Of a stretch of DNA of 64,000 nt, positions 1 through 64,000 are shown in pieces (within the stretch, counting starts at the first letter, position 1; every line of letters starts with the position of its first letter). Made by a program: the position numbers and the translations under genes. The stretch lies in contig FWCC01000174.1 in NCBI GenBank assembly GCA_900169235.1, positions 62,001-126,000 of the forward strand. Reading direction: 5' to 3'. This DNA is from Zarea fungicola (lineage: Eukaryota; Ascomycota; Sordariomycetes; Hypocreales; Cordycipitaceae). The notes below the pieces were generated by a model that saw only the letters and a program-made list of their open reading frames with translations, was not told the origin of the DNA and did no database searches.

Positions 1-537
1 GCAGGCGACTTCCAGTCTCTTATTTTTCAGCAGCCACTGGGATTCAAAAACTATGCCACGCTGCAGAGCGCGCTTGTTGCACCTCTATCGCGCGGCAACG
101 TCACTATTCGTTCATCGTCTGCAACAGACGCCCCAATCATCAGCCCCAACTGGCTGTCGGATAGAGCGGACCAAGAAGTTGCCATTGCTCTGTTCAAGAG
201 AATGAGGGAAGTACTAGCCACAGATGCCGTCCAAAAAGTTGCTCTTGGTAAGGAATACTGGCCGGGGAGCAAAGTCCAAACCAATGAAGAGATTCTTGAT
301 TTCATACGTGGGTCATTTATGACGGTTTGGCATGCGTCTTGTACCTGTAAGATGGGCAGAGAGGATGATGCATGGGCAGTGGTTGACAGCGCAGCTCGGG
401 TGTTTGGCGTGAGTGGCCTGAGAGTTGTCGATGCGAGTGCCTTCCCACTTTTAATTCCCGGTCATCCATCGAGTACTGTTTATGCTCTGGCTGAGAAGAT
501 AGCAGATGGTATTATTCGGAACGCTGGTGCCAATTGA
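1..537 (+). CDS. GMC oxidoreductase, C-terminal part (5' end outside window)
   Basis: The reading frame is already open at base 1 and runs to a stop at 535-537, so only the last ~178 residues are present. They match the C-terminal substrate domain of FAD-dependent glucose-methanol-choline oxidoreductases: the block WHASCTCKMG, followed by a 'VVDASAFPLLIPGHPSST' block and ALAEKIAD at the end. In this family the His of the first block and the His (or Asn) of the PGHP block are the active-site pair that accepts the hydroxyl proton, and the second block also contacts FAD. The FAD-binding N-terminal half lies upstream, so the substrate (alcohol, sugar, choline, aryl alcohol) cannot be told. It lies co-directionally about 0.9 kb upstream of the amidase; no functional link is implied. 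Confidence 0.9.
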   Translation, partial: AGDFQSLIFQQPLGFKNYATLQSALVAPLSRGNVTIRSSSATDAPIISPNWLSDRADQEVAIALFKRMREVLATDAVQKVALGKEYWPGSKVQTNEEILDFIRGSFMTVWHASCTCKMGREDDAWAVVDSAARVFGVSGLRVVDASAFPLLIPGHPSSTVYALAEKIADGIIRNAGAN

Positions 538-1436
538 TTATAGGAAATAACAAGTACATGAGTGAATTATCTACTCGTGCACCACGAAATCCTAAACTTG
601 AAGACCGATTTATAAGTAACGCCATTACAGCTTCACATTCATGTTGGCAGTGAAGTATAACGATGAGGCCGTATTGCCCAAGCTGGTACCAGGGTTAGGA
701 TATATTTATGTTGGTTGGTTGATTCAGGTTAGGGTTGCTGCCAAGTGCACAGTGGATAGACGGCCGAGGTTGCTCGTCGCAGCAGAACATGTGGATTACC
801 AGTAAAAACAATCGGGATATCCCATTAGTAATTTGCCTTCTATGCAAGTGGCATATATTTTACTTACTATAAAAAAAACTAGCTAGGTTTTTCTGATGAC
901 CTGCACGGGAAGCAATCTGACGAGGGGAGGGCGTATTTTTCGCCGAAACACCCTCAATTAACTACCAGAAGAGTGGTATGAAAACTGTAAACCCGCTAAA
1001 TTTGGGGCCAAATAATACGGACCAATCTTTTATCTCGTAATGCGCCGGCTTGGCTGCAAGGTAGCTCGGTGGAGTCGGAGTACTCCATGGGCCAACCCCC
1101 AGACTCATGATTTTTGGGGGAAAACATGGCTACCTTTCTCTTTTCCAGATCCATTTCGTAAACTGCTCCGCTGGCCCGCGGATATGCGTCGATATGCAGG
1201 TCCAGGTCGTCCGAGCACTACTTCGCGGGGTTTGCGGGGTTGCTGAAATACTTTATAATTTGCCGACATCGGTGTAGTCGGAGTAGTCTAGGAGTAGTTT
1301 CACTCAGTGGATTTGATGCACTTATATACACTTGACCACTCACATCAGCTATCCGTGCCTCATTCCTACTTGTTTCATATTTATACACTCATAAAATTGA
1401 ACCGTCTCCCCCCTCCCCTCAGACATCCAGCTTACC
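538..1436. other. Intergenic, amidase promoter side
   Basis: About 0.9 kb with no supported gene. It holds the 3' flank of the GMC gene and the upstream region of the amidase, including a TATA-like CTTATATACA near 1320, about 115 bases before the start codon. Short ORFs here show no family features. Confidence 0.6.
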
Positions 1437-3380
1437 ATGGAGACTACCCAGCAAAAGATTGATAGAGCCAGAGCTAGGCGTGATGCTACATTGGCCAAGG
1501 TCGAGCCCAAACTCGAGGGCCTGCCTGACCAACTACCCCGCAACAGCCGAGGGCTGCCCGCCACTGTCTTGACAGCCAGAGAAATTGAGCTGACTGAGAA
1601 ATACGATGTCCTTGAGCTGCTGGCAATTCTCAGGGAAAGGAAAGTGACTGTGGAGGAGGTCACCCGCGCCTTTCTGCGTCGCGCGGCGGTCGCACAGGCA
1701 GCGGTACGTACAGCCGAGAGATGTTGATGGGAAGCGTCCCGCCTGCAGTAAGCTAATGGCCAAGGGTAGACAAATTGTTTGGTGGGATTAATGTGGGATG
1801 AGGCGATTGCCCGAGCAAAGCACCTCGACTCTCTGCCTGAGCCCAAGGGTGCCTTCTTTGGTCTACCCATCTCCACCAAGGAGCACCACGGCATGGTTGG
1901 CGACAATATCATCACCACGGCCTCGTTGCTGGACTGGATAGACCGGAAGCACGGCTCTAACGTGCTCTACGATGACCTTTGGGCCGAAGGATGCGTGTTT
2001 TACGCAAGAACGACTCAGCCGCAGACCATTATGCACCTGGAAACGAGTAGCAACATGTTTGGCACGACAGTGAACCCTTACAACCGCGATCTGACGCCTG
2101 GTGGCAGCAGCGGAGGCGAGTCGGCCCTCATTGGCATGCGCGGAAGCCTTTTTGTGAGTCAATTTATTAATGATGAAAATTACCGTGGCCAGTGCAAAGT
2201 TTGTACGTTCTAACATGAAATGCTTAGGGTATTGGTGGTGACATTGGCGGCAGTATTCGATGTCCCTCTGCCTTTGTTGGCATTTACGGCTTCAAGTAAG
2301 TGCACTGTCTGATTTCCTGCTTAGTTTCTTCAAAAAAAAAAGAATCCAAGTTAATCAAGCCCTACAACTAGACCATCGACAAAGCGCATTTCAGTAGCAG
2401 GCCAGACAGGATTAATGATGGGCAGAGAGACCGTCTTTAGCACCCCAGGACCCATGACGGTGGATCGCAAATCCATGGAGTATTTCATGAAGGTCGCGCT
2501 CGACAGACAGCCGTGGCGCCGAGACCCTTCCATCGTCCCGATCCCTTGGACCCCTTACACATTCACCAAGCCTATCAAAGTCGCCGTACAGTGGTGGGAC
2601 GGCGTGGTCCAGCCGCATCCCCCGATTACTCGCGCGCTGAAGGAGGTCGCCGCCGCCTGCCAAAAGGCCGGGATGCAGGTTGTCGACTGGAACTGCGAGG
2701 GCCTGGATCACAAGAAGAGCTGGGAAATCATCTCGGCGCTGTACTGGCCCGACGGTGGGCGTGAGGCCCTGGACACCATGAAGAACGCTGGCGACGCCGT
2801 GTTGCCCTTGTCGAAATGGATTATTCAGGAGCAGCCATCAGTTAAGGACATGAACCAAGCCGAACTTTGGAAAGTAAGTACAAGTACACTTCATTTTGAG
2901 TCTTTTTCTTTTTTTTTTTTTGCCCTTCTTGGTTCTGCGAGGCATGACATTCCCGAATCGTAGGGCTAACCGGACAATTAGCTGTGCTATGAGCGCGACG
3001 CATACCGTGCAGCCTACGCCCGCGCCTGGAACGCCACAGGTGATGCTGATGGAAATGAAGTCGATGTAATTCTATGCCCTGCTAGCTTCGGAGCCGCCAC
3101 GCCGCTGGAAAAGTCCAAGTACTGGGGCTACACGGCTCACTGGAATATGGTGGACTACCCCGGCGCAGTCTTCCCTGTCACGACCGTGGACGCGGCCAAG
3201 GATGTCAAGGACCTTGCCTACAAGCCCAAGAATGACCAGGACCAGTACGTCTACGACCTATATGAGCCCGAAGTGTTTGACGGTGCCCCGATTGCCCTCC
3301 AACTTGTGGCGAGAAGATACCAGGAAGAAAAAGTTCTAGCGGCCCTGGAGCATGTCGAGCGGGCCATGGGTCGTTGTTAA
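1437..3380 (+). CDS. Amidase (amidase-signature family, acetamidase-like)
   Basis: Five exons: 1437-1703, 1770-2153, 2228-2295, 2372-2873 and 2982-3380, all GT..AG, giving 539 residues, normal for fungal acetamidase-like enzymes. The amidase-signature Ser-Ser-Lys triad is intact: Lys126 in STKEHHG, cis-Ser202 in the GGSSGGES block and nucleophile Ser226 in GGDIGGSIR. The C-terminal part carries the DGAPIALQLVARRYQEE block typical of fungal members. The enzyme would hydrolyse a carboxylic amide to acid and ammonia; no signal peptide is visible, so it is probably cytosolic. Exon 4 is joined so that GFK continues into PSTKRISVAGQTGLMMG, which fits the family. The natural substrate is unknown; proximity to the accessory cluster (17 kb away) is not evidence of a shared pathway. 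Confidence 0.93.
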
Positions 3381-4567
3381 GTTGTGGTGCCTTTTAATAG
3401 TAGAATATTTCAAACATATACAACCATTGTAAAATCAATAGAATCCCATTTAATTTAAATCAAACCTGAGTCTTTCACCGGCCGCCTACCTAGTAAAAAA
3501 CTGCCAAGTGCAACAAAGTCAATTTGTCCCTCCATATTATTAATGTTTTGAGGAAGTATTTTGGAATCGCTATAGATGGTGTTAAATTCAGAATCCTGAA
3601 AATTTATACTCGCCCACTTGAATTTTAGCATTAATGGAAGGGGGGTGTTTCGCAATCATAACTTAAGCCCACCGATATACTTACGGCTTGAGAATTGAAA
3701 AGAAGTGAATAGATATTACAAAATTCATATCAAAGATTACCGCAATATTACCTTCCATTTTGCTACGTCCGATGGCATTTGCAATGCAAACGACATTAAG
3801 CTGTAGGGTAGGCGCTGATGCCTTTCAACATAGCCTCTTGCTCAGGCTGTCAATGCGACAACGGCAAACAAGGCAGAGCAGCTAGTAACCGCAGGCAAAT
3901 TGACTTGATTTTTTTTCTTTCTAATATACTACCAGTAGCCTTAATTTGTATCTTACTGTCTTTGCAGTCGTCGGTTGCCAGGCAAGATGTCATCTCCACA
4001 TCACGTGACTCAGATGTGATCGCCTCCTGTTCCGCCGCAATTCCCTTGTACCACAGGGGCAAGGTAGCTTCGACGTTGCAGTTAGGACAGATGCTCGCAA
4101 TACACGGATTAAATTTCTTTACTTTTGATACAAATATATTAAGCACCATTTTAAGCCATTAAATCTTCATATCGCTCACAAACCCTCAGTTAAACTCATA
4201 AAAAACCCCGGATACCGCCCCTGATCGATCGGCAGGCCAAGTACAAGGTACGCCGATTCACTGTGTGAAACAGGCCCTCGTCGCTAACCAAAGTCCCGCT
4301 CCGGCGGGCAGTACAGCAGCCAAAGTCCTAATCCTCAACCTCAAGCGTCGCTTCGCCGTCACAGGACGCTCGTCGCAATCCATCAACAACCACCCCGCGC
4401 ATCGAATTTTGTCCCGAAAATCGACCAGCCATCTACCCGAAGCCGCCGCTACCGATCGATGTCATCCTGAGCCCTCGCATCGCCTTGGGTCCAACGGTAC
4501 GCGCGCGCACCTGATAGCGCATGGCGCCAAGGGGCCTCGTTGTCGCTTCCATCGCCCGGGGCCCAAT
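3381..4567. other. Intergenic, 5' region of SPT7
   Basis: About 1.2 kb without a supported gene. A perfect CACGTG E-box is at 4002-4007. The SPT7 frame is open upstream of its first ATG (from about 4265) but has no ATG there, so this part is taken as 5' UTR. Confidence 0.5.
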
Positions 4568-7500
4568 ATGTCCTTTTCCAATGGTCAGCCGGCTTGGCCA
4601 TCGCCCGCCCTGTATCCCACAACCAGCAATAGGTCCCTGCAGCATCTTGATGATGCCTCGGCGCGTACATCGACGCCGATAGATAACTCCATCGTGCCCG
4701 TGCCTGAGGCCTCGCTAGATACCGAAGAGGAAGCCCGCCGCGCCCATTTCGCCGATTTATATCGAAAAACTGAGAGCAGGGTCGCGCTACTTTTCTCCTC
4801 AAATGGCGCATATAATCGTGCTGCCATCGAGGCGTTGCGTCGCCAGCCGGTCGCGTCTCTCGTGACCCTCCCCCCCACTACCGACCATGAACCGATAAAG
4901 GAGCCGCCGATGAAAAAGGCCAAGAGGGCCATTGACGAAGACAATTATGACGACGATGACGACGAAGACGAAGATGATACACCTGCTATTGCCCCGAAAA
5001 CGCAAGCGACCATAGTCGCAAACCCGCTGCTCTCGCCCTCAAAATCAGGGAGCTCACCAGTCCAGTCAGTAAACTCGCCCGCCAAGGCGCTCGAGAAACC
5101 CAAGCCCCAAGAAGGATCCCAAGGCAAGGATTCGGCCGAGGAGCATGAAATACACGATCTCGATGAAGCACGAAAAGCCACCGAGGATGCGGCTCGTCGC
5201 AGCTTCCATACCATCATGTACACTCTGGAGAATGATCGCACCGCAATGCTGGAGCAGCAACAATTGGAAGACTCGGAGAAGCAGCTCCAGGCTGAGATGG
5301 ATCACAACAACCCAGGCGGTATTAATGGCCAGCAAAATGCAAACCAAGGGACTCTGAGTAGTGCCAACCTGGGTGCTTCGAGCCTCACCCTGAAGCATCT
5401 CATTGCGCGAATCGATATGAAGCGAGATCAGGTTCGCGCCACCGACGCCGAACTAAGAGTCCTCATGAATGAGGTTCGAAAAAACCGCAGTAAATGGGCA
5501 AGCGAAGAAAACGTAAACCAGGAGGAGCTGTACGAGGCGCTGGAGAAGGTCTTGACCGAGTTAAAGGCGCATACGGAATACTCAACTCCATTCCTTACCC
5601 GCGTAAACAAACGGGATGCACCCGATTACTACTCCCGTGAGTGATTGTTTATGAAACCGAATCTCGGACATGTCCTCTAACTATGAGCAGTAATAAAAAA
5701 CCCCATGGATCTAGGCACGATGACGAAGAAGCTCAAATCGTTATCGTTCAAATCCAAAGCCGATTTTGTTGCCGATCTTAATCTGATTTGGGACAACTGC
5801 TTAAAATACAACCACGATATGAATCATCCACTTCGTCGAATGGCCAATGGGATGCGCAAAGAAGCCGAGAAACTAATACCACTGATCCCGAATCTTGTCA
5901 TCCGTTCGAGAGCCGAAGTGGAAGCCGAGGAAAGACGAAAGCAGAATGGCGGAGAGGATGACGGAGGAGATGACTCCGATGACGAACCAATCATGTCGTC
6001 ACGAGGCCGCAAGGCTGGCACTAAAGGTACCAACAAATCCCGAACCGCACCCTCTGACCAGAAGGAAGAAACCCCGGTCGTCGACCAGAAGCCTGTTATA
6101 CAACTCAACGGACTGCTGGGTAAGCACGGACGGGAAGGCTCCGAAGTGGACGGTAGCAATGGCTTCTCAACACCACCGATTGGAGGCAATTCGACTCCGA
6201 ATGGGCTATCTGGTGTGGGCAGCAACGCCGATGCCATGGATATTGACGGCCCAACCATGAACGGAATGGGTCTCAACCAAAGTTTTGGCGAGGCAGCCGA
6301 ACAAATATACGAAGACGAAGAATATAAAATTTGGAAACAGACCACAAAAAAGGAACGTGCCCTTGTCGCCAAAGAGCGGTTCCATATCTTCAAGGATAAT
6401 AAACTCAACGTGGATGCGCCAGCATTGCTTCGAAGCAAAGTCGGCATGCGTCGGTTTTTGAAACACCAGAAGGAGGCGGAAGACTTTGGATTCGGACAGG
6501 ACGGCACGGATGCATCGACTGTCGCCGCCAAGGAAACCAAAGCCCCCGAAACACTGGCTGAGGGGATAGACGAAGAAACGGATAGAATAATGCCGGATTA
6601 TTACGACTCTCTGTCCAACATCCCAGACATACCGGTCAAGCTTCAGTGGATCGAAGACTCTGACGGGCAACTGATTAACCAGCACGAAGAATTTTTGCGG
6701 CTTGTGAAATCTGGGTTGTTTACCGCGCCGTCGAGCCGGCTCACAAAGAAGATGGACGACAACATTCGACAAATACAAGAAACGAGAAAGCTTGCAACTA
6801 AGATTTCTGTCATTAAGCAGATGCAGGTTCAGTCGCAAGTATACACGAATCAGTTTCCCAAGTCAATACACGAGCCCTTTGTCGAACAAGATATCGAGCC
6901 GCATTTCATCTCCGACGATGGGCCCGTCATGGCCGCCGACGTCTGTCAAAATGCAATGAAGCGGTCAGTGGGCAAAATTCTATACAACTGCGGATTCGAA
7001 GAGTTTCAACCCTCGGCAGTAGATGCTCTCACGGGCATCGCCACCGACTATTTCCAGAAACTCATCCGCACATTTAATATTTACAACGAGGCCGAGAAAA
7101 AGTCGACCAGCTCAACAGAAGGCTCAACGGTGATTGGGCCCCGCTTCACGGCCGAGGAGGTCATCCTACACACGCTCGAAGAAAACGGACATGATATTGC
7201 CTCGTTGGAGCTATACGTCAAGGATGACATGGACCGGCTGGGCACGCGACTAGGCACACTGCACGAGCGACTCAAGATGCACCTGACGGATCTGCTCCGC
7301 CCAGCACTGTCCGGCGAGTTCGGCAGCGACGGCGCGGGCGCCTTCAAGGACGGCAGCGACCAGTTCACGAGCGGCGACTTTGCCGACGAGCTCGGCGAGG
7401 ACTTCTTTGGCTTCAAGGCCCTCGGCCTCGATAAGGAAATGGGGCTCGACTCCTTCTCCGTGCCCTTCCACCTGCTGCAGAGCCGGGTGCGCAGCCAGTA

Positions 7501-8086
7501 CCAGATGCAGACGCAAAACGGCGGCGCGGGCGCCTCGGCGAGTAACGTCTTTGAGCCGCTGGCCAACTCGGATCCCGTCACGACCGAGTCGATCCAGCGC
7601 CACATTGGGCTCGTCCGCAACTTCTTCCTCGCCAAGCTGCACGCCAACGGCGGCCAGCCCCTGGTCGAGGACGAGGACCTGCCGACGAAGCAGCGGAAGC
7701 CCCGCCCACGACTCGGCGCCAGCGGCAAGATCATGTCGGCGCAAAAGAGGCCGCCGCGGGAGCAGATCGCGCTGGCCAAGAAGAAGAAGAAGCTCGAGGC
7801 CCAGGCCGCCGAGGCGCAGCGGCTCAACGCGGAGCGGGCCGCCGCCAACGGTGGTGGTGCCGTTGCCGCTGGTGGCGGGAACATCAACGTCAGCATCAAT
7901 GGTGCGGCCGGCAAGAAGAAGCCCAGCATACCCAACGGGACCGTCCCTGTGCCCGTACCTGTACCCGTGCCCGTGCCGAACCCGGCCATCATGGCGCTGG
8001 GCATGGAGCGCGCGGACAGCATGCAGAGCCAGACGGACAAGGAGGACACGACGGGGATGATGAGCCCTGAGAGCATTGCGCAGTAA
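4568..8086 (+). CDS. SPT7: SAGA complex subunit Spt7 (bromodomain plus histone-fold)
   Basis: Two exons, 4568-5636 and 5691-8086, with a GTGAGT donor, CTAAC branch point and CAG acceptor; 1154 residues. The splice falls inside the bromodomain and restores its ZA loop (DYYS joined to [11 protein letters not shown]), followed by the acetyl-lysine-pocket helix with NCLKYNHD; the domain spans roughly residues 325-430. A histone-fold (bromodomain-associated) region starting [20 protein letters not shown] lies near residues 770-825; in yeast this part pairs with Taf10. Together these identify the structural core subunit of the SAGA coactivator. An acidic Asp/Glu run is encoded at about 4936-4979, and a repeated Val-Pro dipeptide tract at about 7945-7978. 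The first ATG of the frame is used as start; the lysine-rich C-terminal tail is low complexity. Confidence 0.93.
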
Positions 8087-9201
8087 TAGACCTAAATGTT
8101 TGCGGGCATGTGAGACTTTTGTGCATTGTTTCACGTTCGTTTTTGTGGATATGGATGTGGATGTGGATTGGAGATGGGGATAAATTATCATGTACATTTT
8201 ATGTCCCTCCTTCTTTTTTTTTAATTGTTTCTTGTCTTGTTTCATCAGCTTGCCTTTTCTTCTTCTTGCTTTTCCCTTTTGGTTTTTCTTCCTCTTTCGG
8301 GCTGTCTTTTTCCCAAGTCTTACACAAAACCATACCCATTGTTTATTACCTAGATTTTATTTATCTGACTTGTTCTTTCTCCCATTCTTTACATCTCTTT
8401 TTCATTTTTGCGTTGGTGATATGAGAGGGGTTTTCCCTTTAGCCGTCACTGCATGTTGCACTTTTTTTTTTGGGTTGTCTTGAGCAACGGCTCGGTGGTG
8501 GTTTTCTGGAGGCAAGCACCAGCGGCGTTTTAATGAGAAATAAAAAAATGGCTCTGTATTTTGCATTACTTGAATTTCACTGTTTTCTTGCTTTTCAGTT
8601 TCTTGTTACTTTCCAGGCAACGGCCTGAGAGCAAGACACTGGATGTTGGACGGCATTTGGACCTCACGGGTATTGTGGTCGGTCTATGGTGAAAAAGCGA
8701 GGTACAAGACAGATAGGAGCAGAAGAACTGTTACAAATTATGAATCTTTATGCACCATCTTATATCACTTCTTAATCAATACATATTTAAATGTTGAACT
8801 TTGGGGTATATTTTATTGTAGTTCGCGGGTGACGTTGAGCACCATCGCAGGTTTGTGTCTTGCAGCTGTTCGGGCTACCAGCCCCAAGCTTGTATTAAGC
8901 TCAGAGGCTAAAGGACAAAGGGAAAAAAAGGTGTTAAAATAATAAATCAGAGTGCGCCAGCCCAGTATCGAAATGCATGTTGTTGAACATACGCCATTTC
9001 CTAAATTTCATTTCCATGTTAAATGCCGTTTCCCCATAATCCGTCGTTTCGCTTTTTGCAAGTCACTATTTATTCATCTTTTTTTTTGGTTTGAACCACG
9101 ATGCCGTAAACGTGCACCATGTTTGTCGAGGTCTCCCAAGCAGAGTGTGCTGTACGACTACAGCAACCCGTGGCAGGATCCTCTCTGCCTGGCAGCTACA
9201 T
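8087..9201. other. Convergent intergenic region between SPT7 and SHMT
   Basis: Tail-to-tail 3' flanks, about 1.1 kb. The first half is strongly T-rich on the + strand (runs of CTTTTT and TTCTTC), as expected for 3' UTR and poly(A) signals. No coding or RNA gene is recognised. Confidence 0.5.
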
Positions 9202-10863
9202 TTAGATGCCAGCCTCAAGACGCCAGCCCTCAACAGGGAGAGGGAAGGTGCAGGACCAGGCGGCAATCTCCTTGCGGAGCTCGTTGATGCGCTCAATCTC
9301 GCCACTGGTAACCTTGGCCTTGAAGTCCTTGAGCTTGTTGGCCTCCTTGGGGAGAGAAGCCTGGACCTCCTTGCAGATCTTGATGCTCTCATCAATGTAC
9401 TTGGCGACACGCTCAAACTCCTTCTCGCCGAATCCACGCGAGGTCATGGCAGGGGTACCAATGCGGATACCGTAGGGGGCAAGGGCACTCTTGTCACCGG
9501 GAATGGCGTTCTTGTTGCAGGCAATGTTGATGAGCTCGAGGACGGTCTCAATACGGGCACCGTCGATGCTGTGCTGGCGGAGATCAACCAGGATCATGTG
9601 GCTGTCAGTGCCGTCAGCAACGAGCTTGTGGCCGAGGGCCTTGAAGGTAACCTCGAGGGCCTTGGCGTTGGCGACAACCTTCTCCTGGTAAGCCTTGAAC
9701 TCGGGAGACTTCGCCTGCTCGAGGGCAACAGCCAGAGCAGTGATGGTGTGGTTGTGGGGTCCACCCTGGTGACCGGGGAAGACGGAGAAGTTGATGGCGT
9801 CCTCGAGCTCGTAGAGGGTCTCCTTGCCAGTCTTGGCATTGACGGAGCGAACGCCTTTGCGGAAGAAGATCATGGCACCACGGGGGCCACGGAGAGACTT
9901 GTGGGTGGTGGTGGTGACAATGTCAGCGTACTTGAAGGGGGTGGGGATGACCTCGGCGGCGATGAGACCGGAGATGTGAGCCATGTCGACCATGAGGTAG
10001 GCACCGACGGAGTCGGCAATCTCGCGCATGCGGGCGTAGTCGATGAGACGGCAGTAAGCAGAGGTACCGGCGACGAGAACCTTGGGGCGGTAGAGGATGG
10101 CGTTCTTCTGGAGAGTGTCGTAGTCAATGATGCCGGTCTCAATGTCAACGCGGTAGGGCATGGTCTCAAAGTAGGTGGATACGGCAGAGATCCTGGGTGA
10201 TGGCATGTTAAACGCTGGTTACTCATTCTCAAGCGACAGTGATCAACTTACTTGCGCTGAGGGGTCTGGTAACCGTGGGACAAGTGACCACCGTGGGGGA
10301 GGTCAAGGCCCATGAGGCGGCCACCGGGAGCCATGATGGCCTGGTACACCTGCAGGTTGGCAGGGCTGCCGCTGAGGCACTGAACGTTGACACCCCACTT
10401 GTCGCTGTCGAGGTGGAATGCCTCGAGAGCACGCTTCTGGCAGAGAAGCTCGATACGGTCGATGTGCTGGTTACCACCGTAGTAGCGGGCACCGGGAAGA
10501 CCCTCGGAGTACTTGTTGCTCATAGGGGAGCCGAGAGCATCAAAGACAGCACGGGATGTGATGTTCTCCGAGGCAATCAGGACGATGGACTCGCGCTGGC
10601 GCTGGATCTCATCTTTCTGTAGAAGGGGAGGGGCGTGTTAGCGGGGTTGAACGGAATTCGAGAGAGAGAAGGAGAGAGCAGAAACGAAGCAATCGGGGCA
10701 AACATACCATGATGGAGGCAACCTCGGCATCAGACTCGAGAAGAGACTTCTCAAGCATCTGGAAACAAGAGTCAGCTAGGGAATCGATCGATCGAGGCTA
10801 CAGCGTCCAACTCACGTCGCGGTGGGAGGCGGGGAGAGCATAGTCGGGGGTGAGGGCAGCCAT
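9202..10863 (-). CDS. SHM2: Serine hydroxymethyltransferase, cytosolic
   Basis: Four exons on the minus strand: 10863-10816, 10758-10708, 10616-10252 and 10192-9202; 484 residues. The enzyme interconverts serine and glycine with transfer of the one-carbon unit to tetrahydrofolate, using PLP. The PLP lysine is Lys253 in [13 protein letters not shown]; the substrate/PLP blocks [25 protein letters not shown] and [14 protein letters not shown] are present. The start [16 protein letters not shown] has no mitochondrial presequence, which argues for the cytosolic isoform. Codon use is strongly biased, as for a highly expressed housekeeping gene, which explains long shadow ORFs on the opposite strand. 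A second, mitochondrial isoform is expected elsewhere in the genome. Confidence 0.96.
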
Positions 10864-12300
10864 TGCAGCGGTTGTGTGTGTGATTCCAAGGTAGTGGAAA
10901 AGATGGAAGTGGTTTGAGGGAGAAAGGGTGCAAGACAAAATCGGCAATGAAGAGAAAAGAAATGAACAGAGGACAGAAAAATCTGGGGGCGCGGTGAGGG
11001 CTTTATTACCAACGGACTGCTCTCGTCTTGGGAAAAAAATTTGGGGGACCAAAAGAGGACTAGAGCGGGGCAGGTGGGCAGCTCCCTGTGAGGAGGTGGT
11101 GGGAGGGGAGGTGCAGAGTCGGGCGTGGGCCGATAAGATAGTGGCCCTTTTAGGTAAGGTATACTCCGTACCGCACGCATAATTGGAGACTGAAGCCGTA
11201 GCCACTAACTTGCTGGGCGAAGTCGGAAGTAGCTAGTACGAGACATGAGTCTTGTTGTGGCGGCCAGCTCACGGTGCATCAGTCAAATACTTTACTGGTT
11301 TCGTTTGAAGGGGGTAGTGAGCAAATTATGTCTTTGTAAGGGTTTAGAGAAAAATTATAGCACTGCGAATATATTATTGCAGCATTGGCAATCAGCAACA
11401 AGAGTTGCTCACAGTGGACGTTGACAGGCGGCCGCCGAAGTACGGCCCTGATACTTTCCTTGCTTCACTCTCAAGGTACCGCTTCGTGCCTGCCGTTCGC
11501 TGCCTCTTCCACACAGACCGGTCACCTGACCGGCAATACTAAGCAATGTGCCATGTTCCTCTGGGGAAGCTGTGCAATTGATGGAGAGGAATATGCAATA
11601 TTGCGACCTCTTCATCCGCAGCATTCGCCTCGGCCGGCAAAACATGCAACAGGTCCGGTGAGAACCAAACTCGGAGCCACGCTGCTCCAGTGGAGAACCA
11701 GCAAACGGTTGCGTATACCACCACCAGCCCTGTCCAGATGGCGTCCTACTCAGCACGTAGTTACAACCCAGCACAATGGTAGCATGCAACACAGGAAAAA
11801 AAAAAACTCTTATGCAGGCATATTACGTGTATTAAGCCAATCTTGACAGGTTCCCAAGGCTCGTTGGTGTTCGAATAAAAAACGTATGTGCCCTTGTTCA
11901 TTCACCGCTCGCTTCGTTCAAGGCAATCTAATAACCAAACGAGCTGGACATGTCTCAATCGGCTTGTCTCGAAACTGACATATCATTAGGCACCTGGAAT
12001 CGGATATTTCACCACCTGTACATACTCAGCGTCGCATTATGATACTTTTACAACGCTAGCCTCATGTCTGGATCCAATGCAGGCGAACTCTTGAATTGGT
12101 ACCTACACCAGTGTGAACCTGCTACCCCTGCTTTGCTCCGCCATGTATTAGCTCCCGTCAACTACTAGACCATAATTAGCGCGTACCTGTCATGTAATCC
12201 GTAACACAACATCGAAATACTTGGACACTTTGTCGAAGGCGGCACGCGCTGTCCTCTCTTCCTACCGTCGCCGACGACGGCCGCAGTTCGACTCGCGACC
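10864..12300. other. Divergent intergenic region between SHMT and the ferric-reductase-like gene
   Basis: About 1.4 kb containing the two divergent promoters. The SHMT 5' side is C/T-rich on its sense strand, typical of strong fungal promoters. No gene supported; the + strand ORF at 11385-11846 shows no family motif. Confidence 0.5.
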
Positions 12301-14219
12301 ATGGGATGGCAGTATGAGTTTGTCAGCTTGACGTCTGACGAGAAGCGCGCCCGCCGCCACGTTCTCGATTGGTATGGCTTCATCGCGCACTGTTCCGCAC
12401 TGGCGCCTGTCATCGTCGTCGGCATCATCCACCTCGCTCGCCTCGCATACCGGTACATGACGGGGACTCTGCGTGGTATAGGTGGGCAAGGCACCTATGC
12501 CGAGATTCCCAATTCGCCTGCCGTCAAGGCGCAAGGATCAACGACCACCGGCGTGCTGCGGACGAGATGGTCCCAGTTTCAATGGTGGATGGGCGACGAG
12601 ATTCGTTTCTGCAGCATGAGCTGGGGTCATAGAGAGGACTGGATCCTGGGCCTCGTCTGGACGCTATGGTTGCTGTTCCTGTGCATCGTTCAGACCGGTA
12701 CAGGTATAGACGTGCAACTGACATGTCATGGCTGTACGGTTTTTGCTGACCCCTTGTCCCAGACTACTTTCACCTAACGAAGCGATTCGGTATCGTAGCC
12801 GTGTCTCAGCTGCCGATTCAATATCTCCTGTCCCTCAAAAGCATGAACCCATACGCCTGGGCATTCTCCTCGTCGCACGAGCAAGTCAACCGCTACCACC
12901 GCATTCTCGGCCGGATCATATACTACTTGATTCTCGTGCACCTGATCCTCTACAACGTCTACTTTATCCTGGCCAGTAAATGGCTCGACCGGTTCTTCGC
13001 GCCCGTCGTATTCTGCGGCGTAGTGGCCTCTCTGCTCTTTCACGCCATCGCCATAACAGCCATGAAACAGGTCCGCGACGCCGCCTACCGTGTCTTCTAC
13101 ATTACCCACATGCTCGGCGCCTTCTTTGCGCCTACGCTGCTCGTATTCCACGCCAAGCCTGCGCGGTGGTATGTGATTGAGTGCGCCGTCATCTTCCTAC
13201 TCAATGTGGCCCTGCGGAGACGGTGCGCCATTGACAGTCTGGCAACCATTGAAGCCATACCAGGAACGACGCTCGTCAAAGTCTCCGCGCCGCTCCCAGC
13301 CGGCCATCTCGACGCCTTTCGCGCCGCGCCCGGAGCTCACATTTACGTTAGCCTGCCGACTGAGGGCCGCAAGGGCTCCGTGCCGTCCTCGCAGTCTGGC
13401 CTCTTTGATTTTGCCTACAACCCCTTCTCCGTCGCCTCTGTCGCCGCCGAGGACGATGCCGAGGCCGCCATTGGCTTCGTGGTTCGCACCCGGCGCGGCG
13501 CCATGACACGAGTGCTGGCCGACTACGCTGCCGCAACACCGCTGGCGTCGTCACCCGAAGACGCCCAGGTTCGCCTATCAATTGAGGGGCCCTACGGCGT
13601 TATGGCGCGGAAGCAGCAGTACCGCGCGCTGCTCACCTCGGGCGCCAGCCGCGTGCTGTTCGTTGCCGGCGGTGTCGGCGCCACCTTTATCCTGCCCCTC
13701 TTCCTGGCTGTCCAGACGGAGATGCCCCTCGCGCGGCTGCAGATGATTTGGGCCATTCGCACCGCCGGCGATGCGACATGGGCTGTCCCCGCGAGCTCCA
13801 CGCGCAAGAGCGTGTTGAGCGACGAGCGCATCCAGCTGTTCCTGACGGGCGACGACATGGTGGCGAACCCCCACGAGGCACCCGACGCCCAGGAAGGCAA
13901 CGGCGAAGGTTGTTCCGCTGACGCGGTCGAGATGCAGCCGCTGCCGTCACGCGACCAGATCCGTCGACATGAGGTGGGTAACCGGGCAGCGTCACGCAGG
14001 CAGAAGCTGGCACAGAAGCAGCAGCATCTAAACAACCGCCGACGGCCGCAGTTTGACAAGATTGTGGACGAGGCGTTTCGACTCAGTGCCGCGCAGGGCG
14101 TAGTGGCCATTGTCGTGTGCGGACCGAAGGAGATGGCGGCCGACGTGAGACGGAGTGTGCGGCCGTGGGTGATGAAGGGGCGCAACGTGTGGTATCATAA
14201 TGAGAGTTTTGGATGGTAG
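12301..14219 (+). CDS. Ferric reductase / NADPH oxidase superfamily membrane protein (AIM14-like)
   Basis: Two exons, 12301-12703 and 12763-14219; 619 residues. The membrane half has two HX13H pairs (HRILGRIIYYLILVH and HMLGAFFAPTLLVFH), the signature for two stacked hemes. The cytosolic half has an FAD-domain motif NPFSVASV, the NADPH motif VAGGVGATFILPLF, a CGP motif (VVCGPKEM) and the terminal ESFGW resembling ESF-W/F ends of FRE proteins. Such proteins pass electrons from NADPH through FAD and heme to ferric chelates or O2. The FAD motif has Asn where most relatives have His (HPFT/S), as described in the findings. A basic, Gln-rich insert (residues ~555-580) precedes the last NADPH-binding segment. 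An AIM14-type assignment is an inference from overall length and layout. Confidence 0.85.
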
Positions 14220-15378
14220 CGCATTTTTTCTTGTTGGTAAAGAGGAATGTATTTGAATTTGGCATATAGACAAGTAAAATTGCTTTTTTTTTAGATGTAG
14301 ATATTTTGTAGATAATTAGATTAATGCAGATTTACCACAAGCATGACCTGTTTGGACCTGGAAACTGGCAAGTTCTCCCCCATTGCACAATGGGATAGAG
14401 AGACTCTTGGAAACATTTCATTTTTCTTTCTCTTTTAAGCAGAGAACGGTCCACTTGATTTGCTGTGTAGCTGCGCCATGAAATAAAGGAATAATTTTGG
14501 CGGGCGCCAGATGAAACAGCAAATGCACTCTAGGCTGCAAGCCGAGCTACAGCAAAGATATCGATGCCTGCCTTCGCCTGCACCTTTCATCCTCACCCGG
14601 CACAAGAACTATCGATCAATTATGCTGAGCGGAGTGGCAAACCAGAAAATGATGCCATAAAACTGGGGGCAAAACAATTTAAGAGTGATTCAAGACCCCC
14701 AATAGATGACAGGGACCATGGGATTGCCCCCCTCGGTTACAAGCTAGCCTGGACTGCATATTCGCAAGATTGGATGCATTGCGCTATCCCATGATTAGGG
14801 CAACTTCCCATCGGCCTCGGCAAATAGCGTGTAGCGGTTAGCATACCTGGTGGTAGTCTACGTTTGACCGTGCATGTCGGTAATTTGCCGAATCGTTGCC
14901 GGGTTGCTTTGCAAAACGTCAAGTACGAATCAAGAGGCATTAATCAGCCGCGGCTTTCAGGTCTGTTGGGTACCTAGGAGCTGGCCTACGTCATGCACTG
15001 GCACTTGTGAATGGATGGTAAATGTTGCTGACCATTGACTGATAGCTCGGCAGAAGCAGGCCCAGGTACAATGGATGCCAGCTTAGCGTGAGATTGCCTC
15101 AGCGAAAACAGTATATGTAGCTACAGGAGCAAGTTGTACCATTTATCGATCTTGAACCTAGTGGAAGCTTGAAATGAGTGCATGGAAAAATCGAGGCTTG
15201 GAAGACTGGCGTTGAAATAAATGGTAGTGGTAGCACAAGCCAACACCAGATGGTAATTGTTGCTAAGACCATGCGCCAGGAAGGCATAAGGCTACCTAGA
15301 CAAAGCCGGTTTTCTGTCAAGTCTAGCATTGGTTTTGTACATCTTGAAAGACACCTATGGAGCAACAATACCGAGCCA
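14220..15378. other. Convergent intergenic region
   Basis: About 1.2 kb between two convergent genes. A near-perfect palindrome CCCATTGCACAATGGG lies at 14379-14394 (7-bp arms, 2-nt centre). Nothing coding is recognised. Confidence 0.5.
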
Positions 15379-16392
15379 TCAAACATCCAAGAACTCAAAA
15401 ATCTTTCTCACAGCTAAGTCATCCCCTTCGATTGTGCCAGCTACGTCCTGATTCAGCCAGCCGTCCGTCCACCCACCCCCAAAGTCAATAACCCATGCAT
15501 CGTCAGAATCGCGGTGGATGAGTACATTAGAAGCCTTTCCATCGCCCCATACGACTTCCATTTCATGTAATAAATGAACCGTCTCTTGGACTTGTAATGC
15601 CCACTTCTTGCGACGGGTTTCAACGATACTTGAAGGCGTGTCGATGCTTCCAAGTGTCGCGAGCTCCCAAGAATCAGACACTGGAATATATTCCTCAAGA
15701 AACCCAACAATTCTCTTCGTATCAGGCATTTGGACTAGACCGAGAAGCCTTGGCACCCGTAGCGAAGGTTTAGAGCCAGACGCGGTAATTTTCCAGAGGC
15801 AATCGAGCTCCCTTTGGGCGGCATTTTCGCCCTTGCTGTCACCCGCTTTCGAGCACATCTCCTGTCCACCAACTTCTACACGCGCTATGTAGCCGTTGTT
15901 GGCAAGGTTTTCGAGCACATGGATATCTCTCGTGGAGTATCTAGGAAGGCCACAGCTCTGGTCGACACGAAGCTGAAAAGGACCGAGGGGGCCATGCAAT
16001 ATATCCGGCCCGGTAGGCGTGTCCTCGCGAACAAGTTCTGCCTTGCCATCCAAGGTTCTGAAATAAAACATGTATTCTTTTGGAAAGAGGAGCGTATGAA
16101 GATCACGCGAAGCGCTATGGCCAGTTGGAGGGACGATTTGGTCAAACGCTCGGCGCCCAGTCTCTACAACTGCATGCAGGATCTCGTCTGAGAGAGCCTC
16201 TGCTTCGTCGTAGTCATCATTGCAGCATGCAGCATTGTATCTCTCAATAAAAGAATTCTCGAGCGGACAAGCCCCAGCCACTGATGAAGCTCGGTCAAGT
16301 TGAATAACAAGACGAGCATCATTCCAGCGGATGTGCAACGAGAGGCTGTCACTGGAGCCGCTGGTCAGCTCTTCAAGATGGTGGGTGCTCAT
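15379..16392 (-). CDS. Divergent protein-kinase-like protein
   Basis: Single exon, 337 residues. The C-terminal half is a kinase-like fold: an E-rich hinge (VGFLEEYIPVSDS), a catalytic-loop equivalent WGDGKASNVLI and an Mg-binding loop VIDFGGG. The HRD motif of ordinary protein kinases is replaced by W-G-D, as in aminoglycoside-phosphotransferase-like and the expanded 'protein kinase-like' families of filamentous fungi. A glycine-rich loop is not evident. The N-terminal ~130 residues match nothing I recognise. Whether it phosphorylates protein or small molecules, or is a pseudokinase, is open; the Asp of the loop and of DFG are kept, so activity is possible. Confidence 0.7.
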   Translation of the reverse strand: MSTHHLEELTSGSSDSLSLHIRWNDARLVIQLDRASSVAGACPLENSFIERYNAACCNDDYDEAEALSDEILHAVVETGRRAFDQIVPPTGHSASRDLHTLLFPKEYMFYFRTLDGKAELVREDTPTGPDILHGPLGPFQLRVDQSCGLPRYSTRDIHVLENLANNGYIARVEVGGQEMCSKAGDSKGENAAQRELDCLWKITASGSKPSLRVPRLLGLVQMPDTKRIVGFLEEYIPVSDSWELATLGSIDTPSSIVETRRKKWALQVQETVHLLHEMEVVWGDGKASNVLIHRDSDDAWVIDFGGGWTDGWLNQDVAGTIEGDDLAVRKIFEFLDV

Positions 16393-17077
16393 GAGTTGAG
16401 CGCGTTGACGATGAGAAGAAGAAGTTGAGCAGAATATCGAGGAGATAAGAATGCGTAGGAGGTGAAGATGATGATGAAGAGAGAGAGGGGCGACGCAGAG
16501 TACTACTACCTGATACGGTTGCGACTAGAATGGCTGCCACAGGGACCATCTTCTGGCACAAGAGTAGCCCGAGAATGGCTATCTGAAAGTGAAAAAAAAA
16601 AAAAAGGTAGAATAACTAGTTTTATCAGATTAATCAAGCATTGATATCATCTAGCAGATATATTACAAGATCTGTATTCATCACGCTCTTGATACCGCTT
16701 CGTGTCAACCACAGAGGTTGTTAATTTGACAAGGTAGATTTCTTCTACATTGACCCTTTTTTTGGAGACTGTGCCGTGTCTCGTATCTATAATTTGGTTC
16801 CTCGCGACGAGTATGATTTGGAGGGAGAAAAGGGAAACAAACAAACGAGTAGAAAGCAAAATGATTAAAATGAGAGGGCTGAGCTACATATATTCCGTGA
16901 CAGGTGGCGGAGCCAAGTGAGTTGAAAGGAGTTACGACAAACAAGAAGCACATGTCGAATAGTCTTGGAATCCCTATTTTTCTTCACGACATAACAAAGA
17001 AAATGCAACAATGTTGTATGACACTCTCGCACCGCGCTCGCGTGTAGTCTCTCTCCCTCACCACCCCGCTCTCTTTA
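16393..17077. other. Intergenic
   Basis: About 0.7 kb between the promoter of the kinase-like gene and the 3' end of the NAB3-like gene; A/T-rich, with a poly(A) run near 16594. No gene supported. Confidence 0.5.
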
Positions 17078-19705
17078 CTATCGGTACCGCGCCAGGTGAG
17101 CCATGATATTCTGTACTTGGGCTGCCGATTCAGGGTTGGGAGCGCCGTTATGAGGTGGTGGGGCTGACCCAGGGGGAGGAGGTTGGCCGTTGTATGCACC
17201 GTTGAAATGAGCAGCTGGCGCAGCGGCCTGTCCTGTGCCGTTGCCGCCCAGGGCACCAAGGAGGGCATGTATATCGACCTGTTGGGCGTTGGCAGCAGGA
17301 GGCGGTGGTGCTGTACCAGGGATGGTGTTCGGTGCTGGCGTAGTCACAGCCACGGCTGAGAGCAGTTGTTGCAAGGTGGCATTGTCGACCTGGCCGACAA
17401 GCTTGACAATGTCTGCTAGGTTGGGAGCAACTGGCGCGGGGGCTGTGGCGGGTTGGGTGTAAGGGGCTGCGTGAGCAGCAGGAGCACCACCACCATAAAA
17501 GCCTTGTGCAGATGTTTGGTGCTGCTGTGGGGGGTGGTACTGCTGCTGCTGCTGCTGCTGGTATCCGGCGTATGGTTGCTGCGGGTAGGCAGAAATAGCT
17601 GCAGCGGCTGCAGCACCGGCAGCTTTGGAGCGGAGCATGACCTGGGCCGCCACGGCAGGGTCCAGATCTACATACTGGTCGAAGCGGACGTTGCTCGAGC
17701 CACTAGATCGATCAAACACTTGAACGGGAATCTTGCCCAGACTCTGGGCCCGCATATTGAGCTCGACGACGGCGTGGACGCCCTCAGCGGCTTGCCGTTG
17801 AATGACTTGATCCTTGGGAAATCGAGGATTCAGGAACATGACTTCCGGTCGTAGTCCCTTTTCCTTGAAGGCGTGCTCAACCCATGCGACAAAATCCCGG
17901 TTCACTTCTTGTTGGAGGATGATTTGAATGTCAGGAACCTCGGCACCGTATCTTCTAGGCAGGTCGAGTTCTGGTTCTTGCTGTCGCGAGCGCGCATAGG
18001 GACTGCTGCTTCGTCGCCGATATGAGCTCTTGTCCTGTCGTCCATAGCCAGGTGATCTAGAACGATCCCGGCCGCGGCCAGAATCGTGAAATTTTTCGCG
18101 GCCGTACGAGTTATCGCGTCCATGATAGCCTTGACGTCGAGGAGAATGGTTGCGGCCGCCGCGCTGGTCATCCCTGGACTGGTATTTATCGCCCTTTCGA
18201 GGGCCATCTCGGCCACGGCCGCTTCTATCCGGACTCCTATTCCGCTCCTTCTTGGACTTGTCTTGAAGCTTGGAGACTTCGAGGTCTTTTTTTCTGCAGT
18301 TAGCAGCTGTAGCGAGGGTGGGCGGTTCAAACTACTTACGAATGCGGCGACCCTTGATTTCCATGCCCTCGAGACTTTGAACTGCGCGGCTCCCCTCTTC
18401 TATAGTGTGATACTGCACGAAACCGTAGGCAGACTTTAAGGAAATCTGGGCAAGTCGTCCATATCGGCAAAATATTTCAAAGACGTCTCTTTTGGAGACC
18501 TTGTCACTCGAGAGGTTTCCTTTACAGTTTTAGTAGATGCGCAGTTACAGATGGACAACACAAAAAGGCAGCAACGTACCGATAAAGAGGCGAGAGCCTT
18601 CGGGAAAGCGGTCCCATTTGGCCTCAGACATGTATTGTCTCTCATCAGCCATAAACTGGTCCCACAGACGCTGAAATTCATCACGAGTTGAATTATGTGG
18701 AGCAGACGTGGAATTTGTCGTGTTGGATACGGCAGCGGAGATGTCGCGGCTAACCTGGGGTATGGGCGGGAGACTGGCGGCGGCAGCATCTGTCGAGGAG
18801 CCTAGAGGGGCAGCAGTGGGATGAAGTGGCGGTGCATGGTGCGATTCCTGCGCAGAAATCTGATTGTACGACTGGACTACTGCCTCTGAGACAGGAGGCC
18901 GTGGTGGGAGCGACGAGGACGAGGCTAAAGATGGACTGGCGTTGCCGCCAGCAGGGACGGCCTGGATGTCGGGCTGGGTTGCGGCTGGGCTGGCATTGAC
19001 ATGCGCTTCATCAATGTGGGAGTTGGAGGATGCGGTGGGCTCGACTGCTGAAGCTTGTGGCTGCATATCAGAATGGGCGTCGGATGGAGGAGCTTCGGTC
19101 ACCTTGACTGCTTCAGCAGGTGGTACATGTGCATCATGGCCTGCTGGTGTGTGGGCAGCAGGTTGGAGGGCTGGGGCTGGAGCTAGATCAGCGGGTGTAT
19201 TGTGCGAGGGCGTGTGGCCAGAAGCAGAAACGGAGGCGCTGGAGGCAGTCTTCTGTTCCTGGGCGGATTGGATGGGTTGGACGGGTTGGATGTGGCAAAG
19301 AGTCGAGTCTTGTGCAGCTGATGATACATCTACAGAGGCATCTGGGGAGCCGTGATGGGCGTCGGAGCCGACGGGCGAGTCAAACATCTTGGCATAGTCG
19401 TCGTTGGTGTCCTGAAGAGCTGGATCGATCAGGTCAGGCAGCTGAGGAGCTGTTTCTTGGCCGTATGCGTCGTCGAAGCTATCATCGTCTACAAAGTCGT
19501 CCTGGGCCATGTCGTTGGTGAGGTCTAGAGACGGGTCGGGGACGAAGGCCGAGGCGTCGGTGACGGCATCAACCATGGCCTCGATGGTATCAGCGGTGTC
19601 TTGCAGGGTTGGAACGGCAAGCGTTGCGGCAGTGTGGACTGGCGAAGGGGAGACGGGCGAAAGGTCTGCAGTTGCGCGGATTTCCGGTTCCTGTTGGTCT
19701 GTCAT
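17078..19705 (-). CDS. NAB3: NAB3-like nuclear RNA-binding protein
   Basis: Three exons: 19705-18580, 18519-18340 and 18285-17078; 837 residues. A long acidic, Ser/Ala/Pro-rich N-terminus leads to one RRM (about residues 370-440) with RNP2 LFIGNL split by intron 1 and RNP1 SAYGFVQY. An RS/RG-rich linker (RSRSPGYGRQ, RRRSSSPYARS) follows, then a conserved block containing VEHAFKEKGLRPEVMFLNP, and a Gln/Pro/Ala-rich tail with a poly-Gln run encoded near 17540-17562. This order is that of fungal homologues of yeast Nab3, a component of the Nrd1-Nab3-Sen1 complex terminating non-coding transcription. Intron 2 uses the acceptor AAAAAAAG at 18286, chosen because the nearer CTGCAG acceptor breaks the frame while this gives RRIHLEVSK. 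The assignment rests on domain order and is less certain than the RRM itself. Confidence 0.85.
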
Positions 19706-20868
19706 GCGTATGGTTGGTGCGATAGGGACACTGGTGGAGCTATATGTGGTGTAGGGAGAGGCAATGCGGCAGATTGCTCCATGCAGTCGCGGACAAGGTT
19801 GAATAGACTAGGAGAGGCGATGCTGAAAAAGAAAGACTGTGATTATTTAAAGTGGTGTGAGGCGGGCACAATCAGAGGGGTGGTGAAGGCTGTCCAGATG
19901 GTGCACCAGCTATCACTACCAGTTTTTGATGCACTGGCAGCGGAAAAAACTCGGCAGCTGCTCCAGCACGGTTTCGTTTGCGCGGGGGTGGTTGGGCAGT
20001 AGGCAGTGGACGAGCGACCGTTGACCAGCGTTCTTGTCAATGCGCATACGCTGTAGAGAATAGGAGCAGCATCCACGGGCGAAGGAAGACAAAAGAAGAA
20101 GAAGAAAAAGTAAGATGAGTAAGATGAGTGAGAGAAAGATTGGACGAATTGGCCCAGCCAAGATTAAAGATGGTGGCTGACGAGCCTGAAGGAGGAGCCA
20201 CTTGGGCAACTGTGCAGCGCAGCCAGTGGAAGAATCAAGGCCTGAACGGCCCTAGAGCCGCCGACGCTAGGCGACTTTGGGCCTGTGCGGGCCGCTGGGG
20301 CTAATGGCGCATCTAGGCGTTGGGTGTTGTACCTTGGCATAGGTGGTGTAGTGCCAGGTACCACATTGCTCTGCAACAAGTGGTGATACCAGCAGCCACG
20401 ATGCAGGCGATACATGGGTGGTACAAACACAAACACTTTTTGCCACAAGTTGTACTGGAACACTTATTAGTATTTTTGTATCTTGTGTGCGAAGTGACCA
20501 GCAATTTATACCGCAGAGCACATGACTACCTAGGTAAACTTTATACGGTCAACACCAGCATTTAGCATCATAAACATTGACCGTCAGCTGTCGCTAGGCT
20601 CGCCTAAGCACTTGTAGCAACTTAACACAACGCTCGCCGGATCAAACTTGGCAAGTAGCGTACAGTACATCGGCAATGGCTGATGGGCTGAAGTAGCCGA
20701 GTAAATGCGTCAACAACCTGGTTCCTCCAAAGATTGTGTCTTGCTCTGGCTGCCCTACAAGAAACGCTCAAATGTAAACATAGCATCAACTGTTCGACAT
20801 GGTCCTGATTTCAGAGTTTGGCAGGAGCCACAAACTTCTGCACAGTCGTTTGCATTCCATCCATTCCT
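19706..20868. other. Intergenic between NAB3-like gene and the accessory block
   Basis: About 1.2 kb: the NAB3-like promoter and the 3' flank of the monooxygenase gene. One inverted, one-mismatch copy of the cluster motif (ATCTAGGCGT, 20311-20320) is present but is probably fortuitous. No gene supported. Confidence 0.5.
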
Positions 20869-23117
20869 TCAACTCTGACCTTTCGTGGATGGAAGAAGTC
20901 CCGCTCCATTTTCCAAGTACCACGCAAGATCACTACCATCATACTCGCGCTTTGAGAATCCATTGGCAAGAAACGAGAACCGATTTCTACCCCAGTATTC
21001 CATATTGTAATCTTCAAATCGGGGCGACGCAATGACCTCTGCAAGCAGCACTCTCGAACCAGGGAACATGGTCAGCTGCCCGTCTGCTTTACCGTTTTTG
21101 AACCACGAAGGACACGGCCCAGACCATGCCGTGCGCTTCAACCAGAGATCAGCATGCTCCACGAAATCATCCGCCGCGGCTTGCCGAGGCGACATGGCCT
21201 TGATGTTGTCTGTCTGCATCTTGTGGAGCACCGTGAGGATGTTGTCCAGGTATAGCTCTACCATGGACGTGTAAGAACCATGCCCAGAAGCAAAATACGG
21301 CCCGCCCAAGGTAAAATAGTTGGGAACTAGAGGCAGCCGTTAATCACATGGTAAGATTAACAAGAGAAACGGGAAAAAATCTTACTCTCCGGCACCGCCA
21401 TCGCAAGGTAGGAGATTGCTCTTCTTCTCTGGATGTCTTGCACGTTGCGACCATTTGCGATGATTGGAAATCTTGGCACAAACGACGTATCGAATCTACA
21501 TTCAGTTAGCTGCAAACTCTGCCATAAGAAACTGCCAAAAAAAAGCCATGCACTTACCCCGTAGCACAAATGATGACATCCACTTCATGGTGGTTTCCTT
21601 CGTGGTCTTTGAATCCTGTCGGGGTGACCTCCTGGATGGAGCCCAAAAAGGTTGTCACATTTTCCTTTGTCAAAGCTTCTAGAAAACCATTTCCAGGCTA
21701 ACACAATCATTAGCCAGCGCTGCGCAACGTTAAAATAAGTAGTAACCATACCGTGGGACGGCGACAGCCCACATTGAATGTCTTGGGAATAAGCCGATCC
21801 GCGATATCGCTTCGATGACCCAACTTCTTTGTCATTTCATCGGTAGAATACTATAATGACCGTGACATTAGTGACCAAATTTGATGGGAAGAAATTTTCC
21901 TAGGTCATACCGTTTTAGCCGTTTCCGCTTCTGGCGTCCCAACAAGAATCATCTTGAATGCCAAACTAATTTCAGTTTCAAGCTGTTTGCAATATTCCTC
22001 GTACTCGTCCGGGTAATCACGAAAACGATTTTTCTGTTCCTCAGAGTCTGTCACCATAGAATTTCAGCATGTATGCCAAAGTGCCCAGGTAGGAGGGGGA
22101 AACGGACATTCAAAGTTATTCCCATCCGGGCCAGCGTACTTTTGTGCAAAGCCAGCTGTAATCCACGTCGGAGACCGCACCCAGCAGTAAAGTTTAGACA
22201 CTTTATCAGCAATGCTAGGAATAATCTGCACGCCGCTACTGCCAATTCCCACAACGGCAACTCGTTGTCCTAGTAGATCGGCGCTTTCGTCGTAATCGGC
22301 CGTGTGGTACAATTTGCCTTGAAACGTCTGCAGCCCTTTCACGTCGGGCCATTTCCACGAGCTGCACAAGCCAAGAAAAAAAAAATAAGTTACCAAAACC
22401 AGCAAAGGAAGATCAGTTGATTGTTAGTACCAGTCACTCACTTCAAAGGCCCGCTCCCATTGAGGAAAATGTCGCACGTGTCGGTGAAACACTTCCCAGT
22501 CGAGAGGTTCTTGACTTGAATATCCCAGCGTCCTCGGTCGGAGTCCCAGTGCGCTCCGAGAACTTCATGGCGTAGATGGAAAAACCTGTCGAGATTGAAC
22601 TGTTGCACAATGTCTTGAAGATACCGTAAGATCTCGTCGCTTGTAGAGTAAAATTTAGTCCAGCGTGGGTTCCTCGCCCAGGAAAACTACGCTCATATCA
22701 GCTTCCAGATTTTATAGTGAACAAGACAAGAAAAAACACAAACCTGGTAAACATGGGATGGAATGTCACATGCACACCCTGGGTATCTTGACTACTGTTA
22801 GAGCGATCTCCCATGCGAAAATAGGAGGTTGGGAGAGTATACCTATTTTCGTACCATGTGCCTCCCAAAACGGGGTTTTTGTCGTACACTGTAAGAGACA
22901 CATTGCGCAGTCTCTCGGGAAGGAATTTAGCGAGGCAGATACCGGCAACTCCTGCACCGACAGATATGATTTTCAGTGGCCTTTCCACTCCGGAGCACTG
23001 CTCGGTAATTCTGTACCCATTTTCATTGACTGTAGGCCATCCGTAGCGAGCTGGCAATGCCTGAAAGTCATTGGGCGCCGTGGGCTTGGATTCCTCTTGG
23101 ATGCTTGCTTCACCCAT
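20869..23117 (-). CDS. FAD-dependent Baeyer-Villiger-type monooxygenase
   Basis: Nine exons: 23117-22843, 22786-22744, 22686-22442, 22361-22108, 22047-21911, 21850-21752, 21697-21558, 21495-21386 and 21326-20869; 586 residues, usual for fungal BVMOs. Features: FAD Rossmann motif GAGVAG (residues 54-59), the GGTWYENRYPGCACDIPS block restored by splicing, the fingerprint FQGKLYHTADYD close to the BVMO consensus FxGxxxHxxxWP/D, the NADPH Rossmann motif VAVVGIGSSGVQ, and ATGFDTSF near the C-terminus. It would insert oxygen next to a carbonyl or oxygenate N or S using NADPH and O2. Intron 4 has the unusual donor GTCCGT, needed to give NNFEYSEEQ. Two GCGCYTAGAT elements lie 255 and 393 bases upstream of the start, in the divergent region shared with the FAD oxidase, so co-regulation is inferred. 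Confidence 0.92.
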
Positions 23118-23371
23118 TCTGACTGTTGTGGCTCTGGCCGAATGTCGAAATCAAATATGCAAAGTTTAGGTCCTCTTGTGTGAGTTGCCATGTATTCCAG
23201 GGCAAATTGGCCTGGCAATGGTATGCTTAAATACTTTGCAAACGTCGCCAAGCTGCAGTATATATGGCCGACTTGACTAATATTGCATAACAATCCAATT
23301 TTGTAGGGATCATGTGCAAAAGGAACGGGTTGCTGCCTGCGTCGTTGCTGTAAAATGAGGGCAATCGGCTG

Positions 23372-23381
23372 GCGCTTAGAT
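23372..23381 (+). promoter_or_regulatory. Cluster motif copy 1 (GCGCTTAGAT)
   Basis: Exact match, 255 bases upstream of the monooxygenase start; followed by TGAA, as is copy 4. Confidence 0.7.
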
Positions 23382-23509
23382 TGAACGTGCCCGCTACAAC
23401 TGAAGAGAATTAAGCTTATCTAGCTCTAACCGCAAACTAATTATACAAATTATACATCAACTTTTTTTTTTTTTCCTTGGTTGGCCCTATCTAGATTCCA
23501 TCAGAGCGG

Positions 23510-23519
23510 GCGCCTAGAT
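23510..23519 (+). promoter_or_regulatory. Cluster motif copy 2 (GCGCCTAGAT)
   Basis: Exact match, 393 bases upstream of the monooxygenase start. Continues into AAG, so it overlaps a GATAAG site. Confidence 0.7.
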
Positions 23520-24439
23520 AAGCTAGATAGATCGAGAGTACATTGTGGCGAGATTGGATACTGAATCTAACCGCTCCGTTACTCTCATTTTCCCCGCATC
23601 ATCACTAGCACTTGTGGAAAGATTCAAATCCGCAATGTCCAATTCTTGACCAGTTTTTCATGTGATTAACAACGGCCACTGTAGCTGATTAATGAACAGC
23701 CATGGCTGTTCGGCCGGTGCCGTGCTCCTCTCATCCGTGACTCGTAAAGGGTGTTGTACTTGGGCTAGAAACTGCAGGAAAATTGAGGCGTCGTCGCTTC
23801 CCTTTCCCCGGTATTCAATGCCAAGCGAAGTGATTGTTTAGCGGGTCTGCTTCCAGCTTCCGGTGCGATGCTGCCACTATTCCAGGGCAAGCTGAAGAGA
23901 AAACCATACATTCGGTTTTTTTTTTTTTTTTTAAATAAACTCTTAGCCTCATTACCGTTTCCCAACTTGGAATTCCTACGCTCGCCAAAGTACCGAGTAT
24001 AACAGGCTCAAGTATGTAACCCTCAGTGACTGCCAATCCTGCGCACACTTTGACCCGTCTTAGATTCTGCCAGCGCTGTTCTCCATCGCGATACTTGCCC
24101 CCTCCGAACGCGATTGGGGGACAAAGGAATTTACATCTTCCTCGAAGATGGAGCCAAATTCTCGCCTCAACTGGCGGTCCAGAGGTCTCCTGTTTGGGAC
24201 ACAGCAACGAAAGAGTTAATCCAATGATCACGGAACAAATGAATCAAAGTTCGTTCTGTTATTTTGGCTTCTTTTAGTACCCACATAGGCGAGGACCTGT
24301 CGCAGTTCCTCACAGATTTTGCAATGTTACTTTGTTTAGCGCTTTCACAACTTTGACACGATTTGCTTTAGAATCAAATAATACGGCTTAGCTTTTCAGT
24401 TTACACCAAACTCGATGTGGCAGCTCTCTGACGCTCGTG

Positions 24440-24449
24440 GCGCCTAGAT
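24440..24449 (+). promoter_or_regulatory. Cluster motif copy 3 (GCGCCTAGAT)
   Basis: Exact match, about 340 bases upstream of the FAD oxidase start. Confidence 0.7.
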
Positions 24450-24651
24450 TCCCAGCCATGGAAGTAAGCATAAACGCCAATAACAATACATTCACTTCGA
24501 CCAAGAAGGGAGCTACCAGTTGCCGAGGTTGGCTAAAAAGCAGCTACACGCCAACTTTCTGCGGTGTAACAGGTACACTCGTTTGCAGGAGCTGGGACTA
24601 CAACGCCGAGACTCCCTAAGTCTAGAATGGCAGTGGATCTGCCACTTCGTA

Positions 24652-24661
24652 GCGCTTAGAT
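24652..24661 (+). promoter_or_regulatory. Cluster motif copy 4 (GCGCTTAGAT)
   Basis: Exact match, about 130 bases upstream of the FAD oxidase start. Confidence 0.7.
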
Positions 24662-24781
24662 TGAAGCAAGCCTCCATGGTCGACCACCGCATATAAAAAG
24701 GAAACTAGTACGAGCCTCACTGTTCCTTAAGGACCGCACTTCAAACTCTTTCAAACTGAGAATAGCGTCCATTAGGGCATC

Positions 24782-26391
24782 ATGGCAAACTTGATGAAGT
24801 ACAGTCATCAGGGCCTTCCTGAAAGGGCAATGGATGAAGCGGTAAGGCTGCCTGTTGTGTTTTGGGGAAATCGCATGTTCAACAAACTGACTTGGACCGC
24901 AAGTGTCAAGCTCTTGTTAGAATTCAACCACACAATACACTTCTTCCTACTGATCCAAGATATGAGGAGGCCAGGGGAACGTTCTGGACCCGACAGCAGT
25001 CCGAACTGACTCCAAGATGTATATTTCAACCTCTTAACACAGAAGACGTGGCCATAGCCATGCGAGCGGTTACCAAATTCGGTTGCCCATTTGCCATAAA
25101 GAGCGGTGGACATGCCTCGTTCGCAGGGGCATCAAGCACGCCGGGCGTTTTGATTGACTTGGTAAAACTCAACCATGTCAGAGTGGAACATGATCAGAAA
25201 GCCGTCCAAGTTGGCCCAGGTTGCCGCTGGATAGACGTTTATCCACGTTTAGAGCGATTGGGATTAACTGTCATTGGCGGCCGAGATGCCAACGTCGGCG
25301 TTGGCGGATTCTTACTCGGCGGTATGTCACACTGGACAACACAATCAAATCTCTTGCTGACAATAGCAGGAGGAATATCTTTCTTCTCCAACATTTATGG
25401 CTGGGCCTGTGACAACATTTTAGCATATGATGTAGTTCTTCCCCATGGGAAAATCGTCACTGCCAGCGCTACAGAACACCCGGATCTTTTCAGAGCTCTG
25501 CGCGGTGGTGGTCCGAATTTTGGTGTAGTGACCAGCTTTAAGCTGCGAGCAATCCCATATGGCGGTATGTGGGGTGGTGTCACAGTGCATGATTTGAGTG
25601 CGACAGACATGCTCCTGAAGAAGATGATTGCATATGATCATGACAGCGTCTACGATCCGAAACTTTCTGTCATCTTAAATTTTGGCAAAGGAGATGGCCA
25701 ATGGCAGTGGGCCAACGAAATCCATTATTGCGCACCCAAGGCAGATGCGGACTTCTTCAATGACTGGATGACCATTCCGTCCACCGCAAATACGACAACG
25801 GTAGCGGAGTTGTCTGCACACACTTTGGACCTTGCAAGTCGTACCCCTGCAAACTACAGGTGTACATTCTGGACACTTTCAACCGAATTAGACTTTGCAG
25901 CATCGAAAAGCTTCGTGAAAATCTTCATTGAAGAGTGTGAAAAGGTTGAAAACCAGGTGGTGGACTTTGAACCTTCCATTTGCATGCAGCTGATTACCAC
26001 TAGCATGATCAAGCAAATGAGCACAGACGGGGGGAATGTTCTCGGCTTATCAGAACACTCAGGCCCTCTTATTCTCTACCTTATCTCCTCGCGCTGGTCC
26101 AAAGCCTCAGATGACCACAGAGTATACAACGCCATGAACTCAGTGATTCAGCGTGCGGCAGAGGCTGCCAGGAAACTTGGAAAGGCTAATGACTTCCTTT
26201 ACATGAACTACGCATCTCAATTTCAGCGTGTGATACCAAGTTACGGGGAGGCCAATGGCAACTTTCTTCGCGAGGTCTCCCACAAATACGACCCTTTACA
26301 AGCTTTATCAGCTTTGCAAAACTACTTCCCTTTATATGGCCAGGAAAGACATATCGGCGTGGCTCCTGCGGCGCGAAAGAGTCTTTTGTGA
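24782..26391 (+). CDS. BBE-like FAD-linked oxidoreductase
   Basis: Three exons: 24782-24841, 24904-25321 and 25370-26391; 499 residues. The second intron (48 nt) is in frame and stop-free, so it is easily read through, but removal restores the family block FLLGGGISFFSNIYGWACDN. It has the PCMH-type FAD-binding domain with KSGGH (His90, the 8-alpha-histidyl flavin site), GPGCRW and GGGPNFGVVTSFKL, and a C-terminal berberine-bridge domain ending in YDPLQALSALQNYFPL. The cysteine that makes the second flavin bond in bicovalent BBE enzymes is absent. Relatives oxidise amines, alcohols or sugars and pass electrons to O2. No signal peptide is seen, unlike many secreted members. Two motif copies lie in its promoter; the divergent neighbour is the monooxygenase, suggesting that they act in one pathway. 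Confidence 0.9.
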
Positions 26392-26749
26392 ATACTAGCC
26401 ATAGTAAGGCTTAAATAGAAAAAAATAATGTCATACCATTTTGTAACAAAAACCAAACTTGCCTATATTACTTTTAGTGGTCAATCGTTGAAACTACTTT
26501 ATTTCTCATATCCCCTTTGACAAATTCCCAGATCATACTGCTGGGACTGGCTGTTTCGACTATTCTCCTTCTTGTAACTCTCCTGTGCCAACTGTACGTG
26601 CCTGCTCCGAGACGGCAGCTATTGCGCCTGCTTCACAACGGAGAAACGGGTCATATTCTCCGACATATTCATAACGAACTCTCATCCTAATTGTGAGCCG
26701 ATAGAGCAAGTACAGTCACGACTAAGTAGCATGCGGTGTTCCAGCCAGT

Positions 26750-26759
26750 GCGCTTAGAT
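26750..26759 (+). promoter_or_regulatory. Cluster motif copy 5 (GCGCTTAGAT), orphan
   Basis: Exact match, continuing into AAG (GATAAG overlap). No start codon of a supported gene lies within 1.5 kb in a promoter arrangement. Confidence 0.55.
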
Positions 26760-26964
26760 AAGAGATGGGCGATAAGAGCAATTCGCCGTGACAAAGCCAC
26801 ACTTTTCTTACCCCGGAATTTAATGGCTTGCTTGCATTGATGATTCTTAATTTAGCATCTGTCGTCAAAAGTCGTTACTTCGACTAATTTCATGCCGAAA
26901 TTTAAACTTCGGCCATCCGGAGCAAGCCATGCTCATTCAATACTAGTATCCAAGCGTCCCAACG

Positions 26965-26974
26965 GCGCTTAGAT
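26965..26974 (+). promoter_or_regulatory. Cluster motif copy 6 (GCGCTTAGAT), orphan
   Basis: Exact match, 215 bases after copy 5; copies 3 and 4 before the FAD oxidase are 212 bases apart. Confidence 0.55.
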
Positions 26975-27196
26975 TCGCCATCACTAGGCACCACTATGTA
27001 CCTTTTCTCTTACACCTGACTGTAGATTGTTTCACTACGTGCTACGTGCTAAAGCCTTGGGCTCCTGATAAAGGTAATTTCTTCTACCATTTTGGGAGCG
27101 CAGATATATGCGTACCAATGATGTTACGGTTCACAGGAAAAAGATGCTCGATATTTGGGATAACGCAAGGGCTATTGATTTCTCAAATTCAGCTAA

Positions 27197-28791
27197 TTAG
27201 GCTAAGAAGTTATCATGAATTCCCTCGGGAACTTTATAGTTCGACTTTACCATGAACCAATTGGCCATGGATAGAAGCATCACCACACCTAAGCCTGCTG
27301 CAGTCATATTCATATTCCCACTGGTGACAGGCATCACAGTTGGAAAAGAAAGAAAAAGACATACAACAATAGACCAGCAGATTGCAAGGACATTTATAAG
27401 AGTTCCCAATTTACCAAGCCGGAAATGGCGCTCTGACGGAAACGCTTGACCGCGGCCCTTGACCAAAAGTAGCACATTCGGCATCATGTAGCTGATGACC
27501 ACACAACAGATACCAGCCCCAAATAGGGCATTGAGAACCGTAGTCGGCCCAAATAACAGAAGGCTGAACAATACCGGTATGAGTGTAGAGAGGAAAACAG
27601 CATTGATAGGAGCCTCCAGGCGGTCGTCCGTAGCCCCAATCCAGTTTTGAAACGGCGTGCCACCAGAACGGGCAAAGGTCCAAAGAATTCTGCTAGCTCC
27701 CAGCAGGACGGCACTGAGGCCATTGGAAGTCATGACAATGTAAATAATGCACACTGTGATGACGAATCCCTGTACAGGCCACGCGTCATGGGCGATTTGA
27801 AGAATAACCTGTCCTGCTAGTGGGGTAACCAGATTCTCTGGATGCAACGTACAAAAAATGATGGCCACAATCATGATTAGGCCACCAAGTGTAGAGAGCA
27901 CAGTATTACCGACCATGACGATGGGGATGTCCTTGGATGGATTCGGTGTCTCCTCTGCGAGGTGTGCCGCTGCATCAAAAAGAGCAACTGTAAGACAGCC
28001 AGGGAGTATTCCCGTCATGAATACAATTCCATCCGAGTCCCAGCCTGTTTCATTGACGACATCAATAAAGGCTGTACGGGCGGAGGCCTTGGGGCTTGTT
28101 ACCGCTAATAGTGTAATGAAGATGAATAGCGCGGCGATGTTTAGGAAAAAGACCATGAATATTGTAATTGCCGACATTGCTCTGATGAGAGCGCTGTTGA
28201 AGAGCAGACAGATGGACATTACTGCAATGGTAGTGAGGTAAATATGCCAAGTGTGTGGTGTGTAGTCTGCGACAAGAATGATGCCAAATGAGGCAATAAA
28301 GTTAGCCGCGTACACGGCCGACCCAGCCGTAATTAGAAGCCAACCCCAGCAAGTAAGGGATCCGTTGACGTAGGATAGGAAACGCGCCGATTTGCGGCCA
28401 CTAAGGCGCGCCGTCCAATATGTTTGGCCTGCATGAGCATGTAAGAACGTCTGTGGTAGGTTGAGAAAACGGTGTACTTTTTCTTCTTACCAGAAACACT
28501 TGGAAAGGCACCCGCCATCTCGGCGAGGGAAAGCGCTGTTACAAGCTGGCCAGTGACGGCAACAATATATCCCCAGAACAGATAAGGACTGCCTCCAGCG
28601 CCGGGTAAAAGCGTCGCCCAGCTCGCTATGGCAAGGGGCGACGCCGTAACTGAAAACTGAACACCAATTGTGCCCCAAAAACTGAATCGATTTGATTTAA
28701 GCGTCGAGCTGTGCAGGCCTACTTGACCATCGTCGGACGTTGTCGCTGGCGAGGTGGATTGCATCAGGGTTTTTCCCTTGGCTTCGTCCAT
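27197..28791 (-). CDS. APC-superfamily amino-acid/GABA/choline-type permease
   Basis: Two exons, 28791-28491 and 28428-27197; 510 residues. The protein has about twelve hydrophobic segments and the layout of fungal GABA/choline permeases (Uga4/Hnm1-like): first helices in SFWGTIGVQFSVTASPLAI, the QTYWTARLSGRKSARF block restored by the splice, and EETPNPSKDIP preceding a GNTVLSTLGG segment. It should import a small amine or amino acid across the plasma membrane with protons. Two motif copies lie 225 and 393 bases upstream of its start, so it appears co-regulated with the oxidative enzymes. A dedicated amine/amino-acid importer points toward uptake of a nitrogenous substrate rather than product export, although APC carriers also occur in biosynthetic clusters. 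Confidence 0.9.
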
Positions 28792-29015
28792 TGTTCGAGA
28801 TTGTTTGCATAGATGTGTGCATGTAAAATATGTTGAAAAGAAACAAGTGTAGGACGTAGCCAGTACAGATTGCTAATCGTAGAAGGCTAGGATGAGCCCA
28901 ATCTGGGGAAATCTCGGAATTTAAGTGATTCATGGCGATTTGGGCATAAACATCAACCTCGTTTACTCACGAGATGAGTTGTAAGGTGTTCTCAACATTC
29001 GGAGAGAGACAGATG

Positions 29016-29025
29016 GCGCCTAGAT
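29016..29025 (+). promoter_or_regulatory. Cluster motif copy 7 (GCGCCTAGAT)
   Basis: Exact match, 225 bases upstream of the permease start. Confidence 0.7.
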
Positions 29026-29183
29026 TCATTTTTTACTATGCACTTCTTGCACCAAAGGCGTGACACTAGCGAACCTTTAACGCTTGGTGGCTGTCTTGCG
29101 GTGATCTACAGTTGAAGCGGTGGTTTAGAACATTGATAGCGAAGATGCATAATAGACCCACTGCCCATTACAAGTAAAAGTCA

Positions 29184-29193
29184 GCGCTTAGAT
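29184..29193 (+). promoter_or_regulatory. Cluster motif copy 8 (GCGCTTAGAT)
   Basis: Exact match, 393 bases upstream of the permease start. Confidence 0.7.
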
Positions 29194-29799
29194 CTGGTAG
29201 GAGAAAGCTAAGGCAAATGGCAGTAATTCTCGGGATAATATTTATTTACCGTGAAATAAAAAGCATTCCAGCCGAAGTTTGTAGGGTTGTTCGGCTGAGT
29301 GGAACGGATGCGGGGAAATCAGCCTCGGACCACTCTCGAACGATAGTGGCGCGCCGAGTTGGGTCGAGTTGGGTCAAGTCGTGGCACATGACGGTAAATC
29401 CAACCAAGAAGCCAAAGGTTTGAATGAAGAAGGCTTGAGCTTATCTAGTGAGGCTAGTGAAATTGGCTGGTGTCCTCGGTATGGCGAATAGTAACCATCT
29501 GCATATGGCCACCCATTGCAAGCACCGCTAAAGTCTTTCCACTTTAAGCACCGCTAATGTACGACTTCTGACGAGAGCTGAATTCTCCTGATGGTTGTGG
29601 CGCGAGTTGAAAGTCTGTTGGGCTGGTGCCATAAGTTTCGTTTCCTGCCTAACTACTGGTCCACGTTCCTCGCTCTTGTCCGTCCTAGTGTTCCATGGAA
29701 AATCGAGCCTAACCTAGAACATAACTGACTGGATATTGTACTTCATTTAGATGAGCTACGATGAGGTCTTTGAGTAGTTCCTAAATTTAGTCAACTAAG

Positions 29800-31519
29800 T
29801 CAAGCAAAACAGTAACTCGCCCCATGATACTCAATGGCCTTGTTTAGCCCTCGTAGACCAAACCAGCTTTCAGGCCCTTCCCATACCCATCTGAGGCTTT
29901 CCATTGCCCGTTCCTGGACAGGAAAGGCTGCAAGGATACCATTTAGATACTGTACAATCGCCGCACGATGGCATTCCTGTGCGGCAAACGAGGCAATAGC
30001 TATGATTGGCCAAGCTGTCGAGGTACTGAAGGGGCTGCTTCGCAGGTCTGGCAATACCTCTAGCATGCGCTGGACTATTGGTTGTGACATGTCGCGCAAG
30101 TATATGTCGTCTAGCGAATACGACGATAGCAAAAAGAGGAAAATTGCATTTTGTGCAATAATTTGATGTGCCAATTTCCCACGCGCAAATCTCGCGTTGC
30201 CATCATCTGCTTCGTCTTCTTCAGGCCGCTGCGGCTGCGGCTGCGGAAGAGCAGGATCAGTCCAATGTGTGATGACGTATTTGAGGCGCTCAAACTCTTC
30301 GTCGCACTGCAGATCGACGCCTTGTTCGAGTTCCATCTTGCGATTGGCTGCCAAGACGCATATCTCGGGAATCATGGCGAATAACTCTGTTGCACCGCCA
30401 AACAACACACCAAGTCCGTTGATTTGGGATAAATTTTTTAATTGCAAAATGGACGAGTTTGATGTGGCATGAATATCAGTTTGATCAGGAAGTAGACGTA
30501 TGCTAGAAGACAGTTCAAAGAAGGCATAGGTCTCCAGCAAAACGTCGAGCAGTCGCTTCGAAGATCCGTCCCTGCAGGTATAAGCAAAATGCGAGAAGAG
30601 GCGGCTGGCTCGGAGATGACGGAATAAAAGGCCATCCTTGTTGCCCTGAAAGCACTAGATCCGACGAAACCAGTCAGCATGTGAAGCTACCATGTATGGT
30701 GCCCTACTCAACGCAGAGTCGAAGGGCAGGGCAACTCACCTCGTGCTGGCACAAGAGCATGGTAGTCAGGAACACGGACACGACCACTGAATTATCCACG
30801 GGATCATCCACAGATCTCGATGCCCAATCAGTCAGCTTTAGCTTGAGTTGCTTTATAACTTTGCCATAGCACTCCAGTGCGCACCGCTCCTCAGCTCTTG
30901 TTGCCTCCTCAAAGTTCCACATACAAGTTCCGCCAACAGTTAATACAGCGTTCATAATCATGCTATCTGAGAACGCCATTGGTATGACGTCATCTATCCA
31001 TGGATTCACATATCCGGACGGGGCCGCAATGAACAAGGGTGAGAATAACTCGATGTAACGCTGCAGGAGACGTTGCGATGCTTCGCCATAAATCCCTGCT
31101 AGAGGTAGTGCTGCGAATAGAGGCGGCGCGCATAAGCCTTGTGGTGACTGTACACATAGCTTTCTTGCCCTCGCACTTTCCAAGGCCGAAATTTTCCGAG
31201 TTTTCGCTGCCCGCGCGCTTGGTCGGACTGATGCTGCGGCTGGTTCCTTTTCATTGGCAGCAGTGGACAGTCCCATTCGAATCCGCCAGGCAAATTCGTC
31301 CGACGCTGGCCATGTACATATAAGATGGAGTTTTTGGCAGCCACCACAGGTTGGCTTCACCTCATCACATTTCTTCTTGCGCAGACGACAACAGAGACAA
31401 CCAGTCTTGCATCGACTCCTTCGCGGCTTCAGGAATAAACGGCAGTCAGGCCGGGCTTCGACGGGGCATGACATATTCGAGGTTGAGTTCGATCCTCGCA
31501 GGGCAGCAGTGAACCGCAC
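29800..31519 (-). CDS. Zn2Cys6 transcription factor 1 (candidate cluster regulator)
   Basis: Two exons, 31519-30740 and 30645-29800; 541 residues. Near residue 40 a complete binuclear zinc cluster, C-X2-C-X6-C-X6-C-X2-C-X6-C (CLCCRLRKKKC, then CGGC and a final Cys before TW), is followed by a fungal-specific regulatory domain of the PF11951 type through to the C-terminus. The intron joins CQHE to GNKDGLLFRHLRASRLF. It lies in the middle of the motif-bearing genes and is divergent from the imine-reductase-like gene, so it is the natural candidate for the protein that reads GCGCYTAGAT. That motif has no obvious CGG repeats, so another protein could bind it. A site 685 bases upstream of its own start would allow autoregulation. 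Confidence 0.9.
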
Positions 31520-32203
31520 AACTCAGAGCAAGCGAAAGATGTATTTTCGTACAGTTTCAGGACAAAGTTGTTGCTTTTACTAGAATCGCGGAGAAGAAAT
31601 TACATAAAATACGGGGTTCGAGTGTGGCGTGCGGGGAAATGCAGAATTTGGAGAGCCACAGGTGAGTGTGGGTTGCAATAAGAATAATGTCCATTTCTGC
31701 GACGATGGGCTTTGGCCCGCCTGGGAAGTGTTGATGTCGCCGCTTGAATAGCTTCAGTAAAACCTTGACCCTGGTAATTTTGCAATGAATCTTACAGGGC
31801 TCTGCAATGCATATATGTGGTTAGGGGCATCGATGATGCCTGCCTCGGTGAACCGTCCACTTCTCCATGACCTGGCAGGGCGCAAATATTTATCGCCACT
31901 CACCCTCTACTGTAGAAAGTATTGAATCGATTATTATGCGTCATAGCATGCTCTTTATTATAGAGGTAGAGGTGCCTGTTCCGGACTTGACAAATGTCAG
32001 TTCAATATTTGCAGTAGGATAATATTTCGTTACGCAGCGTCACAAAATCCCTATCTAGTACAGGTAAATAAAAATACTTGTCTGATTTACGACGAGACAG
32101 TAGGTACCTGCATTACCAGAATAGCGTGAACTACTAATGGACTCCTTACTGCCAAAATAGCAGCAGTGGTTGTCGTCCATCTTGGAGAATGAGCTTATCA
32201 GCA

Positions 32204-32213
32204 GCGCCTAGAT
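32204..32213 (+). promoter_or_regulatory. Cluster motif copy 9 (GCGCCTAGAT)
   Basis: Exact match, 685 bases upstream of regulator 1 and about 900 upstream of the imine-reductase-like gene. Overlaps GATAAG. Confidence 0.6.
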
Positions 32214-32959
32214 AAGGCACTGCGGCGGCGCCAAGTGCCGAGCGGCCGATTCGCTGCTCCGTATTTAATTGGGCTTCTTGTGCTGCTAAACCTCTTCTGA
32301 TCTGGGCTGGGTGTGGTTTGGTAATGTAACGCCTCGGTGCTTTCCTGGGAGACTCTCGGCTGCATAAGTTGCTGCAAAAGGGGCTTGGGTATCGAAAACC
32401 ACGTACAAGGATATCTTGACGGAAAGAAACGGCACTTGGAGGCCCAAAAAGTACACTGGCAGTGGTGAGTCGCCAAAGTTGTTGTCCCTCGTCCGTTGGC
32501 GATTCATTGACGGCTGTGTATCGCACGTGGAATATATATAATCGGCCGAATGAATAATAGCTACAGACTGCAGCGTCTCTAGCAAACATTTCCGTCAGTT
32601 GGGGAGATCAGGCGCAACGGTCCTATTATATAACAGTCAAGTTCAGAGCCAACACGCACTAGACAGGTATATTTTGATGGGCCTCATTTTCACACTGTAA
32701 TTTAACGTTTCGGTCATAGCCTGGCCCAGCCCACTAGTAACCCGATTATGAGTTTCCTGATCTGCTTATAGAGCAATCATTCCAGTTGTTTTGTTTCAAT
32801 GGAGAATAGATTATGTTGATGCAACTACAGTGTGTCTTGTGGGGTTCCCGAGGCTCTGTCTGGTCCAACTTTCGTGCAGACTAACTATTGGGCTAACTAA
32901 CACATGTGGTGCACCGCGGCGCAAGGAAAACCTTGCCTGCTCACTAACATCCATGACGA

Positions 32960-32969
32960 GCGCTAAGAT
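32960..32969 (+). promoter_or_regulatory. Cluster motif variant (GCGCTAAGAT)
   Basis: One mismatch (A for T at position 6), same orientation, 147 bases upstream of the imine-reductase-like start, overlapping GATAAG. Confidence 0.5.
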
Positions 32970-33106
32970 AAGAGCCCGTTCCCACCACCATCTTGCAGCT
33001 TCGACACTGCCATCGTCGTTTGTCGTACACCTCAACCATATATAATTAGGTCTTGAACGCCGAAAACCCCCAAAAGTCGTCTTGACAAGCAACAAGTTTT
33101 TCAACC

Positions 33107-34027
33107 ATGAGCAACTCCGCCACTGATAGCTGCCCTCGGGATGTCGGCAAACCCCCTGTATCTGTCCTTGGACTAGGGTATATGGGCTCAGCGATGGCTC
33201 GGATCTTTATCCAGAACGGGCATATGGTGTTTTTGTGGAATCGCTCACCGGACAAAGCAACCCCCTTAGCCGCTTTGGGTGGCAAGGCCTGCGATACAGC
33301 AGAAGAATGCGTTCAGGCCAGTGAGATTGTTATTTCCTGCATTACTGATTCTGAAGCATTCGGGGCCGTCTTCAAAGGCGTTCATACATCCTCAGGCGCT
33401 GGGCGCATCTTGGTTGATTTTACCACTGGCAGCCCATCGCAGGTCAGGCAGTCTGTCGAACTCGCGAAGCAGCGCTCTTTCGACGCCTACATTCATGGGT
33501 CAATACTAGCTTTGCCTCTTCAGGTGGGCCTCCCCGATACCGTCGCGCTTTATAGCGGTCCAACGAAGGCCTTCAGGGAGGTTGAGGCCACTCTCAAGTG
33601 TCTAGGTCAGCCTAGGTACTTGAGTGAGGACCCTCTTCAAGCAGGCTTAGAAGAGGTTATGCTGATCAATGTGTACTACACAATGTCTGCCGGCTTTTTA
33701 CAGTCCATGGCGCTGCTAAAGCGCTCGGGGCTATGGTCCCCAGGCCTGGCTGAGAAATTTACGACCGAATCGGTTCTCCCAAGCTTGCAGGCGACGCAAG
33801 AGTCCTTGGTCGAAATTGCAAGGCAGATAGACAAGCAAGACTACAAAACAGATGGGACTGGGTGTCGACTTGGAAACCACCTTTCTTCCTTGCGGAACTT
33901 TATTCGAACTCATCAGGAGCTCAAGGTAGCACCTCTTTGCCTAGAGCCATTTGCGGACCTCGTCGAGAAGAGAATCCTGCAAGGTGGCGGAGACGAAGAG
34001 TTGAGTGGTTTGGTTGATATTCTGTAG
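33107..34027 (+). CDS. Imine-reductase-like NADP(H) dehydrogenase (6PGDH/beta-hydroxyacid DH superfamily)
   Basis: Single exon, 306 residues. It opens with an N-terminal Rossmann domain: GLGYMG at residues 22-27, WNRSPDK at the end of strand 2 (the Arg/Ser pair favours NADPH), and SCITDSEAF and VDFTTGSPSQ further on. The C-terminal half is helical and lacks the GxxGxGxxxK motif of true beta-hydroxyacid dehydrogenases, having instead the region around QAGLEEVMLINVYYTMSAGFL that resembles imine reductases. Members of that group reduce cyclic imines to secondary amines with NADPH. It stands divergently from regulator 1 and near an aminotransferase and an NmrA-like reductase, a context that supports imine chemistry. 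A simple hydroxyacid dehydrogenase role cannot be excluded. Confidence 0.85.
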   Translation: MSNSATDSCPRDVGKPPVSVLGLGYMGSAMARIFIQNGHMVFLWNRSPDKATPLAALGGKACDTAEECVQASEIVISCITDSEAFGAVFKGVHTSSGAGRILVDFTTGSPSQVRQSVELAKQRSFDAYIHGSILALPLQVGLPDTVALYSGPTKAFREVEATLKCLGQPRYLSEDPLQAGLEEVMLINVYYTMSAGFLQSMALLKRSGLWSPGLAEKFTTESVLPSLQATQESLVEIARQIDKQDYKTDGTGCRLGNHLSSLRNFIRTHQELKVAPLCLEPFADLVEKRILQGGGDEELSGLVDIL

Positions 34028-34629
34028 AAAACTTACTAGAATAGTAATATTAATAAAATGAAGCGCATCCTGGTCCGACTCGGGAACCAAGGTACCAAAT
34101 GAGTTGCAACTATTGTTTGCTCACGACCAGACCATTCTGGATATCGGATGACACGAATGATGGAATCAATGCGAAGGGCTTGGCTAGTCCACTAATATTG
34201 GCACCTTTTTTTTGTTCTCTGTTCTACTTTGCCGACAGCGACGCGCACAAGAACGATTGCTTTATAAGCACATCGCGGAAACTTGTAATCGGATCGCCAG
34301 CGTTACAATCACTTGAGAGATCTATGTAGCATTATGATAATATAAGGATCGTGTAAGAAATATGCTGATCAGTACGGAGTTCCGAGTACTTCGCACATGG
34401 GTCACGCCCTCATTGCGAGGGCTACGGACTCGATCCCGGAATTGTCACGGAATTGTCGGGAATGATGTAGATGAAAATGATGTCACGCTGCTGGCTTCTA
34501 TTAGTAGAACTGCCATGATTTAAATTCAATCCGAATCCCAACTTCTGATTTCCTTCGTGAATACCAAGCCATTTCGTTGAGTAACACCCATCACAAGAGC
34601 GCTGAGGAGCTACATAAACCATCGATACA
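34028..34629. other. Intergenic
   Basis: About 0.6 kb before the SnoaL-like gene. No copy of the cluster motif. A perfect hairpin GCCCTC-ATTGC-GAGGGC is at 34406-34422, and GGAATTGTC is directly repeated just after it. Confidence 0.5.
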
Positions 34630-35234
34630 ATGGCAGCGACGAACGCGCCAACTCCAGGCAGCACATATATTCACGTCGGCCCGTGAAACTTTAAGTCACG
34701 GTCCATACCCTCATTGCGCTTCAGCGAGGCCTATGGAAAAAGGATGGCTGGTGGCGCTCCTCCATCATATGGTCCATATACACGATGGTTCCATCCCGCG
34801 GCAACCTTCGTGACTCAGGATGATACATTATTTGCCAACGGCGCTGAGAAATGGGACTGGTTACTTCGTGCATATGGCTCTAATAAGCATTCTCAAGTCA
34901 GTATGCGAGAAATACAAGCCACGGTAGTGTTTGGGGGGCCATGCTATATCCAGGTGGTGAAGTTGAAGACGTTACGGGAGACCCATCCATGCAGCGAAAA
35001 GTTCTTACTGGGAAAGAGGTACGTGATGATTTGGTATACTACCATCCAATACTTTCAGCTGGTCAAAGGGGAAAAGCTATTCCTGTACGTCGAGTGGCCG
35101 AATTTGTTCTTGGGCCTGCTGAGGTGCAGGGACAAGGTGAGGAAGGGTGGCAGATGTGGCGGGGCAAGATCTGGTGGGATACAGCAGTAATCAAATCTGC
35201 GATTGCAAATCAAGAGGCTAAATTTGCCCAATAG
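34630..35234 (+). CDS. SnoaL/NTF2-like small protein
   Basis: Proposed exons 34630-34682, 34725-34900 and 34954-35234; 169 residues. The second intron (GTATGC to ATCCAG, 53 nt) resolves what otherwise looks like a frameshift and joins KHSQVS to GEVEDVTGD. The first is only 42 nt, so the start is less sure. The sequence TRWFHPAATFVTQDDTLF..GAEKWDWLLRAYG, then IPVRRVAEFVLGP and a W-rich last strand (WQMWRGKIWWDTAVI), has the pattern of NTF2/SnoaL-fold proteins: cone-shaped, often isomerases, cyclases or dehydratases of small metabolites, sometimes without enzymatic activity. It sits between the imine-reductase-like and NmrA-like genes and so is counted with the block, though its promoter has no motif copy. 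Function is not known. Confidence 0.65.
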
Positions 35235-35624
35235 AGTAGCATGCGATGATTACTAGTGTACGCATGGAGTTTGTTTGATTTGATCTTGGACAACATGCGA
35301 TGCAATTTTGAGCCTCTAATGTGACAATTTGACAATTGTATGTTTCTGTTAGAGTCATCTCCAGTTCCGGGAAACCCATGCCACATGCGTTACCACTGCA
35401 AGAAGCCATCATCTAAATTTCTTCCCGCAGATAAACAACTCTTGCCCCAGTAATGCATGCGTCATCGACCCTATGGACTTCACTTCGGCACAAAAACTGC
35501 AGCGTTAAGGGTACACATATACTCCATACAAGTGAGGCATCTACGGTCCCGACCTATCCAGAAATTGCAAGCTAGTGCAAATTTTGAAAGACAAAAGAGG
35601 AGAAAAGATGTTTCAATTCACAGT
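35235..35624. other. Convergent intergenic region
   Basis: About 0.4 kb between two convergent genes; A/T-rich, nothing recognised. Confidence 0.5.
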
Positions 35625-36806
35625 CTAAGTAGCAAACTTTCTGGAAAGGAAACCCTCAAGCGTCGCCAACTCTGCTGCTGCACCAGAGACGCCTCTTGCC
35701 ACAGCAGCCTTCGCCTTTAGAGCCTTTGCCTGAGTCGGGTCATAGAACTGCTGTCTAAATTTGGCGCCTATATGATGAGTCATGCCAAAGATTCCTTTAA
35801 CAGTATCGGCCTCCAAGTTACCGTCTACGTCAACCGCCTTCCAGTCAAACCCAACGTATCGGGATTTCTTCTTCGTTACTACGCGACTTGTTAGCAATAC
35901 ATTCACGATGAATAGGTTGATAAGACAGACCTCTTTCAAACGTCGTAACAAGATCTTCTAGCCTAGCAATACAGCTTATTGCCTCGATTTGCTCCCCATT
36001 ATACTTTTCGGATTCCAAGAGCGCTGCGTGGACAATATCCCCGTAGTCGCTCTCAAGGTCAATCCAGCTCATCGTCCCATCGCCTCCCAGGTAGGGTAGC
36101 CGAAAAGTGAGATAACCTTCGTCATCAGGAATGAAAGGGAAGCCACCAAAAAGCGGTGCCATGGCCTCTGAAAGGTGGTTGTCCAGGTACCAGGCAGCAC
36201 TAACACTGATGGCACTTTTGAACCCCTTCGTCCTTGCATATTCGGCGATGATGGCTTTTTCTATGACAGTTTAGCTATGAGGGATCTCGTTTCCCGCCAC
36301 TTCACGTAGATTTGAAACTTACGGTCGTATACACGGACAGGGACTACGCCGTTTGTAGCCTCTGTTGCGGATCGCATTCCACTATAAACCAGAACTTGTA
36401 CCCCAACTTCTGCCGCGACGTCGACAAGCGCCTTACCAAAATCACTTTCGGTGGGCCCATTCGGCTTATTAAGGTCCTATTATCCAGATTAGGATCTGAT
36501 ATTTCTTGATGCAATTGCAAAGTAGGATTTCTTGTTGGGTGAACTTACAGGATCCTCGGTATCAGTATTCAGAAACACAGCCCAACTTCCCTGGAAAGCC
36601 TCTCGAATTTGGTGGAGATTTTTGCCATCTGCTTTAACCATCTCCACCCCAAGTCTGGAAAGTGCTTTGGACTTATCAGAGCCAGGATTTCTTGTTATGC
36701 CTCGAACAGAAAACTCGTGGTGCTTATTTGCAAGCAGAGACCGAACAACACTCCCACCCTGCAGGCCGGTGGCTCCGTACACAGTAACAAGCTTGGTAGT
36801 CGACAT
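35625..36806 (-). CDS. NmrA-like family NAD(P)-binding protein
   Basis: Four exons: 36806-36549, 36476-36323, 36260-35931 and 35878-35625; 331 residues. The N-terminus VTVYGATGLQGGSVVRSLL carries GxxGxxG at residues 11-17, followed by VRGITRNP (the Arg typical of NADP preference) and a WAVFLNT strand, the layout of NmrA-like atypical short-chain dehydrogenases. The catalytic Tyr-X3-Lys of classical SDRs is not evident. In fungi this family includes nitrogen-metabolite sensors (NmrA, binding to GATA factor AreA) and true reductases in alkaloid clusters such as SwnN and SwnR of swainsonine. Either role suits this neighbourhood: a redox sensor or an imine/enone reductase. It shares a divergent promoter, with one motif copy, with the aminotransferase. 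Confidence 0.88.
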
Positions 36807-37673
36807 TTTTAGGGGCTCGTCATAGATAGAATGGTAACATTGTATGCTAATAATGTCTTGTTTGAAGGGCCCCGTCTTTATATAAGGTTCTTAGTTAGTC
36901 GGCGAATGCCTCGGAGTGCCTTCCGGCCGAACTCCGCGGGGGAATCGCAGGTCGATTTGAACGGGGCCACATCGGCAGAAATGCTGATAAATCAAAGAAT
37001 TCGCGATGAACAGTTTCCGTAATTTCAGAGAGGAATATAGGCGGGATGTCGGTGGAGCGCCGACGCCTGCACTCACAAGGGTTTCAGTCCAACCGAGGTG
37101 TTACGGCGATGTAAGTATGACGGAGCGATTGTGTAGCGCCCCACCGCTGTTCATGCACTTGTGCCTCCGATTCTTATTTGTACATAGTTAACTACTCAGC
37201 TATTGCTATTTGGAGAGAGTGCAGATGTACGTAGTATTGAGTGTGCTTCCGCCCGTCAGTCCCCGCTCGTCGCGGCGCTTAGATAGTAGTACCAGCATGA
37301 CTCAAGCTTGGCAGTAAAAGTGGGAAATGCCGCATTTTTAGTGAGAGTTTATGATGTTCCATAATTGGATATATTGTTTTTTTTTTCAATTGAAAACATC
37401 CATTGCACCGGTTTCTCGGGGCTTGGCATCTCAGCCAATGCACAACGCCGAGGCTACAAGGCCGGAGTTGAAAGCCAGCCAAAGTGGTTGAACCCTGTTG
37501 CATCTGAGCCTTGGCAGAGGCGCTGCGCAATCGGAACTGAAGTCAAGGTCATAAGACCTATAAAGTACTCGAATATGTAGACAACTACTAGCTTCATACA
37601 GTTGTTTCATTCTCACTCCCTGCGTAACCACCCTCAGAGCTACCAGTCAATCAATAAACATAAATTCTTAGCC
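36807..37673. promoter_or_regulatory. Divergent promoter of NmrA-like gene and aminotransferase
   Basis: About 0.87 kb with one exact motif copy at 37275. No gene supported inside. Confidence 0.65.
37275..37284 (+). promoter_or_regulatory. Cluster motif copy 10 (GCGCTTAGAT)
   Basis: Exact match, about 400 bases upstream of the aminotransferase and 469 upstream of the NmrA-like start; the rightmost copy. Confidence 0.7.
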
Positions 37674-39110
37674 ATGTCGCTTGAATCGCAATCTGTTCAC
37701 GCTGCCCTCGACGCTGCCATCCAGAGATACAAGGCCCGTAATCCCCGATCCAAAGCTCTCCACGAGGAGGCTCTCAAGACATTCCCTGGTGGCAACACCA
37801 GGACTGTGCTCCACACAAGTCCCTTTCCGCTATGCATGAAGTCCGGAAAAGACTACCAGGTTTTTTCTGAGGACGGTGATACGTAGGTCTCTTAACATCT
37901 CTGGCCGAGCTGTCAAAAAAACAGGTGGGCTGGCCACAACTAACAGTCCGCACCCCGCTTCAGCTATACGGACCTAACAGGCGAGTTTTCTGCCGGTTTA
38001 TACGGGCACTCAAACCCGGTTATCTTGGAGACCTTGCAAAATGTCATCCAGAACGTCGGTATCAACATCAGTGCCACCACAGCTCAGGAGCAGTTCTTTG
38101 CTCAGTCGATGTGTAGCCGCTTTGACCTTCAGCGCATCCGCTTGACTAACTCAGGCACCGAGGCAAACATCCATGCTCTCGCAGCAGCAAAGCTTTTCAC
38201 CGGAAAGAGCAAAGTAGTGGCATTCAGTGGTGCGTATCATGGTGGTGTTTATGGCTTCAAGGACGGCAAGGTCGCAGCCAACAACATTGACAAGGCCGAC
38301 TGGATTGTCGCGAGGTATAATGACCTTGATAGTGCCGTACATGCTATCAAGAGTCAAGGTGTCGCTGCGGTGATCCTTGAGGCTATGCAGGGAGCTGGCG
38401 GGTGTATTTGCGGCACAAAAGAGTTTCTCTTGGGCGTTCAAAAGGCAGCAAAAGAGGTAAGATACTCCTATTAACAACTGCGCCTCTCTAATACTGAATA
38501 GGCTGGTGCTGTCTTCATTGTGGATGAAGTCATGACATCGCGGACTTCGAGAGCTGGTCTCTCCGCCGTGCATGGCCTTACGCCTGACATAAAGACTTTT
38601 GGCAAATACCTCGGCGGCGGCATCACTTTTGGCGCCTTTGGTGGCCGACAGGATATCATGGCCGTGTATGACCCTCGCGCTGATGCTGCCGTCGCGCACT
38701 CTGGCACATTTAATAATAACACCCTCGTTACTCACTGCGGTTATGCTGGATTGAGTAAGGTCTATACACCTGCCGTGGCAGAAGAATTTACAAAAATGGG
38801 CGATGATCTACTTGCTAGGCTCAATGAAGCGACTAAAGGCACAAGCCTCTACTTCACTGGCACGGGAACTATCGCTGCTAGCCATTTTACCGCTGATGGC
38901 CAGGGAGAGATGAAAGATGGGCTGGTGGCGATTGATGCACTAAGGGATCTTTTTTGGTTTGAGCTTCTCGAAAACGGCTATTGGATCACCCGGCGCGGGT
39001 TCTACGCTCTGATTCTAGGAACACCAGAGTCAGAACTGGATCGTTTTGTATCTGTTGTAAAGGGGTTTACCACAAAATATGCGTCCTTGGTTCAGCCTAG
39101 GAATGCATAG
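37674..39110 (+). CDS. Class-III PLP-dependent aminotransferase (glutamate-1-semialdehyde aminomutase-like)
   Basis: Three exons: 37674-37882, 37964-38456 and 38502-39110; 436 residues. Family marks: NSGTEANIHALAAAK (cofactor phosphate pocket), FSGAYHGG, DEVMTSR with Asp242 that pairs with the pyridine nitrogen, and Lys269 in TFGKYLGGG, which forms the Schiff base. GSA-aminomutase-like members move amino groups to or from omega-amino acids, amines, keto acids or semialdehydes. Its place beside an imine-reductase-like enzyme suggests amination of a carbonyl compound whose product cyclises to an imine, or the reverse in a catabolic route. The splice DGDT joined to YTDLTGEFSAGLYGH is clean. It is the last gene to the right with a motif copy in its promoter. 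Confidence 0.93.
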
Positions 39111-39205
39111 ATGTAGAGAATCTGTTCGGCTGCCACCACATGCTGAGCCCCGTTAGACACCGCATTTCCTTCAATCCTAATATACACGACTATAGGCAAT
39201 AGAAA

Positions 39206-39520
39206 ATGCCGGGTCCGCGAAGCTCCTGCTGCTCAGATACTACAACCTATGGAGACCTAAAGCTGCTGCTCTATCTAAAACGCACTAATATCTCGAAGCA
39301 GTGTGCTTTATTGAGCTGTTATTTGAGCTGTAAAGCTGAAGAAGCATCTATAATTCACTATTTACTCCATCGGGGTACAGCCCCTAATATAATGGATACA
39401 CTTTATATTACGGCAGAGAATGGGTTCTGGTCTATTGCTTAGGAGCTTCTATAAGCTGGACTCCATTGTAGACGGTCTGTATGGGACCGGACAGACAGCG
39501 CTCTCTACTTGGAACTGGCT
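39206..39520 (+). pseudogene. Decayed ankyrin-repeat fragment
   Basis: The + strand frame reads like an ankyrin-repeat protein: a block around IIHYLLHRGTAPNIMDT, then LYITAENGFWSIA, a stop (TAG), ELL, a second stop (TAA) and AGL. Both stops fall where ankyrin repeats usually have Gln or another polar residue, and each is one C-to-T change away from a Gln codon (CAG, CAA). The fragment is A/T-rich and short, with no proper start. It is best read as a relic of an ankyrin gene; repeat-induced point mutation or random decay would both fit. Too little remains to name the parent. Confidence 0.5.
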
Positions 39521-40374
39521 TGAAGTTATCTGTCGACAAAGTCTTCTATCGAGTCTTTTTCTTTGCGGTTCTTCCTTCGTTTCTTTTGTTTTCTACCTTT
39601 AGCTTCACCAACACCTACACTACCAGGTAAAGTTGAGTCGCCCGCCTTTGCACATGGCGAGTTCTAGCCAGCATTACACATACTCTCCAGTGCCGCGGTG
39701 CAATCAACTCGCAAATCCAAGCGGAAGTAACAGACTAGAACTGTCACGGACCTCGAAGGTATACATTGGATGTTAGGGATATCTTACCACAGCTGGACAT
39801 TATCTGCTCATTTTGAGGTCTAGTGGTACCGAGCACACCAGTCCTGACAGGAAGGAATACGTGGCCTAGGCCCTCAATTCATAAAGTAAGTATTGCATAT
39901 TTCTAGGCCTAGATTTAGCACAGGTTATTCACAAGGTCCATTCAAAGAAACGCCGAGATTCCAATTAAATTAGTTGGAGCTAGCTAGAGTAGCTATAATA
40001 ATAGATCCTTTGTTGGCTCTGCTGAACGTTCAGGCGTTACGATTGCACAAACAGAGAGTGTTGCTCTGGATGTGTATGCAGACGGCAGCTTGCTTGATTC
40101 TCCATCAAAAGTGATAGGGAGGATTTTCACTCTATATACTGTTAAATACAAAGGAAGAAAGGAAACACAGTAGCTGTCGTGGCCACTTGACTCCTCGTAT
40201 CTGTCGCAGGCTGCCGTCGGTCAACGGGCTGACCGATGGCAGCCTGCATCACCTATTCAACGCTTCCTGGCTTGATCAATCACCTCAACAGGATGATGCA
40301 ACTCCACTTCTCTCTGTAGCCCATGTCCTTGTCACATTGTCTTGCCAAAATCATCCACCTGAAACATGGCAGTC
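39521..40374. other. Intergenic, A/T-rich
   Basis: About 0.85 kb after the ankyrin relic; A/T-rich with no intact gene. It may contain more decayed sequence of the same origin. Confidence 0.45.
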
Positions 40375-40995
40375 TCAAGGGGAGTCGCTACACTTGCTTC
40401 CACAGCCATAATTCACAGTTGAGGTGGGTGCAATGTGCTGGAAGTCCTGCATCCAAGCAGTGTAATCCCGCCCTTTGTCGTGGCACCGTCTTCGGGCATA
40501 TCCATTCTGCACGAGGAACTGCTGCTGGGCCCATACGATATGGCATTGCTTGTCACTCCAGGTGCAGGATGTAGTGTCTGATGCAGAGTTGCAGTCCTGG
40601 AGAGCATATCCGGCCGTAATACCAAATTTGAAAATCTTGGACTCCACGCCAGCGGTAATGGAGATGGACCACGTCTGGCAATGCTGGGTTCCCGTCATTT
40701 TTGATACCTGGCATGCGCTGGTGCCACTGCAGTAGACCTTGCCCGAGGCCGGATACCAATCGCCCTTCTTTGCAGTCTGCGAGACCACGAAGTAGTCGGT
40801 CCAACACTTGACGCCAGATGCATAGCGGTGCCCACTGTCGGAGTCAATGTAGGTACCTTCTCCATCAGTGTATTCGCGTTTGGTAATGTTGAATGTCTCA
40901 GCAGGCTCAACAAGCTCAATTGTGCTCACTGTAGGAACTGCGCTCACCATTGTGAGTGCCGCCGTTAAGAGCGTCAAAATTCGAAAAACGGCCAT
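40375..40995 (-). CDS. Small secreted cysteine-rich protein
   Basis: Single exon, 206 residues. A signal peptide is clear (basic-poor start MAVFRILTLLTAALTM, then VSA cleavage context), followed by a short propeptide ending in Lys-Arg (ITKR, about residue 40), a likely Kex2-type site. The mature part has ten cysteines, compatible with five disulfide bonds, and is rich in Trp, Tyr and Ser. I do not recognise the family. Size, processing site and cysteine content resemble fungal secreted effector-like proteins, but no toxin or enzyme function is claimed. It lies alone in A/T-rich surroundings between two clusters of accessory genes and has no copy of the cluster motif in front. Confidence 0.8.
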   Translation of the reverse strand: MAVFRILTLLTAALTMVSAVPTVSTIELVEPAETFNITKREYTDGEGTYIDSDSGHRYASGVKCWTDYFVVSQTAKKGDWYPASGKVYCSGTSACQVSKMTGTQHCQTWSISITAGVESKIFKFGITAGYALQDCNSASDTTSCTWSDKQCHIVWAQQQFLVQNGYARRRCHDKGRDYTAWMQDFQHIAPTSTVNYGCGSKCSDSP

Positions 40996-42282
40996 ACTGG
41001 AGACGTTGCAGGCGTTGATACGTTGAAAGGTCGGATGTATAAGGCTTTAGGTGAAGGGATTAATGGGGGATGTTTGATTTGGATTAAGATTACTATACTA
41101 AGAAAGGGTATCCCCTTATATATGTGCGATTTCTATCTTAGCGAATGTTGCGATGTACTGTTGCAGTATGTGTACCCTGTCTGTGTGTACAAATTGCTAT
41201 TCTTGCTTACCGGCCTGAGAAAAAGGGCCATGCATGCCCCCGCGTACGGTGGATTCGAATCAAAAGATAAGCTCCAGCCGAGTACATATGCACTGGCCAA
41301 CCTTCTCCATAGTCTTCTCCATGGCCCTTCATCTTCAAGAGAGACGGCGTTATTATCGCCGGAGGTGGACCAGACTCGGACCTCTCATCTCAGCACTAGC
41401 GGCCAGTACCAGCGGGGCTATGGGTAGGGCATAGTATATCTCCAACGCGCCTCTTCTCTTGCCGATGAACGGATGGCCAGGCTTACAATGCAACCTGATA
41501 TTGGACTGGGTCGTTGATTCTGACCCAGTATTGATGTATGTAGTTCTAGAAGCAATATGGAGCGTTGTGGGAACAACTAGTCTATTCCAATCCTTTCATA
41601 TCACATTATGGAATTTGCCGAAAATACTTCATCCTCACTTTAACTGGGACTCAATCTATTATAGTCAGTCCTTGCATCTAAGCTCACGGTTTATGTCATG
41701 GAAAATTAGCCGTTGTAAGGGCAAGCATACCATATATTTTTTTAGATTGCCTTTGACGGGGATTTGATACTACTGGGTACAAATGTCGGATAATAGATGT
41801 ACCCTGCCCCAAGTTACATCCTTACTGGTATGTTAAAGGTGCCTACTTCGTACAAGCGTAGGCTACAGCCGGCTAATTAACGCGGCCCGTGCAGCCCTGT
41901 AGCGGGTTTTTTCCGGTTTCCACCACAAAGACCAGTGGCCCTTGCGACCTTGTTCGCAATCCCAAAGCCCAGCAGGGTCTGAATATGACTGGTTCACGTA
42001 GTATGTTGACAGGGGAGAGTGTTGATCAAGCCCCACCACAACGCAACCAATTACATGCACTACTGATAGAACGCAGAGAGACACTTGAGTCACTTGCTCA
42101 GCACGTGCTCTCTTTCGGCATTTGGCCAGTAAACAGAGAATACACCGCCAGCAAACAACATCAACCAACAGCCAACAGCCATCAGCCAACAGCTGACCCA
42201 CTAACTGGACGCCACTCAAAGTTGCGCGGAATCCAAATGGCAGCGTCACAGCCTCCAGGTACTAATGTCCAAGGAATCTGAT
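40996..42282. other. Intergenic
   Basis: Upstream of the secreted-protein gene, about 1.3 kb. Short ORFs on both strands show no family features. CAACAGCCA-type repeats occur near 42163-42190. Confidence 0.45.
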
Positions 42283-42636
42283 ACACTTAATGCCTTAGAG
42301 GCATTAAGCCAAACTACAAAATTAAGTGTCTCGCACTGTAGCCCACACTAGACCCCCATAGTTATCCCTTACGTGGGTATTGTAGCCCCCGCAGCGACCA
42401 TGGGCTTTCTCTACGAGAAAGGGCGTGGCTTGAATCGCCGTCAAGTGTACGGCGGGCGCATCGTCAATGCAAACGTGGGCCAGAAGTTGCCCGACACACT
42501 AGTACCGAAGTCTACGGCGGAGACCTTGGTACATTAGCGCTGGCAGCGTCGACTTCCCCCGCGGGACAAGGACAGCTTCTGGCACTTGCACCAATGGGCG
42601 GTGAGGGGTGCAGGTCTCCCAGAAGCGGGAGACCTG
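42283..42636. other. Hairpin-dense segment, possible structured RNA or mobile-element relic
   Basis: Five inverted repeats lie within 354 bases: CTTAATGCC/GGCATTAAG (42286-42308, 9 bp, loop 5); CTTTCTC/GAGAAAG (42405-42421, 7 bp, loop 3); CGCCGT/ACGGCG (42436-42454, 6 bp, loop 7); 42502-42513 with 42521-42532 (12 positions, one mismatch, one G-T, loop 7); and CAGGTCTCCC/GGGAGACCTG (42611-42636, 10 bp, loop 6). No coding frame explains them, and the segment is more GC-rich than its surroundings. Confidence 0.45.
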
Positions 42637-43261
42637 TCGGCTGTTTCATTAACTATCGGAATGTCTTAGCTTGGCTGGATGGCTATCAAATAGCCAACCT
42701 GACGTCAGCCTGTCTCAATATTGTCGCGTCTGTGCGATTGTGTTGCTGGCGTGCTTTTGGGACATTGACCTTGACTTGCCTGTCCCTGAACACTTGGTTG
42801 AAAATGGGACCACGAAATGCGCCTTGTTCCTGTCGCGATAAAATCCACGGCTAATAAGCTGCCAGCCTGCCATTGTTGGAAGGATTCTCCAAACAAGGCA
42901 GGACTCATTTTTGCGACTACCGCGCTCTGGCATTGGCCGTAACATATCTCGAGTTTTTGCTGAGTAAAAAGGCCCCAGCTTCCTCTAGACCTCTTATCAA
43001 CAGACTGACGACACGCTACGTCGCCAACACGTTCGAGTTGGGATAGAACTTCATGGCGTGAGCTCGCAGTTAACTCTTTGCAGGCTTATGATGTAGTTAG
43101 CGCAGAGCTCTAGTGAGTTTTGGCCCTAGTCTGATTTGTATTTATAACTATTCCAGCTACTTGCGTGTAAAAACTGGTGCGCCACCCAATGGCGTAACTT
43201 TAGCTAAAGGCAATTATCACCAAGTTCCTGTCTGGTCCTGGTCTCCAAAGTCTTGAAATTT
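42637..43261. other. Intergenic, 3' flank of regulator 2
   Basis: About 0.6 kb with no gene supported. Confidence 0.45.
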
Positions 43262-45269
43262 TCAACTTTTCGACGCCATATCATGCCTAAGCAGAGTCCT
43301 CAGGAGTCCAGTAGCACTAGAGTTCGGCCTGAGAGTATCCTGACCGGAAAAGAAAGTGGATTCTTTGTCAAGGTAGGTGACCAGCGGGGCAACGTTTATC
43401 TCTGGATGTAGCCCCTTGAAGATACCGAGGAGAAGCGCCGAGCTCATCGTTCGATACGAGAGCTCCCATGAACATGCTGTCACTTTTGACAGTTTCTGTA
43501 ATTCTACCGCAGCCTCAACCGTGTTTGTCAGGCTGTTAATACATGTCGTGGCGTACGCCCTCAGCTGCTGCGTCCTAGCGGCCTCTACTCGGAGGGCAGG
43601 ACGGTAGAGCTCGGAAGATATGTATGAAAGATGTATCCTGAACATTAGGTGCTCCTGTACTTCGCGGAGTGACTTGCAATCTCTCTTAGTCCGAAGATGC
43701 TCCTGCGCCGCGGACTGGATTTGATCGAGGCGGGCCTGATAGCTAGGGAGCGTCTTGCATAACTCCTCGGGGCTCGTGAGCAGAACTTGGCCGTGTAGCA
43801 TGTCGAGAGTAAATTCACTGATTGCATACATAGACTCCACGTATGACATGCAGGCGTTAGCTTCCGCTAAATGAAAGGCCACCGAGCTCGAAGATGATAT
43901 AGACGGGTCGCGCCCGTAGGCCAAGGACATAGAGCTTTCTTTCCAGACAATTAGGCGCCTGATTCGGTCAGCTTTTGGCCGTTGTCGGGATAGCTACGAA
44001 GCGCACTAACCAAAGACATTGTCTAGCAGTGGCTGAGGATTCATCTATACCAAGTCCCTTTGCTGATGAGTGCAGGCCCAGCGTTTGCGCCATTCTAATC
44101 GTCAATCCTTTTCGCGCAGTATCAGTGTGGTCACTATTTCAGGTTTTGATTCCGGTACGCGATTACTTACCAAGAAGAGACCATGAAATACCAGGGTTAT
44201 TGCTATTCTTGGTGACTTCTCCCAGAAGTAGTAAAGTTTGCACTGTTGCAAGTGAAGGCTGCAGAAAAAAGTTTACTTTTCTCAGACACTCGAAAGAACA
44301 ACAACCTAGTACTGTTAGACGAGGACAAAGACTGGGTGAGGCATATGCATACTAAGGACCCCGGATATCATATCCCCTTCTGTGGCAGAAAGATCGGAGA
44401 ATTGTGAACCATACGCAAGTACGGCAAAGAGAAGTCCGACCCAACCCCAGGCTTTGCCATGAACGGTTTCTCCTGGTCGTGCATCAGGTTCGGCACTACG
44501 AGCGATGAGGAAATCACAAAGCTCAGATTCGAATTCTTCAAGACCGATCAATACGGGGAAAAACAAGTGTGCGACATTGCAATAGGAATAATAGAATCTA
44601 TGCTACGGTCAGCTCCACTTAGAATTCGCCAGCGTCATATTCCAAGGTCCAGACCTACTTCATGCATTTACCATCGGTAGGTATGGTGTTGTACAAGTCA
44701 AAATCCCCGCGTTCTGATGTCCACAGATTGACAAAGGGATACGTCGCGCTGGAGTTGCTAAGGTTGAAGAGGGAAAGGACGTTCAGGTCGCGGGGATCGT
44801 ATCCAATGTCCACCTGGGTCCTGCTCTCCCAAAAACATTGTGCAAACACCGCTCTTGACTGTACCCCAAGGAAAACCAAGCTGCCAGTCATTTCATCAAC
44901 CTCACAAGTGCCCTCGGACAGGGCAGGAAGGTAAGGGGAGGTATCGAGGCCATTAGCCTTGGAATTCACCGTTTGGGGCAGTCCGGGATTGCTGCTCTGG
45001 GGTAGCTCTGTGGCGGTTGAATGAGCATTGACGGTAACTGATTGTGATACGCATGCCTCTGGGCACCCACGATCTATGCACCTGTCGCAGGGGCGCTTGG
45101 AATCACACTTGACCTTTTGCTCCCGGCAGATGCGACACGCATAAGTTCGCCGGGGCTTCCGCTTGCGCGGCAATAGCTCCGTTCGCCTTGGCTTTCGCGA
45201 ATTATACTGTTCCCTACCGTACATAATGTCGTAAGGTTGTACGGAAAACTGCGGTGAGTGGCGCGACAC
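43262..45269 (-). CDS. Zn2Cys6 transcription factor 2
   Basis: Five exons: 45269-44695, 44597-44353, 44311-44171, 44107-44011 and 43958-43262; 584 residues. Zinc cluster C-X2-C-X6-C-X5-C-X2-C-X8-C (CRICREQKVKC, then CDRC and a last Cys in CPEAC) near residues 45-75, preceded by a basic KRKPRR stretch. The fungal-specific regulatory domain is recognisable by YYSYCNVAHLFFPVL, TVQTLLLLGEVTKNSNNPG and WSLLGLTIRMAQTLGLH. Intron 1 (donor GTACAA) and intron 2 (only 41 nt) are the least certain; the others are standard. It is divergent from the MFS transporter at 45903, a common regulator/exporter pairing. No cluster motif lies in the shared region, so it probably does not belong to the GCGCYTAGAT regulon. 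Confidence 0.85.
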
Positions 45270-45902
45270 GATGTTCTCTTTGTGCCCGATTTCACAAACT
45301 AAATGCGGCTTTTGTCCGGTTTTCGAGCGGGGCCTTCCTCAAGACGGCAAGCCTTAACGTATTAAACCAATAGCATTGTACCATCAACTCCGACGCTAGC
45401 GGATGAAATAGACTCAAGCCAATGACAGATTGATAATAAATCCGATCATATGTGTTGTGATGTCACACACAAGGGCTGGTTTCCGAAAGCCCTTAGTAAG
45501 TCCCATTTCAAGGACACCCCAATATTGAGGCCATCCGAATTCAAATACCTGTCTTAAAATAGAGTCATGTATATTTTATTGCAAAGAACTCGGTGATTCC
45601 GAAGTGAAATTCCGCCAGTAGCTTGCTCCCATAGCTCCGACGCATTTCCGGCACAGTGACGTCGTTTTAATTCGGCTTACATGGCCCAGTGCGGTTGTGA
45701 CCTCGGCAAAACAGAGAGTGCATGCTCGTAATTGTCCTGATTGTGGCCATTGGAGTTCATATAGCTACATCATTATTAAATCGGGTCTGTAAAATTACTT
45801 AAATGCATCTGACCGTCCGCTGGTCCTTTTTCCAAATGCTGAGCCTTTCTTTCTATCCTGCCCTGCCCTGCCCTAACAATTAAAGAATTTACTTCTCACC
45901 AG
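45270..45902. promoter_or_regulatory. Divergent promoter of regulator 2 and MFS transporter
   Basis: About 0.63 kb. No GCGCYTAGAT. A triple CTGCC-type repeat (CCTGCCCTGCCCTGCC) is at about 45859-45874. Confidence 0.55.
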
Positions 45903-47658
45903 ATGTCAAGTGGCGCGAGTGTCGCAGAGCCCGAGGCTCATTCATCCATCCCAAAGTCAATCGGAGCAACGCATGGAAGCCCGAATGAGAGCCATGGCCA
46001 TGAAAATACCCATCAGGCTGCCTTTCCTGACCAACGCCAATTACATAAAGCTTCCGGAGATCCCGAATTAGATGTTAACCTCCCATATCGAACTCTTACC
46101 GACAATGCCCACCTCGATGAATACACTACCGAGAGAAGTTCCGGCGAGATTCCGATCCATAATCCGCGAAACAAGGAGTCTGACTATAGGCTGGTTACCT
46201 TCTTGCCTGGCGATGTAGAAAACCCAAAAAACTGGTCAAAGGTGTATAAGTGGTGGTGCACAATGGTTGTGGCATTCACCTGTTTTGTGGTCGCTTTTGC
46301 CTCATCCATTATCACGGCTGATCTTATTGGTGTCGAAGACGAGTTTGGTAAATCAGAAGAAGTGGTTCTTCTTAGTGTAACTGTTTTTGTTATTGGATTT
46401 GGAGTTGGTATGTTTTTTTTGTATCGCTCGATTTGAATGTACAACCCTGAAACTAACATCTTTTGCAGGACCCATGGTGTTTGCGCCTCTCTCCGAAATA
46501 TTTGGCCGTCGAGTTATATATGCTCCGACACTGCTCATCGCCGCCCTTTTAATTATTCCCTGTGCCATGGCCAGGAGCATCTCTACACTGCTCGTCTGCC
46601 GCGCAATTGACGGCATTGCCTTTTCTGCGCCGATGACGCTGGTGGGGGGAACGCTGGCCGACCTCTGGACCACGGAGGACCGTGGTGTCCCCATGGCTGC
46701 ATTTTCGGCCGCCCCGTTCCTCGGCCCGGCCATCGGTCCTCTGGCTGGCGGTTTCCTCTCGGACGCAGCGGGCTGGCGATGGCTCTATTGGCTTCAGCTG
46801 ATCCTCTCCGGCATTGCGGCTGCGCTCATCACGTTTACTGTTCCCGAGACGTTCGCCCCAGTTATATTGGCGAGGCGAGCAAGGCAGACACGTCAAAAGA
46901 CGGGGGATGCGTCGTATGTTACAGAACAGGACCTGGATTTACGACCGCTCCGCGAACGACTCAGGATCTTCCTCATTCGCCCCTTTCAATTGCTGTTTGG
47001 GGAGCTCATCGTCTTTCTGATTTCGTTGTACATGAGTGTCTTGTACGGTCTATTGTACATGTTCTTCATTGCCTATCCCATAATTTACCAAAAGGGCAAG
47101 GGCTATTCGGCTGGCATCACTGGCTTGATGTTTATCCCTATTGCCCTTGGAGTCTTGTGCTCTGCCTTGTGTGCCCCCTTGGTGAATAGGCACTATCTTT
47201 CCCAGTGTCAAAAGTACAAGGGCTCACCACCGGCCGAAGTTCGGCTTGTACCGATGATGATGTCGTGCTGGCTTATTCCAGTTGGACTGTTCATCTTTGC
47301 GTGGTCCTCCTATCCTCGTCTCTCTTGGGCGGGCCCTGCCATTGCCGGTTTCCCGGTCGGGTTTGGGTTCATCTTCCTCTATAATTCTGCCAATAATTAT
47401 CTTGTGGACTCTTACCAGCACCAAGCGGCGTCTGCTCTCGCGGCGAAGACCTTCATACGGAGCTTTTGGGGCGCTGCCGTGGTCCTCTTTACGGCGCAGA
47501 TGTATGATCGACTGGGCTTCCAGTGGGCCAGTAGTCTACTCGGGTTTATTTCCCTGGGTTGCTGTGCCATCCCATACGCCTTTTATTTTTACGGAGCCAG
47601 AATCAGAGCGCGCTCAAAGTACGCGTATTCTGGAGATGATGAGGAGAATTCCAATTAG
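45903..47658 (+). CDS. MFS transporter, DHA1 drug:H+ antiporter type
   Basis: Two exons, 45903-46407 and 46469-47658; 564 residues. A long hydrophilic N-terminus (~110 residues) with [12 protein letters not shown], typical of fungal DHA1 proteins, precedes about twelve hydrophobic segments. Motif A equivalent [11 protein letters not shown] follows TM2, [18 protein letters not shown] is in TM4, and the TM5 antiporter block with [19 protein letters not shown] is intact. It should export small organic compounds or polyamines using the proton gradient. Immediate divergence from regulator 2 suggests local control by that protein. Substrate unknown. Confidence 0.92.
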
Positions 47659-48173
47659 GTTGGGCACTGTTGGCTGGTGGTATGTCGGCACTTGTATGGC
47701 TTTATATGCCTATACTTGCATCCAGAATGATTACAAAGCCCGGGTATTGGTAAAACACGCCGTGAAAATAAAGGTGCTGGTAAATAGTATAACGATAATT
47801 CGAGTCATGGTCAGCATATCCTTCAGCGCTGTTTTGGCCGCTGCCTCTCTGCCAAAATACATCACTAAATAGATACAATTAAAAGGTTAAGACATTCTAT
47901 AAAATAAAATTAATATTTTCTAACAAGTCAAACTTGTAATTCGATATTGAATAAAATCAGCCACGGCCAATTAGACACCGTTGCGTGATGGCCGCACTGT
48001 GACCGCACTGTGGGCCACCACTGTCCGTCCCCCCCGATCAGGTTGTCCAGCTGTTTAGCATCATTGCAACATCAACTCATCTGCCTTCTCGCCCAATTGG
48101 CGCTGCCAAGTTGGCCCCGCCATCCTAGCTTGCCATCAATCCAGTTCATTTTTTTCTTCTCTCGGCTACCTGC
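47659..48173. other. Intergenic
   Basis: About 0.5 kb. A perfect direct repeat GACCGCACTGTG-like unit occurs near 47989-48013. No gene supported. Confidence 0.5.
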
Positions 48174-48966
48174 ATGACATTTGCATTCCCGTCTTCCTTC
48201 CATGTTCACGCCCCGCCGCAAATGCCACACAGACTCTCATTCCTCAGTCGCGTAGCTGGTCACACACCGGCTCGGACATCACCAATCTTGAAGTTACAGC
48301 CTCCCGTTTCATCTCGAACCGAAGTTGTGAGATACAAGCGCTACGCAGCATTTGACGCAGACCTCGATAAAGATGGACTCACAGCGGCGCGAAAATGGTA
48401 CGAGTCGTTTGACTCCTCGCAGCTTCCCAATGGCACAACGACTTATGCGCGATCTAGCGGCCCCGGCGGGCAGCATGTCAACAAGTGTGTCATCACAGGC
48501 CTACTCATCATGTGAATTATGAAAATTGACCGCAGGCGTGAACCATTTATAAGAACCGAGACAAAAGCTATTTCTGTGTATCCTGTAAAGGACATTCTTG
48601 CCGCCATCCCACCCCTTCTTCATCCCAGCCTACGCCTTTCACAGTACTACACGGCAGGGAACGACTCCCTCACGTTTCAGGCGCAGACGCACAGGTCTCG
48701 AACTGCAAATGCCGAGGAGAATCGGAAAAAGTTGGTCTCCGAGATTACCCAGATATATGAGCGAAAAGTGCCAGCGGAGACTGGCAACGACAAGCATGCC
48801 AAATATAAAGAGGTGTAAGTACCCAAACCCCATGGCAGGCTTAATTCAAATGTGTGATTTGTCGAGAGCTTACAGCAGTAGGGCCAAGCGATTTCACAGT
48901 TCGCGGCTTCAGGAAAAGAAGCTTAACAGCGCCAAGAAGCAATCCCGCCGAGGAGGCGGCGACTAA
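48174..48966 (+). CDS. Peptidyl-tRNA hydrolase / release-factor-like protein (ICT1/Pth4 type)
   Basis: Three exons: 48174-48484, 48554-48814 and 48879-48966; 219 residues. The GGQ motif is in SSGPGGQHVN followed by K104, formed across intron 1, which then continues TETKAISVYPVKD. The terminal basic tail ends in KKQSRRGGGD. The GGQ loop hydrolyses peptidyl-tRNA ester bonds; proteins of this size and tail rescue stalled mitochondrial ribosomes (mammalian ICT1) or are fungal Pth4-type homologues. The N-terminus is Arg/Ser/Leu-rich and lacks acidic residues, compatible with mitochondrial import. The acceptor ATAAG (48553) is chosen over the nearer CGCAG since only it gives NKTETK. Confidence 0.88.
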
Positions 48967-49250
48967 GACTTTAAAAGTAAAACACAACCTGGATGTAGAC
49001 CCGCCAGGGTCTAGCCACTGGGTATCGACTACTACGTTTGTCTAAAACATCTAGCTACTTGGTGAATAAAACGAGACAACGCAGGGAGCAAAGATGCTAG
49101 GAACAGCAATAATTTGCGCATTATGAAATATTACAACTACGTTTATTTATCTTTATTTGTCTTTATTTGACCAAGCTATGACGAGCGTAATGGTACCACA
49201 TCCTATCGCATTTGAGAGAAAGAGCGTGAGCTCAACTCAAGGACGGACCT

Positions 49251-51003
49251 ATGGCATTGCCCTCCTCTAGCTCTTCCTGCGCTCAGTCCGTCACGCACAG
49301 TCACAGCCGCGAGCAAGTCGACATTGTGGTTGAGGACCCGAAAAGGGATGAGCATTCGACGGCCGCTTCTTGGGCTACCTTGCCGCAGGAGCAGCAGCTA
49401 GCACTGCTCGTCCTTGCGCATTTTGTTGAGACCTTTGCCGCCGGCAGCTTACAGAGTTACGTCGTCTTTCAGCTGCAGTCATTTCAGTTGGCTGATGGCT
49501 CCTTTCCGGGCACAGCCACCGTGGCTCTACAGCTCTCGGTGCTGCGCGCAATCGAAGCTGCATCAGAGCTCGTCGCTTCGATGCTGTGGGGGGTCCTGGC
49601 AGACCACCCACGCGTTGGGCGCAAATGTCTTGTCGTCTTGGGTCTTTTGATGAGTGGCATGGCGAGCATATGCATGGGCTTCACGCGCAGCTTCGCGGGT
49701 GCTGTTGCGTGTTATCTGCTCGTCGGCTTCGCACGTGGCAGCGCACCAGTCTTGAGAAGTATGGTCAGGGAGGTTAGCGGCGATAGGTTTGAATCACGCG
49801 CCATAGTGCTGCTTCCAGCCACTTTGAACGTTGCATCCATTCTTGGACCCTTCTTGGGAGCGTTTCTCGCAGAGGATGCTGTCAAAGCTGGAAAGGCGAC
49901 TGGGGGGTGGAGGTCAGCATGGCCGTTTTTATTGCCGAATGCTGTGAATGGGTCAACGAAGCTATGCTGCGCCGCCAGAATGGTCTTGCAACTGCAAGAG
50001 ACGCTTGCCTCTGGCGGCCGTGCCACGGGCACCCCCCGGCACCCAGACGCGTGTATCTATCATACCCAAATGCGCAGAGAGACTCCGCAGAAGATGTACG
50101 CAGCGGTGGCCACATTACGAATTGCTCGCTAACCAGGGGTTTGAGCTGGGTGAGCGCGAATTGCGCCAGTTGGCGGTATCAATTCCTGAGGGCAAGGATC
50201 AACATATCAGCCTCTGGACAGCACGCCTGATCTTGACTCTCGCCGCGCAAGCCTTGCTGATCATGCACCTGAATACTTATCCGGCGCTCTTAGTTGTGTT
50301 TATCTCAACACCTCGCTACAGCCCACCCGACAATAGTAGCAGAAGCGACATAAATGGTCCACGGATGACGATGACAATGACGATGGAAATGGACGTTGGA
50401 AGCAATAATGGCTCCACCGACGCTTCCTCCGACGCTTCTGTCCACACCCCGCCAGGCTATCACCCGTACGGGCCATTCACATTTACTGGTGGGCTCGGCT
50501 TCAAGCCGCGCGACATTGCCGCGGTGCTCGCCATGCGCGGCCTGGTGGCCATGCTACTCCAGCTTCTCTTCTTCCCCAAACTCCGCGACATGTTTGGCAC
50601 AGTGCGCCTGTACCGATATGCGCTCATCGTCTTCCCAGCCACCTACTTCCTCACGCCGTACCTGGCCACCGTTACCTCTTCGACACCACCGCCTCTCCCT
50701 GCAGCAGGCGTCCGCCTTTGGGCCTTGCTGTCTGCCCTCCTCGTGGTCCAGTCGACAGTACGGAGCATGGCGACCCCCGCTGGCATGATGCTCCTCAACG
50801 CAGCGTGCGTAGACCACTCAGTGCTCGGTACTGTCAACGGCATTGGTCAGAGCGTGTCGGCGGCGGGGCGCATTGTTGGACAGCTGCTGCTGGCGGGATG
50901 GCTGTATGGTGTGGGTTTGGAGTCCGGCGTGGTGGGTGCAGCGTGGTGGGCGATGGCCTGTGTGGCTATGTTGGCGGCACTTGTGGCTTACCATGTTCCA
51001 TAG
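49251..51003 (+). CDS. MFS transporter, with unresolved frame junction
   Basis: The first part (from 49251) encodes six hydrophobic segments typical of DHA1-like MFS proteins (for example GVLADHPRVGRKCLVVLGLL, close to motif A). The second part, in the +1 frame and open to 51003, encodes the remaining helices from ISLWTARLILTLAAQALLI to the end AMLAALVAYHVP. The two frames overlap at 49948-50132, in the central cytosolic loop. An intron must link them: candidates are 50020-50077 (weak GTGCCA donor) or 49944-49998 (GTGAAT donor, but this removes part of helix 6). A true frameshift is the alternative. A Met-Thr repeat is encoded near 50370. Substrate unknown. Confidence 0.7.
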
Positions 51004-51761
51004 CGTCAACCGGCCGGTACGTCTTGTATTTGGGGTGTACAAAGGTCGTGCAACTCAATTGAGACTCTAAATCCACACATAACGATGCAGTGAGTACTAT
51101 CGTGCTACCGGTCGGAGAAGAGATTGCAGATTTGACGCTTCGTGTGAGTGTCACGGGCATGTTCAACTTGTATCTAATGAACCCTTAATATTGTTACCTA
51201 CGGTGCATTTGATTGCTTTGCCCTTGGCTTTATTTAGGTTGTTCTACAGTCCAGGTGATTGCGTTGATATTAAGCTCTTCTCGGTATCCTTCTTTAGCTC
51301 GTTTTGTTTGTTTCTTGTTTTCTTTCCTTCTTCCTTAAAAACTCGTCTCAGACACTGGTTTACTCCCTCGATAGGTATGCACATGCATGCCAGCCAGTTA
51401 GCTCTGTATGGAGGGAGAGTCCCCAACTGCAGCGAGAGGCGCTTCCCCTTCACGGTTGAGCTTATTCGGCGAAGTTTCCCTGGTGGACGGGGTAGAAGAA
51501 ATCCATCTCGGTTGAGACCGCATGCCATGGTACAAGGAATAGTGATAAGTTTAGAAGTAAATTAAAACAAGAGGCAGCCCCGAACTCTCCCCGACCAGTG
51601 CAGCTCGTCGCAAACACTGCAGCTGCGTCCGAAACGGAGAAAGTACCGAATCGGTGAAATCTTATAGGATAGTTTGGCTTGCCATGGAGCAGAAACCAAC
51701 ATACGAGGTTGGTGCTAAAGGTGGACGATGTCTACCTTCCATCACACATGGTCTAACCGCA
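51004..51761. other. Intergenic
   Basis: About 0.75 kb, pyrimidine-rich around 51280-51340. No gene supported. Confidence 0.5.
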
Positions 51762-53300
51762 CGACGAAAAATCCTAGGAAGCCATACGGTTGCTGAATAG
51801 CTTGCAAAGCAACGCAGCCGTCAAGAGATGCCTTCACTTCAGCGGATGAGTCATGGCGACGGGCCCAGGTTGCTTCCGTAGCCAGTTTGCTTAAGCAGTT
51901 AGGCTATCCGGTATGAATACCAGGAAACACGTGTAGGAGGAGCTTGTTATAACGCTAGAGAGCAAATGAATATTGACAAAGAATGCCGCGAACAAAAGCC
52001 ACCCCGCATCAACGCCCTCAATATTATCCATATTGCGGGATCTAAAGGCAAGGGATCGACTTGCAGCATGACGGCGTCCATCTTATCACAGTTTATTTCC
52101 GCGACTGGGTCTGCAACACCACCGAGAAAGATTGGCGTCTTCGCATCGCCTCATGTTCGCACCATACGGGAACGCATCCAACTCATCTCTGCGCCCGTCA
52201 CGAAACAGTCTGACTGGCTCATTACGAGAGAAAAGTTCACGCGGTATTTTTTCGACCTTTGGAATGCGCTGACAGAGCCCGTCGCAAACAGGTCGTTGCC
52301 CGAATGGCCCAACTTCTTCGTGTGTCTCTTTGCAGTGGCCATGCACGCCTTTGCGACCGAGGGCGTCGACGCCGCCATCGTGGAATGTGGTTTGGTGGGC
52401 GAGTACGATGCGACCAACTGCATTGACCGTCCCGTCATTAGTGCTATTACCACGTTGGAGCTGGAGCACGTCGACGTGCTCAGCGCCTCACTAAGTAGCA
52501 TCGCGTAGCACAAAGCGGGCATCATGCGAGATGGCGTCCCCGTGCTCACGGTTCCCCAACAGTCGGAGGCTCTTGATGAATTGTACTCCAGAGCAAAGGA
52601 AAGGGGCACTACCGTTACTGTTGTTCGACCGATCCATCTGGGTGGCGCTACACTACCCGGCCGGGGCGAGACGGGATGGCATGCAACGAATGCTTCTCTA
52701 GCTAGACAGCTTTCCATGAGATTTCTAGATTCTTTGGGGGCTTTAGTCGGGAAGGAAACGATGGAGATTGAGAGTGCTACTGAGACTGGAATTGGTGCGG
52801 CGAGTCTCCCAGGTCGTTTTGAGATTCGAACAGTTGGTTCCGTCCAATGGTTCATTGACGGCGCACATACATTGGAAAGTGTACGAATGACGGCCAAGTG
52901 GTTTGCCTCGTCCACGAAACAGGAGCGGCCAGGGCGAGTCAGAGTTTTCGTCTTTAACCAAGAGTGCAGGGACACATCGGCTATGCTCTCGGCTCTATAC
53001 ACTGAGTTTCGGGGAAAGGGTGAATCTGGTACAGTAGAGCTGCCGTTTTATGCCCTGTTTTGTTCCAACGCTCCATTTGTAGCGGGCGAGCTTGACGTTG
53101 AATGTCAGTCCATGGCAAGTAAACGGAAAGACTGTGTCGTCGGCGATACATTACAGATTGTTCAAGAGAAGAACATGCAGATTTGGAGAGACATGGCCAC
53201 TGAATCAACTGGAATCTCACTGACGTTTCAGACGATTCAGGAAACAGTTGCATATGTGAATAAGCTGGCCGTGGAATTCGAAGGGGTGTCTTGCCTGGCC
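51762..53300 (+). pseudogene. Folylpolyglutamate synthase-like pseudogene
   Basis: Recognisable parts of FPGS occur in order but not in one open frame: EAIRLLNSLQSNAAV near 51779-51825 (preceded by a stop where the family has Tyr), a frame change, LLKQLGYP near 51890-51913, then from about 51966 the P-loop IHIAGSKGKGSTCSM, RTIRERIQL, LELEHVDVL and, after an in-frame TAG at 52506, HKAGIMRDGVPVLTVPQQ. At that position the family has Trp (AWHKAGI), so the stop is a TGG-to-TAG change. The DGAHTLES block follows near 52856. The last family block (GSLHLVGG) is missing. FPGS adds glutamate to folates in cytosol and mitochondria; this copy cannot, and an intact gene should exist elsewhere. Confidence 0.8.
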
Positions 53301-54135
53301 ACGGTGAGTTTTTTCTCAGTAGTGGTTTGGAACTTGTATTGTTGGATAAGTTGTCTGCCTAATGCGCGCCAGATTTGGACTGCAACTACATCGCGAAGTA
53401 TACCAAGAGGGTCAAGACAGTCTAGGAGCAGATATTTGTGGACTTGTATGTCGAGATTTGCTGGCGATATTTTTTTTAATTTATTCTACCTGTTTTATTT
53501 ATTTTCTGTCATTTTCTTTCTTTTTTCTTTAACAAGAACATACTTTGGCCAATGACTTGCAGGGTAGCGCTACTGTGATATGCGGCGTCTGAGATGATGA
53601 GATGGCCACTGAATACATGGAATACCTGGATAAAGACTATATAGGCACATGAGGGTCGTGTTTCAATCCAACGCGTCAAACCAAACAAAGTATAAATTTC
53701 GACGTGGTACAATGTCAAGAACCAGTTGATGCAGTCAAGCGGCTGATCTATCAAAAGGCCGATCTTGGGTAATTTTAGTCCAAGAGGCTCTTTCAGCTCC
53801 GCGCGCTACCTTTGGCTGACCAACCTGCCACCAACGAACAACGCCTCCCCCACCCGTCATCCCCCGCTGAAGATTGTCCGACCATCGCTTCTAGTTTCTG
53901 CTTGCTCTGCTCTTGTAGAACTCTGCTCTAGTAGATGCTCCGAATACAGAACAAGATATAAAGCGCTGCTTTTACTTGGTACTTCAAGTCAACATCCGCC
54001 GGGCCCAGCTCCTGCGCGGATCGAAACCCACTCGTTCGTCCGCCCTTTCAAGCAGAATCTCGCAAAACGCATCACTCGCGCGCTCAAACAAAAGAAAAAA
54101 CCCCCCATTTCCTGGCAAGATATACGAAAGACGAT
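53301..54135. other. Intergenic, promoter of CaM kinase gene
   Basis: About 0.8 kb, T-rich near 53470-53530 (end of the pseudogene region), then the promoter of the kinase with a C/T-rich stretch. No gene supported. Confidence 0.5.
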
Positions 54136-54648
54136 ATGGCGAGTGAGCAGCCCGCTGCGTCGCCGCAACCCGCGATCCAACCTTGCCGGTACAAGGTTGG
54201 CAAGACGCTTGGCGTGGGGTCGTACTCGACAGTCAAGGAGTGCGTCCACATTGACACGGGTCGCTACTATGCGGCCAAGGTGATAAACAAGCGGCTGATG
54301 GCCGGGCGCGAACACATGGTAGGTTTGAACCAAAAACGAACAAACTTGCACGCTTGCGCCAGGCGCGTTGTATGCCAACCATTTGACCATCCCAGCTAAT
54401 ATACTGCGCGTACCCCCCCCTCAGGTCCGAAACGAAATCGCCGTGCTCAAAAAGGTGTCCATGGGCCACCAAAACATCCTCACCCTCGTCGACTACTTCG
54501 AGACCATGAACAACCTCTACCTCGTCACCGACCTCGCCCTCGGCGGCGAGCTCTTTGACCGCATCTGCCGCAAGGGCTCCTACTTCGAGTCCGACGCCGC
54601 CGACCTCGTCCGCGCCACCCTCTCCGCCGTCGCCTACCTCCACGACCA

Positions 54649-54682
<34 letters not shown>

Positions 54683-55693
54683 CTCCTGTTCCGCACCCCC
54701 GAGGACAACGCCGACCTCCTCATCGCCGACTTTGGCCTCTCCCGCATCATGGACGAGAGCCAGTTCCACGTGCTCACCACCACCTGCGGCACGCCCGGCT
54801 ACATGGCGCCCGAGATCTTCAAGAAGACGGGCCACGGCAAGCCCGTCGACCTGTGGGCCCTCGGCGTCATCACCTACTTTCTGCTCTGCGGCTACACGCC
54901 GTTTGACCGGGAGACGGACTTTGAGGAGATGCAGGCCATCCTCAAGGCCGACTACGCCTTCACGCCCGTCGAGTACTGGCGCGGCGTGTCGGGCCACGCC
55001 AAGGCCTTTGTGCGCCGGTGCCTGACCATTGACCCGGCCAAGCGCATCACGGCGCACGAGGCGCTGCAGCACCCCTTTGTCGCCGGCGGCGCCCTCGGCG
55101 GTGCCGATGACGGGCGCAGCAGGGCGGACGGTGGTGGTGCGGGCGCGGGCGCGGGCGCGAATCTGCTGCCGACCATCAAGAAGAACTTCAACGCGCGGCG
55201 GACGCTGCACGCGGCGATTGACACCGTGCGCGCCATCAACAAGCTCCGCGAGGCGCAGAACCTCATGATGGACGGCGCCCGGTCCAAGGAGCCCGCCCGC
55301 GATGGCACGCCCAAGGCGGCGGCTGCTGCTGCTGCTGCTGCGGCAAAGACGGCGGCTCCTCCTCATTCGAATTCGACAGAAACGGCAGCGCCGCCGCCGC
55401 ACCAGCAGCAGCAGCAGCAACAACAACAACCTCCAACAAGGGAAAAGACGGACAGCGGGTACTCGACGCAGCCCGACGCGGACAGGCAGGCGGCAGCAGC
55501 CTCGTCTGGTACGAGTAGCGGTAGCAGTGGTGGTCGTGGGACCGATGGAGACGTCGCCATGGGAGGAACACAGCAGCCGCAACAAGGCATCATCAGCAGC
55601 AACATCCCCGCGGCGCTGCAGCCGGGCAATATCGCGAATAAAGTGATTCAGACGAGTAAAGGTCTCTGGGGTGGTTCGCCCGTGCGGGAATAA
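54136..55693 (+). CDS. CMK1: Ca2+/calmodulin-dependent protein kinase (CaMK I-like)
   Basis: Two exons, 54136-54318 and 54425-55693; 483 residues. All kinase motifs are intact: glycine loop GVGSYS (26-31), Lys48 in AAKVINK, Glu65 in RNEIAVL, catalytic HRDLKPEN with Asp142, DFG at 163-165 and TCGTPGYMAPE. After the catalytic domain comes the auto-inhibitory/calmodulin-binding segment IKKNFNARRTLHAAIDTVRAI, a basic amphipathic helix. The C-terminal tail is low complexity, with runs of Ala (about 55318-55344) and Gln (about 55400-55430). Codons are very GC-rich, causing a 550-codon shadow ORF on the other strand. It would transduce calcium signals in growth and stress; the tail is not part of the family core. 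Confidence 0.95.
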
Positions 55694-57079
55694 AATTTGT
55701 TTGCAGAAGCAAAAAAAGAAAAAAAGAAGGAAAAAAGAAAAGAAAGAGAACATTATTGAATCTATACAATGTGTATATAGAAAGCCAAGTTTTTGGTGGG
55801 GTTTGGGAATGTTGGTGACGAAAGCACTGGGAAGTTTGTGTGTTTGTGCGTGTTTTCCTTCTTTTTCTGTTTTGGTCATTATCATGGGATTTCAGTTCAG
55901 GTGCGGGCGGTTACTTTTGCATTTTTTTCTCTCTCGGATTTTTCTGGAGGCTTGGGGATTTGCATTGCTTGATTTGAATGGCTTCATGCTGGCACACAAA
56001 CATTCGGCTTCTACTTCAGCAAACTTTTGGGTGTTGTGCTTTTTTCCATCAAGCAGAGAGAATTTCAAACGTTCAGCAGGTACATATATTTGTAGCGCAT
56101 TTAAACTCATGCACATATTTACCCGCATAAAGCAGCATTTCATGGCCGCAATACCTACCTCCCACTGGCGTGTATCAACACCAAGACAAAGGCTCAAAGA
56201 TTGTTGTTTTAATAATTTTTTTGACTTCATATTGCTTTCTACTTTTCTAATGTCTAGCGAGCGTAATCTTTGGTATTTGTAATTCAACTCGATTCTTCCT
56301 TGCCGAAACCCGACAGGAAGCAAAACCCCTCCCCTTTCGCCTCCCCCATTTCCCCAAACATTAGTCGGGCCAACTCCATAGAGGTCTTGGTAACCTCGAT
56401 AATCAAGACAAAAGTCTTGAGCCCTCTCATCATGTCCGTCATGGGCGAAACCTGTGTATGGCCCCGCGCCGTTTGTATGTGTGTAGCGAATGTTCAGTGC
56501 ATGTTTGGTTTGTTTTTCCCAATCCCAAGTGTCCCAAATGCTTTCCCTATGCAAATGCCCAAACCCTTCCCCATGCACGAATTAAAATAATGTATGTATA
56601 CATTACGTATTTCAATCGGCCCTGTTTGTCCGAGAAAAAATGTTGCCGTACGTAAAAAAGATTAAGAAAGCAAAATACCAAATTGTGAGAATGCCGAGTA
56701 CCAATTCGATGCGTCGTCCCCTCTGCTCGTATTAAAATTAGAATTGACCTCGCATCTCCCCAAAATGGCGTATTACTCCAGAGAAGCAAGCCTGAGTCGA
56801 ACCAAAACGGCATCGACGGCTTGAAGAAGAAAAATAAATAAAAAACACCAATGTTTTGCGCCAAGTCGCTGTGCCGATGAATACCAAAGATGTAATAAAA
56901 CGTCTGTCGAAAATTAAATGTAGCGCGTTGAAATTTGTTCGGAAGTGGGTGTATTTTCGATCATGTGCAGGTTTCGTAAATACTCGACCGACGACGGAAA
57001 TGCGATTAGAGGGGTGGCGTGGAGTAGATTGTCGTCCGGTCCAAGATGTGGATGAATCAAAACGAGATCATGACAGTTC
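55694..57079. other. Convergent intergenic region
   Basis: About 1.4 kb between the 3' ends of the kinase gene and AUR1. Purine-rich directly after the kinase stop. Short ORFs on both strands (for example 55892-56578 minus) have no family features. Confidence 0.5.
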
Positions 57080-58538
57080 TCATCGGACAACCACATCGCT
57101 GAGCTCGACATCTCTGCGCTGACCATTTCGATCCCACTGTGCCTCACCCTCCGTGTCCAAGTCCAAAAGTCCGGGCAACGTCTCCTCGGATGCAACGGGG
57201 CTCAGGGTGCCGCTGCTAGAGCTGCAACTTGAGCTGCTACCCAGAGTCCAGTCGTCGCTTTGACTTGATCGGCGGTTGTCGAGAATGTGGAGACCAAAGT
57301 ATTGACCGTATTCCTCGTCCGAGATGGAGTGGCGGTTGCCAAACTCGACGTAGTCGTACTCCCAGCGCGTCAGCTTGTCGGCCTGTCTCTGAGGAAGCCA
57401 CCTAGCACGCGCGGCGTAGAAGAAGGCGGCAGCAATGAGACCGCCTCCGACCAGATCGACAGCGTAGTGATGGCTCAGGTACATGGTAGCCCACCATACC
57501 CAGCCGGCATAGACGATGAAGAAGTTACGGAACTGGGGGAAAGCGTGGCTCATGAACAGGGCCTCGAGAACAGCGTTGGCAGCGTGCAATGAGGGGAAAG
57601 CACCAAAAGGCAGAGGTGCGTTCTTGAAGTTGGTCGTGTAAAGATCAATGCCAAAGATGGCGTCGACGCGGGCGAGTCCAGCAGGAGAGCCACCCATACC
57701 ATAGGCGGCGGGAACCAAGCCATTTTCGTTCTCATACCAGGGTGGCGTGCAGGGGAACATGAGCTGAATGGTGACACCGAGGATGCTCATCCAGCCAAAG
57801 GTGCGCGCAAAGACGTTGACGGTGCCGGGAGCGGCAAAGATGAAGAGGATGAGGGAGCAGACTGCGGGGGCGGCAAAGTGGATGATGCCATAAGGGAGCC
57901 AGGCCAGAATGTCGAGAATCGGATGCTTGTGGGCGGACAAGATGTTGGACAGATTGGCGCCGTACAGAACATTTTCGAGGGCTGGGAGGACGCGAACCCA
58001 GATATGGGGGCGATACTTGTACTCGATGAACCTGGGCCAGAGTGTTAGAAGAACGAGGCGATGTGGTGGTGGCGCGGTGAAGGGGTATATTTGCTGGCTG
58101 TTGGGGAAAATTGACTTACCGACTGCAGAAGAAGTAGAGCAGCCAAATCCAGATCATGGACGAGGGCAGCAAAAATTGACGCGTGGCAGGCATGAGAAGC
58201 AGCCAGGCTGCGGCGACAAGACCAAAGAACTTGATGGCGGGAGCAGGCGGCGCAATGTAGAGAGAAAAAAGGGTGAGGAAGAGCAGGAAGACGTATTGCA
58301 AGTCTGATTTCTTGAAGTTGTGTTTTTGCAAGTCGCGGATGCCGTCCCACACACTGAAGGAGGTGTAGAGACTTGTGATATCATCGACACCTTGGTCCCT
58401 GGCGTTCGACTTTGTTCTAGGGCGACGACGGCCATGGTAGCGGTTGGGGAGGCGGTTGAGGAAGGCCAGGTTGAGGTTCTCGGTGAGAAGCGCTGGCAGC
58501 TTGGGCTTACCCGACGGGTATCCGGAGAGATCGGCCAT
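57080..58538 (-). CDS. AUR1: Inositol phosphorylceramide synthase catalytic subunit Aur1
   Basis: Two exons, 58538-58120 and 58031-57080; 456 residues. Multi-pass membrane protein of the lipid-phosphatase-like fold; the two catalytic His motifs are in FGAFPSLHAANA and YLSHHYAVDLVGG. The block MFPCTPPWYENENGLVPA is conserved in fungal Aur1. It transfers phosphoinositol from PI to ceramide in the Golgi, an essential step of fungal sphingolipid synthesis and the target of aureobasidin A. The intron joins FFCSR to FIEYKYRPHIW. The Ser-rich, acidic C-terminal tail is variable in the family. Confidence 0.96.
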
Positions 58539-61500
58539 GGCTTGCGCGTGCGCCCGGGGCGACTCGGTTTCCAGCGCTATCGAAGTTGGTAGACTTGGAA
58601 ATGCGGCAGCTTTCTATGGTACTATACACCCGGGGTATCAGGGGTGATGCGTTTCGTTGCTGGGCAGCTTGCTCGCGCGAGGAATCGTGACGTGCTGCCA
58701 AAGAAACAGTTGCACTCGGCCTTGGAATAGTAAAGGCAGGGAGGAAAAAGCGGCGACCCGAGGTCGAGTAGAGGTAGAGATTTGTTGTTATAAAAAAAAA
58801 AGGGGGAGAAAGCCGGCTATCGCATGCTATCCAAAAATAAATAGCTATCCTTTACTTTGACGCGGGAACAGGATTATTCTTTTCTGGCGTTCGCAGACAA
58901 GGTCGGTCGAGCGTGTTTCGATGGGGGAGGATAGTCTGGCAACTCGCTGGCACGTGCCCAATCGCGAATGGGTTGGATGGGAGTCGAGAAATCAAAAGAG
59001 TCGGCTCGACAGAGGACGAGACGAGGCTAAGATATGCCAGGAGAAGCCGTGGGACGAGATGGAAGCGGCGTGGAAAGTTGTAAGAGAAAGCGGAACGAAG
59101 GAGAGGAAGAAGAAAGGTGTGTGTGGTAGAGGAAACGGGAATGAGGTGTGGGAGGCGAGGAGATTTGGGGGCGCTTGGGTAAGTATTATTAGGCAATTAG
59201 GGAAGCAGCGCAGCGCAGGGGGATCAAGGTCTAGCAGGTAGCTTAGTGCAGGTACTAAGTTGGAGGTAGAAGCCCATGACAGTGCTGAGTGATGGCTTGG
59301 CAATTCATCCAGTGCCCTGGGTTTTACTGGGTTGCCTCTAGTTGATGCCGGGGTGTCCACACGTCTCTCCATTTTAGCTCTCAATTTTAGCTCTCTAATT
59401 TTTTTTCTTAAACCTTTAATTCATTTTCCCATCATTATTCCCTATCGCCCAAGTACGTACTCACTGCGGAGGTACTGGTACGTACTTGAGGCCATTAACG
59501 CTGGGTGTGTTTCCGTTGGTACTTCCTTCTCAACACAGCAGTCGCGATCTGTGATAACAGGCCCACAGCAGTTGCCCCCTGTCATCTCCTGTAAATAGCA
59601 CTGCAGCTGGCTGGCCCCCCTGTAGGTGCAATGAGGGCACTTAAAAACTCTCTCTGAGCACCGGGAACTTGAGTGACACCGGAAGCGGCGGGTCAGAGGA
59701 CAGAGATGTGGGCGGCCCCAAAGGTACATTTGGGTGTGGGCCAAGGTACCTCTGGCAAGTTTTTTTTTTTTTTTTTTTTGCCCTCTCTCGTCCGCCCCAA
59801 CTGTGCTAACCTCTCCTCGGCGAGGTGGGTTCTCCCATTGTGACCGTGGGTTGTGCTAGGCTCTGCAGCCCGCTACAGGGGGCTCCACCCACCAACGGCA
59901 CTACAAGGTAATTCCATTCAGGCGCCCGGGCTGGTCGGCCTCTGGAAAGCCCGGCAGACGCAGACGGGAGACGTCGGGCACAAGCGAGTCCGACTGCACC
60001 GTCTCGGGTGGCTGGTTGGTGGGTGATTGATTATACATTTGATTTGTGGCGAGATCAATCATGCCACTATGATACTACGGAGGAAGGGGCAATAGCGTCG
60101 CGCGCAGAGGCGTCCCTGACCGAGCAATACGCTGCTGGCACTGAGCTGCTTCCTTCACCTAGGCAACATAATTCCCACCTAGGGTACTAGTTGAAATAAA
60201 AACCAAAAAAAAATAATCTACATTTTGAGAATGTTTGGCAAGGATGATATAATTGTTGAGGGAAATGCCGGCGCCGACACATACTCCGGAGCGGCCGGAC
60301 ACAAATACACCACGATGAAATCAACGGTAGATCCGGAGTCTTTTTGCAGTCTTTTACTCACGATTGGTCATTAACAAACCAAATAAGCATTAACAACTCC
60401 CGAAAGACCCCATCTTGCAGCATGTCACTCTTGTTTTAGTTTGCTGCTGCTCCCATCGGCAGACGCGGAGGCTCAAAGTGGGTTGGCGGCGGTCATGGGA
60501 TCGAACAATTCCAGATGGGCCGTGTGGCTGTCATGAGCTGGCAGAAAGAAGCACATGTTTGCCACGCCGTACGTTGGACAGATGATTTTTTTTTTTTCCT
60601 TGCTACAGTCTTCAGCAGAAAGTGGGCAGTTGAGCACAAGATGGCGAATAGCTGTTGACTGGTGCAGCTTTCATGCAAGGGGACGGGACATGGAAAAGAC
60701 TTGACAAACATCTAGATAGTGTTCAATCTGTTTCGCTCATTGGCTGGAGCCACTGATAACTGGGTTAAATCGACAACTTGCATCACATGGCGCGGTGCAG
60801 ATGCAACTGCGTTCCGTCAATTTGCATAGAAGTTTTTCTTTTACAGCTCCGTCTGTGCGAGTAGCTACAGTCGCAAACACACACTCACTCCCAACGACGG
60901 CGCAACGGTTCTGCAAAGCGAGCCACGGGTCCGTGCGAAAAGAAAATACTCTGTAACAAATGCCGAGATGCTACAGCCAACGGATCTCGAGTCGGTGAAA
61001 AAATGGGTTGGATAACCATTTGTCTCCGACGCTCCCGTTTGGCTTTTGCTTAGCGGTGAAGCGTACGGTATGCCAGCCTCGGTCCTTGTTGAAAGAGCAG
61101 CCGGAAGAAGAATGGTTTTACAAGCGATCTACTGGTGTGAAAAAGCCCACAGTAGCTGCCAGTTGAAATGGAGGGGTTGAGTGAGTGGCTGGTTGTGGTG
61201 CAACCAATCTGAAGCTGAACATTGCGGTTGGTTAGCTATGTCTGTCTCAGCTATAAGGTTTATCGCGTGCCCAAAGAAAAAAAAAAGGGTGTTGACCCCG
61301 CAAAACCATTCATCAATGAGACATGGCCAGTTCTTGGATGGGGAAATTGCCTACTAAAATCAATCTCAAGTTGAGAGATTGGTCACGCGCAATAACACGG
61401 AGGGTTGCATTTTGTCGCAAAGTCGCAGACTGCGGACATGGATATCGCATCACCCAATCTACAGCACCAGCCCACTACTACGGATATACCAGCACGATTT

Positions 61501-64000
61501 CTGCATGTGCTCTACGCTTTGTAATCCTTAGTGAAGAAAAAGTCCGCGTAAAAGGATTGCCGGACACCACTTTCCACGATGACCGGCTAGATGCTGATGC
61601 TGGTTGGCTACCTCTGGGGCGCCTGGGAAATAACGCCAAGCCTTTTAGCGTCTCATCGTGCATGATGTCTGTTGCTCTGGCTTTGACCATGGAGAGGCTG
61701 TAGACTAGGAGTTGTGAAGCTGACTTTTGGAAGCCGAAACTCCGCCGTATTGCTCTTATTAGTGCCAGGCTGAAGCAGGCGAGCAGCCGTCAATGTCCAA
61801 TGTCCAATGCTCAATGCCCGCTTGAAGAGGAATAAGAAAAGAAGCTCCGTAGTCTCCGTCTGCCGTGCCGGGGATGGAGGACTGGAATGCTGCTTCAGCT
61901 GCCTCCCGCTCGGCCGATCATGTACCGTTCCCAACCGGGCTATGTTTCTGTACACTCCGCACAAGGCATGTGGTTTGCGGACAAACTCATTGTCTTTTTC
62001 TGTTTTATTCCCTCCCTTTATTTCTTGCATTTCTGGGGTCAAAAAAAAGAAGAGAAAGTGAAGCATTGGTAATTAATTCGAGACGGACAAACCCCTGTAT
62101 ACTGGAACATGTGTACCAGTAGTTCTTGAAGCCGCCGTGGCTGTTGTCCCCCGCCTCTGTTCCAGTCTGCCAAGAGGCCTGCCTATTTGCCATCCTGGGT
62201 AGCTGACCGTTGTCCGCCGTTGATCCTATTAATACTACCTATCATAATAATAAAATGCAGGCGGCACAGTGCGAGCGTGCAGAGACATGCAGAGCCTCCC
62301 TTGCGTAGGATGACCAGACCAGGTCAGAGCATAGAAAAAGCATAATTGCAAGACATTCCAAGACTCATGGGTAAACTACACCGTATAAGCTGTTCTGTTC
62401 CAGGCTGGCTTCCTACCTGTACAGTGGTAGCACTTCTTGTTACCCAGTGAACAATCTGTCATCCGTTCAGCCACAAAGTGGTCCTGGTCTACTGTAATTT
62501 CCAGATTGGCCCAGGTTTCTCGAATTAGAAACAAACTAACCCAGGCGCCCCCCTCCTGGTTGTTCAAACGAAGAGCTGCTGTTCGGGATGAGATTCGAGG
62601 ATCAGGGTTCGTGAGCAGGGGACCCCGGCCTGATGTAATTTCCCACAACGCGCCGCGTTTTCGTCCCGCGATTCTTGAGCGCACAATCCCCCCTTTTTAT
62701 CAAGCGTCAATCAGCTCGAAATGGTGCCAAGGGCCGTACTGGTATCAATTTTTTTTTTCCTTACTACATATTATTAGTATTATGATTTGCACAGACTTGC
62801 GCGATTGCCAAGTGTATGAATCCCAGTTGGTGTCGCGTGTTCTCTGTTGAACGCATCAATGCAAATGGGGCAACCGTTGTGAAGAATTGCCGATCAATTC
62901 GAGCACAATCATTATTGGATATTTAATTTATACAAACAAACCCCTTGCTGTTCGAGCTGTTCAAGCCAGCAAGCTAGGAAGCTTCAAACGCCGCGTAAAA
63001 TCGTGAGACGCTCGCGGGAAGCCACAAACGTCCTTGCTTGCTCGAGTCAAGCTACTAGGAATCTGTAAGCTCTGCTTGCTCAAATATGCTTATGACGACA
63101 TTGGCTATCCGGAGCCGACTCGGGTTGCTGTGTTGGGCGTGCAAAAGGGAAACAAAAGACCAGAAAAAAGAGGAGACGAGCGAGCCGAACAGCCTCTTGT
63201 CAGAAAGTGGTGGCAGAGCCTCCAAACATAGCTCAAGCTAGGGGCAAGGCAAAAGGTACTTTGTCTTGGCATGCGAGGTACTTGTTTGCCTTTGCGGCCT
63301 CGGTCCCGAGCTACTGAATACAGCGTCTTCATTTTTAGTGCCAGAAGCCTGCAAGTGCGCTGTAGTTGGGTGTGCTATAATTTTCCATTTTACAGCGCCC
63401 TTGTGTACTCCGCCAGCGGACTTTGAGTGAAAGAAGGCACCTAACCAGGGAAGAGGCGTCAACTCGGTACTAACTTGTAGGAGCTGATGCCGATTTCAAA
63501 TCAAATCATAATCTCGTAGCGATGTGATTTGCAATCTTTCCATTTTAATTTTTTTCTTCAAATTTTCAAATTTTCATCATTTCCAGCATGTCTAATCATT
63601 GACGAATGATTCAAAGTACCGTACCATTGGACTGCATCACGTCAGCCCCAGCTGTTCTTTGTTGAGAGGGTCCAGTAATGGAGAATGGAGCCTGCAATCT
63701 CCCTCGGCACCTTCCTTGTGCGCTACTTTCCATTTAGGTTACAAAAAAAAAAGACCAGAAATTACAGAGGAAAAAAATCAAGAGCTTAAAAGTCTTGCAT
63801 AACCTCACTCTTTAGGTAAAAAGTGGGAACGTCGACGCTCTCCACTTTAAAATTCAGGTACAATCTTTTTCTGTGGTGCGGCAAGTCTCCTCTTTGCTCG
63901 ACATTCAATTGTCCATTTGGAGAAACATCTAATCGTATTTCGTTTGATTTTTTAGTGCACAATAAACCAAGTTGCTTTATTGCCCAGTCAATCTGATTAT
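58539..64000. other. Long gene-free stretch
   Basis: About 5.4 kb downstream of the AUR1 start (its promoter side) with no coding or RNA gene that I can support. It has long homopolymers (a T run of about 19 at 59761), many A runs (58792, 60205, 61278, 62041, 63745), and one long inverted repeat at 59450-59488. All ORFs are short and lack family features. Confidence 0.5.
59450..59488. repeat. 11-bp perfect inverted repeat
   Basis: CAAGTACGTAC at 59450-59460 is mirrored by GTACGTACTTG at 59478-59488 with a 17-base spacer. It may be a palindromic protein-binding site or the tip of a small element. Confidence 0.55.

Follow-up and report, generated by a model that had tools for sequence, protein, structure and literature searches.

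The ten-base element GCGCYTAGAT is over-represented in one gene cluster of this fungus compared with the whole genome, and on balance we read it as a cluster-private upstream activating sequence, most likely recognised by the Zn2Cys6/PF11951 protein encoded within the cluster, which would switch on the cluster genes together. Judged from the sequence, the element is very probably cis-regulatory; if it is, the in-cluster regulator (29800-31474) is fairly likely to be its reader. The cluster lies in a window of 64 kb, by which we mean the whole stretch of DNA that was analysed, and contains the following genes.

20869..23117, reverse strand: BVMO/FMO-type monooxygenase gene (several introns, exon model approximate)
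24782..26391, forward strand: BBE-like FAD oxidase gene (PF01565; one intron, 515 aa)
27197..28791, reverse strand: amino acid permease gene (PF13520)
29800..31474, reverse strand: Zn2Cys6 / Fungal_trans_2 regulator gene, candidate reader of the element (PF00172, PF11951; one intron, 526 aa)
33107..34027, forward strand: imine reductase / reductive-aminase-type gene (PF03446, PF21761; no intron)
34687..35234, forward strand: uncertain small gene region (two frames that overlap, neither with a Pfam match)
35625..36806, reverse strand: NmrA-like gene (PF05368; exon model approximate)
37674..39110, forward strand: class III aminotransferase gene (PF00202; best PDB match beta-phenylalanine aminotransferase)

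No polyketide or peptide synthase is found among the modelled cluster genes. A literature search for a cluster of this make-up found no paper and, with looser terms, none naming the aminotransferase among the matches listed.

Scanning both strands of the window yielded ten exact copies of the element, all on the forward strand, and every coordinate given for them in the first-pass annotation is right, as is its additional copy with one mismatch at 32960. Its estimate of about 0.25 copies expected on both strands of 64 kb is matched by dinucleotide shuffles of the window (n=100), which contained 0.23 copies on average and at most 2, versus the 10 observed. Its statements that exact copies are absent outside the cluster interval and from modelled coding exons also hold, with none in the rest of the window and 0 of 10 in such exons. 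Allowing up to one mismatch gives 17 matches in the window against 6.6 expected, seven of them one-mismatch copies.

23372..23381, forward strand: exact copy 1, GCGCTTAGAT, 255 bp upstream of the BVMO ATG
23510..23519, forward strand: exact copy 2, GCGCCTAGAT, 393 bp upstream of the BVMO ATG; the next three bases are AAG (GATA-like)
24440..24449, forward strand: exact copy 3, 333 bp upstream of the BBE-like oxidase ATG
24652..24661, forward strand: exact copy 4, 121 bp upstream of the BBE-like oxidase ATG; TATA-like box just downstream
26750..26759, forward strand: exact copy 5, in a convergent (tail-to-tail) gap; promoter of no modelled gene
26965..26974, forward strand: exact copy 6, in the convergent gap, as copy 5
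29016..29025, forward strand: exact copy 7, 225 bp upstream of the permease ATG
29184..29193, forward strand: exact copy 8, 393 bp upstream of the permease ATG
32204..32213, forward strand: exact copy 9, upstream of two genes, 730 bp from the ATG of the regulator and 894 bp from that of the imine reductase
37275..37284, forward strand: exact copy 10, between divergent ATGs (NmrA 469 bp, aminotransferase 390 bp)
32960..32969, forward strand: copy with one mismatch, GCGCTAAGAT, 138 bp upstream of the imine reductase ATG; TATA-like box downstream
35764, forward strand: one-mismatch copy within the NmrA coding sequence
23565, reverse strand: one-mismatch copy, intergenic
2730, 5709, 20311 and 41676, all reverse strand: four one-mismatch copies outside the cluster
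23413..23423, reverse strand: stand-alone CTAGATAAGCT, resembling the element's 3' part; of doubtful function
29438..29448, reverse strand: stand-alone CTAGATAAGCT, resembling the element's 3' part; of doubtful function

The motif was chosen by eye after the sequence had been read, so that chance, post hoc selection or a dispersed repeat has to be weighed as the source of the copies; the evidence makes this scarcely credible. When all 10-mers with one two-fold position were considered, 60 shuffles of 20800-39200 reached a maximum of 4 (48 times), 5 (11 times) or 6 (once), and 12 shuffles of the whole window a maximum of 5-8, versus 10 for GCGCYTAGAT; letter-shuffled versions of the motif (n=2,000) each had at most 3 copies in the window. 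Intergenic DNA makes up 39% of the cluster, yet all ten exact copies are intergenic (p 8e-5). A genome-wide scan, named beforehand as a possible refutation, found the element dense only in the cluster: the 43.1-Mb genome holds 79 exact copies, 10 in the cluster within 14 kb and 69 scattered elsewhere, with none on the rest of the 409,976-bp (about 410 kb) contig, while the element read backwards occurs 52 times. At the density outside the cluster, the Poisson tail for 10 copies in 13.9 kb is 8e-24.

The two gaps that hold six of the copies are single-copy in the genome, and the flanks of the copies are unrelated, being no more alike than random intergenic places. On the evidence of these two gaps and of the flanks, part of a dispersed repeat or transposon was rejected; since flank similarity lies at the null median, duplicated promoters were rejected as well, and what has been kept is the core, not a duplicated block. 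Each of the 11 copies counted has GCGC without change. The flanking signal is weak: an R at position 0 and a W at position 11 are each present in 10 of 11 copies, and these positions are no more informative than one isolated column at -16.

A second regulon locus was also sought and rejected, as a single pair of outside copies lies within 5 kb (contig C134) versus 0.54 pairs expected by chance. Among the 40 of 69 outside copies examined, 30 fall in a stop-free frame of 80 aa or longer and 9 in one of 300 aa or longer; short frames also overlap 5 of the 10 cluster copies by chance, and therefore only the long-frame contrast (9 of 40 outside versus 0 of 10 in the cluster) carries weight.

All seven genes modelled with confidence have an exact copy at most 1 kb upstream; the uncertain small gene region (34.7-35.2 kb) has none. 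Five of the seven have a TATA-like box, and in those five the element copies lie upstream of it. Two features count against our best explanation: NmrA and the aminotransferase have just one exact copy, common to both, and no exact copy lies closer than 730 bp to the regulator. The proposed boundary of 20.9-39.1 kb stands in part, given that the copies span 23.4-37.3 kb and the wider limits follow only if the BVMO and the aminotransferase are assigned to the regulon. Similarly, the claim that the copies lie upstream of genes is borne out for eight of the ten and fails for those at 26750 and 26965, which sit in the gap bounded by the stop codons of BBE (26391) and the permease (27197). The idea that 26392-27196 conceals a gene for which these two would be promoter sites was rejected, the longest ATG ORF there being 45 aa; the one longer stop-to-stop frame tried has a Pfam match below threshold only, and the gap may hold a decayed gene or a non-coding RNA. 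A bacterial-type promoter scan of this gap is without meaning for a fungus.

What the first-pass annotation did not mention is that all ten exact copies point the same way, whatever direction the genes run (p 0.002). Such uniformity is not expected of a promoter box that works in either direction and counts against our best explanation. It would be accounted for, together with the tail-to-tail copies, if the copies served the whole cluster as a directional control or chromatin element (one that recruits a chromatin factor, for instance) instead of as promoter boxes; copies are indeed present in divergent, tandem and convergent gaps, at about even density over the four large gaps. We nevertheless consider this quite improbable: the orientation may reflect chance or history, we found no known fungal element of such a directional or chromatin kind, and copies stand at ordinary upstream distances from at least five genes. 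A combined version, improbable too though somewhat less so, is that the Zn2Cys6/PF11951 regulator, whose zinc cluster is followed by a clade-specific extension EF[AS]WRxR[ML]GLS, recognises a 10-bp element that is strict, asymmetric and free of CGG, and that the one-orientation array across divergent, tandem and convergent gaps forms a directional cluster-wide control region, not independent promoter boxes. The uniform orientation makes a simple inversion test possible.

Turning to the candidate reader, the regulator has both a zinc cluster (C-X2-C-X6-C-X6-C-X2-C-X6-C) and a Fungal_trans_2 domain; yeast Upc2 carries a domain of the same PF11951 type. It is the sole regulator gene in the cluster, its reading frame is intact over 526 codons, and its matches in this genome include no close full-length paralogue, which makes a pathway-specific regulator the best reading. 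The earlier proposal of such a regulator is thus partly supported, by an element dense only in the cluster and an intact in-cluster gene, and weakened by two copies outside promoters, by the CGG-free core and by the small gene region that lacks an exact upstream copy. No Zarea regulator is among the 8 homologues found in the 7,996 candidates scored. The Cladophialophora immunda homologues of regulator and BBE stand on contigs that differ in length, which leaves linkage of regulator and cluster elsewhere doubtful. Related clusters are those of Zarea fungicola (around NQ176_g2104) and Exophiala bonariae (around LTR84_004998 to LTR84_005000). The predicted structure of an Aspergillus homologue (P0054) has a mean pLDDT of 67.1 with a poorly predicted DNA-binding end, so its helix at 51-58 is no evidence.

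The main competitor to our preferred reading, rather unlikely in our judgement, is a true cluster-specific cis-element whose reader is encoded elsewhere (e.g., a C2H2 protein), with the cluster Zn2Cys6 protein working via other sites or at another step. Unlike classical Zn2Cys6 sites, the 10-bp site is asymmetric and lacks CGG, the triplet read by most Zn2Cys6 proteins (PMC3334620), and the intergenic DNA of the cluster has fewer CGG triplets than expected (155 vs 200.8). Against this, a factor with other duties should have sites elsewhere, and outside the cluster the element is at background level. Moreover, in 105 tests no spaced CGG/CCG or TCG/CGA pattern was common to the cluster promoters (best uncorrected p 0.037), so no competing Zn2Cys6-type site is seen, and classical Zn2Cys6 repeats, considered as alternative sites, are not enriched.

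Could the element instead be a GATA-factor site plus flanking sequence? HGATAR, the GATA-factor consensus, overlaps four of the ten exact copies (23510, 26750, 32204 and 37275) and the copy at 32960, and YTAGATAAG occurs five times in the window, always inside the cluster. The absence of HGATAR from the other six exact copies, set against the invariant GCGC, rules out a GATA site as the whole element and leaves this explanation very improbable. As to the first-pass annotation's word 'undescribed', a literature search by the element's letters, on which it rests here, gave no fungal match by title or start of abstract among the matches listed.

Under the preferred reading of an in-cluster reader, the Zn2Cys6/PF11951 protein would bind GCGCYTAGAT. 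As the site lacks internal symmetry, the protein would probably bind as a monomer. Once bound upstream of the TATA boxes, it would switch on the BVMO, BBE oxidase, permease, imine reductase, NmrA and aminotransferase genes jointly, possibly with autoregulation via the 32204 site. From sequence alone, this gives a whole-genome-tested span and a candidate regulator for a cluster that finders starting from backbone genes may miss. The imine-reductase/reductive-aminase-type enzyme beside a beta-phenylalanine-aminotransferase-like one offers a lead on the natural role of such fungal enzymes and, if the regulator is the reader, a CGG-free site would be added to the Zn2Cys6 recognition code.

Control by a cluster-private site is of a known kind; the present case has two unusual traits, namely the uniform orientation and the CGG-free core. 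In Fusarium graminearum, 19 clusters with cluster-specific promoter motifs were reported (PMC4198257); like the TRI6-type TNAGGCCT and the C02 motif GTGGtgCCAC, the present element is a short motif over-represented in one cluster's promoters compared with the genome, but the sequences differ and the C02 motif is palindromic. In the available text of that paper the word 'orientation' has 0 occurrences, and the strand orientation of motifs is not discussed there. TerR of the Aspergillus terreus terrein cluster is likewise an in-cluster Zn2Cys6 activator with several sites across its cluster; its DNA-binding domain is monomeric, as is probable for our candidate, and like our candidate it has a basic N-terminal stretch; its site, however, is a CGG direct repeat, TCGGHHWYHCGGH (PMC4360782). 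The hypocrealean TopC, Zn2Cys6 regulator of the Tolypocladium top cluster, was shown to bind cluster promoters and a common motif was proposed by MEME, although this motif, ATCGTTGTGTTTATTTGTTT, is unrelated to ours (PMC10609478). A long asymmetric site, TCG(G/C)(A/T)xxTTxAA, is read by the fission yeast Zn2Cys6 protein Pho7, for which monomer binding was considered by its authors, whereas Pho7 is a genome-wide phosphate regulator with a different site and one CGG in the studied promoters (PMC5559640). Finally, the yeast Zn2Cys6 proteins Upc2 and Ecm22, although sterol regulators with a different site, TCGTATA, would share with our candidate, if that is the reader, a site free of CGG (PMC3334620).

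Scanning both strands of the window recovered all ten exact copies of GCGCYTAGAT reported in the first-pass annotation (23372, 23510, 24440, 24652, 26750, 26965, 29016, 29184, 32204 and 37275), where 100 dinucleotide shuffles give a mean of 0.23. With one mismatch allowed, 17 matches were found against 6.6 expected; among them are the previously noted copy at 32960, two more inside the cluster at 23565 (minus strand) and 35764 (plus strand, within the NmrA coding sequence), and four outside it, all on the minus strand. Because the motif had been chosen after the sequence was viewed, we counted every 10-mer with one two-fold position in the observed sequence and in shuffles. GCGCYTAGAT was the commonest such 10-mer in both window and cluster, compared with top counts of 4-6 in the shuffled cluster (60 shuffles) and 5-8 in the shuffled window (12 shuffles), while 2,000 letter-shuffled versions of the motif reached at most three copies each in the window.

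The contig that contains the window is 409,976 bp long, and the fungal genome, 43.1 Mb in size, holds 79 exact copies (52 for the motif read backwards as a control), ten in the cluster and 69 scattered. The earlier claim that no exact copy lies outside the interval held throughout the window, and none of the 69 scattered copies is on this contig; at the outside density, ten copies in 13.9 kb have a tail probability of 8e-24. Equal density elsewhere, or membership in a dispersed repeat, would undermine a regulatory reading, and the genome scan saw neither: the motif is at background outside the cluster, and neither the BVMO-BBE gap nor the BBE-permease gap, together containing six of the ten copies, has a genome match other than itself. 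The 11-letter form GCGCYTAGATW with one mismatch has 1,430 genome matches versus 1,199 for its reversed control, so these relaxed matches are near background.

Genes and frames of the cluster (window positions)
23117 to 20869, minus strand: BVMO/FMO-type monooxygenase, exon model approximate
24782-26391, plus strand: BBE-like oxidase, 515 aa, one intron
28791 to 27197, minus strand: amino acid permease
31474 to 29800, minus strand: Zn2Cys6/Fungal_trans_2 regulator, 526 aa, one intron
33107-34027, plus strand: imine reductase/reductive-aminase-type enzyme
34687-35234: uncertain small region, two overlapping frames without a Pfam match, perhaps a small gene that has decayed or was misread
36806 to 35625, minus strand: NmrA-like protein, exon model approximate
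37674-39110, plus strand: class III aminotransferase

The best PDB matches of the aminotransferase are beta-phenylalanine aminotransferases (E 2e-100); together with the nearby genes for BVMO, imine reductase and amino acid permease, the predicted gene content suggests beta-amino acid or amine/ketone chemistry. Beyond the range of the element lie a second Zn2Cys6 frame (44658-45338, minus strand) and an MFS transporter (46381-47655, plus strand). The frame at 40375-41046 matches nothing in Pfam or NCBIfam; judged by eye, its start resembles a signal peptide, and it perhaps encodes a small secreted protein.

As proposed, the copies avoid coding exons: all ten are intergenic, although intergenic DNA makes up 39% of the cluster (p 8e-5). 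Exact copies lie 255 and 393 bp from the BVMO ATG, 121 and 333 bp from that of the BBE oxidase, 225 and 393 bp from that of the permease, 469 bp from that of NmrA and 390 bp from that of the aminotransferase. The nearest exact copy to the regulator ATG is at 730 bp; the imine reductase has one at 894 bp and the mismatched copy 32960 at 138 bp. Three promoters (BVMO, permease and aminotransferase) thus have a copy at 390-393 bp (23510, 29184 and 37275), a common spacing that may be coincidence. A TATA-like box lies within 400 bp of the ATG in five of the seven genes, with the copies of those genes upstream of it. The claim that copies lie upstream of cluster genes fails for 26750 and 26965, which sit between two 3' ends, at 359 bp beyond the stop of the BBE gene and 222 bp from that of the permease, in a gap whose longest ATG ORF is 45 aa; their placement counts against a purely promoter-based reading. 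The gaps flanking the uncertain region at 34.7-35.2 kb hold no exact copy.

When the ten exact copies and 32960 are aligned, GCGC is invariant, followed by Y, T (10/11) and an invariant AGAT. A flanking R before and W after occur in 10 of 11 copies, and we kept the 10-letter form because they are no more informative than a single isolated column at -16. The 120-bp flanks show no extra likeness (best pair 23, equal to the median of 23 for random intergenic positions). That the core is invariant and its surroundings unrelated suggests that selection has acted on the site itself. Two-mismatch copies show no excess in intergenic DNA (4 in 7.1 kb versus 10.3 per 10 kb in a fetched background chosen mostly around copies outside the cluster). 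Stand-alone CTAGATAAGCT words on the minus strand (23413-23423 and 29438-29448) are similar to the element's 3' part; this 11-mer has 15 genome copies, three of them in the cluster and one of those within copy 23510, and the resemblance is a weak, post hoc observation.

The most unusual feature of the array, one that the first-pass annotation does not mention, is its uniform orientation: all ten exact copies and 32960 are on the plus strand, whereas the cluster genes point both ways. Random orientation would give such agreement among ten copies with a two-sided p of 0.002, and genome-wide the strands are balanced (42 forward, 37 reverse). The single orientation may nevertheless be accident or history.

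Taken together, GCGCYTAGAT would very probably act as an activator site private to the cluster. Its background frequency elsewhere implies a dedicated factor and, given such a site, the cluster's own Zn2Cys6/PF11951 regulator is a reasonably likely reader. Its gene is intact, and its other genome matches are partial and mostly confined to the zinc-cluster region (51 matches listed, two being the gene itself), three of those listed extending about 125-190 residues. The main difficulty is the absence of CGG from the element; nor did 105 tests find a spaced CGG/CCG or TCG/CGA pattern common to the promoters (lowest uncorrected p 0.037). The regulator shares residues flanking the zinc cluster with relatives from Aspergillus desertorum (P0054, 43%) and Cladophialophora immunda (P0055, 34%), including EF[AS]WRxR[ML]GLS right after it, which is absent from the six remoter homologues P0056-P0061; this clade-specific stretch is a possible extra DNA contact.

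A Zarea fungicola protein matches the imine reductase at 95% identity, which makes a close relative the probable source of the sequence. The Exophiala bonariae homologues of the imine reductase (P0009, LTR84_004998, 54%) and BBE oxidase (P0068, LTR84_005000, 39%) have locus tags two apart, on contigs listed at equal length. This hints at a pair conserved between fungal orders, and some of the cluster may therefore be old. Two results speak against it: in Cladophialophora immunda the contigs with the homologues of the regulator and the BBE oxidase are listed with different lengths, and the eight regulator homologues found, in a search limited to 7,996 scored candidates, include none from Zarea.

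Promoter motifs specific to one cluster are a well-established form of control, and an over-represented motif is reported for 19 Fusarium graminearum clusters (PMC4198257). Pho7 is a precedent for a Zn2Cys6 protein reading an asymmetric site, as proposed here (PMC5559640), and Upc2 for one whose site, like GCGCYTAGAT, lacks CGG (PMC3334620). TerR reads a CGG direct repeat, unlike our element, and its monomeric domain with a basic N-terminal stretch is cited as a precedent (PMC4360782). Among the literature matches listed for the element's letters, judged by title and abstract start, none was fungal work. The present element stands out by a sequence unusual for the Zn2Cys6 family and by an unusual orientation bias.
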